From the IMG/VR virus record IMGVR_UViG_3300010403_000027, positions 1 through 48,700 of that record: 48,700 bases of DNA, one strand, 5' to 3'. The notes under the pieces were generated by a model. The model saw nothing but the letters and a program-made list of their open reading frames with translations. It was not told the DNA's origin and searched no databases. Source of the DNA: a virus. Positions 1 through 48,700 of this stretch are shown here, piece after piece. The position numbers and the translations under genes were made by a program. How positions within the stretch are numbered: the first letter of the stretch is position 1; every line of letters starts with the position of its first letter.

Positions 1-123
1 CGACAGGCCGCCCGCCTGTTGCTGTGGGAACAGCTCGGGCGTGTCCGACGCCCGCGTCTCCGTGCGGAAGTCTGGGCGGGCCGGCTCGGCGAGGTCGGCA
101 TATTCGGGATACTTCGCGAGCAC
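1..123. repeat. Terminal direct repeat, left copy
   Basis: These 123 bases are identical to the last 123 bases of the window (48578-48700). The reading frame that runs off the right end continues in frame through this copy to its start codon at 207. An exact, odd-length end overlap is typical of a circular contig from a k-mer assembler. A true short terminal redundancy cannot be excluded. Confidence 0.95.
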
Positions 124-207
124 AGCCCGTTCGAGCGCGGCATCGTCCAGATCGTCATAGACGCCGGGATACGTCGCGCGGACCTTCTCCACCAGCGCGC
201 TCGGCAT
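1..207 (-). CDS. N-terminal part of internal virion/ejection-type protein (rest at 47240-48577)
   Basis: This is the 5' part of the gene that runs off the left edge and continues at the right end of the window. The ATG at 207 overlaps the TGA of the upstream gene by one base (TGATG), the coupling used at many junctions here. The protein starts MPSALVEKVRATYPGVYDD, and about 28 residues precede the part encoded in the terminal repeat. Joined across the circle the product is about 514 residues. The N-terminus is acidic and probably helical. The role is inferred from the Gly/Ala-rich remainder and from its place after three other internal virion-type genes. Confidence 0.8.
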   Translation of the reverse strand, partial: MPSALVEKVRATYPGVYDDLDDAALERAVLAKYPEYADLAEPARPDFRTETRASDTPELFPQQQAGGLS

Positions 208-1541
208 CAGCGAATCCCCATCGGATCACCCTTCACGGTGGGCGGGGCGGTGGGCGCCGGCGGCGGCTCATAGGCCGATCCCGCCGACCGCCGCAACGTG
301 CTGAACACATACGCCCGGTTGGCGGCCTTCTGTTGCAAGGCCTTGGGATCATCGCCCACGACGGGCAAGTACTGTTTGCGGGCTTCGGCAAATTCCGAGG
401 GCGAAATCACCGCGCCCGACTCCCGCCGCAGCACGGCGTTGATGAAGTTGCGCGAGGCCTGCATGTAGGACTGGACGTCGGAGGATTGAAACGTCGGCCG
501 CGCAAACCAGCTATTCGTCTGCAGTTCGAAGGCCGGCAGCGACATCGCGACGATCGCCGGGGTCACGGCCGTCAGGATCGGCTCGGCCTGTTCGATGCGC
601 CCCGCGTAGCCGGCGGCCGTGAACTGCGCCTGATTCGGTTCCTTCGGCTCCTTCGGTTTCTTCAGATCCGCGAGGCGTTGCTGCGCGAGTTCCAGTTGCA
701 GATCGCGCATCGCGCCGATCGACGGATCGGGCGGCGGCTTCGGCACATCGTTCAGGGTTTCCGCTTGCCGCAGGAGTTCGACTTTCTCCTGGGCGCTCGG
801 CTGCCGGCCGTTTTTTTCGACAAACGCATCAATCACCGTCTGCTGTTTCGCGTCATAGCGCGGGGCCGTGACGGGGCCGGAGGGTTTCGCGGGCGCGCCG
901 GACGCATCGACGGCGGGCGCCTCGAACAGCGCACGCAATTTCGCGGGCGTCACATCGCCGAACTGTTCCCCCGTCTGCAAGGTGATCGAGGTTTCCCAGT
1001 CGGGGTTTTCCCCCTTCGCGTTGTACCGTTTCTCGGCGCGGTCGTACAAGTCTTTGGCTTGCTTCTTCTGCCGCGCCGTGACGATCGGCGTCATGTTCGG
1101 CACAAAGCCCGAGAGCGCATCCGGCGCCAAGCCGAAGGCACTGGAGAGCGCCGTCCCGCGCGACATCATCGCGTTCTCGGCTTGCACCGGATCGGCGGTA
1201 CTCGCCGGATCGCTGAACGTCTGGCCGTAGCTGTCGAGCGCCCCGCTCGCCGCGCTCATCTGCCGTACCCGAAATTCGTCGGCTTGGCGCTGATTGTCGG
1301 CGACCCGATCCGCCTGCGTGAGTCGCTGATTCTCGGCGGCCTGCGTGTCCTGCCGCAGGAGGCGATCGTTCAGAAACTGCTGCTGCGTGTCCTGCTTGGC
1401 TTGCGCATCGAGGGCCGTCTGCTGATGTTGGATGCCTTGCAGAAAGGCCGCCGCCGCCTGTGGCCCCGCCTGCTTGGCCGCGAGGAACGCGAGCGCCATC
1501 TTCGCCGCCATCCCGCCGGTCTGTTTCAGATCAAACGGCAT
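207..1541 (-). CDS. Internal virion / DNA-ejection-type structural protein
   Basis: The 444-residue product is Gln/Ala-rich and helical in its first half. It carries a C-terminal stretch (NFINAVLRRESGAVISPSEF, then a Tyr-Pro and Gly-Asp-rich segment) of a type I associate with internal or injection proteins of short-tailed phages. The ATG at 1541 overlaps the upstream stop as TGATG, so I prefer it to the upstream in-frame start at 1583. The Pro-rich tail reaches the next gene, which starts in the same TGATG fashion. Such proteins are ejected with the DNA and help it cross the cell envelope. The group is recognised from the motif and context, the exact function is inferred. Confidence 0.75.
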   Translation of the reverse strand: MPFDLKQTGGMAAKMALAFLAAKQAGPQAAAAFLQGIQHQQTALDAQAKQDTQQQFLNDRLLRQDTQAAENQRLTQADRVADNQRQADEFRVRQMSAASGALDSYGQTFSDPASTADPVQAENAMMSRGTALSSAFGLAPDALSGFVPNMTPIVTARQKKQAKDLYDRAEKRYNAKGENPDWETSITLQTGEQFGDVTPAKLRALFEAPAVDASGAPAKPSGPVTAPRYDAKQQTVIDAFVEKNGRQPSAQEKVELLRQAETLNDVPKPPPDPSIGAMRDLQLELAQQRLADLKKPKEPKEPNQAQFTAAGYAGRIEQAEPILTAVTPAIVAMSLPAFELQTNSWFARPTFQSSDVQSYMQASRNFINAVLRRESGAVISPSEFAEARKQYLPVVGDDPKALQQKAANRAYVFSTLRRSAGSAYEPPPAPTAPPTVKGDPMGIR

Positions 1542-3079
1542 CAGCGGAACATCCCCGCGAACGACTGCCCGAGACTCAGCCACAGATTCGCGTTCTGACT
1601 CTGCCGCTGATTCGCCAACTGCGCCAACTGAATCGTCTGCGCCGTGAGGCTCGCCGGGTTCGGACTGTAGCCGAGCGCCGCCATCGCGCCTTGCGCGGCA
1701 TTCGTCGGCAGTTCATAGAGCTGCCCGCCGATGCCGAGGAGTTCCTGCCGCCGCGCCTGTTCTTCGTTGCGCACGGATTCCCCGAGCTGCGCCGACTGGC
1801 CCTGACTCACAATCCCGCCCGCGCCGAGTTGCTGCACCGCGCGATCGAGCATCTGCAGAAATTCCAAGTCCCCGCGCGCCGCCGCCTCCTGCGCCTGCGG
1901 AATGTACGCCAAGAGTTGCTGCGCTTCCTGTTCGCGGCTGCGCTGTTCGGTAATCTGCTTGTAGGCCAGATCGTTCTGCGCGCCGCTGCGTTCGCGGTCG
2001 AAGGAACTATCCACTTGCCGCTGCAGATCCTGCGCGATGCCGCTCGAGAGATCCATGCCGCTGCGGCTGATGCGCTCTAATGCTCTCTTTTGCGCATTCG
2101 TGCGATCGGTTTCGATCGGATCGAGCGCCTGCGTGCGCAGGATGTTTTCTTCCGAGCCGGTATAGGCCGGGCCTTGCAACTTCGTCGCGCGCTCGCCGAC
2201 GTACTTGAGCAGCGTATCGCGGGAGACGCCCGCCTGCGCCTGCCGTTGTTTCAGGATTTCGTTCTGCCGCCGTTGTTCCTCCTGCTGTTGCTGGAACATC
2301 TGGGTCTGCTGTTCGAGCAACCGCGCGAGGGCGGCGCGACTCGGATCGTTCACCGGCTGCTGCAGTTCCGCGGCGCGGGCTTTGAGCAGGCTTTCGTAAT
2401 ACGCGGTACTCGGATCGGAGAACTGATTCCCCGCGTACGGGTTGACGTTCACGCCGCCGACATTGGTATTCGGTTCCCCGCCGCCGCCGCCGCTCGTGTC
2501 CCAGATCCAGTTGTCGCGCCCGTCGAGCATCTTGACGAACTGCCCGTTCAGCATGATGCCTTTGTGCAGGCCATCGCTGCGCGTGTCGAGTTGCGCATTC
2601 ACGCCCAGGCCCTGCAACACGCCGACGATGTTATTGAGCGCCGTCGGATCGGCTTGTGCGCCACGCAGCCCGGTTTGCGCGATGTACGCCGACACGAAGC
2701 TCTGCGGATTGCTGCCGCTGCGCGTCCACAAGTCGCGATGCGGACTGCCGCCAGTGCCCGCGTTCGGATCGGTCGGCGCGGCGCTCGTCTGCCAGGCGTT
2801 CGGATCGTCCCACTTCAGCGCGGTAATCGCGTGGTTGACGGCGTCGCCGTAGTTCTGCCCCTGCGTGCGGTTCTGCCCGTACAGTTCGTAGGCCTTGCCG
2901 TAATCGGGCTCCTGGATTTTGCCGGTGAGGTAACTTTGCCGACTCACATGCGAGCGGAACGCATCACGCGCCGCCTGCTGTTCCTGCGCGGAGCCGTAGA
3001 ACGGCGTCGGGTTCTGCGGCGGCGGTTGCGGCGGTGGCGGGTCGGGATTGTACGGATCGTAATCGGGATAATCCGGCAT
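1541..3079 (-). CDS. Coiled-coil internal virion protein
   Basis: The 512-residue product begins with a Pro/Tyr/Asp-rich segment (MPDYPDYDPYNPDPPPPQPP). A globular region with GDAVNHAITALKWDD follows, then a Gly-rich linker near residue 200. The second half is long, Gln/Glu/Arg-rich and probably coiled coil. There is no membrane segment and no enzymatic motif that I recognise. It is coupled to both neighbours by TGATG overlaps and sits between two other virion-type genes, so a structural role inside the particle or at the tail is likely. No precise family is assigned. Confidence 0.7.
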   Translation of the reverse strand: MPDYPDYDPYNPDPPPPQPPPQNPTPFYGSAQEQQAARDAFRSHVSRQSYLTGKIQEPDYGKAYELYGQNRTQGQNYGDAVNHAITALKWDDPNAWQTSAAPTDPNAGTGGSPHRDLWTRSGSNPQSFVSAYIAQTGLRGAQADPTALNNIVGVLQGLGVNAQLDTRSDGLHKGIMLNGQFVKMLDGRDNWIWDTSGGGGGEPNTNVGGVNVNPYAGNQFSDPSTAYYESLLKARAAELQQPVNDPSRAALARLLEQQTQMFQQQQEEQRRQNEILKQRQAQAGVSRDTLLKYVGERATKLQGPAYTGSEENILRTQALDPIETDRTNAQKRALERISRSGMDLSSGIAQDLQRQVDSSFDRERSGAQNDLAYKQITEQRSREQEAQQLLAYIPQAQEAAARGDLEFLQMLDRAVQQLGAGGIVSQGQSAQLGESVRNEEQARRQELLGIGGQLYELPTNAAQGAMAALGYSPNPASLTAQTIQLAQLANQRQSQNANLWLSLGQSFAGMFR

Positions 3080-4218
3080 CAGTACCCTCCCACACTCGTC
3101 GGCATCCGCGACTGCGCGAGCCGCAGCATCGCCTGCTGCACGGGATCGGACATCTTCGCGCGAATGAGTTGCGTGCGCATGAGGTTGCGCGTCGCGGGAT
3201 CTTCCAAGTAGTCGCCCGCGCTCGTCTGCGGCACGCTCGCGTTCGCGTCGGCATAACTCGGCACGCTCAACCCCGCACTCGCGCGATCCGGCAGGCGGTT
3301 CATCGCGAGGCGCAACACGGATTCATAGAGCGGATTCGCCTGCTCCATGCGGGCGCGTTGCGCATCGATCAGCGCCTGCGCTTCGGGACTGGAGCCGGGC
3401 GCTTTCTTGTCGGTCAGGCCTTGGATCGCCGGGATCGCGCTCGTCGCGGCGTCGATGCCTTTATTGACGAGGCCGCCCCAATCGACGCCCTGCGTCACGC
3501 CATTCGCGAGCGTCGTCGCGCCGTCAATCGACGGTCCCGCACTCGCGGCGCCGGGGTACTGCGTGCTCGCCAGCGTCGGAATCCCTGCCGCGCCGACGGT
3601 GCCGCCGACGGTGGACGCGCCGGTAATACTCGGCCCTGCGGAGGCCGCGCCGGGATAGGCCGTACTCGCCAAGGTCGGCAAGCCCGCCGCTGCGGCCGTC
3701 CCTGCACCCAAGCCGCCGACCACGCCGCCGATCGTGGACGCGCCCGCGATCGTCGGACCGGCCGCCGCCGCCCCGCCGTATGCGGTACTCGCCAGCACCG
3801 GGAGACTGCTCGCCGCCGCGCCGCTGCCGCCCGCCGTGGCGCCGGCGGCCCCCGCGCCGCCTGCGCCGCCACTCCCGCTCAAGCCGCCCAGCGCCGCCGC
3901 CCCGCCGAAGGCCGCCGCCGTGCCGGCCGCGCCAATCTCCAGCACTTTCAACCACGTCGGTTGCGAGGCAAATCCGTGTTCGGTATTCAGGTTCCCCGCC
4001 GGGTCGATCATCATGTCGTCGAAGGCCTTCGGCGGCAGGCCGCCTTGCCGCAGCGCGACCTGTTCGAGTTGCTGGCGCTGGCCTTTCGACAATTTGACGT
4101 GATTCGGATCGAGCCCGCGCTGGGCAAAGAACTGCTGATACCACGGTTGCTCGCGCATCCAGCGGTTGAAGTCGTTGATCGACGCCTTGGACGAGTGATC
4201 GCCGGGGGTGATCGGCAC
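3079..4218 (-). CDS. Gly/Ala-rich virion protein with three internal repeats
   Basis: The 379-residue product has an N-terminal domain of about 85 residues (FNRWMREQPWYQQFF and onward). A long Gly/Ala/Ser/Thr-rich centre then contains three imperfect repeats of roughly 35 residues built on LPxLASTAYPGAASAGPSI. The C-terminal part is helical (NLMRTQLIRAKMSDPVQQAM). The composition suggests a flexible or membrane-inserting ejection-type protein. TGATG couples it to the next gene and only one base separates it from the gene before. The internal-virion role is inferred from composition and location. Confidence 0.7.
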   Translation of the reverse strand: MPITPGDHSSKASINDFNRWMREQPWYQQFFAQRGLDPNHVKLSKGQRQQLEQVALRQGGLPPKAFDDMMIDPAGNLNTEHGFASQPTWLKVLEIGAAGTAAAFGGAAALGGLSGSGGAGGAGAAGATAGGSGAAASSLPVLASTAYGGAAAAGPTIAGASTIGGVVGGLGAGTAAAAGLPTLASTAYPGAASAGPSITGASTVGGTVGAAGIPTLASTQYPGAASAGPSIDGATTLANGVTQGVDWGGLVNKGIDAATSAIPAIQGLTDKKAPGSSPEAQALIDAQRARMEQANPLYESVLRLAMNRLPDRASAGLSVPSYADANASVPQTSAGDYLEDPATRNLMRTQLIRAKMSDPVQQAMLRLAQSRMPTSVGGY

Positions 4219-4219
4219 G

Positions 4220-5089
4220 TTACATCACGCTCCGCAGTTTCGCTTTCTGCTGTTGCATCTTCGCGTCGAGGAGTTGCGCATCGAGGAGGCGCAACTGCGC
4301 GACCAGATCCTCGCGCTGGCCCCGCGCCCACCACGGCAAGGCCGCGTGTTTCTTCTGGAGGCGCAGGCCGTGCGCTTTCACGGTGTCAATCGCCTGCTGC
4401 GCGGCCTGGATCGGCAGATCGCCTTTCGGTTCGTACGCGTAGCGATAGCTCGCTTTACAGAGCGGGGTTTTCGTCGGCAACACGATCTTGATGCCGAGGC
4501 CAGCCGCGACGCCGATCAGCAGTTCCATGTTTGGGCGCTGCGAGATGTATTCCCATTCGGTCGCGAGATGAATGCCGTAGATATGGATCTCCGTGTACCC
4601 CTGCAGGACGGCCCACATCAGCATCAACGCCGGGGTGGACGCTTCGTAGTCGGTGCCGGGACTCACGACGCCGGACGCGGTCACGCGCCACGGCCAGAAT
4701 TTCGCCCAGAACGTCAGCACCTCCGCCAGCGGAAACTGCTGCGCGGTTTTCCAGCCGGGGAGCGGGGCCTCCTGCAGCATCACGGGAAACGGCCGCCCGC
4801 GCAGCCAGTCGAGATGCCCGGCGGGCCGGACATACGAGCCCAGCGGGACACTCCCCTGCGGAATCTTGCGCGCGCCCGGCGGGACAAAGGCCATCTGACT
4901 GAATTTATGCAGATCGAACCAGCGATCGGCGCGCGCCATCCCCAGGCTGTAGCCGTCATTCAGCCCGAAGATTTCGAGCGTGGGATCGGTCCAGGGTGTT
5001 TGAATGTAAGTCGGCGCGGTGCCGACAATCGCGCAGCGTTTCAGCGGCTTCGCACTCGGCACACGCAGCGTGTCGGTCGTTTGACTCAT
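4220..5089 (-). CDS. Rossmann-like phage protein, paralogue of the 19660-20295 product
   Basis: The 289-residue product starts at MSQTTDTLRV. A nucleotide-binding-like opening follows (CAIVGTAPTYIQTPW), then EIFGLNDGY and RWFDLHKFSQ. A central block contains IHIYGIHLATEWEYISQRPN and a GLGIKIVLP strand, and the last 60 residues are helical and Lys/Gln-rich. The 211-residue product at 19660-20295 shares the same ordered motifs (WGINDGY, RWFELH, LYGIPL, ERPC, GYAAGKGVEV). The fold resembles Rossmann proteins often seen in phage structural regions, but no reaction is known to me. The ATG at 5089 was chosen because the sequence upstream of it looks out of frame. Confidence 0.7.
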   Translation of the reverse strand: MSQTTDTLRVPSAKPLKRCAIVGTAPTYIQTPWTDPTLEIFGLNDGYSLGMARADRWFDLHKFSQMAFVPPGARKIPQGSVPLGSYVRPAGHLDWLRGRPFPVMLQEAPLPGWKTAQQFPLAEVLTFWAKFWPWRVTASGVVSPGTDYEASTPALMLMWAVLQGYTEIHIYGIHLATEWEYISQRPNMELLIGVAAGLGIKIVLPTKTPLCKASYRYAYEPKGDLPIQAAQQAIDTVKAHGLRLQKKHAALPWWARGQREDLVAQLRLLDAQLLDAKMQQQKAKLRSVM

Positions 5090-5093
5090 GCGG

Positions 5094-5453
5094 TCACTCC
5101 AAGAGCAGACAGATCGCGGCGCTCGTCGTCGGACTGCGCAAATACACCCGCTGGACATCGGCGGCGCGGCTCACCGTGAGCGGGACAATCGCTTCCCCGG
5201 TCGAGCCCAAGGGCAACACCGGCAGCGCGAGATAGGGCGTCCGCTCCATGCCGTGCAGAATCGAAAATTCGTCACTCGCCGTACTCGACGTCGTGCCTTC
5301 GACGAAATACGCGCGGAAGTTCGCGGCCTTCGTGCCGTGCGGATCGCCGAAGCGGAGATTCGGCATCAGGTACTCGAAGATCTCGGTGAGCACGCGCCGT
5401 TCCTCGGCCGGAAAGGCGAGCAGCTTATTCGTGACGTAGGCGGGAATGGCCAT
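5094..5453 (-). CDS. Hypothetical virion-region protein
   Basis: The 119-residue product starts MAIPAYVTNKLLAFPAEERR. It has a short helical N-terminus, then predicted beta strands (FRAYFVEGTT, YLALPVLPLG, VQRVYLRSPTTSAAI). I recognise no family. It is squeezed between the fibre-like gene at 5454-6089 and the Rossmann-like gene, with only four bases to the latter. That position suggests a fibre-associated or tail-tip protein, which is inference only. Confidence 0.6.
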   Translation of the reverse strand: MAIPAYVTNKLLAFPAEERRVLTEIFEYLMPNLRFGDPHGTKAANFRAYFVEGTTSSTASDEFSILHGMERTPYLALPVLPLGSTGEAIVPLTVSRAADVQRVYLRSPTTSAAICLLLE

Positions 5454-6089
5454 CTAGTAGCCCACCACGAACCACAAACTGAAGACGTTGTCGCGAATCA
5501 CCCAGCACGAGTCGAGCGCGTTCAGCGTGATATTCGCCGAGCCCGGCGTCGCGATTTGATTCGTCGAGGCCGAGCCCGTCTGACTTTTCAGGACGATGTC
5601 CGGCGCCGAGACGTTCGTCAGCAGAAACATCCGTCCGGTTTCCGCCGCCGCGCCCATGTGGAAGCCGGTCAAGGTCGAGCCTGCCGCATTCGCGGTCAAG
5701 CGCACATGACACAAGCCCGGCGTCGAGAGATGCAGCAGGTAATCGTCGTTGTTGCCCGCCGCGAGCAGCGCACTGTTGACGCCGCTCAAGATCAGGCCGC
5801 TGGCGACGGCGACCGTCGAGGCGTTCAGCTGCCCGAGAAACGTCGAGCCGCCCGTGACACTCAGCGCGCCGCCGACGACGAGCCCGCCCGCCATGGTCGA
5901 GCCGCCGAGGACGCTGAGGTTGTTGTGCGTCGAGTTGGACGAACTGAGCGGCGCCGTGCCGGTGAGCAAGCCCGCTTCGATCGCGACGACTTCCGCCTGC
6001 AGATCGTTGACGTGTGCGGCTTGAATGGTGTTGCCCGCGCCGTCGAGTTTCGTCGTGAAGCTGGCCACGGCCGTCGGATACGAAGCCAT
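5454..6089 (-). CDS. Tail fibre-like protein
   Basis: The 211-residue product opens with a segment common in phage fibres (DLQAEVVAIEAGLLTG). Gly/Ser/Thr-rich beta repeats follow (NNLSVLGGSTMAGGLVVGGA, LSVTGGSTFLGQLNAS). The C-terminal domain contains VLKSQTGSASTNQI and ends DNVFSLWFVVGY, as in trimeric fibre tips. It lies directly after the tail accessory protein gene in transcription order. A receptor-binding or fibre role is likely from composition and location, the receptor is unknown. Confidence 0.7.
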   Translation of the reverse strand: MASYPTAVASFTTKLDGAGNTIQAAHVNDLQAEVVAIEAGLLTGTAPLSSSNSTHNNLSVLGGSTMAGGLVVGGALSVTGGSTFLGQLNASTVAVASGLILSGVNSALLAAGNNDDYLLHLSTPGLCHVRLTANAAGSTLTGFHMGAAAETGRMFLLTNVSAPDIVLKSQTGSASTNQIATPGSANITLNALDSCWVIRDNVFSLWFVVGY

Positions 6090-6094
6090 AAAAA

Positions 6095-7984
6095 TTATTC
6101 GCTGAAGTGGCGCGGGGCCGTCTCAGGCACAAGTCCCACGGTATGGGTGAACAACCGGAACGCTTCCTGCCCGGTGTAGATCAATTTCTTCCAGACGACG
6201 CGGCCTTCCGCACTGACGGGGAGCATCGCGTACCACGCGCGCCGCTCCGCCCCGCCGTACTGGCCCACGCCGTACGCCGCAATCCCGTAATACGCGAGGC
6301 CGGAGCCAATCGTGATCGCGACTTGCCCCTGGCTCACGCCATCAATCACGACTTCTTCGGTGAACGTGCCGGTGTGCGGTTCGTATTCGCCGAAGGAGTC
6401 GATGAAGCGCGCCCGATGCAAGCCCACCGAGAGATGCGGGCCCTCGTATTCGGCGACCATATTCGATCCGTTCGCGGTGACGCCGACGTGCTCTTCGAAG
6501 ATCTGCCCGGCCGTCGAGCCCAAACTCAGTAACCGCCCGCGCGTGCCGGTGACGGGTTCATCGCCGTCCAAGATCACGTAGCCGCTGATCGCGCGATCGG
6601 TCGTCCCCCAGGCCGGGGTCTGGCCTTCGCGCGTGCGATTGAGATCGAGCACCCATTCCCCCGGGGTGCCAAAGGGAAAGACGCGCGGCACACTGACGCG
6701 CAGTTCTTTCGCCGGGAAGTGGTAGACGCAGTCGCAGCGTTCCAGGCCCGTCGAGGGCGTCTGCTGCATCACGTCGCGCACGGCGGGCTCGAGGTCGAAC
6801 GTCAGCAGTTGATCCGCGGAGCCGTCGAAGATGTGCAGCCCTTCCGCCGAGAGATGGACGACGCCGTTCTCGATCCCCTCGACGCAGTTGGGGCCCAACG
6901 CCCCGGTCTGCGTCCCCGCGCTCGGCCGCACTTCGAAATCGAGATTCGTCTGCCCGAGGATGACAAACACTTTCGATTGTCCGAACACGAGCAGCGTGTC
7001 CCCGAAGGCATAACACGCGGTGATCTCGTCGCCCTTCTCGAACGGGATGTCGATATAAAAGAGCAACGGCCAGCTTTGCGGCTGGAAGAGCTCCGTGAAA
7101 TGCAGCCGGTTCAAGACGACGGCATCCGCCGCCCACCACCGGTTTTTCCACACGACGCCGAAGCGGTACGCGCCCGGCACCGCGTGGGAGGTGGGCGCTT
7201 CGTCGTTCGATCCCCAGGCCGAGGATTGGATCGTGAAGGTCGAGCCCGCGCCGCCCGATTGCGCCTGACTCGACACTTTCCGCAACACCTGTTCCCCGGC
7301 CGTGAGATTGCGCGCGTAGACGATGAAGGCATCCACCTGGGCGTCGGACGAGTTCGCCACCTGCACATCGATCGCGCCCGTCGCGCCCAACACCAAGCGC
7401 GAGGTCGTCCCGATGTTCGATTCGTGCGCGAGGCCGCGATCTTTGTAGCTGTAGGCGATCTCGTACGTGTTCGCGAGCAGGTTGCCGCTCGACGCCGAGG
7501 CGCTGTTGGTCGAAAACCCCGTCGGCGCATCGATCCCCATGCGCGTCCACGTCACCCCGTTCGTGCTTTTCGCCGGGCGGTTTGTGCCATCGAACACCGC
7601 GACGAGTTGCCGGTCATAGGGAAAGAACACCATATTGCTCGGGCTGATCGTCGAATACACCGGCGTGCCCGAGAGCGCCCCCGTATCGCCCGGCAGGTAC
7701 ACCGCGCCGTTCCACGCGATCAGCGTCACTTGCGTCGAGCCCAGGTACACGCGGCGGCCCCCCTGCGGCCGGCCCGCGCCGAGATTCGTCGTCGAGAAGG
7801 CCGTCCAGCCCGCGCGGACGCGAATCTCCCCCGGCTGCTGCAGGCTGAAGTTCCGGCAGATCCGCGAGCGATCGGGCGCGAGCAACGTCGCCGTCCGGCG
7901 CAGATCGAGCCCGCCCGACAGATCCGGCACGGTGACGGTCTGATAGGTGCGCGCGGCGCGACTCACCTGCGCGACAACGGGCAT
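6095..7984 (-). CDS. Tail accessory / packaged-DNA stabilisation protein (P22 gp10-like)
   Basis: The 629-residue product has the N-terminal signature of this family: a Gly-Gly-Leu-Asp-Leu segment, DRSRICRNFSLQQPGEIRVR and a Gly-Trp. Repeated beta-propeller-like blades follow (QLVAVFDGTN, DTLLVFGQSKVFVILG, GVVHLSAEGLHIFDGSA). In P22, gp10 closes the head and joins the portal complex to the tail needle. Its length fits the usual 450-700 residues. It lies among structural genes, four bases from the fibre-like gene that follows it. Family placement is by motif and is fairly secure; the detailed role is taken from P22. Confidence 0.75.
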   Translation of the reverse strand: MPVVAQVSRAARTYQTVTVPDLSGGLDLRRTATLLAPDRSRICRNFSLQQPGEIRVRAGWTAFSTTNLGAGRPQGGRRVYLGSTQVTLIAWNGAVYLPGDTGALSGTPVYSTISPSNMVFFPYDRQLVAVFDGTNRPAKSTNGVTWTRMGIDAPTGFSTNSASASSGNLLANTYEIAYSYKDRGLAHESNIGTTSRLVLGATGAIDVQVANSSDAQVDAFIVYARNLTAGEQVLRKVSSQAQSGGAGSTFTIQSSAWGSNDEAPTSHAVPGAYRFGVVWKNRWWAADAVVLNRLHFTELFQPQSWPLLFYIDIPFEKGDEITACYAFGDTLLVFGQSKVFVILGQTNLDFEVRPSAGTQTGALGPNCVEGIENGVVHLSAEGLHIFDGSADQLLTFDLEPAVRDVMQQTPSTGLERCDCVYHFPAKELRVSVPRVFPFGTPGEWVLDLNRTREGQTPAWGTTDRAISGYVILDGDEPVTGTRGRLLSLGSTAGQIFEEHVGVTANGSNMVAEYEGPHLSVGLHRARFIDSFGEYEPHTGTFTEEVVIDGVSQGQVAITIGSGLAYYGIAAYGVGQYGGAERRAWYAMLPVSAEGRVVWKKLIYTGQEAFRLFTHTVGLVPETAPRHFSE

Positions 7985-8671
7985 CTAGAACGGCTGGCCT
8001 TCCTGGGCGAATTTCTTCCGCAGAAACTCCTGAAACCAACTGCCCGGCGGCGCACTCAGGGGCACTTGTCCCGGCTGATCCATCCCGGACGGCGGTAAGC
8101 CGCCCATCGGGCCATTGTCCGGCCCCACCTGAATCGGCGGCCCCGGCATGGGCGGCGGCGGCAGCTTTTGCTTGTCCGGCCCGCCGAGCGACCCCTCGTC
8201 CGGCTGCACGGAGATCGGCGGCATGCGCGGCCCCTGGGGCGGCATCTCGGGCATCGTGGGACGGCCCTGCGGCGCTTCCCCGGGCAGATCAAACCCGCCC
8301 GGCGGCGGCGGCAGGCCCCCCATTGGCCCCGGCAGCGGCGGGGGCGGTCCTGGCGGCGGGATCACCCCAATCGGCGGCTGCGGCCCCAGCCACGGCGGCA
8401 TTGGGGCTTGCGGCGGCGGTTCCCCCGGGCCAGACATCGGCGGCGGTTCACTGAGCGGCGGCTGCCGCAGGCCCATCCCCGGTCCCGGCATCGGCGGCGG
8501 TCCCCCGATCGGCTGCGCAGGCGGCAGGCGCGGCCCCATCGGGCCTTGCAGGCCGGCGGCGGGAATGCGCGGCTGGCGCAAGGACAAGATCTTCACGGCC
8601 TGTTGTCGCGGGGACGTCCCGCCGGGCAGCGGCGAGGGGCGGCCGGGTTGGAACGAACTGCCAAACGCCAT
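7985..8671 (-). CDS. Proline/glycine-rich low-complexity virion-region protein
   Basis: The 228-residue product is dominated by Pro, Gly and Met from about residue 30 to 205, in short runs of the PPPMPGPGMG and LPPPPGGFDLPG type. Only the C-terminal 20 residues (SWFQEFLRKKFAQEGQPF) look foldable. The frame is kept in spite of the composition, and the gene abuts the tail accessory protein gene by one base, so it is probably expressed. The portal protein here has a similar Pro/Met-rich insert. It may be a linker or disordered head-tail component; I do not recognise a family. Confidence 0.6.
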   Translation of the reverse strand: MAFGSSFQPGRPSPLPGGTSPRQQAVKILSLRQPRIPAAGLQGPMGPRLPPAQPIGGPPPMPGPGMGLRQPPLSEPPPMSGPGEPPPQAPMPPWLGPQPPIGVIPPPGPPPPLPGPMGGLPPPPGGFDLPGEAPQGRPTMPEMPPQGPRMPPISVQPDEGSLGGPDKQKLPPPPMPGPPIQVGPDNGPMGGLPPSGMDQPGQVPLSAPPGSWFQEFLRKKFAQEGQPF

Positions 8672-8675
8672 GGCG

Positions 8676-8900
8676 TTACTCCTGTGGTGTGAGTTTCAAG
8701 GGCCCTTTCGGGGCCAGATCGATCACGATCGGATCGAGCGCTTTGAACGTCGCATACGGCCCCGTCGCGACGCCGGTAAAGGTCGGCGCCCGCGCTTGGA
8801 CTCTCGCGATATGCGTTTCCCCGCAATGGACGCAGACGGGCGCGGCGGCGGCGTTCTCCGCGACGTCGGTCACATGCCCGCAGGCAAAGCGCACTCTCAT
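8676..8900 (-). CDS. Small zinc-ribbon-like protein
   Basis: The 74-residue product has a Cys-x-His pair (RFACGHV) and a Cys-x-x-Cys-x-x-x-His cluster (VCVHCGETH), so it probably binds zinc. The ATG at 8900 overlaps the stop of the upstream gene as ATGA, which decides the start against the longer frame. The rest (FTGVATGPYATFKALDPIVI) looks like a small beta domain. No family is assigned. Confidence 0.65.
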   Translation of the reverse strand: MRVRFACGHVTDVAENAAAAPVCVHCGETHIARVQARAPTFTGVATGPYATFKALDPIVIDLAPKGPLKLTPQE

Positions 8901-9688
8901 CGGATCGGCAGGCCTTCCTCGACCTCGCCGCGCCGCGCGCGAATCTCTGAGAAATAATTGCGCGCCGTGCGAATCACGCGCGGCCCGCGCGGCCCAAACG
9001 TGCGCAGGAAGCGCTCGACGTAGCCCATCGCCATCGCCCATTGCCCCGCCACGGCCTCGGTATTCACGCGCAGCTTTTCCAAGTCGCTCGCCGCGAAATG
9101 CACGGCCGCCTGATGGAACGGCACGAGATCCGTCCGCACCCGCGCGGCAATCGTGAACGGCACATCGGTATCAGAGGTCAGAATCGGCGGCTGCATCACA
9201 TACGGAATGAGAAAGAGCGCCGACTCGCCCGCGCTACTGACAATCTGCGGCGGCGTGTTCACGCCGAAGAAACGCCGCCCGTTGTCGAAGCGTTCGTAAT
9301 AGGCCGAGGGCGTCCCCCCGGTCGATCCGCGCCAGCCGGGCTCGTTGTCGTTCAGCCACGCGATCTCGCGCCGGGGAAAGTCTTTGCCCGCGACGTACGT
9401 CACGACGCCCGCCGAGGACGTGAAGTGATATTCCGGCCCGCGCTTACTGAGGCGGAGATAGGCATCCCCGCCCGCGAGGATCGAGGTCGAGAGCAAGTTG
9501 TATTCGCGCACGCCGTGACTCGACGTCACGGCATCCTGCGCGCGCAAACACTCGGTCAGATCGGTGAACGTGAGCAGGCCCGTGTTGATCGCGTTCTTGC
9601 GGCGGGCGGTCGTAAAGAGGCGGCTCGCGTCGTCGGTCCCCAGCTCCTGCGTCAGGCGCGAGCTGTACAGATTGCTGAACGTGGCCAC
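8897..9688 (-). CDS. Putative head-tail connector / adaptor-type structural protein
   Basis: The 263-residue product starts MATFSNLYSSRLTQELGTDD. It has a helical N-terminal part (SRLFTTARRKNAINTGLLTF), a central beta-rich region containing WLNDNEPGWRGSTGGTPSAY, and a helical C-terminus ending in charged residues. Its place, upstream in transcription of the gp10-like protein and after the capsid and fibre-like genes, fits an adaptor or connector protein. I cannot match it firmly to a family, so the role is inference. Its TGA overlaps the start of the zinc-ribbon gene. Confidence 0.6.
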   Translation of the reverse strand: MATFSNLYSSRLTQELGTDDASRLFTTARRKNAINTGLLTFTDLTECLRAQDAVTSSHGVREYNLLSTSILAGGDAYLRLSKRGPEYHFTSSAGVVTYVAGKDFPRREIAWLNDNEPGWRGSTGGTPSAYYERFDNGRRFFGVNTPPQIVSSAGESALFLIPYVMQPPILTSDTDVPFTIAARVRTDLVPFHQAAVHFAASDLEKLRVNTEAVAGQWAMAMGYVERFLRTFGPRGPRVIRTARNYFSEIRARRGEVEEGLPIR

Positions 9689-9690
9689 GG

Positions 9691-10080
9691 TTAGGGGACA
9701 CTCCCCGCGAGACTCCCGGTCAAGGCACTGCCGCAGACGGCGGACGCTTCGCCCATGACGACGAGGCGGTGGTAGATGCGTTGCTTCAAGCTGCCGGTGG
9801 TCGCATTCGCGGCATACGCGCTGCTGAGGTTCGCTTTGTTCAAGCCGGTGAGGAGCGAGGCGCCGGTTGGACTCGTCGCCGGATCGTAGACGCAGTGTTT
9901 CGTTTCGCTGTTGACGCCTTTGAGCGCGAGGTCGATCACGCCCGCGTCATAGTCCAGGACGATCCGCGACAGGTGATACGCCGTGTTGTTCGGCGTCGTC
10001 TCCGGCACGGTGAGCGTCACGAGTTCCTGCGCGGCGAGCGGCACGGCCAGCAACACCAGCGCGAGCAGCAGCTTTTTCAT
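9691..10080 (-). CDS. Small protein with Sec signal peptide in the structural region
   Basis: The 129-residue product begins with a clear signal peptide (MKKLLLALVLLAVPLAAQ, probable cleavage before Gln). The mature part is beta-rich with two cysteines (KHCVYDPATS and SAVCGSALTG), which could form a disulphide outside the cytoplasm. It lies three bases after another gene with a signal peptide. Exported proteins are unusual within a virion gene series. It could be an envelope-acting factor or a protein acquired from the host. No family is recognised. Confidence 0.65.
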   Translation of the reverse strand: MKKLLLALVLLAVPLAAQELVTLTVPETTPNNTAYHLSRIVLDYDAGVIDLALKGVNSETKHCVYDPATSPTGASLLTGLNKANLSSAYAANATTGSLKQRIYHRLVVMGEASAVCGSALTGSLAGSVP

Positions 10081-10082
10081 GG

Positions 10083-10802
10083 TTAGACCCCGATCCGTCC
10101 GTCACAGTGATAGCCGATGGCTTCCCCGCTCACGCCGCCCGTAATCGTGATCGAGGACGCGGAGGCCGCCGAAATGCGCGGGTGGGTCGTGCTCGTGCGC
10201 GACATCGCGAAGCAGATCGGCGTGTTCGTGAAATTCGGCGTGCCGAAACTGACGATGCACGAGCCCGAGGTATTGCCGGTGATCTCCCCGGCGAAATTAT
10301 GCGAGCCGGAGGTGAGCGATCCGGCCGTACAGGTGCCCAAGGTCGGCGTGCCCACGTTCAGTTCCATCCCCGTCGCCGCGAGATTGTCCAGGACACTCAC
10401 GCTCTTGTCGGCGGAGGACGCGAGCAGGCCGCGGCCATTCCAGAACACGTTCTTCGTCGCGCCGATCCGCACGCTTTCCGGCGTGAGGAGCGATCCGGCC
10501 AAGGTGACTTGCCCGTTGCTCACCGCCGTGATCACATCCGCCCCGAGGATCGCCAGGCGAATATCGCCCGCCCCGGCCCGATACCAGCCCGAGGACGGCT
10601 CCAAAAAATACGCCTCCGCCGGGGCCCCGACCGTGCCATTCGGCAAGAGGAGCGGCCCCGACAAGATCAACCCCGGCCCGAAGGGGATGCCGTTGATCGC
10701 CCCCCAGATGAAGTTCTGCGCTGCGGCGGGCGTGACGAGCCACGTCCCGAGCACGAGCGCGATGAGCACCAAGGCGAGCCACGGCGATCGCTGCGTCCGC
10801 AT
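10083..10802 (-). CDS. Fibre-like protein with N-terminal signal or anchor segment
   Basis: The 239-residue product starts MRTQRSPWLALVLIALVLG and has a hydrophobic stretch ending AAAQ, like a signal peptide or membrane anchor. The body is fibre-like: FIWGAINGIPFGPGLILSGP, a segment with YRAGAGDIRLAI, and a C-terminal domain with SCIVSFGTPNFTNTPICFAM, similar to phage fibre tips. The ATG at 10802 overlaps the upstream stop as TGATG, so the longer frame to 10916 was rejected. A fibre with an export signal is odd. It may be anchored or secreted, or the hydrophobic segment may serve assembly. Confidence 0.65.
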   Translation of the reverse strand: MRTQRSPWLALVLIALVLGTWLVTPAAAQNFIWGAINGIPFGPGLILSGPLLLPNGTVGAPAEAYFLEPSSGWYRAGAGDIRLAILGADVITAVSNGQVTLAGSLLTPESVRIGATKNVFWNGRGLLASSADKSVSVLDNLAATGMELNVGTPTLGTCTAGSLTSGSHNFAGEITGNTSGSCIVSFGTPNFTNTPICFAMSRTSTTHPRISAASASSITITGGVSGEAIGYHCDGRIGV

Positions 10803-11131
10803 CAGGCGCCTGACGTGCCGTCGAGTTGCACGGTGACGATCGAGGTCGACGCCGTGCGGCTGATGAGATAGGGCCGCACCTGCTGCAAGGGCCCCGTCAA
10901 CTGGACGATGGCGCACGCGCCACTCGACACGCTGTAGAGCGTCGAGCCCATGCGGGTAAACAAGGTACTGTTCTGCGGCGCCGCTTCAATCCCGAACGAG
11001 CATGTATCGGCGGGCGCCTGACACGCGACCGAGAACGTCAATTGCTGCGCCCACCGCAACCCCGCCCCGTCGCAGGCCGTCGCCGCCGCGCCCGTCGAGG
11101 TGAGCGTCCACGGAAAATTGATCTCCAGCAT
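10802..11131 (-). CDS. Small beta-rich virion-region protein
   Basis: The 109-residue product starts MLEINFPWTLTSTGAAATAC and is beta-rich with four cysteines. One segment reads SVACQAPADTCSFGIEAAPQ. It ends in RTASTSIVTVQLDGTSGA, a composition like that of fibre-associated proteins. It is coupled by TGATG to the fibre-like gene that follows. The ATG at 11131 is taken as start because upstream in-frame sequence lacks protein character. No family is recognised. Confidence 0.6.
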   Translation of the reverse strand: MLEINFPWTLTSTGAAATACDGAGLRWAQQLTFSVACQAPADTCSFGIEAAPQNSTLFTRMGSTLYSVSSGACAIVQLTGPLQQVRPYLISRTASTSIVTVQLDGTSGA

Positions 11132-11139
11132 GGGCGCTC

Positions 11140-11766
11140 CTACATCCGAATCACGAGGAAGTTCACCGTCGCGGTCGAGGCCGCCACGGTCAGGGTCGAC
11201 GCCTTCAGCCAGCGGCAATGCACTTCATTGCTCGCCGCGGTGGTGCCGATGAACGCGCCGACGAGCGAGCAGTCGGTCGAGACGTTGACCGCATTCGCGA
11301 CGAGAAAATACGGCGAGCCGCTGACGGTCGCCGTGCTGATCCCCGCGAGGACGTGCGTCGTCTCCATGACCATCATGTTCGTCGAGTTGAAGTTCGGCGT
11401 CGCAACGGCCGTATCACTGAACCGCAAAAAGCCCGAGAAGGGCGCCGTACTCCCGGAGAACTGCACGACGGCGGTCGTACTGCCGATGTTGATCAGCGTC
11501 GAGCCGAGGGTGAGGTTCGTGCTCGCGCCGCCGATCGTCAGCGCGCCCGTCGACGCGAGCGTGAGCGGCCCGCCGCTGCCGAGGACAAGCGGCCCGGCCC
11601 CCTTGGCGCGGACCGTGAGCGCGATGTTGGTTTCATCGCCGCAGGGCGACACCACGCCGCCCGTACTCCCGCCGGAGAGTTGCACGCCGTGCGAGCTGTC
11701 ATCGACGTTGCTGAGCACGTCGCCTTGAAAATGCGTGAATTTGTTGTTGACACTGCGAAACAGCAT
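11140..11766 (-). CDS. Tail fibre-like protein
   Basis: The 208-residue product contains Gly/Ser/Thr-rich beta-helix-like repeats (LTLASTGALTIGGASTNLTL). Its N-terminal part (MLFRSVNNKFTHFQGDV) and a C-terminal domain with EVHCRWLKASTLTVAAS look globular. It follows the major capsid gene after a 107-base gap holding a terminator-like structure. The fibre or decoration role rests on composition and company, since several similar genes flank the capsid genes. Confidence 0.65.
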   Translation of the reverse strand: MLFRSVNNKFTHFQGDVLSNVDDSSHGVQLSGGSTGGVVSPCGDETNIALTVRAKGAGPLVLGSGGPLTLASTGALTIGGASTNLTLGSTLINIGSTTAVVQFSGSTAPFSGFLRFSDTAVATPNFNSTNMMVMETTHVLAGISTATVSGSPYFLVANAVNVSTDCSLVGAFIGTTAASNEVHCRWLKASTLTVAASTATVNFLVIRM

Positions 11767-11786
11767 GGCGATGTCCCTTCAGAGCG

Positions 11787-11850
11787 AAAAACCGGGATCG
11801 TCCAGATTGCTCTGCGTCATCCAGCACGGCTCCAGTGCCAGACGATCCCG
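11787..11850 (-). terminator. Terminator- or attenuator-like inverted repeat after the capsid gene
   Basis: A perfect 10-base inverted repeat (CGGGATCGTC at 11793-11802 and its complement at 11841-11850) lies just downstream of the major capsid gene. On the minus strand it is followed by five T residues (11787-11791). The loop is long, about 38 bases, so it is not a textbook terminator. It could attenuate transcription or protect the capsid mRNA 3' end. Confidence 0.45.
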
Positions 11851-11873
11851 TCGAGTGGAGCCTTTACCGGGGG

Positions 11874-12797
11874 TTAAGCACCTACAGTTCCATAGGAACC
11901 TTGCCACCAGCGATTGCCCCAGCTCTGCCGCCACCTTATCGGGTAGTGGCGGTTTCTGGTTTCGACGACCGTCATTGGCTCGAGCATCGTCATCCCGAGC
12001 CGCTTGTAGGTCACAAACCCCGCTTCGCTCTTGTTCGCGGTGAGCAAGAACCACGCATCGGGATCGGTGAGATACGGCGACGGCAACACCTTGATGTTGA
12101 AGAGCGCCTTGATCGAGTTGCGATCGTTGTCGGCACTCCCCGGCAGGAGCGTGCTGTTGACGATGCGATCGGCCTGCAGGTAGCTGCCGGGCGCGACGAA
12201 GAGCACCAGATCTTCCGCCGGCAGAATGAACTGCCCGGCTTCGAATTTCTGATCCGTATTCCAGTCGATGATCGCTTGGTTCAGCGCCTGCCACGAGATG
12301 TCGGCATCGGTCGCGGGCCGGTTGCGCGCCGTCCCGCCGCCTTTCAGCGGATGCGCCGTGTTGAAGATCGAGACGCCGTCGGGACTCGTTTCCGTCGTGA
12401 AGCCGTTGTTGAAGAGGACGTGCCCGCGCTTTTCCATCACGACGCGGCCCGCGAACGTGAACCACTTCGCGTGATCGGCGATGACGTTCGTCTTGTCGTC
12501 TTCCATCGCTTCGAGCGTGACTTCGAACGCATTGCCGAAGCCCGTATGCAGGAATTCCCGCTCGTAGCCCTTGCGGATGACGTCCGTCGTGAACGGCGTG
12601 CCTTCGGCGCGTTCGGGGATGTCCCCGACGCCCATGACCGTCATCACGATTTCAGAGCGTTTCTTGCTCGTTTTTTCGTCGTAGACCTGCGTGAAGATCT
12701 TCTTGCGCTCTTTCTGTTCCTTGCCGAGGAGCGTGAAGACCGTGCGATCGAGGTTGTCGTAGAATTCGGCGACGGTGCCGCGCGTTTGAATGGCCAT
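11874..12797 (-). CDS. Major capsid protein
   Basis: The 307-residue product carries a helical N-terminus (FYDNLDRTVFTLLGKEQKER) and EREFLHTGFGNAFEVT. The stretch VLFNNGFTTETSPDGVSIF, followed by NTAHPLKGGG, is typical of one group of HK97-fold capsid proteins. The C-terminal domain has DLVLFVAPGSYLQADRIV. A strong ribosome site, AAAGGAG, lies eight bases before the ATG at 12797, fitting high expression. It lies after the scaffold and co-chaperonin genes in transcription order and next to the decoration-type gene. It forms the icosahedral shell. Confidence 0.85.
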   Translation of the reverse strand: MAIQTRGTVAEFYDNLDRTVFTLLGKEQKERKKIFTQVYDEKTSKKRSEIVMTVMGVGDIPERAEGTPFTTDVIRKGYEREFLHTGFGNAFEVTLEAMEDDKTNVIADHAKWFTFAGRVVMEKRGHVLFNNGFTTETSPDGVSIFNTAHPLKGGGTARNRPATDADISWQALNQAIIDWNTDQKFEAGQFILPAEDLVLFVAPGSYLQADRIVNSTLLPGSADNDRNSIKALFNIKVLPSPYLTDPDAWFLLTANKSEAGFVTYKRLGMTMLEPMTVVETRNRHYPIRWRQSWGNRWWQGSYGTVGA

Positions 12798-12810
12798 GGA
12801 TGCAGCTCCT

Positions 12811-13452
12811 TTACGTCACAGACGGGCCGCCGATGCGGACCGCGGGACTGACCATGGTGGATAAAAATTTGCCGTAGACGACCCCGCCCGTCGATCCCAC
12901 TTGATGATCGGGGACGTCCGTCACGACAAACGAGAGATCGGCCGCCGTCGAGACGTTCGTCGACGAGAGAAACCAGACGCCGTGCCCGCCGCGCTGCCCG
13001 ACGGCACTGCGGAGACATTCGATCGGGTAGACGTTCCCGATCATCGAACTGCACGCCTGCAAGGGCGTCAGGCCGACCGACGAGATCGAAATCGCAAATT
13101 CCGTCAGGCCATCGGCGACCGCGACCGGAATCATCCGCGTCGCATTCGGGCCGACCGTGGTCGATTCGCCCAAGCCCGTGCCCGAGCCGTCCGAGGTGGA
13201 CGTGCCGAGCGCGACGCCGACGAGCGAGCGGATGCCGTTCTGCAGGAGGTTCGCCGCGTTCCCCTGCGAGGAGGGGGCGACGACGAGCCGGAGATGCGTC
13301 GAGACGACCGTATCGAAACAGACGATGTCGCCTTCGGTAATCAGCTTCGAGCTGACGGCCGTGCTTTCTTGAAAGTAGCGGATCTGGATGGAGCCGAAGG
13401 GGCTCCGCACCGGATACATCCGCGTGTTACTGGAGCCGTCGTATTGGGCCAT
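12811..13452 (-). CDS. Head decoration-type protein
   Basis: The 213-residue product starts MAQYDGSSNTRMYPVRSPFG and has a beta-rich body (GDIVCFDTVV, LLQNGIRSLVGVALGTS, MIPVAVADGLTEFAISISSV). The order decoration gene then capsid gene, with a 13-base gap, is common in phages. An AAGGG motif precedes the ATG at 13452, and the 260-base leader upstream contains several hairpins. Function is inferred from location and size. Confidence 0.65.
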   Translation of the reverse strand: MAQYDGSSNTRMYPVRSPFGSIQIRYFQESTAVSSKLITEGDIVCFDTVVSTHLRLVVAPSSQGNAANLLQNGIRSLVGVALGTSTSDGSGTGLGESTTVGPNATRMIPVAVADGLTEFAISISSVGLTPLQACSSMIGNVYPIECLRSAVGQRGGHGVWFLSSTNVSTAADLSFVVTDVPDHQVGSTGGVVYGKFLSTMVSPAVRIGGPSVT

Positions 13453-13712
13453 ACGCCACACCCTTGCGTGCAGACACGCACGCGGGAAGATCGAGGGTTG
13501 TGGTTTGGGAAGGAGAGCCGGGGCCGTGCGCGCCAAACCGAGCGCCTGACCCCCGACGCATCCGCGATGTCGTGGCGATGACCCACGCGCCGTCTAAGGC
13601 GAGGACGGCGACTCGACACAGGCAGAGGCCGCGCTGCCTGACCGCGTAGAAGACTAGCTTACGGGGCGATCCGCGTCCCGTGCAACGCCACAGGTAGCGT
13701 CACGCGCGAATT
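13453..13712. other. Non-coding leader with three hairpins upstream of head genes
   Basis: No reading frame here looks coding. Three perfect short inverted repeats are visible: 13466-13483 (GCGTGC arms), 13588-13610 (CGCCGTC arms) and 13619-13640 (CAGGCAG arms). None is followed by a T-run on the minus strand, so simple terminators are unlikely. The region may hold a promoter or an mRNA-processing or stability element for the capsid genes. I see no convincing sigma-70 promoter. Confidence 0.45.
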
Positions 13713-15137
13713 TCAGCGCCCCCACCACCAGCGCCGCCGCCCCTGCCGCGCCCGCAACGGGCTTTGCACGCCCGTCAGACAGAAGGTGAACGCGGGCGGC
13801 GCAAAGCCGCCGCCGCCCCCGACGACGACCGTATCGTAAAAAATCGCGTGCACGCCCGAAAACAAGCACACGCCCGAGGAGGTCGCCGCGCCGCCATGCG
13901 TCCAGAGCGAGGTCGCGGTACTCGCCGTCGGCTGCACCTGATATTGGCCAAATTCGCGCACCGCCCCGACCGCGTTCGTCGTCAGCCACGTCGCATAACT
14001 CGACGTCTGCCGGATGGGCGTAATCGTCGAGACATCGACGCGGCTGAAACTGATCACCAAGGCCCCATTCGAGGTCGACGTGAGTTCCGTCATGCTGTGC
14101 ACGGAACTGTTCGTGGAATTCCCCGAGGAGGCTGTCCCGCCGAGCGGCGTCAAGGTCGAGAAGCCGACGAAATTCGCATAGCCGAGGCCCCCCGAGGACG
14201 TCGCGCTCAAGGTCACCGAGATGCGCGTCGAGGCCGTGCTGTAGCCCTGGCAGTACCAGAGTTCCGCCCCGCACGCGGGCAAGGGCGTGAGGCGCCGGAC
14301 GGCGAGGAGATAGACATTCGTCGTGTTGTCGGTGATCGTGCTGATCGTGACGACGGAACTGGCGACACCCAGGCCGAGCACCACGGCCGAGCCCGCCGCC
14401 ATGCTGCTGCCGCCCGTCACAATCGACCACGTCGAGGCCGAGGTCGCCACCGTCGCCCCGCCCGTCGTGACGCAGTGAATCCCCGGCGTCGTCGGAATCA
14501 AGGCGACGGCGACATTCCCCGCCCCGAGGGTGCTCGTCGCGCCCGTCCAGTTCATCGTCACGGACGCGCCGACCGAGGCTTTGTCCTGCCCGCCGCCGTT
14601 CGAGTTCCCCGCGCCGACCGAGGTCGCAAAGATCTTCGCGCCGGTTTCCGTCATCGCGCCCTGGGCGCCGTTGTTGTCGGTGACCATCGCATCGATCACC
14701 CATTCGTCCGGCGCCGTCGAGATCGTGACGGATGGATTGGTATTTGCGCCCACCGAGGCCGAGGCGGGCGAATGCGCGTTGAAGAGGCCCGACCAGCCCG
14801 CGACCGATTCCGCGCCCGCATTCAGCTCGCAGCTGCCGACGGGGGTGACGGTAATCGTCTTGCTCGTGCCGGCCGTGGGGCTCGCCCGCCACCAGAGATC
14901 GGCATGCGCGTTCGCCGTCGGCGCCACGGTCGCCGTGACGCCGTGGACGGTTTTTGAGAGGGCTTCATTCACCCCGGCCGTATCCCACGACACCGAGGTA
15001 ATGCTGGCCGCCAGGGCATAGCCCACGCCCACGAAGATCCCGCTGCCGCTCAGGGACGCGCTGACGGTGTGCGCCCAGGCAATCGAGGTGCCGGTCGTCG
15101 CGACGCCCGCCGAAATAGTGTCGCGGGTAATCGCCAT
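13713..15137 (-). CDS. Large beta-rich fibre or adhesin-type virion protein
   Basis: The 474-residue product starts MAITRDTISAGVATTGTSIA and consists of repeated Ig- or lectin-like beta domains rich in Thr, Ser and Ala. Segments include SWDTAGVNEALSKTVHG, TITVTPVGSCELNAGAES and LPACGAELWYCQGYSTA. The last 25 residues are basic and Trp-rich. The ATG at 15137 overlaps the upstream stop (TGATG). Such proteins on heads or fibres often bind glycans. No exact family is known to me. Confidence 0.65.
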   Translation of the reverse strand: MAITRDTISAGVATTGTSIAWAHTVSASLSGSGIFVGVGYALAASITSVSWDTAGVNEALSKTVHGVTATVAPTANAHADLWWRASPTAGTSKTITVTPVGSCELNAGAESVAGWSGLFNAHSPASASVGANTNPSVTISTAPDEWVIDAMVTDNNGAQGAMTETGAKIFATSVGAGNSNGGGQDKASVGASVTMNWTGATSTLGAGNVAVALIPTTPGIHCVTTGGATVATSASTWSIVTGGSSMAAGSAVVLGLGVASSVVTISTITDNTTNVYLLAVRRLTPLPACGAELWYCQGYSTASTRISVTLSATSSGGLGYANFVGFSTLTPLGGTASSGNSTNSSVHSMTELTSTSNGALVISFSRVDVSTITPIRQTSSYATWLTTNAVGAVREFGQYQVQPTASTATSLWTHGGAATSSGVCLFSGVHAIFYDTVVVGGGGGFAPPAFTFCLTGVQSPLRARQGRRRWWWGR

Positions 15138-15535
15138 CAGAGGACCGTCAGCGTGCCGCTCGTCGTGAGCGCGCGCACGGTATTCGTGAGCAGAATCCGC
15201 GCCTGCCGATTGGGGTTCGTGGGATCGGGGATCGTCCCGACACTGAGGTAGTACGTCGTCCGCTGCAGGCCCGTGCGCCCATCGATCATGCCGCCGCTCA
15301 TCGTCGCCGTCACTGGGAACGGATCGGTCGCGTGCGATCGCACGTCCGACGCCCACGTCACGCCGCCATCAAGCGACAGATCGAGCGTCACGGTGAGCCG
15401 CAGCGCGGGATCGGTCATCGTCGTGCCGTCCAACACCAGCGCGCACGCGGTGAGGCCCACGGGCAACGTGACGGGGCCGAGCGTCCGACTGCCGGCGGGA
15501 TAGGTGCCGGCGGCCAGCACTGGAAACGTCGCCAT
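15137..15535 (-). CDS. Small beta-sandwich virion protein
   Basis: The 132-residue product (MATFPVLAAGTYPAGSRTLG, later LTVTLDLSLDGGVTWASDV) resembles a carbohydrate-binding or Ig-like beta sandwich. It is coupled by TGATG to the next fibre-type gene and abuts the gene before. It may decorate the fibre or be a subunit of it. The role is inferred. Confidence 0.6.
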   Translation of the reverse strand: MATFPVLAAGTYPAGSRTLGPVTLPVGLTACALVLDGTTMTDPALRLTVTLDLSLDGGVTWASDVRSHATDPFPVTATMSGGMIDGRTGLQRTTYYLSVGTIPDPTNPNRQARILLTNTVRALTTSGTLTVL

Positions 15536-16789
15536 TTACGCTTCCGTGAACCACGCGACGCTGACGTGATAGGTGCCGGTCGAGCCGGTACACTTCCACA
15601 CCAAGGCTTCACTCGCGGCCGTGGCAAAGAGCCAGGCGGGCGGAGAGACGGCCAGATTCACGCCCGTGATGCCGCTCGACATCGCCTGCATCTGCACCTG
15701 CCAGATCGGCGTCGCCAGGGAGGACGCAAAGCTGATCGTATTGATGGCCTGCACGGTCGACGTGATGGAATACGCATACACCTTGACACGCTGCGCGGCG
15801 ACGGAACTGGCGAGGGTGCTGGAGGTCGAATTGTTGCCCAAGGTCGAGAAGCACGTCGATTGCAGATCATTCAGGACCGGGCGCACGGCGAACCCCTGCG
15901 CGCCGGTCGAGGGGCGGGTGCCGACGATGTTCGGGCTGACGCCCGAGGAGTCCTGAATTTTCGCCTGCGTCTGCCAGACGGTGCTGTTCTGCTGGACGCT
16001 GGCGAGCAGATCGCCAATCGTCGAGTTGTGGACGTTCGCGAGCAGTGCGGCATAACTCGACTGATAGACCGTGACGAGCTGATCGGCCGCGCTCGAGCGG
16101 CTGATCACCACGTTCTCGGTCGCCGTCGAGCCGATATTGATCCGCCCGGCGCCCACGGCAATCGATCCGATCGTGAGCGCGGTACTCCCATCGAGCTTCA
16201 CGCTCAGCGCGTTCGACGTATCGACGAAGAACCCCGCCAACTTCACGAAGCCGGTCGAGACGGGCGTCGTGAGGACCGCATTGTCCGCGGCCGTCGAGCC
16301 GATGTTGAGTTTCCCGGCGCCCGCCGCGACCGCCGCGATGCTGACGATGGTGCTGTAGCCGCCCACCTGCACCTGCCAGACGGTGGAATTCTGCTGGACA
16401 CTGGCCAACAAATCGCCGATGGTGGAGTTTTTGACTTGGATCGATTGCGACGTCGGGATCTGCACCGCCCAGACGGTGCTGTTCTGATCGACCGTCACCT
16501 TCCCCGCGAGCGAGGACACGTTCACCGTGGTCGACGCCGAAAAACTGCCCGCGATATTTAAGGCCCCTGCCCCGTCGAAGTGAAACCCCGCGGAGGACGC
16601 CCACGCCGTATCACTCGGGGCCACGGCGACGACCCCCGCGACCGACGACACGGCGACCTGCGTCGACCCGGCGGCGGTCGAGGGCGCGGCGGCCCCCGGT
16701 TGCAGCATGGCTTCCCATTCGAGCGTCGTCGAGTTGAAGACGTAGCTCTGGGAGCGTCGGATCGCGCCGTCACCTTGAAAGAGGCCCAT
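15536..16789 (-). CDS. Repeat-containing tail fibre-like protein
   Basis: The 417-residue product contains recurring units based on NSTIGDLLASVQQNSTVWQ. Two near-identical copies lie in the middle, and a partial copy (DQNSTVWAVQ) occurs earlier. KLNIGSTAADN and RINIGSTATEN form a second repeated unit. The C-terminal domain of about 100 residues ends YHVSVAWFTEA and looks like a receptor-binding tip. Repetitive beta segments are typical of trimeric fibres. It abuts both neighbours by a single base. Confidence 0.7.
   Translation of the reverse strand: MGLFQGDGAIRRSQSYVFNSTTLEWEAMLQPGAAAPSTAAGSTQVAVSSVAGVVAVAPSDTAWASSAGFHFDGAGALNIAGSFSASTTVNVSSLAGKVTVDQNSTVWAVQIPTSQSIQVKNSTIGDLLASVQQNSTVWQVQVGGYSTIVSIAAVAAGAGKLNIGSTAADNAVLTTPVSTGFVKLAGFFVDTSNALSVKLDGSTALTIGSIAVGAGRINIGSTATENVVISRSSAADQLVTVYQSSYAALLANVHNSTIGDLLASVQQNSTVWQTQAKIQDSSGVSPNIVGTRPSTGAQGFAVRPVLNDLQSTCFSTLGNNSTSSTLASSVAAQRVKVYAYSITSTVQAINTISFASSLATPIWQVQMQAMSSGITGVNLAVSPPAWLFATAASEALVWKCTGSTGTYHVSVAWFTEA
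15976..16430. repeat. Duplicated roughly 53-bp segment within fibre gene
   Basis: The DNA at about 15976-16027 and 16378-16430 is clearly similar and encodes the duplicated NSTIGDLLASVQQ unit. A shorter related stretch starts near 16470. The copies differ mostly at third codon positions, so selection kept the protein while the DNA drifted. Confidence 0.7.
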
Positions 16790-17158
16790 TTAGACGACCT
16801 GGACCACTTTCCGCTTCAGCCCCTGCACGACGGTCTGCACGGCTTCGCGCACAATCGAGGAGATCTCCCGCTCCGTGTCGGCATCGAAGGCCGCGAGCAC
16901 CGTGGCGAGGCTCGCCTCGAGCGCCTGCTTCACTTTGGCTTCCGTTGTCCAGAGGCCCACGCCCTGCGCGAGCACGAGCGCGACGACCGTATCGCGGAAG
17001 CGCTGCCGCGAGAGGGCATCCCCGATCAAGGTCGCGACGCCGCGGGCCGTAATCGCTTCGGCGAAGCGCTCGACGAGCGCGACTTCGAGCGCGCCCCCCG
17101 CCGGCAGCACGACGACGACGCCGGACTCATCGACGACCTGCAGGCGGTAGCGGCTCAT
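16790..17158 (-). CDS. Hypothetical helical protein of the head-fibre region
   Basis: The 122-residue product starts MSRYRLQVVDESGVVVVLPA. After a short beta part it is helical and Ala/Val-rich (GALEVALVERFAEAITARGV, then KQALEASLATVLAAFDADTE). It has no membrane segment or enzyme motif. The start overlaps the upstream stop by four bases (ATGA). It could be a chaperone or structural partner of the fibres. I do not recognise it. Confidence 0.6.
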   Translation of the reverse strand: MSRYRLQVVDESGVVVVLPAGGALEVALVERFAEAITARGVATLIGDALSRQRFRDTVVALVLAQGVGLWTTEAKVKQALEASLATVLAAFDADTEREISSIVREAVQTVVQGLKRKVVQVV

Positions 17159-17670
17159 CGCTCGGCCTCGGGAATCTTTTCCAAGGTGTCCTGAATCTCC
17201 AGTTTCGCCAAGCTCCGCGAGAGGAAGTCCGCGCCTTCGTCCCCGCCCTCCTGTTGCGCGGCCTGCTCGACGATGGCCGTTTTGATTTGCTTCGTGCCGA
17301 AGGTCGTCTGCAGGTTGTAGGCGGTTTTGGCTTTTTGGATGTCCTGAAAGTCGTCGCGGGGCATCTTCATCAGCACTTCTTTGCCGCGCTCCCCGAGCAC
17401 GAGGCGCCCGTCACGGTTTTCGAGGCCGTAGTCGTCGATGCGGCCTTCGATGTCCGCCGGCTGCGCGAAGATCCAGCCTTTCTGCTGCGCGTACGAGATG
17501 CGGTTCGTCGCCGCGTCGGCGTTGAAGATCCGCAACTGCCAGCGGCGCGGCTCTTTCAAGGGAATCTCCATCGCGTTGCCCGCGTTGGGATTCTTCAGGC
17601 GCCGGGCGACGATTTCGGATCGCTCGCGCACGACGACGGGTTTAATGACGGGTGCTTTGTCTTTCGCCAT
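17155..17670 (-). CDS. Hypothetical head-region protein
   Basis: The 171-residue product starts MAKDKAPVIKPVVVRERSEI. A strong ribosome site (AAAGGAG) lies just before the ATG at 17670, which decides the start over the longer frame. The sequence has FNADAATNRISYAQQKGWIF and RDGRLVLGERGKEVLMKMP, giving a mixed alpha/beta fold with a helical, charged C-terminus. It lies between the scaffold gene and the fibre genes, so a head-assembly or virion role is plausible but unproven. Confidence 0.6.
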   Translation of the reverse strand: MAKDKAPVIKPVVVRERSEIVARRLKNPNAGNAMEIPLKEPRRWQLRIFNADAATNRISYAQQKGWIFAQPADIEGRIDDYGLENRDGRLVLGERGKEVLMKMPRDDFQDIQKAKTAYNLQTTFGTKQIKTAIVEQAAQQEGGDEGADFLSRSLAKLEIQDTLEKIPEAER

Positions 17671-17678
17671 AGACTCCT

Positions 17679-17930
17679 TTACCGACTGAACGCGCGAAAC
17701 GCCTGCAGATACGCGAAATACTTCCGGCCGAAATCGCCGAGCGGTTGCATGAACGACGAACAGCGCGCCCCCGAGCCGTACCACCACTTGTAGCGCAGGC
17801 GTTCCTTCAGACAGAGCAGATGGATTTTCAACGCTTCGGCGCGATAGTCCTCGGCGACGATCTGCTCGACGGCCCCCGCGAAGGGCTTGTGTCGTCGGAC
17901 CTGCTGCTGGACGATCTGAATCTCGTTCAT
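17679..17930 (-). CDS. Small basic hypothetical protein
   Basis: The 83-residue product starts MNEIQIVQQQVRRHKPFAGA and is helical, basic and aromatic (RLRYKWWYGSGARCSSFMQP). The start overlaps the scaffold stop as ATGA. No family is recognised. Its place next to the scaffold gene suggests a role in head assembly. Confidence 0.55.
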   Translation of the reverse strand: MNEIQIVQQQVRRHKPFAGAVEQIVAEDYRAEALKIHLLCLKERLRYKWWYGSGARCSSFMQPLGDFGRKYFAYLQAFRAFSR

Positions 17931-18814
17931 TCCAAGCTGTTCGGTTGACCCTTCACATACGTCTTCGCCCGCGCTTCAAAGTCCTTGTGCGACATGTTCG
18001 CCTCGTCGGCGAGTTTCCGCTCCAGGACGCTCATCGTGTACGGCGTGCTACTCCGCGCCCCGGCCGCTTCCGCGAGCACCGGCTCCCGCTCGATCGCGGG
18101 CAGGACCGGGGACCGGACTCTGTGCCCCGCCAGCGCCAATTCGCCCAGGGCCGTCTTCACGACGACATCGCCCACTTCCGGCACGGCCCGCAGATGATCA
18201 GGGAGCGCGTTCCAGGCGTCCAAGAGCGCCCCATGCGTCGCCGGATCGGCGAAGACAAACGCGCCGGTGCGATCTTTCGTCGCCGCGATCCGCATGAAGT
18301 TATCGTGCGCGGCACGCTGCTCGTCGTTCGCCTGCAAGGGCTTCAACGCTTCCTGCGCGGCTTCCCGCGACACGCGCTGCAGATCGGCGCGGGTTTCGGC
18401 GAGGATGCTCTTCGCGGTCTTGACGTCCAATTTGCTCTCGGCGTCATACAGCTGATGCCGCCGGGCGTAGGTTTCGGCGTCGCTGTCACTCACCTCGGGC
18501 GCGGGCGGCGTGACGGGCGCGGGCGGCGTCAGGCGCTGGACTTCGGCGCGCAGGGTCGCGATCTCGCTCGCCTGTTGCCGCAGCGGTTCATACTCGGCGC
18601 GGATCTTCGCTTCGGTCGCTTCGCGCACGCGCTTGCGTTCGGCGGCGAGCAAAGGGCCGACGTCGATCTTCTGCCCGGTGACTTCGACGACGCCGTTGTC
18701 CTCGGGCACCGCGCCATCGGGCACGACGAGCGGATCGGCGGGCGCGGGTTGTGGCTCCGGCGGCGTGCTCAAATCATCGAGCGACAAGCCATCGGCCATA
18801 CTGAGTTCACTCAT
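17927..18814 (-). CDS. Scaffolding protein
   Basis: The 295-residue product is acidic and Pro-rich at the N-terminus, then highly charged and helical (ERKRVREATEAKIRAEYEPL), with probable coiled coil. It ends with a helical basic tail (SHKDFEARAKTYVKGQPNSL), the usual capsid-binding end of scaffolds. It lies between portal and capsid genes in transcription order, the standard place. Scaffolds guide procapsid assembly and then leave. The call is from composition and location. Confidence 0.75.
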   Translation of the reverse strand: MSELSMADGLSLDDLSTPPEPQPAPADPLVVPDGAVPEDNGVVEVTGQKIDVGPLLAAERKRVREATEAKIRAEYEPLRQQASEIATLRAEVQRLTPPAPVTPPAPEVSDSDAETYARRHQLYDAESKLDVKTAKSILAETRADLQRVSREAAQEALKPLQANDEQRAAHDNFMRIAATKDRTGAFVFADPATHGALLDAWNALPDHLRAVPEVGDVVVKTALGELALAGHRVRSPVLPAIEREPVLAEAAGARSSTPYTMSVLERKLADEANMSHKDFEARAKTYVKGQPNSLE

Positions 18815-19152
18815 ACGGGTACCTCGTCCAAGACGGCCAAGACATCACGGGCGCGCATGATCACGTACGTCAGATTGTCGATCGTCACTTCCTGCCCGCT
18901 CTTCCAGCTGAACGTCACGCGATCGCCGATGCGGAAATCAATGGCCCCGCGTCCGCATTTCGTGCACGGCGTGTCGCTGCCGAGCGCGACAATCACGCCG
19001 GAGGTGTACGACGTCGCCACATCCTGCCCTGCGACGGCGGCGGCCAACGTCGGCGCCAGCACCAAGCCGCTTTCTGTCTCGGTCGGCGCGTGATCCTCGA
19101 CGTCGGGCTGAATCAACACGCGATCGCCGATGACGCGCAACGGCAGCCTCAT
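18811..19152 (-). CDS. Phage GroES-like co-chaperonin
   Basis: The 113-residue product has the GroES (Cpn10) pattern: an N-terminal RVIGDRVLIQPD strand, the mobile-loop segment TESGLVLAP, then SGVIVALGSD. The C-terminal part has DFRIGDRVTFSW and a closing VIMRARDVLAVLDEV. GroES caps GroEL and binds it through the mobile loop. An insert with Cys-x-x-Cys (PCTKCGRG) before the second half is unusual and could bind metal. It lies between portal and scaffold genes, so it probably adapts host GroEL to fold the capsid protein, as T4 gp31 does. Coupled by four-base overlaps on both sides. Confidence 0.8.
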   Translation of the reverse strand: MRLPLRVIGDRVLIQPDVEDHAPTETESGLVLAPTLAAAVAGQDVATSYTSGVIVALGSDTPCTKCGRGAIDFRIGDRVTFSWKSGQEVTIDNLTYVIMRARDVLAVLDEVPV

Positions 19153-19373
19153 CGGGCCGTCCAGTCAGGGCAATCGTTCGCCGCATTCTTCGTCATCGGC
19201 AGTTGTTCCGGCTCCGGCACGGGCCGCAAGTACGTGTTGTGCATCACGCGATTCACGCGGCGTTCCGCGCCACACTGTTCCTGCGGAAGCTCGATGTAGT
19301 GCACGCAGTTGAAACAGAAGACGGGCGGCTTCTCCTTCACCGCCACTTTCCCCTTCACGAGCGCTTTCTTCAT
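19149..19373 (-). CDS. Small Cys-containing (zinc-finger-like) protein
   Basis: The 74-residue product starts MKKALVKGKVAVKEKPPVFC and has Cys-x-x-Cys-x-His (FCFNCVHYIE) and further cysteines, in a possible zinc site. Its ATG at 19373 overlaps the upstream stop (ATGA) and its own stop overlaps the GroES start. No family is recognised. Confidence 0.6.
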   Translation of the reverse strand: MKKALVKGKVAVKEKPPVFCFNCVHYIELPQEQCGAERRVNRVMHNTYLRPVPEPEQLPMTKNAANDCPDWTAR

Positions 19374-19663
19374 AACCCGCCCCGCCGACTCATCACGGCG
19401 ACATCGGGGATCGGCTGCTGTTTCTTCAAGCGGACGACTTCTTCTCCCGGCCAGCGGAGCAAACTCGCAATCACTTTCTGCGCGCTCACAATCTGCCGCG
19501 CCTGACTCGCCGCCGCATTGTTGTCGCCCTGATCCAAGGCTTTCGTCAGTTCCTGCTGAAAGCGCACGCCAGAGACGCCCCATTCGCGCTCGACATACGC
19601 CGTAAAGAGGCGCCAGCCTTCGGAGGTCACGAGGCGATCCAGATCGTCCGCGGCTTCGCTCAT
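19370..19663 (-). CDS. Hypothetical helical protein
   Basis: The 97-residue product starts MSEAADDLDRLVTSEGWRLF. It is helical (EELTKALDQGD-type segments, then SQARQIVSAQKVIASLLRWP). This pattern is common among small phage head-region proteins. The ATG at 19663 overlaps the upstream stop as ATGA, so the longer frame is rejected. The function is unknown. Confidence 0.6.
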   Translation of the reverse strand: MSEAADDLDRLVTSEGWRLFTAYVEREWGVSGVRFQQELTKALDQGDNNAAASQARQIVSAQKVIASLLRWPGEEVVRLKKQQPIPDVAVMSRRGGL

Positions 19664-20295
19664 GCGCGCTCCGCGATGTCGAGCCGAGCTTCTTCGGCCG
19701 TCAACCACGGGTCCACATGGGCGGCGTGAGACACGACGATCCGATATGTGTGCGTTCGTTCCTCGATATCTTCGAGCGCATACCGATACGGCTGTTGCCC
19801 GAGGCCGTTGCTGTAGACATGGCCGATCCGCACCTCCACGCCCTTGCCCGCCGCGTACCCGAGCCACCATTCCACGCAGGGCCGTTCGACTAACGCCTCT
19901 CGCGCCCCCGTCAATGGGATGCCGTACAGTCCGATCATCGTCGCGCCTTCCGCGAGCGCCAGCGCGATCTGATACGCCATCGTGCAGGCGAAGTAATCAC
20001 GGCCGTGCGACAGCGCCGCGTCGAGGGGAAAGCGGATCGCGGTCGGCACCGTAGGCAGATCGAAAAACGTGTAGACGGGAATCGTCAACGCGGCCAAGCG
20101 ATCCCAATGGTCCGGTTCCCGCCGGGACCGCGTCAACGGCGTGTCGCCGTGCAATTCAAACCAGCGGGATGCTCGGGCGATCTGCTTCGGTGTCCAGAGG
20201 AGATAGCCGTCGTTGATTCCCCACACCTCAACGTCCGACGGCGTGGCGAAGGCCTCCGACCAGCCCGCCGCCATCCCCACAATCGCCACCTTCAC
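19660..20295 (-). CDS. Rossmann-like phage protein, paralogue of the 4220-5089 product
   Basis: The 211-residue product begins with a nucleotide-binding-like strand-loop (MKVAIVGMAAGWSEAF), followed by EVWGINDGYLLW and ASRWFELHGD. A later block has MIGLYGIPLTGAREALVERP and GYAAGKGVEVRIG. The same motif order is seen in the 289-residue product at 4220-5089. It sits directly after the portal gene with a four-base overlap. The fold suggests binding of a nucleotide or sugar nucleotide, but no reaction is known to me. Confidence 0.7.
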   Translation of the reverse strand: MKVAIVGMAAGWSEAFATPSDVEVWGINDGYLLWTPKQIARASRWFELHGDTPLTRSRREPDHWDRLAALTIPVYTFFDLPTVPTAIRFPLDAALSHGRDYFACTMAYQIALALAEGATMIGLYGIPLTGAREALVERPCVEWWLGYAAGKGVEVRIGHVYSNGLGQQPYRYALEDIEERTHTYRIVVSHAAHVDPWLTAEEARLDIAERA

Positions 20296-22442
20296 ACGCC
20301 ACCGCCCATCGGGCCGCCCGGCGGCGGGGCTGCGGGTGGAGGACCGGGCGGCGTACTGCCCCCGCCGGGTGGACCCCCGCCCAGCAGCTGTTGCTGTTGC
20401 GCCATTAGTTGTTGCTGCTGCATCGCTTGCTGGACTTGCGCCAAGACTTCACTGCCCAAAAAGGCCTGCTTGTCCTGGACGTTAAAGAGTCTGAGCCCCT
20501 GCTCGATCAGGGCCTTCGCGGCCTGCGGCGTCTGCATCAGCATCCCGATCATTGGGTTGACTTGCGAGAGCGCCGTCATCACGGACAACCAGCCGTTGAA
20601 GTCGCGCGTCTGCCGGTTCTTGTCGGCGGTTTCGACCGAGCCGCGCGGCTTGAAGCGGAACTGCCCGTCGAGCATCTGCGCCGTGAAGGTGAGATTCGGC
20701 GTGGTACTGAGCACATTCGGCGCGCGCGCTTCCACGCCGAGCAACGTCTGCGGCTCCCCCGGCATCATGGTGGGCTGGGGCGGTTGCATCGGCGGCGGCG
20801 GCATGCCCATCGGCGGGGCCCCCGGCATCGGCGGCTGACCCATGGGCGGCTGACCCATCGGGGGCGGCCCCATCTGCTGCTGCCGCATGCCGAGCCGTTC
20901 CACGATCGACGGCGGGGCCTCCATGCCCTCCTCGCCCATCTCGGTGAGCGCACGCTTCCACAAGAGATGCCGCACCTGGGCAATCTCTTCCATCGGCTCC
21001 TGAATGTTCTTCACCGCTTCTTTGATGCGGATGAAGGATTGCTCCATCGTCATGCGCTGCTCGCCCAAGGTCCGATCTTCGGCCGCCGTGACGCCCGTCG
21101 CGATGTCGGTCATGCCGATGATCTTCTCGGCCCCGCGCTCGGCCCGCGTGATGCGCTCTTCGGAGGTGCCCGTCACATCGGGCATCGTCAACGGCTCCAC
21201 TTCGTTCATGCTGCGCACGGGAATCACGCTTTTCGCGCCGATCGGCTCCGCGTCGAAGTCCCAGAGCGCGCCCTGCAAGACCTTCAGCGGCATCTGCAGC
21301 TGCATGCTCCCGCGATCGGCATCCATGTTGCGCCACGCGGTGTGCTCTTCGATCGAGGTGATCAGCTTGTGCCCGACGACGGAATAGCCTTCCGTCGAGT
21401 TCGGGCGCGGATAGGGGCGGATCAAAAAATACCTCGGCCGGCCGATGTCGTCGTACTGCAAGCGCAGCGTGACGCGCTTCAGCACCGAGACGGTGGCCAC
21501 GTACCAGCGCGGGCCCTTGCCGTCGAGATCCTTCAGGAGCAGCAGCTCCCAGAGTTCTTTTTCTTCGCGGCCGTGCTCTTTCTGCGGCGTGGGGATGGGA
21601 TCGCCCGCCAAGGTCGTCGCGCTCGCCTGCTCGTCGTCCTCGCCCAAATCCTTCACCGCCTGCGCGTCGTAGTGCCCGGCGGTCACGCTTTCCTGCAGTT
21701 CGTCGACGCGGCGCGAGAAGCGTTTCGCGTAGCCCCAGATTTCCGACCGGTTGCGCGCATGGGCGGGCAGCGTCAGAAAGTCCCGATAGGGAATCGCGCG
21801 ATGGCGCGGTCCGCGACAGACGACTTCGAAGCTGTCAATCTCGATCTCGCCGGAGGGCGCCTGCTCGTCTTCGGCTTCGACATACTTCCCCTCGGGGGTC
21901 TGCTCGAACTGCGGCTTCAGATCGGCATCGACCAAGGCCGTGCCGTCCGGCGCGAGTGACCACTTCGCGCGGATCGTTTTCCGCACGGGCCGCTTGCGCG
22001 TGTCTTCGTAGACTTCGAGCACGCCGCGCGGTTCGATGAGACTCAAATGCACGGCATCCGCATACGCCGCCTGAAAGCCTTCTTCTTCCTGCTGCCACTG
22101 GTGGAATTCTTCGACGAACGGCGCGCGCGCGGCGGCCGTCCCCCAGCCTTCACACGTCCACACGGGTTCGACGAACACCGTATCGAGCACGCGCGCTCTG
22201 AGCGCATCCACATACTGCGTGGCCAAGAAGCTCGTCAGGTCGGCCGCATCCTGCCACGGGCTGTTCGTCGCCGAGCGCGTGCGCCCTTGCTCGTAGAGGG
22301 TGTGCCAGTAGGCGACTTCCGTGGCTGACGCACTGCGCGCGCCGTCGGCGTCTTCGAGCTGGGTACAGAGTTCGTCCGTCAAGTCGTCGAGGGTGATCCC
22401 TTTGAGCTTCACCTCGAACGGTTTTCGTGCTTGTTTCGGCAT
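20292..22442 (-). CDS. Portal protein (P22-type)
   Basis: The 716-residue product has the portal layout. The N-terminal part contains TNSPWQDAADLTSFLATQYV, and the middle has EGYSVVGHKLITSIEEHTAW. A helical region follows with TGVTAAEDRTLGEQRM. A Pro/Met-rich insert lies around residues 510-560 and a Gln-rich, Pro/Gly-rich C-terminus closes it. The portal is the dodecameric ring through which DNA enters and leaves. It directly follows the terminase block in transcription order. The length matches P22-type portals. The low-complexity insert is unusual. Confidence 0.85.
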   Translation of the reverse strand: MPKQARKPFEVKLKGITLDDLTDELCTQLEDADGARSASATEVAYWHTLYEQGRTRSATNSPWQDAADLTSFLATQYVDALRARVLDTVFVEPVWTCEGWGTAAARAPFVEEFHQWQQEEEGFQAAYADAVHLSLIEPRGVLEVYEDTRKRPVRKTIRAKWSLAPDGTALVDADLKPQFEQTPEGKYVEAEDEQAPSGEIEIDSFEVVCRGPRHRAIPYRDFLTLPAHARNRSEIWGYAKRFSRRVDELQESVTAGHYDAQAVKDLGEDDEQASATTLAGDPIPTPQKEHGREEKELWELLLLKDLDGKGPRWYVATVSVLKRVTLRLQYDDIGRPRYFLIRPYPRPNSTEGYSVVGHKLITSIEEHTAWRNMDADRGSMQLQMPLKVLQGALWDFDAEPIGAKSVIPVRSMNEVEPLTMPDVTGTSEERITRAERGAEKIIGMTDIATGVTAAEDRTLGEQRMTMEQSFIRIKEAVKNIQEPMEEIAQVRHLLWKRALTEMGEEGMEAPPSIVERLGMRQQQMGPPPMGQPPMGQPPMPGAPPMGMPPPPMQPPQPTMMPGEPQTLLGVEARAPNVLSTTPNLTFTAQMLDGQFRFKPRGSVETADKNRQTRDFNGWLSVMTALSQVNPMIGMLMQTPQAAKALIEQGLRLFNVQDKQAFLGSEVLAQVQQAMQQQQLMAQQQQLLGGGPPGGGSTPPGPPPAAPPPGGPMGGGV

Positions 22443-22510
22443 TAGTGCCGCCGCTCCGCGAGGACGCGCACGAGCAACAGCACGGCGATGGCCATCGAGA
22501 GGTATTTCAT
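22442..22510 (-). CDS. Possible tiny membrane peptide
   Basis: A 22-residue frame (MKYLSMAIAVLLLVRVLAER and two more residues) starts with TGATG coupling to the stop of the upstream gene and overlaps the portal start. It has one hydrophobic segment and a basic end. The coupling supports translation, but the small size makes it uncertain. Confidence 0.35.
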   Translation of the reverse strand: MKYLSMAIAVLLLVRVLAERRH

Positions 22511-22713
22511 CAGTACATCACCGTCGTCGAATTCGGCTGGCGCGGGACTTCCACCAAGGTATAGCCCTGCGTCGAGCCACTGAGGAGCGCACTCGCGACA
22601 ATCACGGCATGGCGACTCGCACTGCGCCGCGCCGACATCTCGAGATGCCCGGCAATGCGCCCGATCAGAATGCCCAAGCTCACGAGCGACACGCACGCGC
22701 CGAGCGTCAGCAT
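22510..22713 (-). CDS. Small membrane protein
   Basis: The 67-residue product has a hydrophobic N-terminal segment (LTLGACVSLVSLGILIGRIA) and a second weakly hydrophobic stretch (HAVIVASALLSGS). It starts seven bases inside the end of the upstream gene. It is probably a small inner-membrane protein, but its role in the packaging region is unknown. Confidence 0.5.
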   Translation of the reverse strand: MLTLGACVSLVSLGILIGRIAGHLEMSARRSASRHAVIVASALLSGSTQGYTLVEVPRQPNSTTVMY

Positions 22714-22895
22714 TTTTTCTTGCTGCCAGATTTGCGCTTCGTCTTGCTCAACTCGGGAAACGTGCTGCTCGTCTGCACCATCGCAAAGCCTATCTGCCGC
22801 CGCAGCGGCTGCCCATCGGCCCGGTACAACACCGGGCGGTAGCGGTGATCGACCGTCGGATCGGCCGGGTAGCGCACGCCGTCATCGTCACTCAT
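22707..22895 (-). CDS. Small basic hypothetical protein
   Basis: The 62-residue product starts MSDDDGVRYPADPTVDHRYR and ends in a very basic tail (SKTKRKSGSKKKC). Its ATG overlaps the terminase stop as TGATG. The basic tail could bind nucleic acid. No family is recognised. Confidence 0.5.
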   Translation of the reverse strand: MSDDDGVRYPADPTVDHRYRPVLYRADGQPLRRQIGFAMVQTSSTFPELSKTKRKSGSKKKC

Positions 22896-24421
22896 CAGTA
22901 GCCGCCTCGGCCGACGCCACTCGGGCGCGGCCGGTTGAGCTTCATGTGCGCGTCGTAATAGTCCGGCGTATCGAGCGCCCGATCGATCCGCCGCTGCGCC
23001 GTCGCCTTCACCCGTGTGGCCCGCTTCGCCGCCTGCTCCCAGGTCGGCTGCACGCCGCCGAAGTTGTGCTCGAGATACTCGAGACAGTTCATCCCGTGCT
23101 CGTACCAGCCGTCTTTCTTCGGCTTCCGGATCTGCTTCGAGCCGACACTGACCATGTGCACGTCCCACACGTAGCCCACCTCGAGGGCGTCGGTGACGAA
23201 GGTCATCGGCACGATCCCCTCCGGCGAGATGCGCAGCCAGTGCGTCGTATTCACGGCGAAGGCCTCGCCCATCGGCGACCGGCGCCGCATGTGCCCCGCG
23301 AGGCGCTCGATCATGGCGTTTCTGACGGCCGGGCCGTTGCTGTCGTCATGCCAGACCGGGGTGAAGCCGTGATCGGTGAGCACGCTCACGCCGTTCTGCT
23401 TCACGCCCTGCGAATTGTTGTGGCTGCCCGCCGGGTCACAGCAGGTCTGGATGTCGGCATCGGGGAACCACGCCGCCCGGTGCTGCTGGATAATCGGCGC
23501 GAAGTCTTCCAAGAAGAGATTCTGCCCGAGCAGGCCGCCGAGCACATGCAGTTCCGCATAGGGCGTGTACTGCGCCCAGACCACACAGGGATGATGCTTC
23601 CCGAAGTCGATCGCCTCGAGCACGGGCAGCGCCGGATTCCATGTTAATTCCTTGGCATGGCGGCTGCGCTGAAAGGCCGCCGTCTCGGGTTTACTCGGCT
23701 CGAGCGGCCCATAGACCGGATCGCCGATGACGTTCAACCCGCGCAAACCCAGCACCGCCGGGCGGTGTTTCGCATGGCCGGGCGGATAGGTCTCTTCGAG
23801 GTTGCGGATCGTCGCGGCGCTGAGGTTGTGCGCGTTGTCGTAGACGCTCAGGCCGATGTACTTGTGGTGTGTCAGATGGTTGTCTTCGGGAAACTCACGC
23901 GCGATCCAGTGGCCTTCCTCGACCGAGTTCGGGGAGATGACAATCTGATGCGGGAAGCCGCTTTGCGACAAGCGCGCCTTGAGTTCCTGATAGATATCGC
24001 GCGGGATTTCCTCCGCCTGATCGATGTACGCCCGGCTGAGCGTCAGCCCGCGAAACTTCGCATAGCGGGACATCTGCTCCGAGGCTTTCAAGCCGCGCAG
24101 GTAGGCCCGGCTGCCGTGCGCAAACTCGTAGCAGCTCTCCGAGCCGTTCCAGATCGCCTGCGCGCCCGCCTCCTGCAGGACGCGGTTCCACACCGGGCGC
24201 AAGAGACTGAACGTCGCGTCATCGGTCCACCGGCTGAGGATCGTATGAATGCCGGGGTAGTCCGCGCAGGCGTTGTATTCCTTCCACAGGCAGATCGTCG
24301 TCTTCGACGCGCGAAACGCGCCTTCGACATCGAGCGCTTCCGTATCGTCGAGCAGGGCCTCGCTCTGCTTGCCGACCCAGACCATGCGGCATTCGCGCGT
24401 TTCAACTGGAGCGATGTTCAT
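22895..24421 (-). CDS. terL: Terminase large subunit
   Basis: The 508-residue product is the packaging motor. A Walker A-like loop is at residues 34-42 (GAFRASKTT, the usual Gly before Lys replaced by Ser). Walker B with a catalytic acid is at 131-138 (AYIDQAEE). The C-terminal nuclease has Asp272 (AIDFGKHHP) and Asp329 (CDPAGSHNN). The ATPase translocates DNA into the procapsid and the nuclease cuts concatemers. The start overlaps the TerS-like gene by 20 bases. Length is normal. Headful or cos packaging cannot be decided from the sequence. Confidence 0.88.
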   Translation of the reverse strand: MNIAPVETRECRMVWVGKQSEALLDDTEALDVEGAFRASKTTICLWKEYNACADYPGIHTILSRWTDDATFSLLRPVWNRVLQEAGAQAIWNGSESCYEFAHGSRAYLRGLKASEQMSRYAKFRGLTLSRAYIDQAEEIPRDIYQELKARLSQSGFPHQIVISPNSVEEGHWIAREFPEDNHLTHHKYIGLSVYDNAHNLSAATIRNLEETYPPGHAKHRPAVLGLRGLNVIGDPVYGPLEPSKPETAAFQRSRHAKELTWNPALPVLEAIDFGKHHPCVVWAQYTPYAELHVLGGLLGQNLFLEDFAPIIQQHRAAWFPDADIQTCCDPAGSHNNSQGVKQNGVSVLTDHGFTPVWHDDSNGPAVRNAMIERLAGHMRRRSPMGEAFAVNTTHWLRISPEGIVPMTFVTDALEVGYVWDVHMVSVGSKQIRKPKKDGWYEHGMNCLEYLEHNFGGVQPTWEQAAKRATRVKATAQRRIDRALDTPDYYDAHMKLNRPRPSGVGRGGY

Positions 24422-24686
24422 GGATGACTTGGGTCTGGACCGTCACGGCCTGATCGGGCAGGCCCGCGTTCTGTTCGATCACGAGCCGCAGGTACGGGAA
24501 ACTCGCCGGGGCCTTCGCGTTCAAGCCCGCTTTCAAGACGCGGCTGATCAAGCGCGTATCCGCGCCAATCGTCTCGAGCAGGCGCTCGACGGCCGCCCGC
24601 GCGTTGCGGGGGACGCGATCCTTCGCCCCTTTGGGTTTGCCCGCCGGGTTGCCGCTCTGCCCCGGCCTGAAAGTTCCTGAATTCAC
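24402..24686 (-). CDS. Terminase small-subunit-like protein (DUF5681-like N-terminus)
   Basis: The 94-residue product has the N-terminal motif FRPGQSGNPAGKPKGAKDR, typical of the DUF5681 group found next to phage terminases. A helical region follows (ARAAVERLLETIGADTRLIS). The GTG at 24686 overlaps the upstream stop as GTGA, so I chose it. The gene overlaps the TerL start. A DNA-recognition role as small terminase is inferred from place and size. Confidence 0.7.
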   Translation of the reverse strand: MNSGTFRPGQSGNPAGKPKGAKDRVPRNARAAVERLLETIGADTRLISRVLKAGLNAKAPASFPYLRLVIEQNAGLPDQAVTVQTQVIHEHRSS

Positions 24687-24886
24687 TCGTCGCCTTCCTG
24701 GGCGCTCAGATTGCGCACGACGCGGCCAAACGCAAACGGCTGGCGGTCGAGGTCGAGGTCCACCGCCTGCTGCAAGCGCACCTGCCGGGCTTCGGCTTGT
24801 CTTGCGAGGGCGTGTTGACAACGCAGTTCCGCCTGCACGCGCACGCGGCGTTCATGGAGCGCGAAGAAGTCGTCGAGGCTGTCCAT
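24683..24886 (-). CDS. Small helical hypothetical protein
   Basis: The 67-residue product starts MDSLDDFFALHERRVRVQAE and is Arg/Gln-rich and helical, probably a short coiled coil. Its stop overlaps the TerS-like GTG start. A 70-base gap follows upstream with a perfect 12-base palindrome, GCTACCGGTAGC at 24940-24951. The function is unknown. Confidence 0.55.
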   Translation of the reverse strand: MDSLDDFFALHERRVRVQAELRCQHALARQAEARQVRLQQAVDLDLDRQPFAFGRVVRNLSAQEGDE

Positions 24887-24956
24887 GGAGGGCCGAGGGG
24901 CCGTCTCCAGCGTAGCGGGTGTCGGGGACGCCTCACAACGCTACCGGTAGCCGCGA

Positions 24957-25907
24957 TCAGGCTTTTTCGCCCGCTGTGAACCGCAAGCCCCGCTGGGCCG
25001 TGCGCCTCGTCGCCAAATCCTGATACCGCAGATCCACGCCCACCCAACGACGGCCGAGGCGTTCCGCGACCGCGCCGACCGTGCCACTCCCAAGGAAGGG
25101 ATCGAGCACCAACCCGCCCACGGGACACCCCGCCAAAATGCACGGCTGCACCAAGGCTTCCGGCATCGTCGCGAAGTGCGCGCCCGCATAGGGCATCGTC
25201 GGGATCGTCCACACGCTTCGCTTGTTGCGCCCGCCCTGATTCCCCCAGCCCGTCTCACGCTCAAGATAGCGGCCCATGTTGTTGCCGACGCGCTTCTCAT
25301 TCGGCGTGTGGTGTCGCTCGGTGTTCAGCGGTGCCCGCATACGTTCGATGCTCTCGGCTGAATGCGGTTCGCGTATCGCGTCGGCGTTGTAGTAATACCG
25401 CTCTGACTTGGTCAGCAAGAACAGATACTCGTGACTTTTCGTCGGTCGATCCGTCACGCTTTCCGGCATGGGATTCGGCTTCGCCCAAACGATATCGGAG
25501 CGCACATACCACCCGTCGTCTTGCAGCGCAATCGCGACGCGCGCCGGAATCAACAGCAAGTCTTTCGGCTTCAAATCGTGATCGAGCAAGCCGTGACCGC
25601 GAGCGAGATCAGGCCGTGCCGCATCGTGCCGTCCGTTGCTGATGGAACTCGACGGCCCGGCGTTGCCGTTATAGGCGTTATAGGTATCGCCCAAGTTCAG
25701 CCAGAGCGTGGCAGCGTCCGTCATCACGCGCCGCACGTCGCGAAAGACGCGAACGAGCGCCTTGACGTAAGTTTGCGAGTTGCCTTCCAAGCCGATTTGC
25801 CGCACGTCGCCGTAATCCCGCAAGCCAAAGTACGGCGGGGACGTCACGACGCACTGCACGCAGCCCTCGCGCAAGGGCAGATGGCGGGCATCCCCGCGGA
25901 TCAGCAT
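24957..25907 (-). CDS. Site-specific DNA methyltransferase (TSPPY type, N4-cytosine or N6-adenine)
   Basis: The 316-residue product has the catalytic motif TSPPYFGLRDYG near residues 22-33. A variable middle, the likely target-recognition region, contains KPNPMPESVTDRPTKSHEY. The SAM-binding motif DPFLGSGTVGAVAERLG comes near the C-terminus. This order is that of beta-class methyltransferases. SPPY is commoner in N4-cytosine enzymes but also occurs in N6-adenine ones. No restriction enzyme lies beside it, so it is probably an orphan that protects phage DNA from host restriction. Confidence 0.85.
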   Translation of the reverse strand: MLIRGDARHLPLREGCVQCVVTSPPYFGLRDYGDVRQIGLEGNSQTYVKALVRVFRDVRRVMTDAATLWLNLGDTYNAYNGNAGPSSSISNGRHDAARPDLARGHGLLDHDLKPKDLLLIPARVAIALQDDGWYVRSDIVWAKPNPMPESVTDRPTKSHEYLFLLTKSERYYYNADAIREPHSAESIERMRAPLNTERHHTPNEKRVGNNMGRYLERETGWGNQGGRNKRSVWTIPTMPYAGAHFATMPEALVQPCILAGCPVGGLVLDPFLGSGTVGAVAERLGRRWVGVDLRYQDLATRRTAQRGLRFTAGEKA

Positions 25908-25913
25908 CGGCTT

Positions 25914-26132
25914 TTACGTCGGCGCGAGACATTCCCGGCTGACGGTGGTGAACCGGGCATGGCAGGTGTCACATTCCCGCCGCCGTTTCCGGCAGCCGGG
26001 GAACAAGGCACTGAGCCGCACATTCAAGATCCGGCTGTCTTCCGCCCCGCAGGAGGGACAGACCGGGATGACATGATCGGCCTCGTCCAACGCCACGTCG
26101 CCGCCGCTCGAGAGTGGACTCCAGGTACTCAT
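25914..26132 (-). CDS. NrdR-like zinc-ribbon protein
   Basis: The 72-residue product has CPSCGAEDSRILNVR followed by RRRECDTCHARFTTVSRE. This is very like the zinc ribbon of the NrdR repressor (Cys-Pro-x-Cys and RRRxCxxCxxRFTT), without NrdR's ATP-cone domain. It may bind DNA or RNA or assist neighbouring enzymes. The start overlaps the upstream stop (ATGA). Confidence 0.7.
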   Translation of the reverse strand: MSTWSPLSSGGDVALDEADHVIPVCPSCGAEDSRILNVRLSALFPGCRKRRRECDTCHARFTTVSRECLAPT

Positions 26133-27106
26133 AGCCCTCCTAACGCTTTGACGACGTCGAGATCACCGGGCCGCCCGATCCAGCACGGCGTCCCCTGCTG
26201 CACGGCGAGATATTCCGCGAGCAATTTGTGCGCGTAGCAGGTGCCCGTGAATTCCGTATAGAAGCCTAAGCTCGGCTTGCCCAAGCGGAGCGCCAGCTGC
26301 ATGGCTCCCCCGTACGTCCCCACAAAGCCCGCTGCTTGTGCCAGCACCGCACTCTGCAAGGCCAGGTGATTGCTGACGGTACAGTGCGGGGCCGTGCTCG
26401 TCACGCGATCACTCAGGGGAATCACGAAGTCCTGATGATCGTCCGCGTCCAAGCCGCTCTCGAGCAGGACCACCGGAATCTGCGCGGACAGCCGCTCGAC
26501 GAGCGTTTCGACCCAGGTGCGAATATCCTCGCGCAAGGGGAAGGTCGGGCGTCCATAGAATTTGACGGCGACAAACTTCTCGGGCAAGACGAGCGCCAGG
26601 GGCAGCACCGGCACACTGAGCGGGGGCCATGGGTGCGCGCCGGGGATGGTCAGCCGGTGGACGACATCACTCAGGGGCATGTGCCCGCTGAACCACGGGG
26701 CGAGGTCTTGGTACATCAAGCTCGGATGCAGGATCGAATAGCGCCGCAGGCCCTGCGTCGAGGCCACTAAGGCCAGTAAGCGCCGATCCTGCGCGGTGAT
26801 CGCATTCTGCTTCAACGTGCCGTCTTGCGCACTCGCGGCGTACAACCCCTGGCGGACGTGTGTCATGGACAAGTGATCGAAGAGTTCCACCGGCCGGCAG
26901 GGATGGTGCCAGACGGCCGAGCCCGCCGGCGCGACGACGGTGATCCGATCCGGGTCGACGGAGTACTTCGTGCGCCACGCCGCGAGCCAGGGCTGGAAGT
27001 ACAGCGCATGGAAGCCGACTTCCGAGCGCCACGGGCCCACCAAGATCGGGGCACGACTCGCCGCCAAGTGTCGCAGGGTGAGGGATCGGGTCCAGGCATA
27101 CGGCAT
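26129..27106 (-). CDS. Glycosyltransferase-like protein (GT-B, heptosyltransferase-like)
   Basis: The 325-residue product has features of GT-B glycosyltransferases of the GT9/heptosyltransferase sort. A mid-protein strand reads FVAVKFYGRPTFP. A later segment, VLAQAAGFVGTYGGAMQLAL followed by RLGKPSLGFY, is like the donor-binding loop. It is coupled on both sides in a block with two DNA methyltransferases and a radical SAM protein. The acceptor could be modified DNA, a protein or a host glycan. The family is likely, the substrate unknown. Confidence 0.65.
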   Translation of the reverse strand: MPYAWTRSLTLRHLAASRAPILVGPWRSEVGFHALYFQPWLAAWRTKYSVDPDRITVVAPAGSAVWHHPCRPVELFDHLSMTHVRQGLYAASAQDGTLKQNAITAQDRRLLALVASTQGLRRYSILHPSLMYQDLAPWFSGHMPLSDVVHRLTIPGAHPWPPLSVPVLPLALVLPEKFVAVKFYGRPTFPLREDIRTWVETLVERLSAQIPVVLLESGLDADDHQDFVIPLSDRVTSTAPHCTVSNHLALQSAVLAQAAGFVGTYGGAMQLALRLGKPSLGFYTEFTGTCYAHKLLAEYLAVQQGTPCWIGRPGDLDVVKALGGL

Positions 27107-27289
27107 TCAGGCTTTCGGGACGTGCGGTTTCCGGGCGGATCGGCGCCAGAGCGAGGCGGCGACGATGCGCGGGGCGAAGCCGTCCACTTTGACGGCGGCC
27201 ACTTTCTGCGCGTGCAGCCAGTTGTACAGGGTGCGGCGCGTCACCCCGGCGCGATCGGCCGCCTGTTGCAGATTCAGGAGCGTACTCAT
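27107..27289 (-). CDS. Small helix-turn-helix protein
   Basis: The 60-residue product has a MerR/AlpA-like HTH (NLQQAADRAGVTRRTLYNWL) followed by a basic tail. The ATG overlaps the radical SAM stop (ATGA). Such proteins are excisionase-like or small transcription factors. One acting within the nucleic-acid modification block could regulate it. Confidence 0.7.
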   Translation of the reverse strand: MSTLLNLQQAADRAGVTRRTLYNWLHAQKVAAVKVDGFAPRIVAASLWRRSARKPHVPKA

Positions 27290-28245
27290 TTCCCGTCCTT
27301 CGGAGGTCTGGAGATCCCGGAGAGGCTGGATACGCGCGGGGACAGACAGCCGTAAACCGACGAGACGGGATCTACCGCGTCGGCCAATCGTGGCGCTTCC
27401 CGCGATGTCGCCCGAACGCCTCCGCTGTGAATAATCGCCGGGCGCACCCAACGCCGTTGAAACGCGCGCCACTCCGGTGCCGGTTTGTGCTTTTGCGCGC
27501 TCGCGGTTTCCGGTTGCCAGAGCATCGCCATCGGCGTGAACCCGATCCGCACCATATCCCGCAGGCGCTTTTCGGCGGTCTGGAAGGTGTCATGCGGATA
27601 GCCGACGAGCACGTAACAGCGCAGGCGTCGGCCCTTCGTGGAAAACCCGGCCGCAATCAGTCGGCGTGCCGCACTCTCTAACGTCTCGAACGGATCGCCG
27701 GGGTCATACGCCCAGAACATCACCGGGCGCGGCTTCAGCGCGGTCAGTAGATCGAGATGGAAGTCTTGCAAGGCGGCGGCTTCGAGGCCGCCCGTAAACT
27801 CGATCTGCCGGTGCTGCCGCTGGAGCATGGCGAAGACGGCGCGCACATGCGCCTCGGGCGCGGCGAGCAGGTTGTCATCGAGGATGTTCCAGCCGTCTTG
27901 AATCGGCAGCACGCGCACATCAGGATCGCGCTTCCAGACCGAACAGAACCAGCAGCGACGCGGACAGCCCCGCGACGTGAAGACATAGCCCGGCTTGATG
28001 TATTTGCCGACGATGAACTCGTCGCCCCGGTCGCCGTAGGCCACGCCGCCGATTCGCGTCGGCAGCAACTTCGCCCACTGCTCGGCGAGTGACTCGGCAT
28101 ACGGCTTGTCATAGGTAAAGGTCACCGACACGTCCACGGCATCAGCCGTCTCCGGCGTGTCATACAGATCGGGCGGACCAAACCGCGCCAACGCATCATC
28201 CGGCGTCGCTTTCGTCTTCCGAGGAAACACACGAATCAATCGCAT
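27286..28245 (-). CDS. Radical SAM protein
   Basis: The 319-residue product has the iron-sulphur motif Cys-x3-Cys-x2-Cys at residues 94-101 (RGCPRRCWFC), which cleaves S-adenosylmethionine to start radical chemistry. Downstream segments fit the partial TIM barrel (QIEFTGGLEAAALQDFHLDL, RLRCYVLVGYPHDTFQTAEK). The N-terminal 80 residues and the last 40 are outside the core. Phage radical SAM proteins have been implicated in base modification. Its neighbours here include a C5-cytosine methyltransferase and a glycosyltransferase-like protein. The substrate is unknown. Confidence 0.75.
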   Translation of the reverse strand: MRLIRVFPRKTKATPDDALARFGPPDLYDTPETADAVDVSVTFTYDKPYAESLAEQWAKLLPTRIGGVAYGDRGDEFIVGKYIKPGYVFTSRGCPRRCWFCSVWKRDPDVRVLPIQDGWNILDDNLLAAPEAHVRAVFAMLQRQHRQIEFTGGLEAAALQDFHLDLLTALKPRPVMFWAYDPGDPFETLESAARRLIAAGFSTKGRRLRCYVLVGYPHDTFQTAEKRLRDMVRIGFTPMAMLWQPETASAQKHKPAPEWRAFQRRWVRPAIIHSGGVRATSREAPRLADAVDPVSSVYGCLSPRVSSLSGISRPPKDGK

Positions 28246-28482
28246 TCAGTCTTTCGCGCCGGGTAAGCCGGTGGAGCGGCCCGCGCCACGGGCTACCGCG
28301 GGGGCATCTGGTGGGGCTTCCGGCGGTGGTGCCGGAACGTAATCCAGCGGGAAGCACCACCACTCATAGCCGCACTTCCAACACGTCGCTCGCAGCAGAC
28401 TGCCGTCCCAATGCAACGCCGGACCGAGACAGCCGCACTTCACGCACGGGGCCGACATATCAAACGCCGTGATCCCTTTCAT
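28246..28482 (-). CDS. Zinc-ribbon-like small protein
   Basis: The 78-residue product has two Cys-x-x-Cys pairs (PCVKCGCLGP and TCWKCGYEWW), a probable zinc ribbon, followed by a Pro/Ala-rich tail. The DNA for that tail is a near copy of the 3' end of the adjacent methyltransferase gene. The gene directly abuts the radical SAM start (TGA-ATG). It may be an accessory subunit of the neighbouring enzymes. Confidence 0.6.
   Translation of the reverse strand: MKGITAFDMSAPCVKCGCLGPALHWDGSLLRATCWKCGYEWWCFPLDYVPAPPPEAPPDAPAVARGAGRSTGLPGAKD
28269..28330. repeat. Imperfect 62-bp direct repeat, copy A
   Basis: This segment at the 3' end of the zinc-ribbon gene matches 28500-28560 at the 3' end of the methyltransferase gene at most positions. 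Both copies are read in the same frame and give similar Pro/Ala/Gly tails containing ARGAG. Confidence 0.8.
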
Positions 28483-28485
28483 GCT

Positions 28486-29388
28486 TCAGCCTTTCTCTTC
28501 GGTGGAGCTGCCCGCGCCACGGGCTCCCGCGGGGGGATCTGGTGGGGCTGCCGGCGTGGTTAACTCCGCGTCTTTGATGCGTTCCGCGATCCATTGCGCG
28601 ATCTGCGGGACGATGCTGTTGCCCAGGCCGCGCAGACGGTCCACCCGAGCGGGTATCCCATGAGCCACTCGACCCACGTCGGGTTCAACTGCCCATGGAT
28701 CTCTCGCCGCTGGAGCTCCTCCACCAGATTCACTCCACGCGGATTGTCCTGCCTGGCCAGAAAAGACGCGGAATCCGGCGAGTGCTGACTCCTGAAATCC
28801 CTGGCCGTGGGCGTCGGCCACATCCGCGCGAGTTCGGTCGGCCTCGGCGTTTTGCTTTGAAAACGCTTGGACCGCCCGACCGTTCCCTCGGCATCGCATT
28901 GCGTCGGCGTGCCGACCCACAATCCAGACTCGGTCGCGTCGGTGAGGGGCGCCAAAGGCACTTGCTGGTAAGCAATCCCATTCCGCGTCATACCCGCACG
29001 CGGCCAGGTCTCCGAGAAGGTCTCCAAAGAACCGTCCAGCGTCACTTGAGAGTAGCCCTGGCACGTTTTCCGCCACGACCCATCGGGGTTCAAGCGTGCG
29101 AATGAGTCGGACAAAGTGGGGCCAGAGGTCGCGCTCGTCGCCGGCGCCGGCACGTCGGCCAGCCAGCGAGTGGGGCTGACAGGGAAATCCTCCGCAGAGA
29201 ACATCGACGGCTGCGAGGTCGGGTCCGATGGTGCAGACATCGTCGTAACGCCTCACGTCCGGCCAGTGCTGCGCCAGCACGGCCCGACAAAACGGATCGA
29301 TTTCCACTTGCCACTTGATCTCAAAGCCCGCGCGTTCAAACCCCAGGTCGAACCCGCCGATCCCCGCGAATAAACTCCCAACAGTCAT
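28486..29388 (-). CDS. C5-cytosine DNA methyltransferase
   Basis: The 300-residue product has motif I FAGIGG (7-12), motif IV GGFPCQP with catalytic Cys70, motif VI ENVPGL (107-112), motif VIII RRDRVWIVG (150-158) and a final RLRGLGNSIVPQIAQ. The target-recognition region is short. The ATG at 29388 has a GGAAGGAAA ribosome site and begins directly at motif I. A GTG at 29457 overlaps the upstream stop (GTGA) and is an alternative start. It methylates cytosine at an unknown site. A second reading frame of 226 codons is open inside it. The 3' end carries the repeat shared with the neighbouring gene. Confidence 0.88.
   Translation of the reverse strand: MTVGSLFAGIGGFDLGFERAGFEIKWQVEIDPFCRAVLAQHWPDVRRYDDVCTIGPDLAAVDVLCGGFPCQPHSLAGRRAGAGDERDLWPHFVRLIRTLEPRWVVAENVPGLLSSDAGRFFGDLLGDLAACGYDAEWDCLPASAFGAPHRRDRVWIVGRHADAMRCRGNGRAVQAFSKQNAEADRTRADVADAHGQGFQESALAGFRVFSGQAGQSAWSESGGGAPAARDPWAVEPDVGRVAHGIPARVDRLRGLGNSIVPQIAQWIAERIKDAELTTPAAPPDPPAGARGAGSSTEEKG
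28500..28560. repeat. Imperfect 61-bp direct repeat, copy B
   Basis: This is the partner of 28269-28330, covering the last codons of the C5-methyltransferase gene. The two copies are about 230 bases apart, so a duplication or copying event between the ends of adjacent genes is likely. Confidence 0.8.
28560..29240 (-). CDS. Nested alternative-frame ORF inside the C5-methyltransferase gene
   Basis: A 226-residue frame on the same strand as the methyltransferase, but in another frame, begins MSAPSDPTSQPSMFSAEDFP. It contains FSETWPRAGMTRNGIAYQ, LAPLTDATESGLW, MWPTPTARDF and LNPTWVEWLMGYPLGWT. I know these motifs from many phage proteins annotated near or as cytosine methyltransferases. Here each lies opposite a conserved methyltransferase motif: LAPLTDATESGLW is the shifted reading of FGAPHRRDRVWIV. 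The ATG at 29240 has a weak GAGG upstream. It is either a real overlapping gene or a by-product of codon constraint. Confidence 0.35.
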   Translation of the reverse strand: MSAPSDPTSQPSMFSAEDFPVSPTRWLADVPAPATSATSGPTLSDSFARLNPDGSWRKTCQGYSQVTLDGSLETFSETWPRAGMTRNGIAYQQVPLAPLTDATESGLWVGTPTQCDAEGTVGRSKRFQSKTPRPTELARMWPTPTARDFRSQHSPDSASFLARQDNPRGVNLVEELQRREIHGQLNPTWVEWLMGYPLGWTVCAAWATASSRRSRNGSRNASKTRS

Positions 29389-29453
29389 TTTCCTTCCGGC
29401 GCCCTCGCCCTGCGCCTCTCGATCCTCCGATGCGGGAGATCGTGTCGTCCTGA

Positions 29454-29930
29454 TCACGTCAGGGTTCCTCCGCGCGATAAATCTTTTGTCTCTGCTTTTT
29501 CAGGCTCACGGGACGCCGCGGGTGATCCCTGACGGATCGCGGTGATGGCGTCTAATACATCAGCCCGACAGACCATCGGCCCATCGGGGTCGGCCATCCA
29601 GCCCGACACATTCAGCGACGTATAACGCGGCAACTGCTCGATCAGCGTCTCGCAGAGGCGGGCGTCTCGCTCGCGCTGATCGGCTTTCGCGGATTCAATC
29701 GCCAGCGCCGTCATGCCCGCTGCCGCCGTGGCTTCTTCTTCCAGCATCTTGGCGTCTTCTCCATGCACACCTTGAAACGTCGCAATTTGGATCGAGGGGG
29801 TGACGGATCCCACGCCGAGATCGTAGGCGGCTTGTAATTCCGCTTCGATGGAGTCCACCGACAGCACGCGATTCATAATCACAAAGGCCCGCGATCGTAA
29901 GTGGAGGCGGGGATCTACGTCTCGGATCAT
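29454..29930 (-). CDS. Hypothetical early protein
   Basis: The 158-residue product starts MIRDVDPRLHLRSRAFVIMN, with a helical, acidic middle (HGEDAKMLEEEATAAAGMTA) and QLPRYTSLNVSGWMADPDGP near the end. The ATG at 29930 overlaps the upstream stop (ATGA). No family is recognised. Confidence 0.6.
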   Translation of the reverse strand: MIRDVDPRLHLRSRAFVIMNRVLSVDSIEAELQAAYDLGVGSVTPSIQIATFQGVHGEDAKMLEEEATAAAGMTALAIESAKADQRERDARLCETLIEQLPRYTSLNVSGWMADPDGPMVCRADVLDAITAIRQGSPAASREPEKAETKDLSRGGTLT

Positions 29931-30124
29931 CGCTGAGCCTCGATTCTGACTTTGGCGATGCGATAGCCCGCCCGTTCCAAATCCTGCCCAAATCGCTCGG
30001 AGTAGGCGCTCACGAGTTCCATCTTCGTCCGATAGTAGCCAAGGAAAAACGCGGGGTGCCCCGTGGACGCACGGGCAATCCACGCCGTAAACGGCTTCAG
30101 CGGCTTTTGATCAGGTCGGATCAT
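29927..30124 (-). CDS. Small hypothetical protein
   Basis: The 65-residue product starts MIRPDQKPLKPFTAWIARAS and contains FFLGYYRTKMELVSAYSERF. It is basic and aromatic, with a helical second half. Its stop overlaps the next start (ATGA). No family is recognised. Confidence 0.55.
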   Translation of the reverse strand: MIRPDQKPLKPFTAWIARASTGHPAFFLGYYRTKMELVSAYSERFGQDLERAGYRIAKVRIEAQR

Positions 30125-30142
30125 CGATCAGGCTCCTGACTC

Positions 30143-30493
30143 TCAGACTTCCCGCACCGTGATGCCATGAATGGCGGCCACGAGTTTCTTTTTGAGTTGA
30201 TAGACCGGTGTCCGCACGCCCTTCACGTCCTCAACCACGATTTCGCCCGTCCGTAAATCGGTGTACTGGAAGTCGGCGATGTATTTGCCGACGGTCGCCA
30301 ATTCAATCGGCCAGCCGTTGCGGAAAATCTTGACGACGGAGAGCGGAAACTCCGGCTGACATTCCAAGTCGCTGATCGCGTGCACCTGCTGCAGCAACTT
30401 CAATTCGCCATAGCGCCGGGCTTCTTTCTGCGAGGCAAAATGCAGGTTATCCACCGTCTCGGCGCGGGCGTGGTACTTGTGGGCCGTCCTCAC
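30143..30493 (-). CDS. DUF1064-type phage nuclease-like protein
   Basis: The 116-residue product follows the DUF1064 pattern: KYHARAETVDNLHFASQKEA near the start, then a strand-rich middle with YIADFQYTDL and EIVVEDVKGVRTPVYQLKKK. The Glu, Asp and Glu-x-x-Lys arrangement fits the PD-(D/E)xK nuclease fold, and the family has been linked to Holliday-junction or endonuclease activity in phages. The GTG at 30493 overlaps the upstream stop as GTGA, which decides the start. It lies beside replication-type genes, so a role in recombination or replication is likely. Confidence 0.75.
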   Translation of the reverse strand: MRTAHKYHARAETVDNLHFASQKEARRYGELKLLQQVHAISDLECQPEFPLSVVKIFRNGWPIELATVGKYIADFQYTDLRTGEIVVEDVKGVRTPVYQLKKKLVAAIHGITVREV

Positions 30494-30969
30494 TCGCCCC
30501 CACTCTGCAACTGCTTGAAATCGCGAATCTGATCGGTGAGCCGCTGGGCCTCCGCCGGGGGCGGATCGCTCGTCCCCGCCGCCAGTCGGCTCATCGCCTG
30601 CGTGCGCTGATAGTTGGGATTCGTGCCTCGACACGGACACGGCGACAGGCGCTCCTCGCCGCGCATCCCGGTATCCCGACACGCGGCACAGTGGATCGTC
30701 GGCGTCGGCCGCTGCTGCACGAGCGTCAGATCCCGCTGCCGGCGCAATTCACAGCGCCGCGTCAACACCTGGGCCCGCCATTCCGCCGGCCGGGGAAACC
30801 ATTTTGATGACCGCGCCAGGTCGACCGCCGCGATCTCGAGGTCGCGCACGTCGCACTCCTGCAACGCGTCGAAGTAGAACCGGCTTTGCGCCTCATCGAA
30901 CACGCGATCGTAAATCGCGCAGAGTTTCCCGTAGAGGACGCGCCACGCCTGGGTATCGCCGCTAGTCAT
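30490..30969 (-). CDS. Replication-type protein (helicase loader-like) with Cys cluster
   Basis: The 159-residue product has a helical N-terminal part (WRVLYGKLCAIYDRVFDEAQ) and a segment DLARSSKWFPRPAEWRA like that of phage helicase-loader or replisome-organiser proteins. Next is a Cys cluster (HCAACRDTG and SPCPCRGTN) that may bind zinc. It overlaps the RepO-type gene upstream by eight bases. The loader role is inferred from the motif and neighbours. Confidence 0.6.
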   Translation of the reverse strand: MTSGDTQAWRVLYGKLCAIYDRVFDEAQSRFYFDALQECDVRDLEIAAVDLARSSKWFPRPAEWRAQVLTRRCELRRQRDLTLVQQRPTPTIHCAACRDTGMRGEERLSPCPCRGTNPNYQRTQAMSRLAAGTSDPPPAEAQRLTDQIRDFKQLQSGGE

Positions 30970-31318
30970 ACGTCACCTTTTGCTGCAAGGCCTGCACGAC
31001 GCTCGCCGTGGCTTTGCTCATCGTCGGCGCATGAAAGGGTTCGTCCTCCCAGCGCGCTTGATTCAACCAGGTCGATCCGTGCGGAATGTACACGCCGCCG
31101 TCTTTCGTCCACCCGGGTTGTCGCACTTGCCACGCGAGCGCCTCCAGCATGGTGTTCACTAAGTCCTCACTCGGGTTAATCTTCTGCCACGCCTTGAGGG
31201 CCGCTTGCCGCGCGACGTGGCGCGGATACTTGGCCCAGAACCGATCGAAGCCGTCATCCGGCGTTGTGGGTCGTGATCGCACAAAGTCCACAATTTTCGA
31301 GTAGCGACACCGAGACAC
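30962..31318 (-). CDS. Replication initiator-type protein (RepO C-terminal-like)
   Basis: The product, about 118 residues from a GTG at 31318, contains FDRFWAKYPRHVARQAALKA followed by WQKINPSEDL. Near the end are YIPHGSTWLNQARWED and a short tail. This region is typical of the C-terminal half of phage replication proteins. The winged-helix N-terminal half usual in that family is missing. The start is uncertain: a second GTG near 31294 and an ATG at 31426 are also in frame. The upstream DNA holds nested inverted repeats instead of coding sequence. Confidence 0.6.
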   Translation of the reverse strand: MSRCRYSKIVDFVRSRPTTPDDGFDRFWAKYPRHVARQAALKAWQKINPSEDLVNTMLEALAWQVRQPGWTKDGGVYIPHGSTWLNQARWEDEPFHAPTMSKATASVVQALQQKVTYD

Positions 31319-31414
31319 CTTTTTCTCTGATCTGGCGTCTGTGCGCCCACAGAGAAAACCGCAATCGCTGATCGTCCACGACGGATCAGAGGACGGGGCG
31401 CGAAGGTGTCTCGG
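31310..31414. promoter_or_regulatory. Nested inverted-repeat cluster, candidate origin or operator
   Basis: Three inverted repeats share one centre region. The outer arms, CCGAGACACCTT (31310-31321) and its complement (31403-31414), are 12 bases and perfect. The inner arms, CTCTGATC (31325-31332) and its complement (31384-31391), are 8 bases and perfect. Between them is a 6-base hairpin, TCTGTG-CGCC-CACAGA (31338-31353). The cluster lies at the start of the replication gene in a stretch without coding sequence up to 31506. An origin, initiator-binding region or regulatory RNA are candidates. Confidence 0.55.
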
Positions 31415-31506
31415 CAGGCAGCGCACTTCCCCGTACGTTTTCGGGTCTCAGCCCTGAACTTGCGTCATCCGCTTTTCGGCAGGAAGCGGGAACCGGTAAA
31501 ACTTGT

Positions 31507-32070
31507 CTAACCCCACCAACGCGCTAACGGCATCCACAGAAACGTCGGCCAGTAATAGCCAGGGCGACGCACTTTCTCGCCGTGAAACCACGTATCCATG
31601 AACACGGGCTGAAGGTGTTCCGCCAACACATAGAGTTCTAACGCCCGCACGTCCACCGTTTGCCAGTCGTCGATCTTGTTCGGCATGAGGGCGCCGCTGT
31701 TCTCCGCCCCAGCTAGTGCCCAGTTGTGAATGGTGTACAGCACGGTCTGTTGGGTTTCCGCTTGAAACGCCAGCAACGCCTCAAGCCGATACTTCTCTAG
31801 GCCGAACTTCCCCGTACTCGTCGGGCGCTTGTGTTTGATTTCGTGGTGTTCACCGGGACACGTCCAGATCGTGACGTCGGGCAGTAAGGTGGTACGCCAG
31901 TTCATACCGTCGTGGAGAAACCAACTCGCCGCCGTCGTGCGGCCGATTTGTTGGGGCGTGAACGCCTTACGCCGTCCCGCCGCCAACACACAGAACTGCC
32001 GTTCCCAGTGTTCGCCCAACGCGCGATCGGCAGCGTTGTTGGTGCAGTGGTTACTAGTCGGCGATTGCAC
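31507..32070 (-). CDS. Putative PD-(D/E)xK-type nuclease
   Basis: The 187-residue product starts MQSPTSNHCTNNAADRALGE. It contains LLPDVTIWTCPGEHHEIKHK, in which an Asp is followed by Glu-x-Lys as in restriction-fold nucleases, then a conserved-looking FGLEKYRLEALLAFQAETQQ. The end is Trp-rich. It overlaps the adenine methyltransferase gene by 17 bases. A VRR- or RecB-like nuclease for recombination or host DNA breakdown is plausible. The fold is inferred from this one motif. Confidence 0.5.
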   Translation of the reverse strand: MQSPTSNHCTNNAADRALGEHWERQFCVLAAGRRKAFTPQQIGRTTAASWFLHDGMNWRTTLLPDVTIWTCPGEHHEIKHKRPTSTGKFGLEKYRLEALLAFQAETQQTVLYTIHNWALAGAENSGALMPNKIDDWQTVDVRALELYVLAEHLQPVFMDTWFHGEKVRRPGYYWPTFLWMPLARWWG

Positions 32071-33037
32071 GCGGTGCCTCCGCTCCCCAGATCGTCCAGT
32101 CGGGTCGCGCCTGACGCGCGAAGAGATCGAGATATGGTGGTGGCGTCACCGACTCCACCAACGCATAGAACGCGGAGGGCTTCACGGAATGTTTCCCGCG
32201 CGGCCAGTCAAACCACGTCCGATCCACAATGCGCCGTGCGGTGAGATGCCCACGGCGCGCAAATAAGATGAACTCGGTTGTCTGTCGGAACGTATCGCCC
32301 AGCCCGATCCCGCGCGGCGCTTTACACCAACACAGCAACGCCGACGGCTTGAAGCCCCACGCTCGCGCGATCGAGTACGCCGTTTCGACGTAACGGTTCG
32401 TCGTCCACAAATACAAGTGCGCATCGGGCGCGGCGATCTGCTCGACGGCGAGATCGCTGATGGCTTCCACCGTCATCTGTTCATACGCTAGGTGATCGTG
32501 GCCACGTTCCCCTGTGCCGCCATGCACATCAGGGCCGGTGTCGAGTTGCCACGGCGGGTCGGCGACGATGCAGCTGAATTGCCCTTCGGGGAGTGGTGGC
32601 GTCTCGGGCATCAACCCAAGACGGAAACGCACAAGGGAGACAAGAGCGCGGCGAGACTTCTGCCACTCTTCATCGGTTAACGTGCAGTCCCCACTGAGCG
32701 CCCGCGCAAGTAATCGAAAGTCGGCGCCCAAGTGCTGGCGATCGAAACTCTCCGGCATGGTGGAGAGTTTTCCGCGCCCGCCAATTAGTGGATCGCCCAT
32801 CAACTGCCCGATGCGTCCTTCGATCCGTCGCTGCGCGCCCAACATCGGCCGTTGGAGTTCACGGCTGCGCAAGTACGCTTCGAGTGCCTTCGCTTGTGCG
32901 CGCCATTCTTCAAGGTGATCTATGTTGTCGATCGTGCCGAGAACAGCAGAGAGCTTCGCTTCGATCGCGATGAGTTGCGCCGCCGTGACGGGACTGCCGC
33001 CTTGCGGGAGAACCGGTAAAGTAGCAAGCGCCTTCAC
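32054..33037 (-). CDS. MT-A70-type N6-adenine DNA methyltransferase
   Basis: The 327-residue product has the catalytic motif ADPPWQLD at 159-166 and the MT-A70 pattern downstream (LYLWTTNRYVETAYSIARAW, KPSALLCWCKAPRGIGLGDT, TTEFILFARRG). The N-terminal 145 residues are helical and could be a DNA-binding or dimerisation part. It transfers methyl groups to adenine N6. In phages these enzymes protect DNA against restriction. The start overlaps the HNH stop by four bases (ATGA). Confidence 0.85.
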   Translation of the reverse strand: MKALATLPVLPQGGSPVTAAQLIAIEAKLSAVLGTIDNIDHLEEWRAQAKALEAYLRSRELQRPMLGAQRRIEGRIGQLMGDPLIGGRGKLSTMPESFDRQHLGADFRLLARALSGDCTLTDEEWQKSRRALVSLVRFRLGLMPETPPLPEGQFSCIVADPPWQLDTGPDVHGGTGERGHDHLAYEQMTVEAISDLAVEQIAAPDAHLYLWTTNRYVETAYSIARAWGFKPSALLCWCKAPRGIGLGDTFRQTTEFILFARRGHLTARRIVDRTWFDWPRGKHSVKPSAFYALVESVTPPPYLDLFARQARPDWTIWGAEAPRAIAD

Positions 33038-33408
33038 AGATACCGCCGCTCGTATTGCACCTCACCCGCAACCGTGGCGTGATCGCGATCGGCCGGGACG
33101 AGCAGCCCCGCTTCAATGTCCTGGTGACACCGCTGACAGCAATCGATCCGGTGACTGGCGAGGACCGAGACGCCCACGTTCCGCCGCCCGACGCCGCTGA
33201 TCAGGTGGTGGTTGTGGACCGCCCGCCCCTTACACCGCGTGACGATCAGGAGACTGCGTTCGGGTTGCGGAAGCACTTCCACCACTTCACACCGGCCCCC
33301 ACTGCGCACGTGACAGGCCTTGCGTTCCTGGGTATCCAGGGCCGTCTTCGCCGCGCGCTGTTCGCGCTTGATCAGAATGTGGGGCCGGGGTTTCGGGAAG
33401 GCCGTCAA
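33034..33408 (-). CDS. HNH endonuclease-like protein
   Basis: The 124-residue product has RSGGRCEVVEVL, CKGRAVHNHHLISGVGRR and a closing CCQRCHQDIEAG, the layout of small HNH proteins: metal-binding cysteines and a central His-His. The chosen start is TTG at 33408, overlapping the upstream stop as TTGA, in line with the ATGA and GTGA junctions around it. Possible roles are nicking in recombination, packaging or host DNA degradation. Confidence 0.65.
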   Translation of the reverse strand: MTAFPKPRPHILIKREQRAAKTALDTQERKACHVRSGGRCEVVEVLPQPERSLLIVTRCKGRAVHNHHLISGVGRRNVGVSVLASHRIDCCQRCHQDIEAGLLVPADRDHATVAGEVQYERRYL

Positions 33409-33662
33409 GGATGCCCCGTCCCATCCGCCACCGCGATCGACGCTTTCGGACACTCGATGTCGTGCGTCGTCACGTTCAGGCACACGCCGCATTCATCACA
33501 GTAGGACGTCAGACAGTCTTCACACTCGACGTCATCCATCGGGTTCACGGAGCAGTATTTCGTGCCGTCCTCGTCGCGCTCAGGATCGGCCGAGCACTGA
33601 TACGTGCCTTTGCACCCGAGAGCTTTGTTTTTACAGGCGTGCGTGTGGGGCGGATACCTCAC
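33405..33662 (-). CDS. Cysteine-rich small protein
   Basis: The 85-residue product has about eleven cysteines, including ACKNKALGCKGTYQC and CEDCLTSYCDECGVC, and is probably zinc-binding. The GTG at 33662 overlaps the upstream stop (GTGA). No family is recognised. It sits in the recombination block between a YqaJ-like nuclease gene and an HNH gene. Confidence 0.6.
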   Translation of the reverse strand: MRYPPHTHACKNKALGCKGTYQCSADPERDEDGTKYCSVNPMDDVECEDCLTSYCDECGVCLNVTTHDIECPKASIAVADGTGHP

Positions 33663-34300
33663 GCCACGGCCTCTCGGGTGATCAGCGATTGCACCGCCTG
33701 GAGCTCCGCCTCGACGTCGGCGAGAAACGCCGTCGCCTCCTGGTGGTACTCCCCGAGCTGGGCCGCCGTGCGCGTCACCCGCCGAATAAACAGCCGCAAC
33801 CCCTCGGGCAACCGGGGATCGTAGGAGACGAAATCGATCCACGCGCGCCCCGTCAGCCACAATTCATGCGTGTTTTGGGCCGCATGTTCCGCCGGTTCCA
33901 ACCCGTCGCGCAGATACCGGATATGCGTCGCCGTCTTCGGACACTTGATCGACAGAATGCCGTCCAGGCCGATGAAGCCATCCGGCGAGGTGCCGACCAG
34001 GAGATCGTCGTGGGCGACAAACCCGATCGGATCGACGAAGACGCCGGCCGCCGCTTCGTACGCCGCCACGGCTTCCGCTTCGTGGTCAATGCCCCACTGC
34101 ATCGCCGCATTCACGTACGTGTCTTCTTGCGATTGCCCGCTCAGGCGTTCGGCGACGAGCTTGTAGCGCAGATCGCGCCGCGCGACGGCTTCCCCGGTCT
34201 TGATCTTCGCCAGCATGTCCTTCGCGCAGCTGCCCGTGAGCCGCCCCGCGCGCAGCGCAAACCATTCGGCGGTGCGTTGATCGACGGTGTGGATGGTCAC
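33659..34300 (-). CDS. YqaJ-like phage recombination exonuclease, catalytic Glu apparently replaced
   Basis: The 213-residue product follows the YqaJ/lambda Exo pattern: RTAEWFALRAGRLTGS near the start, MQWGIDHEAEAVAAYE, SPDG at 105-108, then GILSIKCPKTATHIRYL. In active enzymes the last motif reads Leu-Glu-x-Lys-Cys-Pro; here Ser117 (codon TCG) replaces the Glu. Such exonucleases resect double strands for the annealing protein, whose gene (RecT/Bet-like) is just upstream with a four-base overlap. The fold is recognisable, but activity is doubtful unless another acid substitutes. Confidence 0.75.
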   Translation of the reverse strand: MTIHTVDQRTAEWFALRAGRLTGSCAKDMLAKIKTGEAVARRDLRYKLVAERLSGQSQEDTYVNAAMQWGIDHEAEAVAAYEAAAGVFVDPIGFVAHDDLLVGTSPDGFIGLDGILSIKCPKTATHIRYLRDGLEPAEHAAQNTHELWLTGRAWIDFVSYDPRLPEGLRLFIRRVTRTAAQLGEYHQEATAFLADVEAELQAVQSLITREAVA

Positions 34301-35058
34301 GGGGTCACCGCCCGTGCTTTGGTTTTCAATGCGTCGATCTCGGCCTTGCCGTGTTCGGTGATGTACTTCCGAAACTCCACCTTCGACGCCTTGAAGGCTT
34401 TCTCTAAAGCAGCGTAGCCTTCATCGGCCACGGCGACCATGTCGGCCCACCAGGCGTCAAAGCCCGCGGGACGCGTCACCGGCGCCTCGTCCACGGTCAC
34501 CAGGACCGGCCCCTTGCTGTTCCCCGCCTGTTCCATTTCTTCCCCGGCATACAACCCGGCCAGCTGGCGCGGGAAGCCTTTCCGCAAGGCCAACGCTTCC
34601 GCACATTTGCCGAGCATCGTGTGCGGCATCTTTTTCCACATGAAGTCGTTCTGATCCGGCTTGTATTCGGTCCACCGCGCCGTCGCCGTGAAGGGACAGC
34701 GCACGCCCTGGACGAACCGCCACACCGTCACCGTCGCCGCGAAGAGTTCATCCTTCATCCCCGCGCCGACGAAGACGGCATCATCCGAGCCGACATACTC
34801 GCCGGTATCCGCCGCGCGGATGCGCATGAAGTCGATCGAGGTAATCGGCGTGTACTTCCCCGCGCGCTTCGTGAAATGCAAGAGCCGATCGAGCGGATGC
34901 ACGCCCTGCCGCGCGCAGTCGTAGAGGTAGAGCTTCAGTTCGTCGGCGGTCGCCCCGGCGGCGATCGTCTTCTTGACGAGGTCGAGTTCATCCGGCGTCA
35001 CCGCGCGGGCGGGTTCGACGGCCGGGACTTGGGACGGTTGCCGTTCGACGAGGGCCAT
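34297..35058 (-). CDS. RecT/Bet-type single-strand annealing protein
   Basis: The product, 253 residues from ATG 35058, matches phage Bet/RecT proteins: YDCARQGVHPLDRLLHFTKR, KYTPITSIDFMRIRAADTGE and KMPHTMLGKCAEALALRKGF, followed by PRQLAGLYAGEEME. These proteins pair complementary strands in phage recombination. An AAAGGAG motif lies nine bases before the ATG at 35058. Another ATG at 35082 overlaps the upstream stop as ATGA and would add eight residues. It is coupled to the exonuclease gene. Confidence 0.85.
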   Translation of the reverse strand: MALVERQPSQVPAVEPARAVTPDELDLVKKTIAAGATADELKLYLYDCARQGVHPLDRLLHFTKRAGKYTPITSIDFMRIRAADTGEYVGSDDAVFVGAGMKDELFAATVTVWRFVQGVRCPFTATARWTEYKPDQNDFMWKKMPHTMLGKCAEALALRKGFPRQLAGLYAGEEMEQAGNSKGPVLVTVDEAPVTRPAGFDAWWADMVAVADEGYAALEKAFKASKVEFRKYITEHGKAEIDALKTKARAVTP

Positions 35059-35078
35059 CTCTTTCACTCCTTTGAGGG

Positions 35079-35480
35079 TCATACAGCACCGCCACTCTGC
35101 AGAATCGGCTGATCACACTGCCATTCGATGATCTCTTCGGTGCGCGCCGGTGTGGCGGGGACGGTGTATTCCTCGGACGCGGGAATTTCTTTGGTGCCGA
35201 CGACGATGCGCTGACAGACGGCGCCGCGATCCGCAAAGGCCGTCACCGTCCACTCGTAGTTGTCGCTCTCCTGCGACAACCAGAAGGTGTCGCCCATGAC
35301 GCGCTTCTCGACGGTGCCGAGCGCGCGGGCGACGAGCGCCAGGCGCTGCCGCGCCTGATCGGGCGTATCGCCGCCGGGCGTATGAATGCCGACCGTGCAG
35401 GAACAGATACACTCGCCGGGGGTCCGGTCGAGCGCCGCTGCCAGATCGAGCAGGTGCGTAATCAGATCGGCTTTCGTCAT
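35079..35480 (-). CDS. Hypothetical early protein
   Basis: The 133-residue product starts MTKADLITHLLDLAAALDRT. It has three cysteines, two of them in CICSC, and a C-terminal part ARTEEIIEWQCDQPIL. I know similar endings in other phage early proteins but no function. Its start overlaps the upstream stop as ATGA. Confidence 0.6.
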   Translation of the reverse strand: MTKADLITHLLDLAAALDRTPGECICSCTVGIHTPGGDTPDQARQRLALVARALGTVEKRVMGDTFWLSQESDNYEWTVTAFADRGAVCQRIVVGTKEIPASEEYTVPATPARTEEIIEWQCDQPILQSGGAV

Positions 35481-35722
35481 CGGACACCAAACCTTCCAAT
35501 GGCCACGACGGTGCGGGTGAGGACGGCCTGCCGATCGAGCGCGCGGCGCCCGTAGCTCGCCGCCAGGTGCGCCAGCCAGCCCGCTTTCTCCGGGCTGAGA
35601 TCGTGCCGGAGCAAGCCGAGGACGACGGCCCGGCCGAAGTGCTGCGCGTAGTAGAGATCGCTGCCGGGGGCGGAACGGTTGATCGCCTGCGGAAAATTTG
35701 TTACGCTGTCTTCGCTGAACAT
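35477..35722 (-). CDS. Small hypothetical early protein
   Basis: The 81-residue product starts MFSEDSVTNFPQAINRSAPG and is mostly helical (GRAVVLGLLRHDLSPEKAGW). An AAGGGC sequence precedes the ATG. A hairpin lies in the 51-base gap just upstream. No family is recognised. Confidence 0.55.
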   Translation of the reverse strand: MFSEDSVTNFPQAINRSAPGSDLYYAQHFGRAVVLGLLRHDLSPEKAGWLAHLAASYGRRALDRQAVLTRTVVAIGRFGVR

Positions 35723-35740
35723 TTCGGGCCCTTGCTTTCT

Positions 35741-35770
35741 GGCCGCTCGCGCAAACGGGCGGCCTTTTTT
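35741..35770 (+). terminator. Rho-independent terminator-like hairpin facing against the operon
   Basis: An eight-pair stem (GGCCGCTC and GGGCGGCC, with one G-T pair) with an eight-base loop is followed on the plus strand by six T residues (35765-35770). It lies between two minus-strand genes, so it would stop transcription running opposite to them. On the minus strand there is no T-run after the hairpin. Confidence 0.6.
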
Positions 35771-35773
35771 CTG

Positions 35774-36124
35774 TTACCGCGTGAGTCGCATTTCTTCCGA
35801 CTGCGTCCGCAGCACCTGCCGCAGACTCCGAATCAGCTCGACGACGACGACGTGCGTGTGCTTCGCTTCCTGGGCCCGCGTGTAGGCGGGCGTCGTGTGC
35901 GCGCGGATCGTCGCGCGATTCGCGGCTTCTTCCGTGTCGAGATAGCTGATCAGCACCTTCGCGTAGTCCATGTCGGCCTCGCGGATTTCGGTGAGCACGT
36001 TCCCCAGGAGCGCCGTCAGCTTCGTCAGCACGTCGGCCGCGCGCTCGGGCGTCAGATCCTCGTCGCGGATTTCGCGGCGATAGCTGTCGATCAGATCGCG
36101 GATGCTGAGTTCGCCTTTCGTCAT
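35774..36124 (-). CDS. Hypothetical helical early protein
   Basis: The 116-residue product starts MTKGELSIRDLIDSYRREIR and is helical throughout, with alternating charges and probable coiled coil. A typical stretch is AADVLTKLTALLGNVLTEIR. The ATG at 36124 overlaps the upstream stop. The function is unknown. Confidence 0.6.
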   Translation of the reverse strand: MTKGELSIRDLIDSYRREIRDEDLTPERAADVLTKLTALLGNVLTEIREADMDYAKVLISYLDTEEAANRATIRAHTTPAYTRAQEAKHTHVVVVELIRSLRQVLRTQSEEMRLTR

Positions 36125-36324
36125 TGACTCGCCGCCTTCAAAATCTGATCGCACTGCTCCCAGGCGCGCTGCGCTTCCGGGAGCAGGAGATCCCCGCGAT
36201 AGTGGCGGCAGAGCGGCACGCGTTCGGTCGTGCGCGGATTCACCGTCGCGCCGTATTCGTCGACGTCGGTCGTCACTTTCACGAGCTGCAGTTCCAAGGC
36301 GTAGATCGTGTGCTTCATCGTCAT
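36121..36324 (-). CDS. Small hypothetical early protein
   Basis: The 67-residue product starts MTMKHTIYALELQLVKVTTD. It contains RVPLCRHYRGDLLLPEAQRA, giving a short beta N-terminus and a helical end. Three bases separate it from the upstream gene. No family is recognised. Confidence 0.55.
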   Translation of the reverse strand: MTMKHTIYALELQLVKVTTDVDEYGATVNPRTTERVPLCRHYRGDLLLPEAQRAWEQCDQILKAASQ

Positions 36325-36327
36325 GAC

Positions 36328-36570
36328 TTAGATAAAGGTCGCGTCGTCGTCGTCCGCGTCCACCACCAGCCGGGCGTCGTCCGGCCACACGCGAGACACG
36401 TCAGTTGCACGCCGTTGGTTGAGAGGCGCAGCGCATCCATGTGCCCGTACCTGAAGCAGTCGACGCGTACGCCAAGCGTCGAGGCGATCCGCGAGCACGA
36501 ACAGACCAGTCGCGACCAGCAGGATCGCCACGGCCCCCACACGATCGGCAAAGCGCGTAACGACATTCAC
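36328..36570 (-). CDS. Small single-span membrane protein
   Basis: The 80-residue product has an N-terminal membrane segment (VGAVAILLVATGLFVLADRL) and a basic then acidic soluble tail ending DADDDDATFI. The start overlaps the upstream stop (ATGA). An early membrane protein could act in exclusion or host take-over, but nothing specific supports this. Confidence 0.55.
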   Translation of the reverse strand: MNVVTRFADRVGAVAILLVATGLFVLADRLDAWRTRRLLQVRAHGCAAPLNQRRATDVSRVWPDDARLVVDADDDDATFI

Positions 36571-36818
36571 AACCCCCGCCTGACGGCATCGCGCACGACT
36601 TTCCGATCCGATCGCCCGGTTGCCATCTCGCGCGCAATCACGCGCCAGCGTTCCTGCACGATCGCTTGCCGTCGATCGACCGCCGATCGAATCTCCTGCA
36701 GCAGCGCCGTATAGATCGGGAAGCGGCCCCCGCCGCGCGTGTCCGGGCGATCGCTATAGGGGATCGCCTGCAGTTGTTTCCACAAGGTGACGATCGGGGC
36801 GAGCGTGGGATCGGTCAT
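36567..36818 (-). CDS. Small hypothetical early protein
   Basis: The 83-residue product starts MTDPTLAPIVTLWKQLQAIP. It is helical and basic at the end (VIAREMATGRSDRKVVRDAV). The ATG at 36818 overlaps the stop of the HTH gene (ATGA), so the upstream in-frame region is excluded. The function is unknown. Confidence 0.55.
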   Translation of the reverse strand: MTDPTLAPIVTLWKQLQAIPYSDRPDTRGGGRFPIYTALLQEIRSAVDRRQAIVQERWRVIAREMATGRSDRKVVRDAVRRGL

Positions 36819-37033
36819 GCGCTGCGCCGCACCGCACGGGGCTGTGATCGGAATTGGTTCTCGAGGTAGCGATCGATCAGGTCGGCCCGATAGCGCACGA
36901 TGCGGCCCAGGCGGGGCCGGATCTCTTCGAGACACGGCAGGCGGCCCGCCTTCCGCAAGTCGTAAAACGTCCGCTCCTTCATCTGGAGCTTTTCCAGCAC
37001 TTGCGGGATCAGGTAGCAGCGTGGGGTGTGCAT
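36815..37033 (-). CDS. Excisionase/AlpA-like helix-turn-helix protein
   Basis: The 72-residue product has YLIPQVLEKLQMKERTFYDL followed by RKAGRLPCLEEI, a winged HTH pattern of MerR/AlpA/excisionase proteins, and then a wing-like strand (GRIVRYRADLIDRYL). It is the second gene after the Cro-like regulator. It could be the excisionase partner of the integrase or an activator of early genes. It is the only clear excisionase candidate near the integrase. Confidence 0.7.
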   Translation of the reverse strand: MHTPRCYLIPQVLEKLQMKERTFYDLRKAGRLPCLEEIRPRLGRIVRYRADLIDRYLENQFRSQPRAVRRSA

Positions 37034-37069
37034 AAAATTAAACCGTGCAAGAAATAACCATCGCGTGTA

Positions 37070-37303
37070 CTATCCCGCCCGTTCCTCGACGGCAGCGGCG
37101 GCGCCGGAGGGAAACAAGGCGTCTTCGCCTTTCCCGAGCACGGTCGCGAGCCGCCGGCGTTGTCTCGGAGTGGCATCACGGCGCCCACGCACGATATGAC
37201 TCAACTGAAACTCGGTAATCCCGGCGAGTTTCGCGATGCGCTTCTGTTTTTTGCGCGACTCGAAAATCGCCATCTTGAGCGCGACGTTGAAGACAGCAGC
37301 CAT
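37070..37303 (-). CDS. Cro-like XRE-family regulator
   Basis: The 77-residue product has an XRE HTH (KRIAKLAGITEFQLSHIVRG) followed by RRDATPRQRRRLATVLG. It is the first gene of the leftward series, divergent from the CI-like gene. A promoter with TTGACA and TATAGT separated by 17 bases places the transcription start on the A of the ATG at 37303, suggesting a leaderless mRNA and fixing the start. Inverted-repeat operators overlap the promoter. A second ATG at 37273 is possible. Confidence 0.8.
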   Translation of the reverse strand: MAAVFNVALKMAIFESRKKQKRIAKLAGITEFQLSHIVRGRRDATPRQRRRLATVLGKGEDALFPSGAAAAVEERAG

Positions 37304-37310
37304 GCCGCGG

Positions 37311-37339
37311 ACTATAGGACGATTGTGCTAGCGTGTCAA
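37311..37339 (-). promoter_or_regulatory. Strong sigma-70-like leftward promoter
   Basis: On the minus strand a perfect TTGACA (37339-37334) and TATAGT (37316-37311) are 17 bases apart. Seven bases after the -10 comes the ATG of the Cro-like gene, giving a leaderless transcript. An operator half-site, CTAGCACAAT, lies in the spacer, so repressor binding would block it. Confidence 0.8.
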
Positions 37340-37423
37340 GCAATTTATAGCATCATAGTCCTTCTTTCTAGCCCTACCGTGCTAAGTGCAACTAGCACAA
37401 TAAGTTACGTCGATGTAGTCGGG

Positions 37424-37436
37424 TATGATGCGGACG
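37424..37436 (+). promoter_or_regulatory. Candidate rightward -10 element (leaderless repressor start)
   Basis: TATGAT (37424-37429) lies six bases before a GTG at 37436 that is in frame with the CI-like gene. No good -35 is seen, so it would be weak or need activation, as lambda PRM does. Another weak plus-strand promoter is TTGTGC (37323) and TATAGC (37346) with 17 bases between. Confidence 0.35.
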
Positions 37437-37447
37437 TGGACACAACG

Positions 37448-37966
37448 ATGGAGGATTTTGGGGAGCGCCTGACGGCGATCCGCGGCAAGCTGACCCGCCC
37501 GGACGTCGCCGCCCGCGCCTTGGGGCCGGACAGCACGAAAGACCAACGGCGCGATTTCGCGAATTATCTCGCCCGCGTCGAGCGGGAAAACGGCAATGTG
37601 AGCCTGCAGCAGTTGCGGCTCTTTGCGAAAGGCCTGGGGTACGCCACGCTGTCGGCGTTCTGGATCGCGATGGAGCAAGCCTTCGCGCCGACCCATGCGC
37701 GGCCCGCAAAAAATTACTTGCCAAGCGTGCGGGAGCGGGCGGATACTGCGGCCTTGCCCTTAGGCGCGGACTATCATGCTACTGCCCTTCCCGTCCACCT
37801 CGCCGATCTCGAACGCGTCGTCTACGGGGCCGTCGAAGAAATCACCGGCGCGCTTGAGCGCCTTGGCGACCGCGTGGCAACACGCGGGCCGGCTGATGCG
37901 ACGCGTGGAACAGCAGCGGCCCGTCGTCGCGCGTCTGCTCGTACGCGGGCTCGTAAGACAGCTTGA
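37448..37966 (+). CDS. CI-like HTH repressor candidate
   Basis: The 172-residue product starts MEDFGERLTAIRGKLTRPDV. The N-terminal 75 residues fit an XRE-like DNA-binding domain (DVAARALGPDSTKDQRRDFA, NVSLQQLRLFAKGLGYATLS). The rest has a helical segment (LADLERVVYGAVEEITGALE) and a basic low-complexity end. No LexA-type peptidase domain is present, so induction would differ from lambda. It is divergent from the Cro-like gene across the operators. A GTG at 37436 is an alternative, leaderless start. Role as lysogeny repressor is inferred from position. Confidence 0.7.
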   Translation: MEDFGERLTAIRGKLTRPDVAARALGPDSTKDQRRDFANYLARVERENGNVSLQQLRLFAKGLGYATLSAFWIAMEQAFAPTHARPAKNYLPSVRERADTAALPLGADYHATALPVHLADLERVVYGAVEEITGALERLGDRVATRGPADATRGTAAARRRASARTRARKTA

Positions 37967-38165
37967 AGACCTTGCCCCGTCGTATGCGCGGGGGGACGTT
38001 CCGGCCCGTGTGCCCTCCCAACTCGTCCTCAACCTGCACCAGTCGGTGCTCGACATGCACCGCTTGACGATGGCCCGCGCGGTCCTCGTCGCCGATCTGA
38101 CCGAGGTCGCGACGCAACAGCAGATCAACGTGCACGATCGCCGCCTCCGTGCAGGTCACGCATGA
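37896..38165 (+). CDS. Small helical protein between repressor and integrase
   Basis: The product, about 89 residues from ATG 37896, starts MRRVEQQRPVVARLLVRGLV and contains LVLNLHQSVLDMHRLTMARA. It is helical. Its stop overlaps the integrase start (ATGA), which supports expression. It begins inside the last 71 bases of the repressor gene. An in-frame TTG at 37863 or ATG at 37776 would lengthen it, but that part looks out of frame. The function is unknown. Confidence 0.5.
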   Translation: MRRVEQQRPVVARLLVRGLVRQLEDLAPSYARGDVPARVPSQLVLNLHQSVLDMHRLTMARAVLVADLTEVATQQQINVHDRRLRAGHA

Positions 38166-39301
38166 CCCGCCGCAAACTCACCGGCCTGCAACGACGCGGC
38201 AGCAAATGGCGCATGGTCGTCCGCGTCAACGGCGTGCTCCATGTATCGCCGTGGGGACAGGAACCCTTCACCGATCTGACTGACTGGCGCGATGCGCAGA
38301 TCGAGAAGTACGCCGCGACGGCAGACGCCGCCGGCGGCCTGGGCGAGAAGGTGCAGGCCTATCTCCAGCGCGTGGCGGCGCTCCCCACCATCAAGCAACG
38401 CACGGCGCATCTCGCGCTGTGGGTGCATGAGCTGGGCGCGGATCGCCCGCCGCTCTCGGTGACGACAAGCGAGATCGACATCATTCTTCAAGGCTGGCTC
38501 GAAACCCTTGCGCCGGGAACGATCCGTAAGCGCCGCACGGCGCTGCGCTCGTTCTATGCGAAGCTGTATCCGAAGCACGTCAGCCCGGTGAAGGGCTCCG
38601 CGAATCCCAAAGAGCCGAAGCTCGAGCATCGCGATCTCGGGTATCCCGCGCTCGAGCGCGCGCTCGCCGCGATGCCGACGCAGCGCGATACGAAGAAAGG
38701 CTTACCGCCGCGCCTCAGCCTGTCCGCCATTCGCGCCCGCGTGATTGCCTATGTCGGCATTCCCCCTGGCCTGTTGCAGAAAGTGCAGCCGCATGATGTC
38801 GTGCTGACCGGGCAGGGCAGCGTGCGCGTCCACACGCGCACGAAAGGCGGGGGCGTGGAGGCGCGGACCCTCTCGCTGACCGCAGACGGCCTCGCGGCCT
38901 TCAAGGCCTTCCACGCGGCTTATGCCTACGGACGGTTTGCGCCGGAGGCGCTGAACAAATCCTTCAAGCGTGCCTGCGCCCGCGCCGGCCTCGATCCGAA
39001 GAGCGTCCACATGTACGACGCGCGGCATACCTTCCTGTCCCAGGTGTACCGCGTGACGCGGGATCTCGCCACGGTGGGACGGCTCGGGTTGCACGCGAAA
39101 GGCTCGACGGTGACCGCGCGCTATGCGTTGGCCGCGAATCAGGAAGTGGATGCCGCGGCGGTGGAGGCGTTCAACGCCGCGTTGACGGCCCAACGACAAG
39201 CCGCGCTGAAGGTCGCCCCGAAGGTCGCCGCATCGTTACCGAAAAAAGTTACCACGGCCCGTAAGTCCCGTCGACGCCGCAGATTGCGTGCCGTATCGTA
39301 G
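38162..39301 (+). CDS. int: Tyrosine-type integrase
   Basis: The 379-residue product has an N-terminal arm-binding and core-binding part (to about residue 150) and a C-terminal catalytic domain. Lys228 sits in a beta-hairpin (RVHTRTKGGG), YDARHTF supplies Arg288 and His289, and His311 and the nucleophile Tyr321 follow (TVTARYALA). The first catalytic Arg (usually Thr-Gly-x-Arg) is not seen; residues 199-205 read GIPPGLL. The gene ends inside the tRNA-like attachment site, a common layout. It integrates and, with an excisionase, excises the phage. Confidence 0.88.
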   Translation: MTRRKLTGLQRRGSKWRMVVRVNGVLHVSPWGQEPFTDLTDWRDAQIEKYAATADAAGGLGEKVQAYLQRVAALPTIKQRTAHLALWVHELGADRPPLSVTTSEIDIILQGWLETLAPGTIRKRRTALRSFYAKLYPKHVSPVKGSANPKEPKLEHRDLGYPALERALAAMPTQRDTKKGLPPRLSLSAIRARVIAYVGIPPGLLQKVQPHDVVLTGQGSVRVHTRTKGGGVEARTLSLTADGLAAFKAFHAAYAYGRFAPEALNKSFKRACARAGLDPKSVHMYDARHTFLSQVYRVTRDLATVGRLGLHAKGSTVTARYALAANQEVDAAAVEAFNAALTAQRQAALKVAPKVAASLPKKVTTARKSRRRRRLRAVS

Positions 39302-39344
39302 CCCTTTCAAGGCCAAAACACGGGTTCGAATCCCGTTGGGGACG
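39301..39344 (+). other. attP: attP core: 3' half of a tRNA-Glu gene
   Basis: These 44 bases read as the 3' half of a tRNA-Glu(UUC). A GCC/GGC stem remnant encloses the anticodon loop with TTC at 39306-39308. A T-arm follows with ACGGG, loop TTCGAAT and CCCGT, then acceptor strand TGGGGAC and discriminator G. No 5' half is present, so it is not a functional tRNA gene. Phages that integrate at tRNA genes carry such a fragment to restore the host gene. It starts at the last base of the integrase stop codon. Confidence 0.85.
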
Positions 39345-39596
39345 CTCCCTCAAATTCTCGAAAAGATTGAGCAAATTGCTCGAAAATCACGCGTTTCTGG
39401 CGTCTGCCCCGCGCCCGCGCTGACTGCGGAAAAGTGCGGAAAAGTGCGCATAGACGGCCCGAAAGTTACCACCGGAGTTACCACGGACCACATTTGTAAG
39501 CCGATTCTTCTCGCTATTCCCGCGCGATGCGCCCACACTCCGAAGCCTTCCTCGGTCACCGGTTTTTATTTCTCGGCACAGTTTCAGGAGTCCGTC
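39345..39596. other. Non-coding attP flank with repeats
   Basis: No coding frame is convincing here. The region holds a 13-base near-palindrome at 39369-39381 (GAGCAA and TTGCTC around one base). A 10-base repeat, TGCGGAAAAG, occurs in tandem at 39425-39444 followed by a partial copy. Two of the AGTTACCAC sites are also here. These suit integrase, excisionase or host-factor binding. A promoter for the next gene should be here but none is clear. Confidence 0.5.
39425..39450. repeat. Short tandem repeat near attP
   Basis: TGCGGAAAAG is repeated twice in tandem, followed by TGCGCA. It lies 80 bases right of the attP core and may be a protein-binding site. Confidence 0.6.
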
Positions 39597-39941
39597 ATGC
39601 GGTCTGTCCTCCTCGGCCTCGTCGTCGTCGTGTCGCTGCTCGTCCTTCCGTCGTCGGTGTCGGCGCAATCGCACGGCCTCGTCGTCAGCGGCGCGCTCCT
39701 CTCGGTCGGCGGGACGGTCCTCTCGTTCGTCGGCGGCTATGGGATGCGGAAGACGACCTGTGAGACGACGCCCGTCGCGGGCAGCCGCGAGCAAGTCATC
39801 ACCTGCCTGAACCGCCCCAACCACCCCGTCATGTTCACCGGGATCGCGCTGGCGAGTGCCGGCGGCGTGCTCGTCGCCGTGGGCAACCATAAGAGCATCG
39901 CCCTCGGCCCGCGCTCGGCGACGTTTCGCTGGCGCTGGTAG
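39597..39941 (+). CDS. Small secreted or envelope protein (lysogenic conversion candidate)
   Basis: The 114-residue product starts with a signal peptide or membrane segment (MRSVLLGLVVVVSLLVLPSS, probable cleavage after VSA before Gln). The mature part has two hydrophobic Gly-rich stretches (LVVSGALLSVGGTVLSFVGG, FTGIALASAGGVLVAVG) and two cysteines between them. The ATG at 39597 has an AGGAG site six bases before it. It is the first gene after attP, so at one prophage end. A superinfection-exclusion or envelope-altering role is plausible. No family is recognised. Confidence 0.7.
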   Translation: MRSVLLGLVVVVSLLVLPSSVSAQSHGLVVSGALLSVGGTVLSFVGGYGMRKTTCETTPVAGSREQVITCLNRPNHPVMFTGIALASAGGVLVAVGNHKSIALGPRSATFRWRW

Positions 39942-39995
39942 CCTGATACCACCGGCAACCTTCCCCCGTGCCGCGCCGGCTGTCACACTGGCGCG

Positions 39996-41024
39996 GTGCG
40001 GTTGTCCTTCGCTGATCTTCCAAGGTACGCCGGCCTCGTCAGCATGGCCGACGGGAGCTTTGATCCGCTCCATGCCGGGCACTTGCGCTACCTGCATCAA
40101 GCGCGCGCCCTCGGCGCCCCGCTGCTCGTCAATCTGTGCCCTGACAGCTACACGATCACCAAGCATCCGATCCTGCTGCCCATAGAAGACCGCGCGCAGA
40201 TCCTCGACGCCCTGGCCATTGTCGACTACGTGCATGTCGCGGCCGTGTCCACCGCGGACGTGCTGCGGCGTCTGCAGCCCCGCAGTTACGTCAAAGGGCG
40301 GGAATGGATGGGCTGCCTGCCCCAGCCGGTGATCGACGCCTGCGGGGGCTGTGACATCGTGTACACGGACACACCGACACAGTCCTCGACGGCGCTCCTG
40401 CGCCAGCTGCAGCCGGATGTGGACAGATTTGAAGCACTGGTACAGAGCCAGCAGCCGGCCGCGACGCCATGGACGCCGACGGCCGCCGTGCCGTATGACT
40501 TCCAGAGCCGCAAGATTGCCGAGGGCGAGCACCCACAGCGAATTGTCGACACGTTCGGCGAAGCGGCGGAGGATTTCGTGGACGTGGGCGCGGGGCCGGG
40601 GCATCTCGTCAAGTTACTGCACGATCTCGGCATGCACGGGGCCGGGCTCGATGTGGCGTATCAGGTCAACGCGCACGTCTTCGGCGCGGATGTGACCGAC
40701 CCTGACGGGATACAGTGGCCGCCGCGGCGTCTCGTCATCTGCCGCGAAGTCTTGGAGCACCTGACGGTGCGGCAAATACGGCAGGCTGTCACGAACCTCT
40801 GCGCCCTCAGCGCGCAATTCGTCTACCTCACGACGCGCTTTTCTCAGGCGCGGCACTTCCTCGACTTCGCGACGTCGGACGATCTCGATCCGACACACAT
40901 CTCGATTCTGCCGATGCCGTGGCTGCGGCATCTCTTCGTGCTCGAAGGCTTCAAGAGACGCGCCGATCTCGAGCAGCGGATGGACTGGCAGAAGAAAGGC
41001 CGTGTCTTGGTGTACGAACGATGA
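39996..41024 (+). CDS. Sugar nucleotidyltransferase - methyltransferase fusion
   Basis: The 342-residue product has two domains. Residues 1-140 resemble RfaE/HldE C-terminal or TagD-type nucleotidyltransferases: GSFDPLHAGHLRYL with the His-x-Gly-His motif at 26-29, IEDRAQILDAL, SYVKGREW and a final SSTALL. Residues 165-342 form a class I SAM methyltransferase with DVGAGPGH at 196-203 and CREVLEHL at 249-256. Start is GTG 39996; a later ATG at 40044 would cut the first strand. It overlaps the next gene by four bases. It probably makes and methylates an activated sugar or polyol; the substrate is unknown. Confidence 0.75.
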   Translation: MRLSFADLPRYAGLVSMADGSFDPLHAGHLRYLHQARALGAPLLVNLCPDSYTITKHPILLPIEDRAQILDALAIVDYVHVAAVSTADVLRRLQPRSYVKGREWMGCLPQPVIDACGGCDIVYTDTPTQSSTALLRQLQPDVDRFEALVQSQQPAATPWTPTAAVPYDFQSRKIAEGEHPQRIVDTFGEAAEDFVDVGAGPGHLVKLLHDLGMHGAGLDVAYQVNAHVFGADVTDPDGIQWPPRRLVICREVLEHLTVRQIRQAVTNLCALSAQFVYLTTRFSQARHFLDFATSDDLDPTHISILPMPWLRHLFVLEGFKRRADLEQRMDWQKKGRVLVYER

Positions 41025-41791
41025 TCGATGCCGTGCTCTCGCACCACATGAACCCGCTCACCTGCGGCGTGGCGAAGTGGAATCACGCGCTTGCCGCCCA
41101 CCTCGGCGTGCCGTGCTTCTCGATCAGCGCCGGCGCCCGGCTCGCGCGGCATCCGCTCGTCTCCATCAAACCGAGTGAACTATTCGGCTGGGTCGGCGTG
41201 TCGACGCCCTACGATCTCTTTCTGCACGGCTACACGGGCGGGCCGCTCGTCACGCAGGCCACGCGCGTCTATGTCGGCAACCGCGAGCTGGCCGCGCAGC
41301 TGCGCCCGATCCGGCCGGATGTGATCGAGGCTTTCTGTCCGGCGACGGTCAGCGGCGATCCGACGCGCGGGGCGTACCGCGTGCTCGTCTTCGGCATGGC
41401 GCACAAGCTCGCGCTGCCGCACTTTGTCCAGCTCAAGGCCCAGCTCGACGCCCACCATCACGACTACACGATCGAATTATCCACCGCCGTCCATGAAGGC
41501 TCGCCGTGGGAGACGGCGCTCGAAGAGGCCGTCGACGCGATGCGCGCGATCTTCGGGGACAAGCTCCGCGTGCTGGGCTTCTTGGGCGATGATGCGCTCG
41601 CGAAAGAACTGCAGGACTGTGACGCTGTCGCCGCCTACTTCACGCCCGCCCTGCGCGCGAATAACACGAGCGCCTGGGCCGCGCTCGCCGCCGGCAAAAC
41701 GCTCTACACGAATACCGATGCCGACTCCCCCGCGCTCGACGTGTCGGCCTATTCGTGGCCGAAGCTGCTGGATCTCATCCGTGGCGCGTAG
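41021..41791 (+). CDS. Glycosyltransferase-like protein
   Basis: The 256-residue product starts MIDAVLSHHMNPLTCGVAKW, like the N-terminal nucleotide-sugar glycosyltransferase loop with a Gly-Val-Ala. Later segments fit a GT-B fold (YRVLVFGMAHKLALPHFVQL, KLRVLGFLGDDALAKELQDC, TSAWAALAAGKTLYTN). It is shorter than usual for a complete two-domain GT-B enzyme. The start is ATG 41021, overlapping the previous stop (ATGA). It may attach the sugar made by this operon. The donor and acceptor are unknown. Confidence 0.65.
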   Translation: MIDAVLSHHMNPLTCGVAKWNHALAAHLGVPCFSISAGARLARHPLVSIKPSELFGWVGVSTPYDLFLHGYTGGPLVTQATRVYVGNRELAAQLRPIRPDVIEAFCPATVSGDPTRGAYRVLVFGMAHKLALPHFVQLKAQLDAHHHDYTIELSTAVHEGSPWETALEEAVDAMRAIFGDKLRVLGFLGDDALAKELQDCDAVAAYFTPALRANNTSAWAALAAGKTLYTNTDADSPALDVSAYSWPKLLDLIRGA

Positions 41792-42713
41792 CTTCACCCT
41801 CGCGGGCCGCCCGATCACCGACGACTCGCCGTGTTTTGTCATCGCGGAGATCGGCAACAATCATCAAGGCGACCCCGCGCTCGCGCAATCCATGGTACGC
41901 ATCGCGGCCGACTGCGGGGCGGATGCGGTGAAGTTCCAATGTCGCGACAACGACACGCTCTACAGCCAGGCCTTGCTCGACAAGCCCTACGAGAGCGAGC
42001 ACAGCTTTGGCGCGACGTATGGCGCGCACCGGCGGGCGCTGGAACTGTCGCCCGACGATCTGCGGCGGTGCCTCATCGAAGCCGAGGCGCGGCACGTCAT
42101 CGGCTTCGCGACGGCCTTCGATGAAGCGAGCGCGGATGTGCTGATGGCGCTGCAGGTGCCCGCAATCAAACTCGCGTCGGGCGCGTTGACGGATACGGCG
42201 CTGCAGGAGTACGTGGCCTCGTGTGATGTGCCGCTGCTGCTCTCGACGGGCGGCGGCGATGAGTGGGACATCGATCGGGCCGTCGAGACGATCAGCGCGC
42301 ACCACACCAACTTCGCGCTGCTGCATTGCGTCGCCGCGTATCCGCAACTCCCGAAAGACGCCAACCTGCGCTGCATTCCGGTGCTGCGGGCGCGCTATCC
42401 CGAGACGATCATCGGGTTCAGTTCGCATCTGCCGGGCATTGCGTTCTCGCTCGTCGCGTATGCGTTCGGGGCGCAGATCGTGGAACATCACTTCACCCTC
42501 GACCGGAGCCTGAAAGGCGGGGATCATGCGTTCTCGCTCGAACCCAAAGGACTGGCGACCTTGGTCGATGATCTCCGCAAGCTCCACGGCGGCCTTGGCG
42601 ACGGTGTGAAGCGGTTCTTGGAATGCGAACGCGGTCCGATCAGCAAAATGCGCCGACGCCAGACCGCCGACGGTCTACAAATCACCGGAGCCCTCGATGC
42701 CCCCACCGATTGA
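41781..42713 (+). CDS. NeuB-type nonulosonic acid synthase
   Basis: The 310-residue product starts with a GTG at 41781 inside the previous gene. It has the NeuB/SpsE pattern: FVIAEIGNNHQGDPALAQSM, ADAVKFQCRDNDTLY, AIKLASGALTD, IIGFSSHLPGIAFSLVAYAF and IVEHHFTLDRSLKGGDHAFS. These enzymes condense phosphoenolpyruvate with an N-acetylhexosamine to form sialic, legionaminic or pseudaminic acid. The C-terminal antifreeze-like (SAF) domain of full-length NeuB is absent. It is followed by a cupin and a CMP-sugar synthetase in one operon. Confidence 0.85.
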   Translation: MARSFTLAGRPITDDSPCFVIAEIGNNHQGDPALAQSMVRIAADCGADAVKFQCRDNDTLYSQALLDKPYESEHSFGATYGAHRRALELSPDDLRRCLIEAEARHVIGFATAFDEASADVLMALQVPAIKLASGALTDTALQEYVASCDVPLLLSTGGGDEWDIDRAVETISAHHTNFALLHCVAAYPQLPKDANLRCIPVLRARYPETIIGFSSHLPGIAFSLVAYAFGAQIVEHHFTLDRSLKGGDHAFSLEPKGLATLVDDLRKLHGGLGDGVKRFLECERGPISKMRRRQTADGLQITGALDAPTD

Positions 42714-43092
42714 AGCCTTCCCGATCCACGATGTCGGCCCGCGCACCTGGGGCCGCGAAGTGCTCATCGCGCAGACGCCGCACTATCTTGGCAAATTGCT
42801 CTACATGAACGCGGGGACCGCGGGCGGGCTGCAGGTGCATCGGGAGAAAGACGAGACGTTCTTCTTGTTCTCCGGCGAGGCCTTCGTCGACACCGATCCG
42901 GGGACGGGGACGTTGCAGCGGTTACGCATGATGCCCGGCGAGAGCTACCACATTCCCCCGGGCGCGGTGCATCGTGTGGAAGCGATCACGGACTGTATTT
43001 TTTTTGAGGTGAGTACGCCGCACTTCAATGATCGCGTGCGCATGGAAACCCGCTATGGCCTGCCGGAGATCGGCGGGTTGCCGACGACATGA
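42697..43092 (+). CDS. Cupin-domain protein of the sugar cassette
   Basis: The 131-residue product has the cupin motifs GGLQVHREKDETFFLFSGEA and SYHIPPGAVHRVEA, with His and Glu metal ligands. Similar cupins accompany nonulosonic-acid gene clusters and are often labelled mannose-6-phosphate isomerase-like. Its start overlaps the NeuB-type gene by 17 bases and its end overlaps the NeuA-type gene. The reaction is unknown; sugar isomerisation or modification is likely. Confidence 0.75.
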   Translation: MPPPIEAFPIHDVGPRTWGREVLIAQTPHYLGKLLYMNAGTAGGLQVHREKDETFFLFSGEAFVDTDPGTGTLQRLRMMPGESYHIPPGAVHRVEAITDCIFFEVSTPHFNDRVRMETRYGLPEIGGLPTT

Positions 43093-43805
43093 CATCGCCC
43101 TCGATTCTCGCGCTGATTCCCGCGCGCGGCGGCAGCGTACGCATTCCCGGCAAGAATCTCAAGCCGCTGCACGGGCATCCGTTGCTCGCGTATACGATTG
43201 CCGCCGCGAAAGCGAGCGGCATCTTCGCGCGGATCTTCGTGTCGTCGGAGTCGCCGCAGGTGCTGGACGTCGCCAGTGCGTACGGCGCGATCGCGTGGAC
43301 ACGGCCGGCCGCGTATGCGACGGCCGAGTCACCTGACATCGAATGGGTCCACGATCTGCTGACGCACACGGCCGAGGGCGACTGCTTCGCGATCCTGCGG
43401 CCGACGTCGCCCTTTCGATCCGCCGCGACGATCCAGCGCGCGTGGGAACAGTTCCAGCGCAGCCCGTGCGACTGTTTGCGGGCGGTCGAAGCGGTCAGCG
43501 TGAATCCGTACAAATGCTGGGTGCTTTCCGACTGTGAACTGACGCCGCTCCTGCCGGTGCACGATGTCCCGCCGTGGCATTCGCGGCCCTCGCAGACGTT
43601 GCCGCGTGTGTATCAGCAGAATGCGAGTCTGGAGATCGCCAAGTGCAGTCTCGTGCGGGATCGACTGTATCCGTCCATCTGTAGCGGCAGAGTCTGGGGC
43701 TTCGTGAATCCCAGGCCGGAGGGCTTCGACATCAACGATGCCGACGACTGGGCGTTCGCGGAAATGCAGATCGCCAGCGGCGCGTGGACACTGCCGACGA
43801 TCTGA
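43089..43805 (+). CDS. NeuA-type CMP-nonulosonic acid synthetase
   Basis: The 238-residue product has the signature ALIPARGGSVRIPGKNLKPL, where Arg and Lys bind CTP. HPLLAYTIAAA, RIFVSSESPQVLDVA and ILRPTSPFRSAATI follow, as in acylneuraminate cytidylyltransferases. It activates a nonulosonic acid with CTP. It follows the cupin gene with a four-base overlap (ATGA). It is the last plus-strand gene and meets the leftward genes six bases later without a visible terminator. Confidence 0.88.
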   Translation: MTSPSILALIPARGGSVRIPGKNLKPLHGHPLLAYTIAAAKASGIFARIFVSSESPQVLDVASAYGAIAWTRPAAYATAESPDIEWVHDLLTHTAEGDCFAILRPTSPFRSAATIQRAWEQFQRSPCDCLRAVEAVSVNPYKCWVLSDCELTPLLPVHDVPPWHSRPSQTLPRVYQQNASLEIAKCSLVRDRLYPSICSGRVWGFVNPRPEGFDINDADDWAFAEMQIASGAWTLPTI

Positions 43806-43811
43806 CGCCCG

Positions 43812-44102
43812 TTAGTCGAGAATGCTCACGGCCGAGCCCTCGGGTGCCGCCTGCGTCTTCGCCAAGACGTTCTGCCACGCGACATAGGCATCGATCAGCT
43901 TGCGCATCGCCGCCTGTACCTCGGCATTGTCGAGCAGATCTTTATTCAGCCCGGCTTCCAAGGTCGTCAGCCAGACGCCGACGAGATCGACGGCGGCATC
44001 CTGTTTGTCCTTCCCGTGCTTCGCGGTGAGCAACTTCTCCACCGCCTGCACGGCCATGATGATCAGCGGAAAGAGTTTCGTCCCGAGGGTAATCCATTTC
44101 AT
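43812..44102 (-). CDS. Hypothetical protein of the lysis region
   Basis: The 96-residue product starts MKWITLGTKLFPLIIMAVQA, with an amphipathic or membrane-associated N-terminus, then a charged helical part (KDKQDAAVDLVGVWLTTLEA) and a soluble tail. Similar short proteins beside phage holin genes are common, but I know no specific function. It is the last gene of the leftward series. Confidence 0.55.
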   Translation of the reverse strand: MKWITLGTKLFPLIIMAVQAVEKLLTAKHGKDKQDAAVDLVGVWLTTLEAGLNKDLLDNAEVQAAMRKLIDAYVAWQNVLAKTQAAPEGSAVSILD

Positions 44103-44105
44103 CGG

Positions 44106-44279
44106 TCAGCCTTTCAGAATGTAGAGCACCGCAAGCGCGGCGATGCAGACGCGCACCACCATCAGCGCATCGCCCACAAGCGGAAACCCGAGCAGCCGCG
44201 AGAGCGGCAGGAGCAGCGCGTAGACCGCGAGCACCACCACCACCGCGATCAAGATGCGCCAGAAGAGCGCCTTATCCAT
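44106..44279 (-). CDS. Small two-span membrane protein, holin candidate
   Basis: A 57-residue frame (MDKALFWRILIAVVVVLAVY and onward) has two hydrophobic segments, about residues 7-25 and 37-54, and charged ends. An AAAGGAG site eight bases before the ATG at 44279 is one of the strongest in the window. It is shorter than 60 residues and easily missed. Size and topology fit a class II holin or antiholin. Confidence 0.6.
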   Translation of the reverse strand: MDKALFWRILIAVVVVLAVYALLLPLSRLLGFPLVGDALMVVRVCIAALAVLYILKG

Positions 44280-44295
44280 GTGAGATCTCCTTTGC

Positions 44296-44712
44296 CTAGC
44301 GGGATTCGGTCGTTTGGTTGCCGCCGATGCCGCCCTGCCGTTGATGATTGGTCCGGCCGAAGTAGAACCCGGTTACGAGGTTCGCGACGCCGAAGAGAAA
44401 CACCGCGCCCGCGAGTTGCAATTCCGTCGAGCCCAAGTAGCGCCCGCCGATGGCCAAGATGCCCGCGACGAGCAGGGCCGCGCCAATGACCCACCGCGCA
44501 ATGTCCCGCTGCGTCGTTTCCCAGAGGAGGTTGACGGCGCGCTGCCCGGCCGTGACGCGATCCTGTTCCTCCGTCGTGGACGGCGGCGCGACGGTCTGCC
44601 CACGTTCCCCGGTCGCCGTCGGGCGCTCGCGGCGATCCACAAACGGCGCGCTGAGCACGGCCTGCACGACGGGATCATTCAGCACCGCCGCCACGATGGG
44701 TTCGTCGGTCAT
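44296..44712 (-). CDS. Membrane protein with two C-terminal spans, holin-like
   Basis: The 138-residue product from ATG 44712 has a soluble N-terminal half (VVQAVLSAPFVDRRERPTAT) and two membrane segments near the end (WVIGAALLVAGILAIGG, LQLAGAVFLFGVANLVTGFY), then a polar tail. The ATG overlaps the hydrolase stop as ATGA, so the longer frame to 44742 is rejected. Together with the next small membrane protein it makes a probable lysis cassette. Confidence 0.6.
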   Translation of the reverse strand: MTDEPIVAAVLNDPVVQAVLSAPFVDRRERPTATGERGQTVAPPSTTEEQDRVTAGQRAVNLLWETTQRDIARWVIGAALLVAGILAIGGRYLGSTELQLAGAVFLFGVANLVTGFYFGRTNHQRQGGIGGNQTTESR

Positions 44713-46697
44713 GCGCTCCCCTCGAGAAACGCTTGCCGACATAACTCCTGCGTGGGGCCGAGCGGCTGACTGTAGACGCCTGACGTACAGTGGAAGCAGC
44801 CGCCGTTCCGCGCCCGCATCCCCCGCGCGAGTTCCCGCGCGATATGCGGGTCGGTGTAGCGGCTGTCACTCGGGACTTCGCCCGCGCCTTGCGTTTCGTT
44901 CGTCAGCATCGGGCGCATCGTCGGAATGGGATGCTCCGCCCAGCTGCCGTACACCTGTTCGCCGAAGTTCACATCGGCAAGCTGCTTGCTCAAGGGGCCG
45001 CGATTCAAATGCGGCGTGCAGTACACGCCGTAGGGCGCCGGGACGGGCGATCCGCTCGTGCCGCTGCCCGTCGAGTAGATCACGCCGTGGCGATCGACGT
45101 GCGCCATGATGTACGGCAGGTCGAGTTGATTCTCGCCGTCCAAGACTTCATTGCCGTCTTCGACGAGACAGAGGTCTGTGAAGTCCTGCGCGACCTCATA
45201 CACCGCGCTCAGGATGCGGACGTATTCCTCCCGCGCGATGCCGAGATCGCGCATATCGCAGAGGACGGTGAGTTCCGAGCGGCGGCCGATGTTGCGTTTC
45301 CACGTCAAATAGTCCCCCAACAGCCGCTGCAGATCGGGGATCGGCAGATGGAGCGGCGGCAGCCCGAGTTGTTCGGGAATCCACTTCATCGTGAGCGTGG
45401 TGCGATCCAGCGTGAAGCCCGGGTACAGCGTCGGCGTCAGATCCTGCCCCAGCGTGAAGCGATAGAACTGCATGAAATTGGTGACTTCAATCGGCAGGTA
45501 GCGGCGGCCGTGCTCGAGAAAATCCACGCCCTGCACACTGAGCGGCCCGAGCGGCACCGGCGCGGGACTTGCGGCCGTGGGATCTTTCAGCAGGAACTGC
45601 ACGAGCGGACGCGCGAGGTTGTCCTTCGCGCGTTCGGTGACGACGTTCCCCTGCCGCGTGAAGGTTTCCCACGCCCCCGGCTCGCCATGCGCGTCCCGCG
45701 GTTCGCGGCTGCCGTCGGGTTGAATCGACAGCCACTGCGTGCCGTTCGGCGAGAGGATCGCGAGCGTGCCGTCCGGCTGCGTGACGAGGCCGACGGTTTC
45801 ATCACTCCCCTGCGCGGACACCGGCCGTGTTTCGAAGCCCTGATCGATCGCGCCGTAGCGGAAGTTCACGATCGTGTCGGCGAGCGCCGTCGGGGTGACG
45901 ACGCGGATCGGCAGGGGCACCGGATGCCCATTCGGGATGTCTGACGTCGCGAGCACCGAGGCCGCCGGGAGCCAGCGCGTGCCTTCGCGGACGCCGTACT
46001 GATCGACGGCGCTGCGATTCAACTGATACGCGATCGCATATTGCGCGTCGGTCGCGTCCCAGAAGACAAATTCCGTCGCCCACTCGTGCGCCTGCTGCGC
46101 CTCGGTGAGCGGCCGCGAGGCATAGCCGAATTCACTGACGCCCCAGTGGCGCGTGCCGATGATGTCCTTTAAGCGGCGGATTTCGTCGGCGCGCGTGCGC
46201 GATCCCGGCTGGGGATCGAGGGCCGAGGTGACCGGCGCATAGCGATGCACATCGACGCCGACGGCGGGCAACCCGGCGAGCGTCTTCCAGATTTCTTTCA
46301 AGTAGGTGAAGCCGCGATCGTTGAGGTTGGCGATTGCGGGCGCGACCAAGTCGAACCCGGCCGCCTGACAGAGCGGCGCCGCGCGCTCGATCCACGCGCG
46401 ACAACTGCGAGTACTCAGGTGCCCGCGGTGGCCCAGATCCGGCTCGTTCGGGCTGCTGATGATGACGGGCGGCAGATCGGGGCGCGGCTCGATCAAACGC
46501 CCGAGCGCGGCAATCTGCGCCGTGTCCTTCACGAGGAACAGCACCGCGAAGCCGACGAGCCGCGCGTCCAAGATCACCTCGGCCGCATGCGCGGGACTCG
46601 GATCGTAATCGAGCCGAATCATTCGGTAGTTCCACGCGTACAACTGCTGCAGCACGTCGAGCGGCTGCCACGCGCCGGTCTGGATGCCGTGGCGCAT
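44709..46697 (-). CDS. Glycoside hydrolase-like protein (clan A type)
   Basis: The 662-residue product begins with a TIM-barrel-like domain. SSPNEPDL gives the acid/base pair Asn84-Glu85, VDVHRYAP carries a His at 151, and HWGVSEFGYA gives the nucleophile Glu189. This is the clan GH-A layout. A middle beta part (LVTQPDGTLAILSPNGTQWL) and a second large domain follow, with GNEVLDGENQLDLPYIMAHV and Cys residues near the end. It precedes the holin-like genes in transcription order. It may be the cell-wall enzyme, a capsule depolymerase or a virion-bound hydrolase. Confidence 0.65.
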   Translation of the reverse strand: MRHGIQTGAWQPLDVLQQLYAWNYRMIRLDYDPSPAHAAEVILDARLVGFAVLFLVKDTAQIAALGRLIEPRPDLPPVIISSPNEPDLGHRGHLSTRSCRAWIERAAPLCQAAGFDLVAPAIANLNDRGFTYLKEIWKTLAGLPAVGVDVHRYAPVTSALDPQPGSRTRADEIRRLKDIIGTRHWGVSEFGYASRPLTEAQQAHEWATEFVFWDATDAQYAIAYQLNRSAVDQYGVREGTRWLPAASVLATSDIPNGHPVPLPIRVVTPTALADTIVNFRYGAIDQGFETRPVSAQGSDETVGLVTQPDGTLAILSPNGTQWLSIQPDGSREPRDAHGEPGAWETFTRQGNVVTERAKDNLARPLVQFLLKDPTAASPAPVPLGPLSVQGVDFLEHGRRYLPIEVTNFMQFYRFTLGQDLTPTLYPGFTLDRTTLTMKWIPEQLGLPPLHLPIPDLQRLLGDYLTWKRNIGRRSELTVLCDMRDLGIAREEYVRILSAVYEVAQDFTDLCLVEDGNEVLDGENQLDLPYIMAHVDRHGVIYSTGSGTSGSPVPAPYGVYCTPHLNRGPLSKQLADVNFGEQVYGSWAEHPIPTMRPMLTNETQGAGEVPSDSRYTDPHIARELARGMRARNGGCFHCTSGVYSQPLGPTQELCRQAFLEGSA

Positions 46698-46928
46698 TTA
46701 GATCGTCCCCGTCACGAGCCCCGTCGCGAGGGCATAGCGCGTCAGGGCGGCCGTGGAGCGCGAGCGGATCAGGCCCGCCCGTTCCAGCTTATCGATCGCC
46801 GACATCCGGTAGGCCTGCACGGCGCCGCGGCCGACGCCCATCAGCACACTCGCCTCGAGCGGCGTCAGGCCATTCGCCGTATGGAGGACGGTTTCCCATT
46901 CGCGGGGGGAGAGGAGCGGGATCGTCAG
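46698..46928 (-). CDS. LuxR/GerE-type HTH protein, start uncertain
   Basis: The product, 76 residues if translation begins at CTG 46928, is almost only a LuxR-type HTH: LLSPREWETVLHTANGLTP, EASVLMGVGRGAVQAYRMSA and KLERAGLIRSRSTAALTRYA. No ATG or GTG is available at the expected place; the frame overlaps the stop of the upstream gene by four bases with CTG instead. It may regulate late or lysis genes. A start-codon mutation or non-standard start is possible. Confidence 0.5.
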   Translation of the reverse strand: MTIPLLSPREWETVLHTANGLTPLEASVLMGVGRGAVQAYRMSAIDKLERAGLIRSRSTAALTRYALATGLVTGTI

Positions 46929-47068
46929 GGCAGCACGACGTTTTTCTGGTACGCGGTGACGGTGAGATTGCCGCTCAAGCCGGCCGCCTCTTTCTGCGCT
47001 TGCGCCTGGGCGTCGGTGTCCCAGAGGCCTTTGATCACATTGTTCATATCGGTGACGACATAGACCAT
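46925..47068 (-). CDS. Small hypothetical protein
   Basis: The 47-residue product starts MVYVVTDMNNVIKGLWDTDA and ends SGNLTVTAYQKNVVLP, a compact alpha/beta mini-domain. An AGGAG site lies about eight bases before the ATG at 47068, which I chose over the longer frame. It is one gene upstream of the LuxR-type HTH gene. No family is recognised. Confidence 0.55.
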   Translation of the reverse strand: MVYVVTDMNNVIKGLWDTDAQAQAQKEAAGLSGNLTVTAYQKNVVLP

Positions 47069-47070
47069 CG

Positions 47071-47098
47071 TTGACTCCTGTTGGGTTACTGGTAGACT
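47071..47098 (+). promoter_or_regulatory. Candidate rightward promoter for a small plus-strand ORF
   Basis: TTGACT (47071-47076) and TAGACT (47093-47098) are 16 bases apart on the plus strand, opposite the ribosome site of the minus-strand gene. A GTG frame begins ten bases after the -10. This is suggestive only. Confidence 0.35.
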
Positions 47099-47108
47099 CA
47101 CCGCCTCT

Positions 47109-47243
47109 GTGCGTAGTTTCTTGCGTGGCATCGGACTCACCCTCAAATATGGCCTTGCGGCCTTGGGCGGTTGGCTGCTCCTGATGGAGCTGGGCCACCG
47201 CATGAATCTCAGTTACTGGACCGAGACGCTGACGCCGCGTTAG
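47109..47243 (+). CDS. Possible small membrane peptide on the plus strand
   Basis: A 44-residue frame (GTG start; RSFLRGIGLTLKYGLAALGG then WLLLMELGHRMN) lies in the gap between two minus-strand genes and has one hydrophobic segment flanked by basic residues. The opposite strand has only out-of-frame sequence here, so this is the most protein-like reading of the gap. The strand is against all its neighbours. Confidence 0.35.
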   Translation: MRSFLRGIGLTLKYGLAALGGWLLLMELGHRMNLSYWTETLTPR

Positions 47244-48700
47244 CGCGCGTGCGCGGCTTCGGCGGCTAACACCTTCCCGACGACTTGCCCGATCCGCTCC
47301 GGGTTGCTGCCCGCGAGAGCGTCCGCCAACTGACTCGCATACCGGGCGCGGACAAACTTCCACTGCGGCGATTGCAAGGCCCGCGTCAACGATCGGCCCG
47401 CCGTCGCGCCGACGAGGCCCGACGTGATTTTGTCGGTGAGATCGTCCCCACTGAGCGCGCCCGCCGCCCCGCCGATAAGCGGCGCGATCGAGGCCGTCAA
47501 CCCTTTCCCCTGCGAGCTGCGCCGATCAACCGTGGCCTTCGTCACCTTCTCCAGCGATTTCCAGAAGCCGAATTCCTTATTCAGCTTCGCCAGCGCCGCG
47601 ACGCCGTTTTCTTCCGTCCGCAGAATCGTGGCGAAGGTTTTCGCGGCTTCGGGCGCGGTGTTCAGCAGCTCCCCGGCTTTTTCGTTGTAGCCGCCGGCGC
47701 GGCTCGTGACTTGCGCGTAGATTTTCTTCAGGGCGTTGATCTGTTCGACGGACAGCTCATCGCCATATTCCTTCACCACGTCCTGCAATTTGCCGAGGGC
47801 TTCCCATTGCGGTTTGTCGGTGACGATCAGCTCACCGGCGCCGCCCACTTTCGTCGTGGTCAGTTTCCCTTTGGCCTGCTCCAGCGCGTCGAGAATCGGC
47901 GCCGTGGGACGTGTGGATTGCCCGACCGGCCCCGCGATCGTCTGGCCGATCTGATGGCCCAGATCATCAGTGTGCGCCGTGGCCTGCTCCGCCAAGGATT
48001 CCAGCGATCCGCCCAAGCCGCGCCTGGCAAACTCCGGCGCGATGCGCTGCGCCATATCCTTCAGGCGCTTCGTCGTGGCGCCGAGGCCTTCGGTGACGCG
48101 CTTGGCGGCCTTGGCATTCAAATGGTCCGCAATCGTGGCCCGCAGGCGCTTCAAGCCCGGCCCGGCGAGGCGCGGCGCCCCGCCCAGCACGGCGGCGGCG
48201 CCCGTCTCGGTCACGTCGCCGCCCTGTGCCGCCGCGATCCCGCCCGAGGCGAGGCCTTCCACGACGGCCGGCGCCACGCGCCCCAACGTCGGCAGTTTCG
48301 TGGCCAACGTCGCGCCGGCTTTCTCCGCCGCCGCGCCGGGAATGAAAAACTCAGCGATCTGCTCGATGCCCTTGCCGACCGACTGCGCGGTCGTCGTCGG
48401 CGTGAGCTGCCGATCGGCTTCCGTGAAACCCGCCTGCGACACGGGCGCGCCGTAGAGCGCATCCACGCCCCGACTCACGCCGGGGATCATGTGGACGAAG
48501 CGCCCGAGGTTCGTCGCCGTCTGCCCCGCGCCTTTCAACGCGCCCACGGCGAGATCCTTCGCGCCGTCGCTGATGACCGACAGGCCGCCCGCCTGTTGCT
48601 GTGGGAACAGCTCGGGCGTGTCCGACGCCCGCGTCTCCGTGCGGAAGTCTGGGCGGGCCGGCTCGGCGAGGTCGGCATATTCGGGATACTTCGCGAGCAC
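47240..48700 (-). CDS. Internal virion/ejection-type protein (5' end at 1-207)
   Basis: This is the main part of a protein of about 514 residues whose first 28 lie at 124-207 across the circle junction. It has glycine-zipper-like segments (FFIPGAAAEKAGATLAT, VVEGLASGGIAAAQGGD, ASIAPLIGGAAGALSGDD) and long helical parts (ALEQAKGKLTTTKVGGAGEL). Such proteins of short-tailed phages can enter the envelope during DNA ejection. It is the last virion gene before the lysis region. The first in-frame GTG in the window (48700) is not the real start. The role is inferred from composition and neighbours. Confidence 0.7.
   Translation of the reverse strand: MLAKYPEYADLAEPARPDFRTETRASDTPELFPQQQAGGLSVISDGAKDLAVGALKGAGQTATNLGRFVHMIPGVSRGVDALYGAPVSQAGFTEADRQLTPTTTAQSVGKGIEQIAEFFIPGAAAEKAGATLATKLPTLGRVAPAVVEGLASGGIAAAQGGDVTETGAAAVLGGAPRLAGPGLKRLRATIADHLNAKAAKRVTEGLGATTKRLKDMAQRIAPEFARRGLGGSLESLAEQATAHTDDLGHQIGQTIAGPVGQSTRPTAPILDALEQAKGKLTTTKVGGAGELIVTDKPQWEALGKLQDVVKEYGDELSVEQINALKKIYAQVTSRAGGYNEKAGELLNTAPEAAKTFATILRTEENGVAALAKLNKEFGFWKSLEKVTKATVDRRSSQGKGLTASIAPLIGGAAGALSGDDLTDKITSGLVGATAGRSLTRALQSPQWKFVRARYASQLADALAGSNPERIGQVVGKVLAAEAAHAR
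48578..48700. repeat. Terminal direct repeat, right copy
   Basis: This 123-base sequence is identical to 1-123. Together they show that the window covers a closed circle or a terminally redundant molecule, with a unit length of 48,577 bases. Confidence 0.95.

Follow-up and report, generated by a model that had tools for sequence, protein, structure and literature searches.

A nonulosonic acid gene cassette that has mostly travelled with head genes in uncultured phages and may glycosylate the virus particle

Glycosylation of the phage particle has been shown for few phages. In mycobacteriophages, capsid and tail-tube subunits are glycosylated and the modification is attributed to glycosyltransferases that the phages encode (Freeman et al. 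2023, as related in PMC12619734). The Acinetobacter prophage genes epaA-epaB epimerise host-made pseudaminic acid of the capsule (PMC12053666), and the host recognition cluster of pelagimyophages, which places rfaE-type and glycosyltransferase genes in the structural region, has been read as a means of O-chain modification (PMC7029224). In the NeuB–FlmG system of Caulobacter, NeuB and a CMP-sugar synthetase supply a cytoplasmic protein glycosyltransferase, and pseudaminic acid is placed on flagellin (PMC7591256).

Here we analyse a window of 48.7 kb, a linear IMG/VR virus record that carries no host sequence, in which an initial annotation had described five overlapping plus-strand genes for a nonulosonic (sialic-like) acid. 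All five open reading frames are present at 39,996–43,805 and overlap by 4, 11, 17 and 4 nucleotides, with NeuB starting at a GTG codon at 41,781 (Table 1). The five genes are real but incomplete as a set, which had missed three partners elsewhere in the window: the glycosyltransferase gene GT2 and two genes of the g4220 family. Phage-encoded glycosyltransferases are common to this locus and the mycobacteriophage system, but there the glycan has been seen on the particle whereas here it is predicted from genes, and the account of the mycobacteriophage system in PMC12619734 mentions no nonulosonic acid synthase, CMP-sugar synthetase or dedicated sugar-supply cassette. The likeness to epaA-epaB lies in prophage genes that act on a nonulosonic acid; epaA-epaB differ in having no synthase, CMP activation or transferases. 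The pelagimyophage cluster differs as a large, hypervariable and non-syntenic island, with sialic or neuraminic genes unmentioned in the text of PMC7029224, and the Caulobacter system differs in that its NeuB has an antifreeze/SAF domain, a complete precursor pathway is encoded and the acceptor is flagellin. Phage-encoded glycosylation is already known in kind; our literature search turned up no phage described as producing and activating a sialic-like sugar itself with the genes kept beside its capsid genes.

Table 1 Positions of the cassette, its partner genes and neighbouring features in the window
Feature	Position	Strand	Remarks
NTase-MTase: nucleotidyltransferase (HldE C-domain/HldC-like) fused to SAM methyltransferase	39996..41024	+	alternative ATG 40044
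GT1: short GT-B glycosyltransferase, new sequence family	41021..41791	+	AF2 model
NeuB-family synthase, TIM barrel only, without SAF	41781..42713	+	Pfam NeuB 7e-65
Cupin-fold protein	42697..43092	+	Cupin_2 1e-7; PHROG 7851 5e-18
NeuA/PseF-type CMP-nonulosonate synthetase	43089..43805	+	CTP_transf_3 2.6e-17
GT2: GT9 (ADP-heptosyltransferase)-fold glycosyltransferase	26129..27106	-	AF2 fold and synteny
g4220: orphan-family protein tied to cassette, candidate nonulosonate transferase	4220..5158	-	weak GT42-like signal
Second g4220-family gene, head region	19660..20295	-	200 bits versus family profile
Tyrosine integrase	38162..39301	+	PF00589 7e-6, just under cut-off; PHROG 1 6.5e-16
tRNA-Glu-like sequence overlapping int end, likely attP core	39273..39345	+	ARAGORN
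g17155, head-operon gene; homologue directly precedes cassette in relatives	17155..17787	-	synteny
g12811, head gene, decoration-like by position; homologue follows GT2 in relatives	12811..13536	-	synteny
Major head protein (MCP)	11874..12797	-	PHROG 371 4e-10, PHROG 133 2e-12

The third cassette gene matches the NeuB TIM barrel model PF03102 at 219 bits against a cut-off of 22.1 (E = 7e-65), and it matches NeuB only, which sets aside KDO-8-phosphate synthase as its identity. It scores under both equivalog cut-offs, those for NeuB (TIGR03569, 213 versus 399.65 bits) and PseI (TIGR03586, 177 versus 340.25 bits), and so do its phage relatives that bear a SAF domain. As had been noticed from the sequence, the protein stops after the barrel, at about 310 residues, and the SAF/antifreeze domain with Arg314 is absent. 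In NeuB, Arg314 of the SAF domain helps to position the N-acetyl group of ManNAc. The catalytic residues of the barrel are not lost: alignment to N. meningitidis NeuB shows that E25, K53, Q55, T110, F112, K129, Y186, S213, H215, E234, H236 and D247 are kept, of which we take K53, H236 and D247 to be PEP and metal site residues in the N. meningitidis enzyme, and that two positions differ in the window protein (N74 to E and N184 to A). Catalysis by the window NeuB is plausible from the retention of the PEP, metal and catalytic residues in the barrel, and the changes at N74 and N184, together with the absence of the SAF domain and Arg314, argue against taking ManNAc as its substrate by default. 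Most of the residues compared come from the active-site list for N. meningitidis NeuB in PMC6795526.

In a midpoint-rooted tree of 33 NeuB sequences that includes a small reference set, all 18 SAF-less cassette NeuBs fall into one phage clade (100/99). The sister of this clade (94/85) is the NeuB of locus L008, which occupies the same cassette position and keeps its SAF domain, a placement indicating a probable loss of the domain within phages. A further split (100/99) separates the PseI and NeuB references from the phage NeuB group, which also contains one unannotated Streptomyces megaplasmid sequence. A bacterial SAF-less relative in Azospirillum thermophilum adjoins LegB, LegC and NeuC genes.

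The remaining cassette genes were assigned with differing precision. The first matches the Pfam families CTP_transf_like (2e-11) and Methyltransf_23 (3e-6) and PDB entry 5x9q (6e-9), and scores 63.6 bits against TIGR02199, below the cut-off of 181.5. GT1, which is conserved across 23 sequences, was assigned to no family by sequence searches; its AlphaFold model (mean pLDDT 91.9) adopts a GT-B fold, in which the donor domain is nearest HMW1C/NGT among many GT-B enzymes (Z = 11.3, 3.3 Å, 135 residues). The fifth gene had been called NeuA-type, and comparison with KdsB bears this out: the PseF model TIGR03584 gives 112.8 bits, compared with at most 39.5 bits for KdsB models, and the CMP-Neu5Ac synthetase 6ifd is matched at 4e-21. 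By best match the gene is a predicted member of the CMP-nonulosonate synthetase group (NeuA/PseF/LegF), and because its score is under the PseF equivalog cut-off of 205.7 the sugar is not fixed by this assignment. None of the cassette proteins has a strongly hydrophobic segment and no flippase or exporter was seen within the cassette, a combination that fits cytoplasmic protein glycosylation. A PADLOC search of the cassette proteins gave no defence-family match. The GC content and GC3 of the cassette are like those of the other phage genes checked. A promoter scan of the region gave one site against 0.7 expected, with none above chance, and a terminator scan gave a 14-pair hairpin at 39,966–40,001 in a region whose RNA folding is unexceptional (z = -1.3).

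Two partner families extend the set. GT2 is predicted to have the GT9 heptosyltransferase fold, since its AlphaFold2 model (pLDDT 92.0) superposes on 3tov (Z = 14.9, 4.1 Å over 261 residues) and on WaaF (1psw; Z = 14.7, 3.7 Å over 247 residues). The GT9 model PF01075 matches 5 of 28 GT2 homologues with a best E value of 0.0026, which does not reach the cut-off, and does not match GT2 of the window. GT2 directly follows NeuA in most relatives, and by this synteny it is the sixth member missing from the initial set. The g4220 family has no Pfam or PHROGs match. Against the PDB up to E = 10, its profile retrieved only seven chains of the GT42 sialyltransferase CstII, with a best E value (0.072) that is non-significant alone; PF06002 (CST-I) at E = 1 found no match in 20 phages, and control genomes were equally silent. 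Members of the family lie near NeuB and NeuA in other phages (L057, L058, L059 and L062), and a homologue overlaps NeuB by 4 nucleotides in L020; these loci were retrieved through NeuB or GT2 and so are not independent evidence of association. A scan starting from g4220 mostly returned the same phages and fragments; the extra contigs, scanned for NeuB and GT2, were mostly fragments and little informative. On this sequence evidence the g4220 family is a candidate nonulosonate transferase.

Searches of viral contigs with GT1, NeuB and GT2 profiles and with the capsid protein revealed the cassette, in the same order, across a large family of uncultured 42–49-kb phages in IMG/VR. Other phages carry this ordered set with at least 21 different NeuB sequences, which argues that the cassette is not a chance assembly. 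In most relatives it sits inside the head operon, in the order portal, GroES, g17927, g17155, NTase, MTase, GT1, NeuB, cupin, NeuA, GT2, g12811 and MCP. The cassette starts directly at g17155 in 13 distinct cases, mostly overlapping it, although some of these overlaps are inflated by the use of longest-ORF starts, and NeuA-GT2-g12811 lies upstream of the capsid gene with 19 distinct capsid sequences. Some phages of the head-operon type have their integrase about 20 kb from the cassette. The window belongs to a smaller group in which the five genes are elsewhere, often beside the integrase or where the late genes end, and GT2 mostly stays beside the terminase. Two contigs with another capsid type (L004 and L005) carry MTase, GT1 and NTase between the terminase and capsid genes, just upstream of the latter. 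Cultured-phage records contained no match to GT1 or GT2; NeuB was found at only 25–30% in three records, and the capsid protein at 26–34%. A genome scan with GT1 gave one bacterial locus only (L011), in the Deltaproteobacteria MAG JACRCN010000026, where homologues of the NTase-MTase fusion, GT1 and GT2 lie together as in the phages but beside an ABC-type polysaccharide exporter, and NeuB and NeuA were not found in the stretch read.

The sugar genes are also linked to the capsid by inheritance. Of 32 contigs that encode this capsid and are at least 34 kb long, 17 have NeuB and 19 have GT2; GT2 is found in every NeuB carrier (17 of 17) as against 2 of the 15 others. A separate gene-family count also covered 32 mapped phages with this capsid, with the window included and one negative contig omitted (18 with the cassette, 14 without); here GT2 is again in every NeuB carrier (18 of 18), and the g4220 family occurs in 17 of 18 contigs with the cassette versus 2 of 14 without it, both exceptions being the two that keep GT2. 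These contigs are interrelated, so the Fisher p-values for the gene-family association overstate independence. Across the whole set, distances between GT2 sequences correlate with those between capsid proteins (r = 0.87) as closely as portal distances do (0.86). Within the head-operon clade the correlations with the capsid are 0.59 for NeuB, 0.73 for GT1, 0.63 for GT2 and 0.57 for NTase-MTase, compared with 0.71 for the portal and 0.54 for g17155 as reference head genes. GT2 is thus not alone in tracking the capsid: within this clade all sugar genes do so except the cupin, whose correlation is weak (r = 0.24, and 0.05 in the whole set). These distances indicate that inheritance of the sugar genes has for the most part followed that of the head genes. 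Phages with this capsid also exist without the cassette, which is therefore not needed for assembly as such.

We give an even chance to the reading that the cassette is a cytoplasmic glycosylation pathway, centred on a nonulosonic acid, with which the phage modifies its own particle. The location of the genes among shell genes in most relatives suggests that the sugar probably coats the virus particle rather than the host. In this pathway NeuB would condense PEP with a hexosamine-type sugar, which must be host-supplied, as the initial annotation had anticipated; precursor-sugar genes were not found. The cupin may serve as an epimerase or isomerase for an intermediate, and NeuA would convert the NeuB product to a CMP-sugar. 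From a second, heptose-like sugar the HldE-like nucleotidyltransferase probably makes an ADP-sugar, a role suggested by the pairing of an HldE-like enzyme with the GT9-fold GT2, and the methyltransferase fused to it may serve to cap the glycan. Transfer of the sugars to head proteins, tail proteins or both during virion assembly would fall to GT1, GT2 and perhaps the g4220 family, and the resulting coat might shield the particle or serve in receptor or matrix binding. Several observations count against particle glycosylation: the orientation of the five genes against the late genes in both the window and its relative G033, which takes them off the late transcript there; the cupin distances; the bacterial locus with the exporter, which suggests that the set could equally act on a surface polysaccharide; and the phages that lack the cassette.

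The position of the cassette in the window had suggested lysogenic conversion, in which a prophage expresses the five genes, nonulosonic acid is added to a host surface glycan and phage receptors are altered. The integrase indeed runs into a tRNA-Glu-like sequence, so that a plausible attP adjoins the cassette; the cassette is also beside the integrase in G016 and G018, and the opposed orientation just described, the bacterial homologues in a polysaccharide export locus and the precedent of epaA-epaB, prophage genes that alter capsular pseudaminic acid in Acinetobacter (PMC12053666), all favour such a role. The attP position stands for the window but does not extend to a general explanation, because in most relatives the cassette overlaps a head gene within the head operon, where repression in the lysogen is expected. 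GT2 and g4220 of the window lie in late-gene regions away from attP, and long-term co-inheritance with the capsid is unlike the behaviour of an exchangeable conversion module. We consider lysogenic conversion unlikely, although in the window and in G033, with the five genes opposed to the late genes, expression in the lysogen is conceivable.

Expression with the head genes could instead serve to decorate the host surface late in infection, against superinfection or against re-adsorption of progeny to debris. In pelagimyophages, glycosyltransferases and LPS-type genes of the structural region have been read in this way (PMC7029224), GT2 has the fold of an LPS heptosyltransferase and the first gene resembles HldE, and homologues of NTase-MTase, GT1 and GT2 adjoin the polysaccharide exporter of the Deltaproteobacteria MAG. 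However, the cassette has no lipid-linked step, exporter or flippase, and capsid-linked inheritance together with capsid-adjacent placement in two capsid types is better explained by an acceptor on the particle, which makes a late change of the envelope quite unlikely. Both host-directed explanations account for the capsid-linked location and inheritance less simply than glycosylation of the particle does. Modification of phage DNA or a small molecule is highly improbable: the window encodes two DNA methylases and phage-encoded glycosyltransferases often modify DNA (PMC7029224), but hydroxymethyl-pyrimidine or other base-modifying genes were not recognised near the cassette, and the DNA methylase families do not track the cassette across the mapped phages.

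If particle glycosylation is correct, acidic glycans of a bacterial type can cover virions and would influence their adsorption, aggregation and persistence, and a phage's sugar genes should not be taken by default to alter the host. A stronger version is possible but doubtful, namely that widespread uncultured phages carry a near-complete machine for virion glycosylation with nonulosonic acid, comprising a phage-specific clade of SAF-less NeuB and two transferase families that have gone unrecognised, GT1 and g4220, of which g4220 would be a new CMP-nonulosonate transferase with head and tail proteins as acceptors. Some relatives add further enzymes to the cassette, a DegT aminotransferase in L046 and an SDR enzyme with a transketolase-like protein in L055, a variation that points to different sugars in different phages.

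Two phage contigs, L004 and L005, whose capsid type differs from that of the window, carry a reduced version of the cassette comprising the methyltransferase, GT1 glycosyltransferase and nucleotidyltransferase genes, with NeuB and NeuA absent within the stretch examined. The cassettes of some relatives include additional sugar genes, among them one in L055 for a transketolase-like protein of 444 amino acids that holds the N and pyrimidine domains, and a further phage contig of 59 kb (L056) has two NeuB genes with one NeuA gene. The closest non-phage NeuB among those found (45%) is encoded on a Streptomyces megaplasmid (L258) and clusters with phage NeuBs in the tree.

Features in the window and in related contigs
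Feature	Position	Strand	Remarks
GroES-like co-chaperonin	window 18811-19152	-	head operon; PHROG 3188, 3e-13
DNA methylases, N6/N4-type and C5-cytosine type	window 24957-25907 and 28486-29457	-
Radical SAM protein	window 27286-28245	-	PHROG 9298, 1e-16
Small gene	window 39597-39941	+	between attP and cassette; signal-peptide-like start MRSVLLGLVVVVSLLVLPSSVSAQ
Methyltransferase, GT1 and nucleotidyltransferase	L004 2483-4294 and L005 2178-3905	+ (methyltransferase, GT1) and - (nucleotidyltransferase)	between terminase and capsid genes
SDR enzyme and transketolase-like protein	L055 7499-8203 and 9359-10693		within cassette
DegT/RfbH-like aminotransferase	L046 7892-9073		within cassette
Two NeuB and one NeuA	L056 9066-10100 and 17643-18716
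NeuB	L258 3501-4382		unannotated

Within the window, no family match was found for the protein of the small gene that precedes the cassette. A G+C-rich hairpin of 14 pairs (39966-40001) spans the GTG start of the cassette, with an alternative ATG at 40044 lying 3′ of it, and could serve as a terminator for this small upstream gene. Among contigs with the window's capsid type, the GroES-like gene, counted as a gene family, is present in all 18 that bear the cassette and in 6 of the 14 that do not. The radical SAM gene, for which no homologue was found among the relatives first collected, adjoins an HTH gene and GT2, the GT9-fold glycosyltransferase gene. At the window ends, minus-strand late genes exit at position 1 and come in at 48700, as in a circularly permuted genome.
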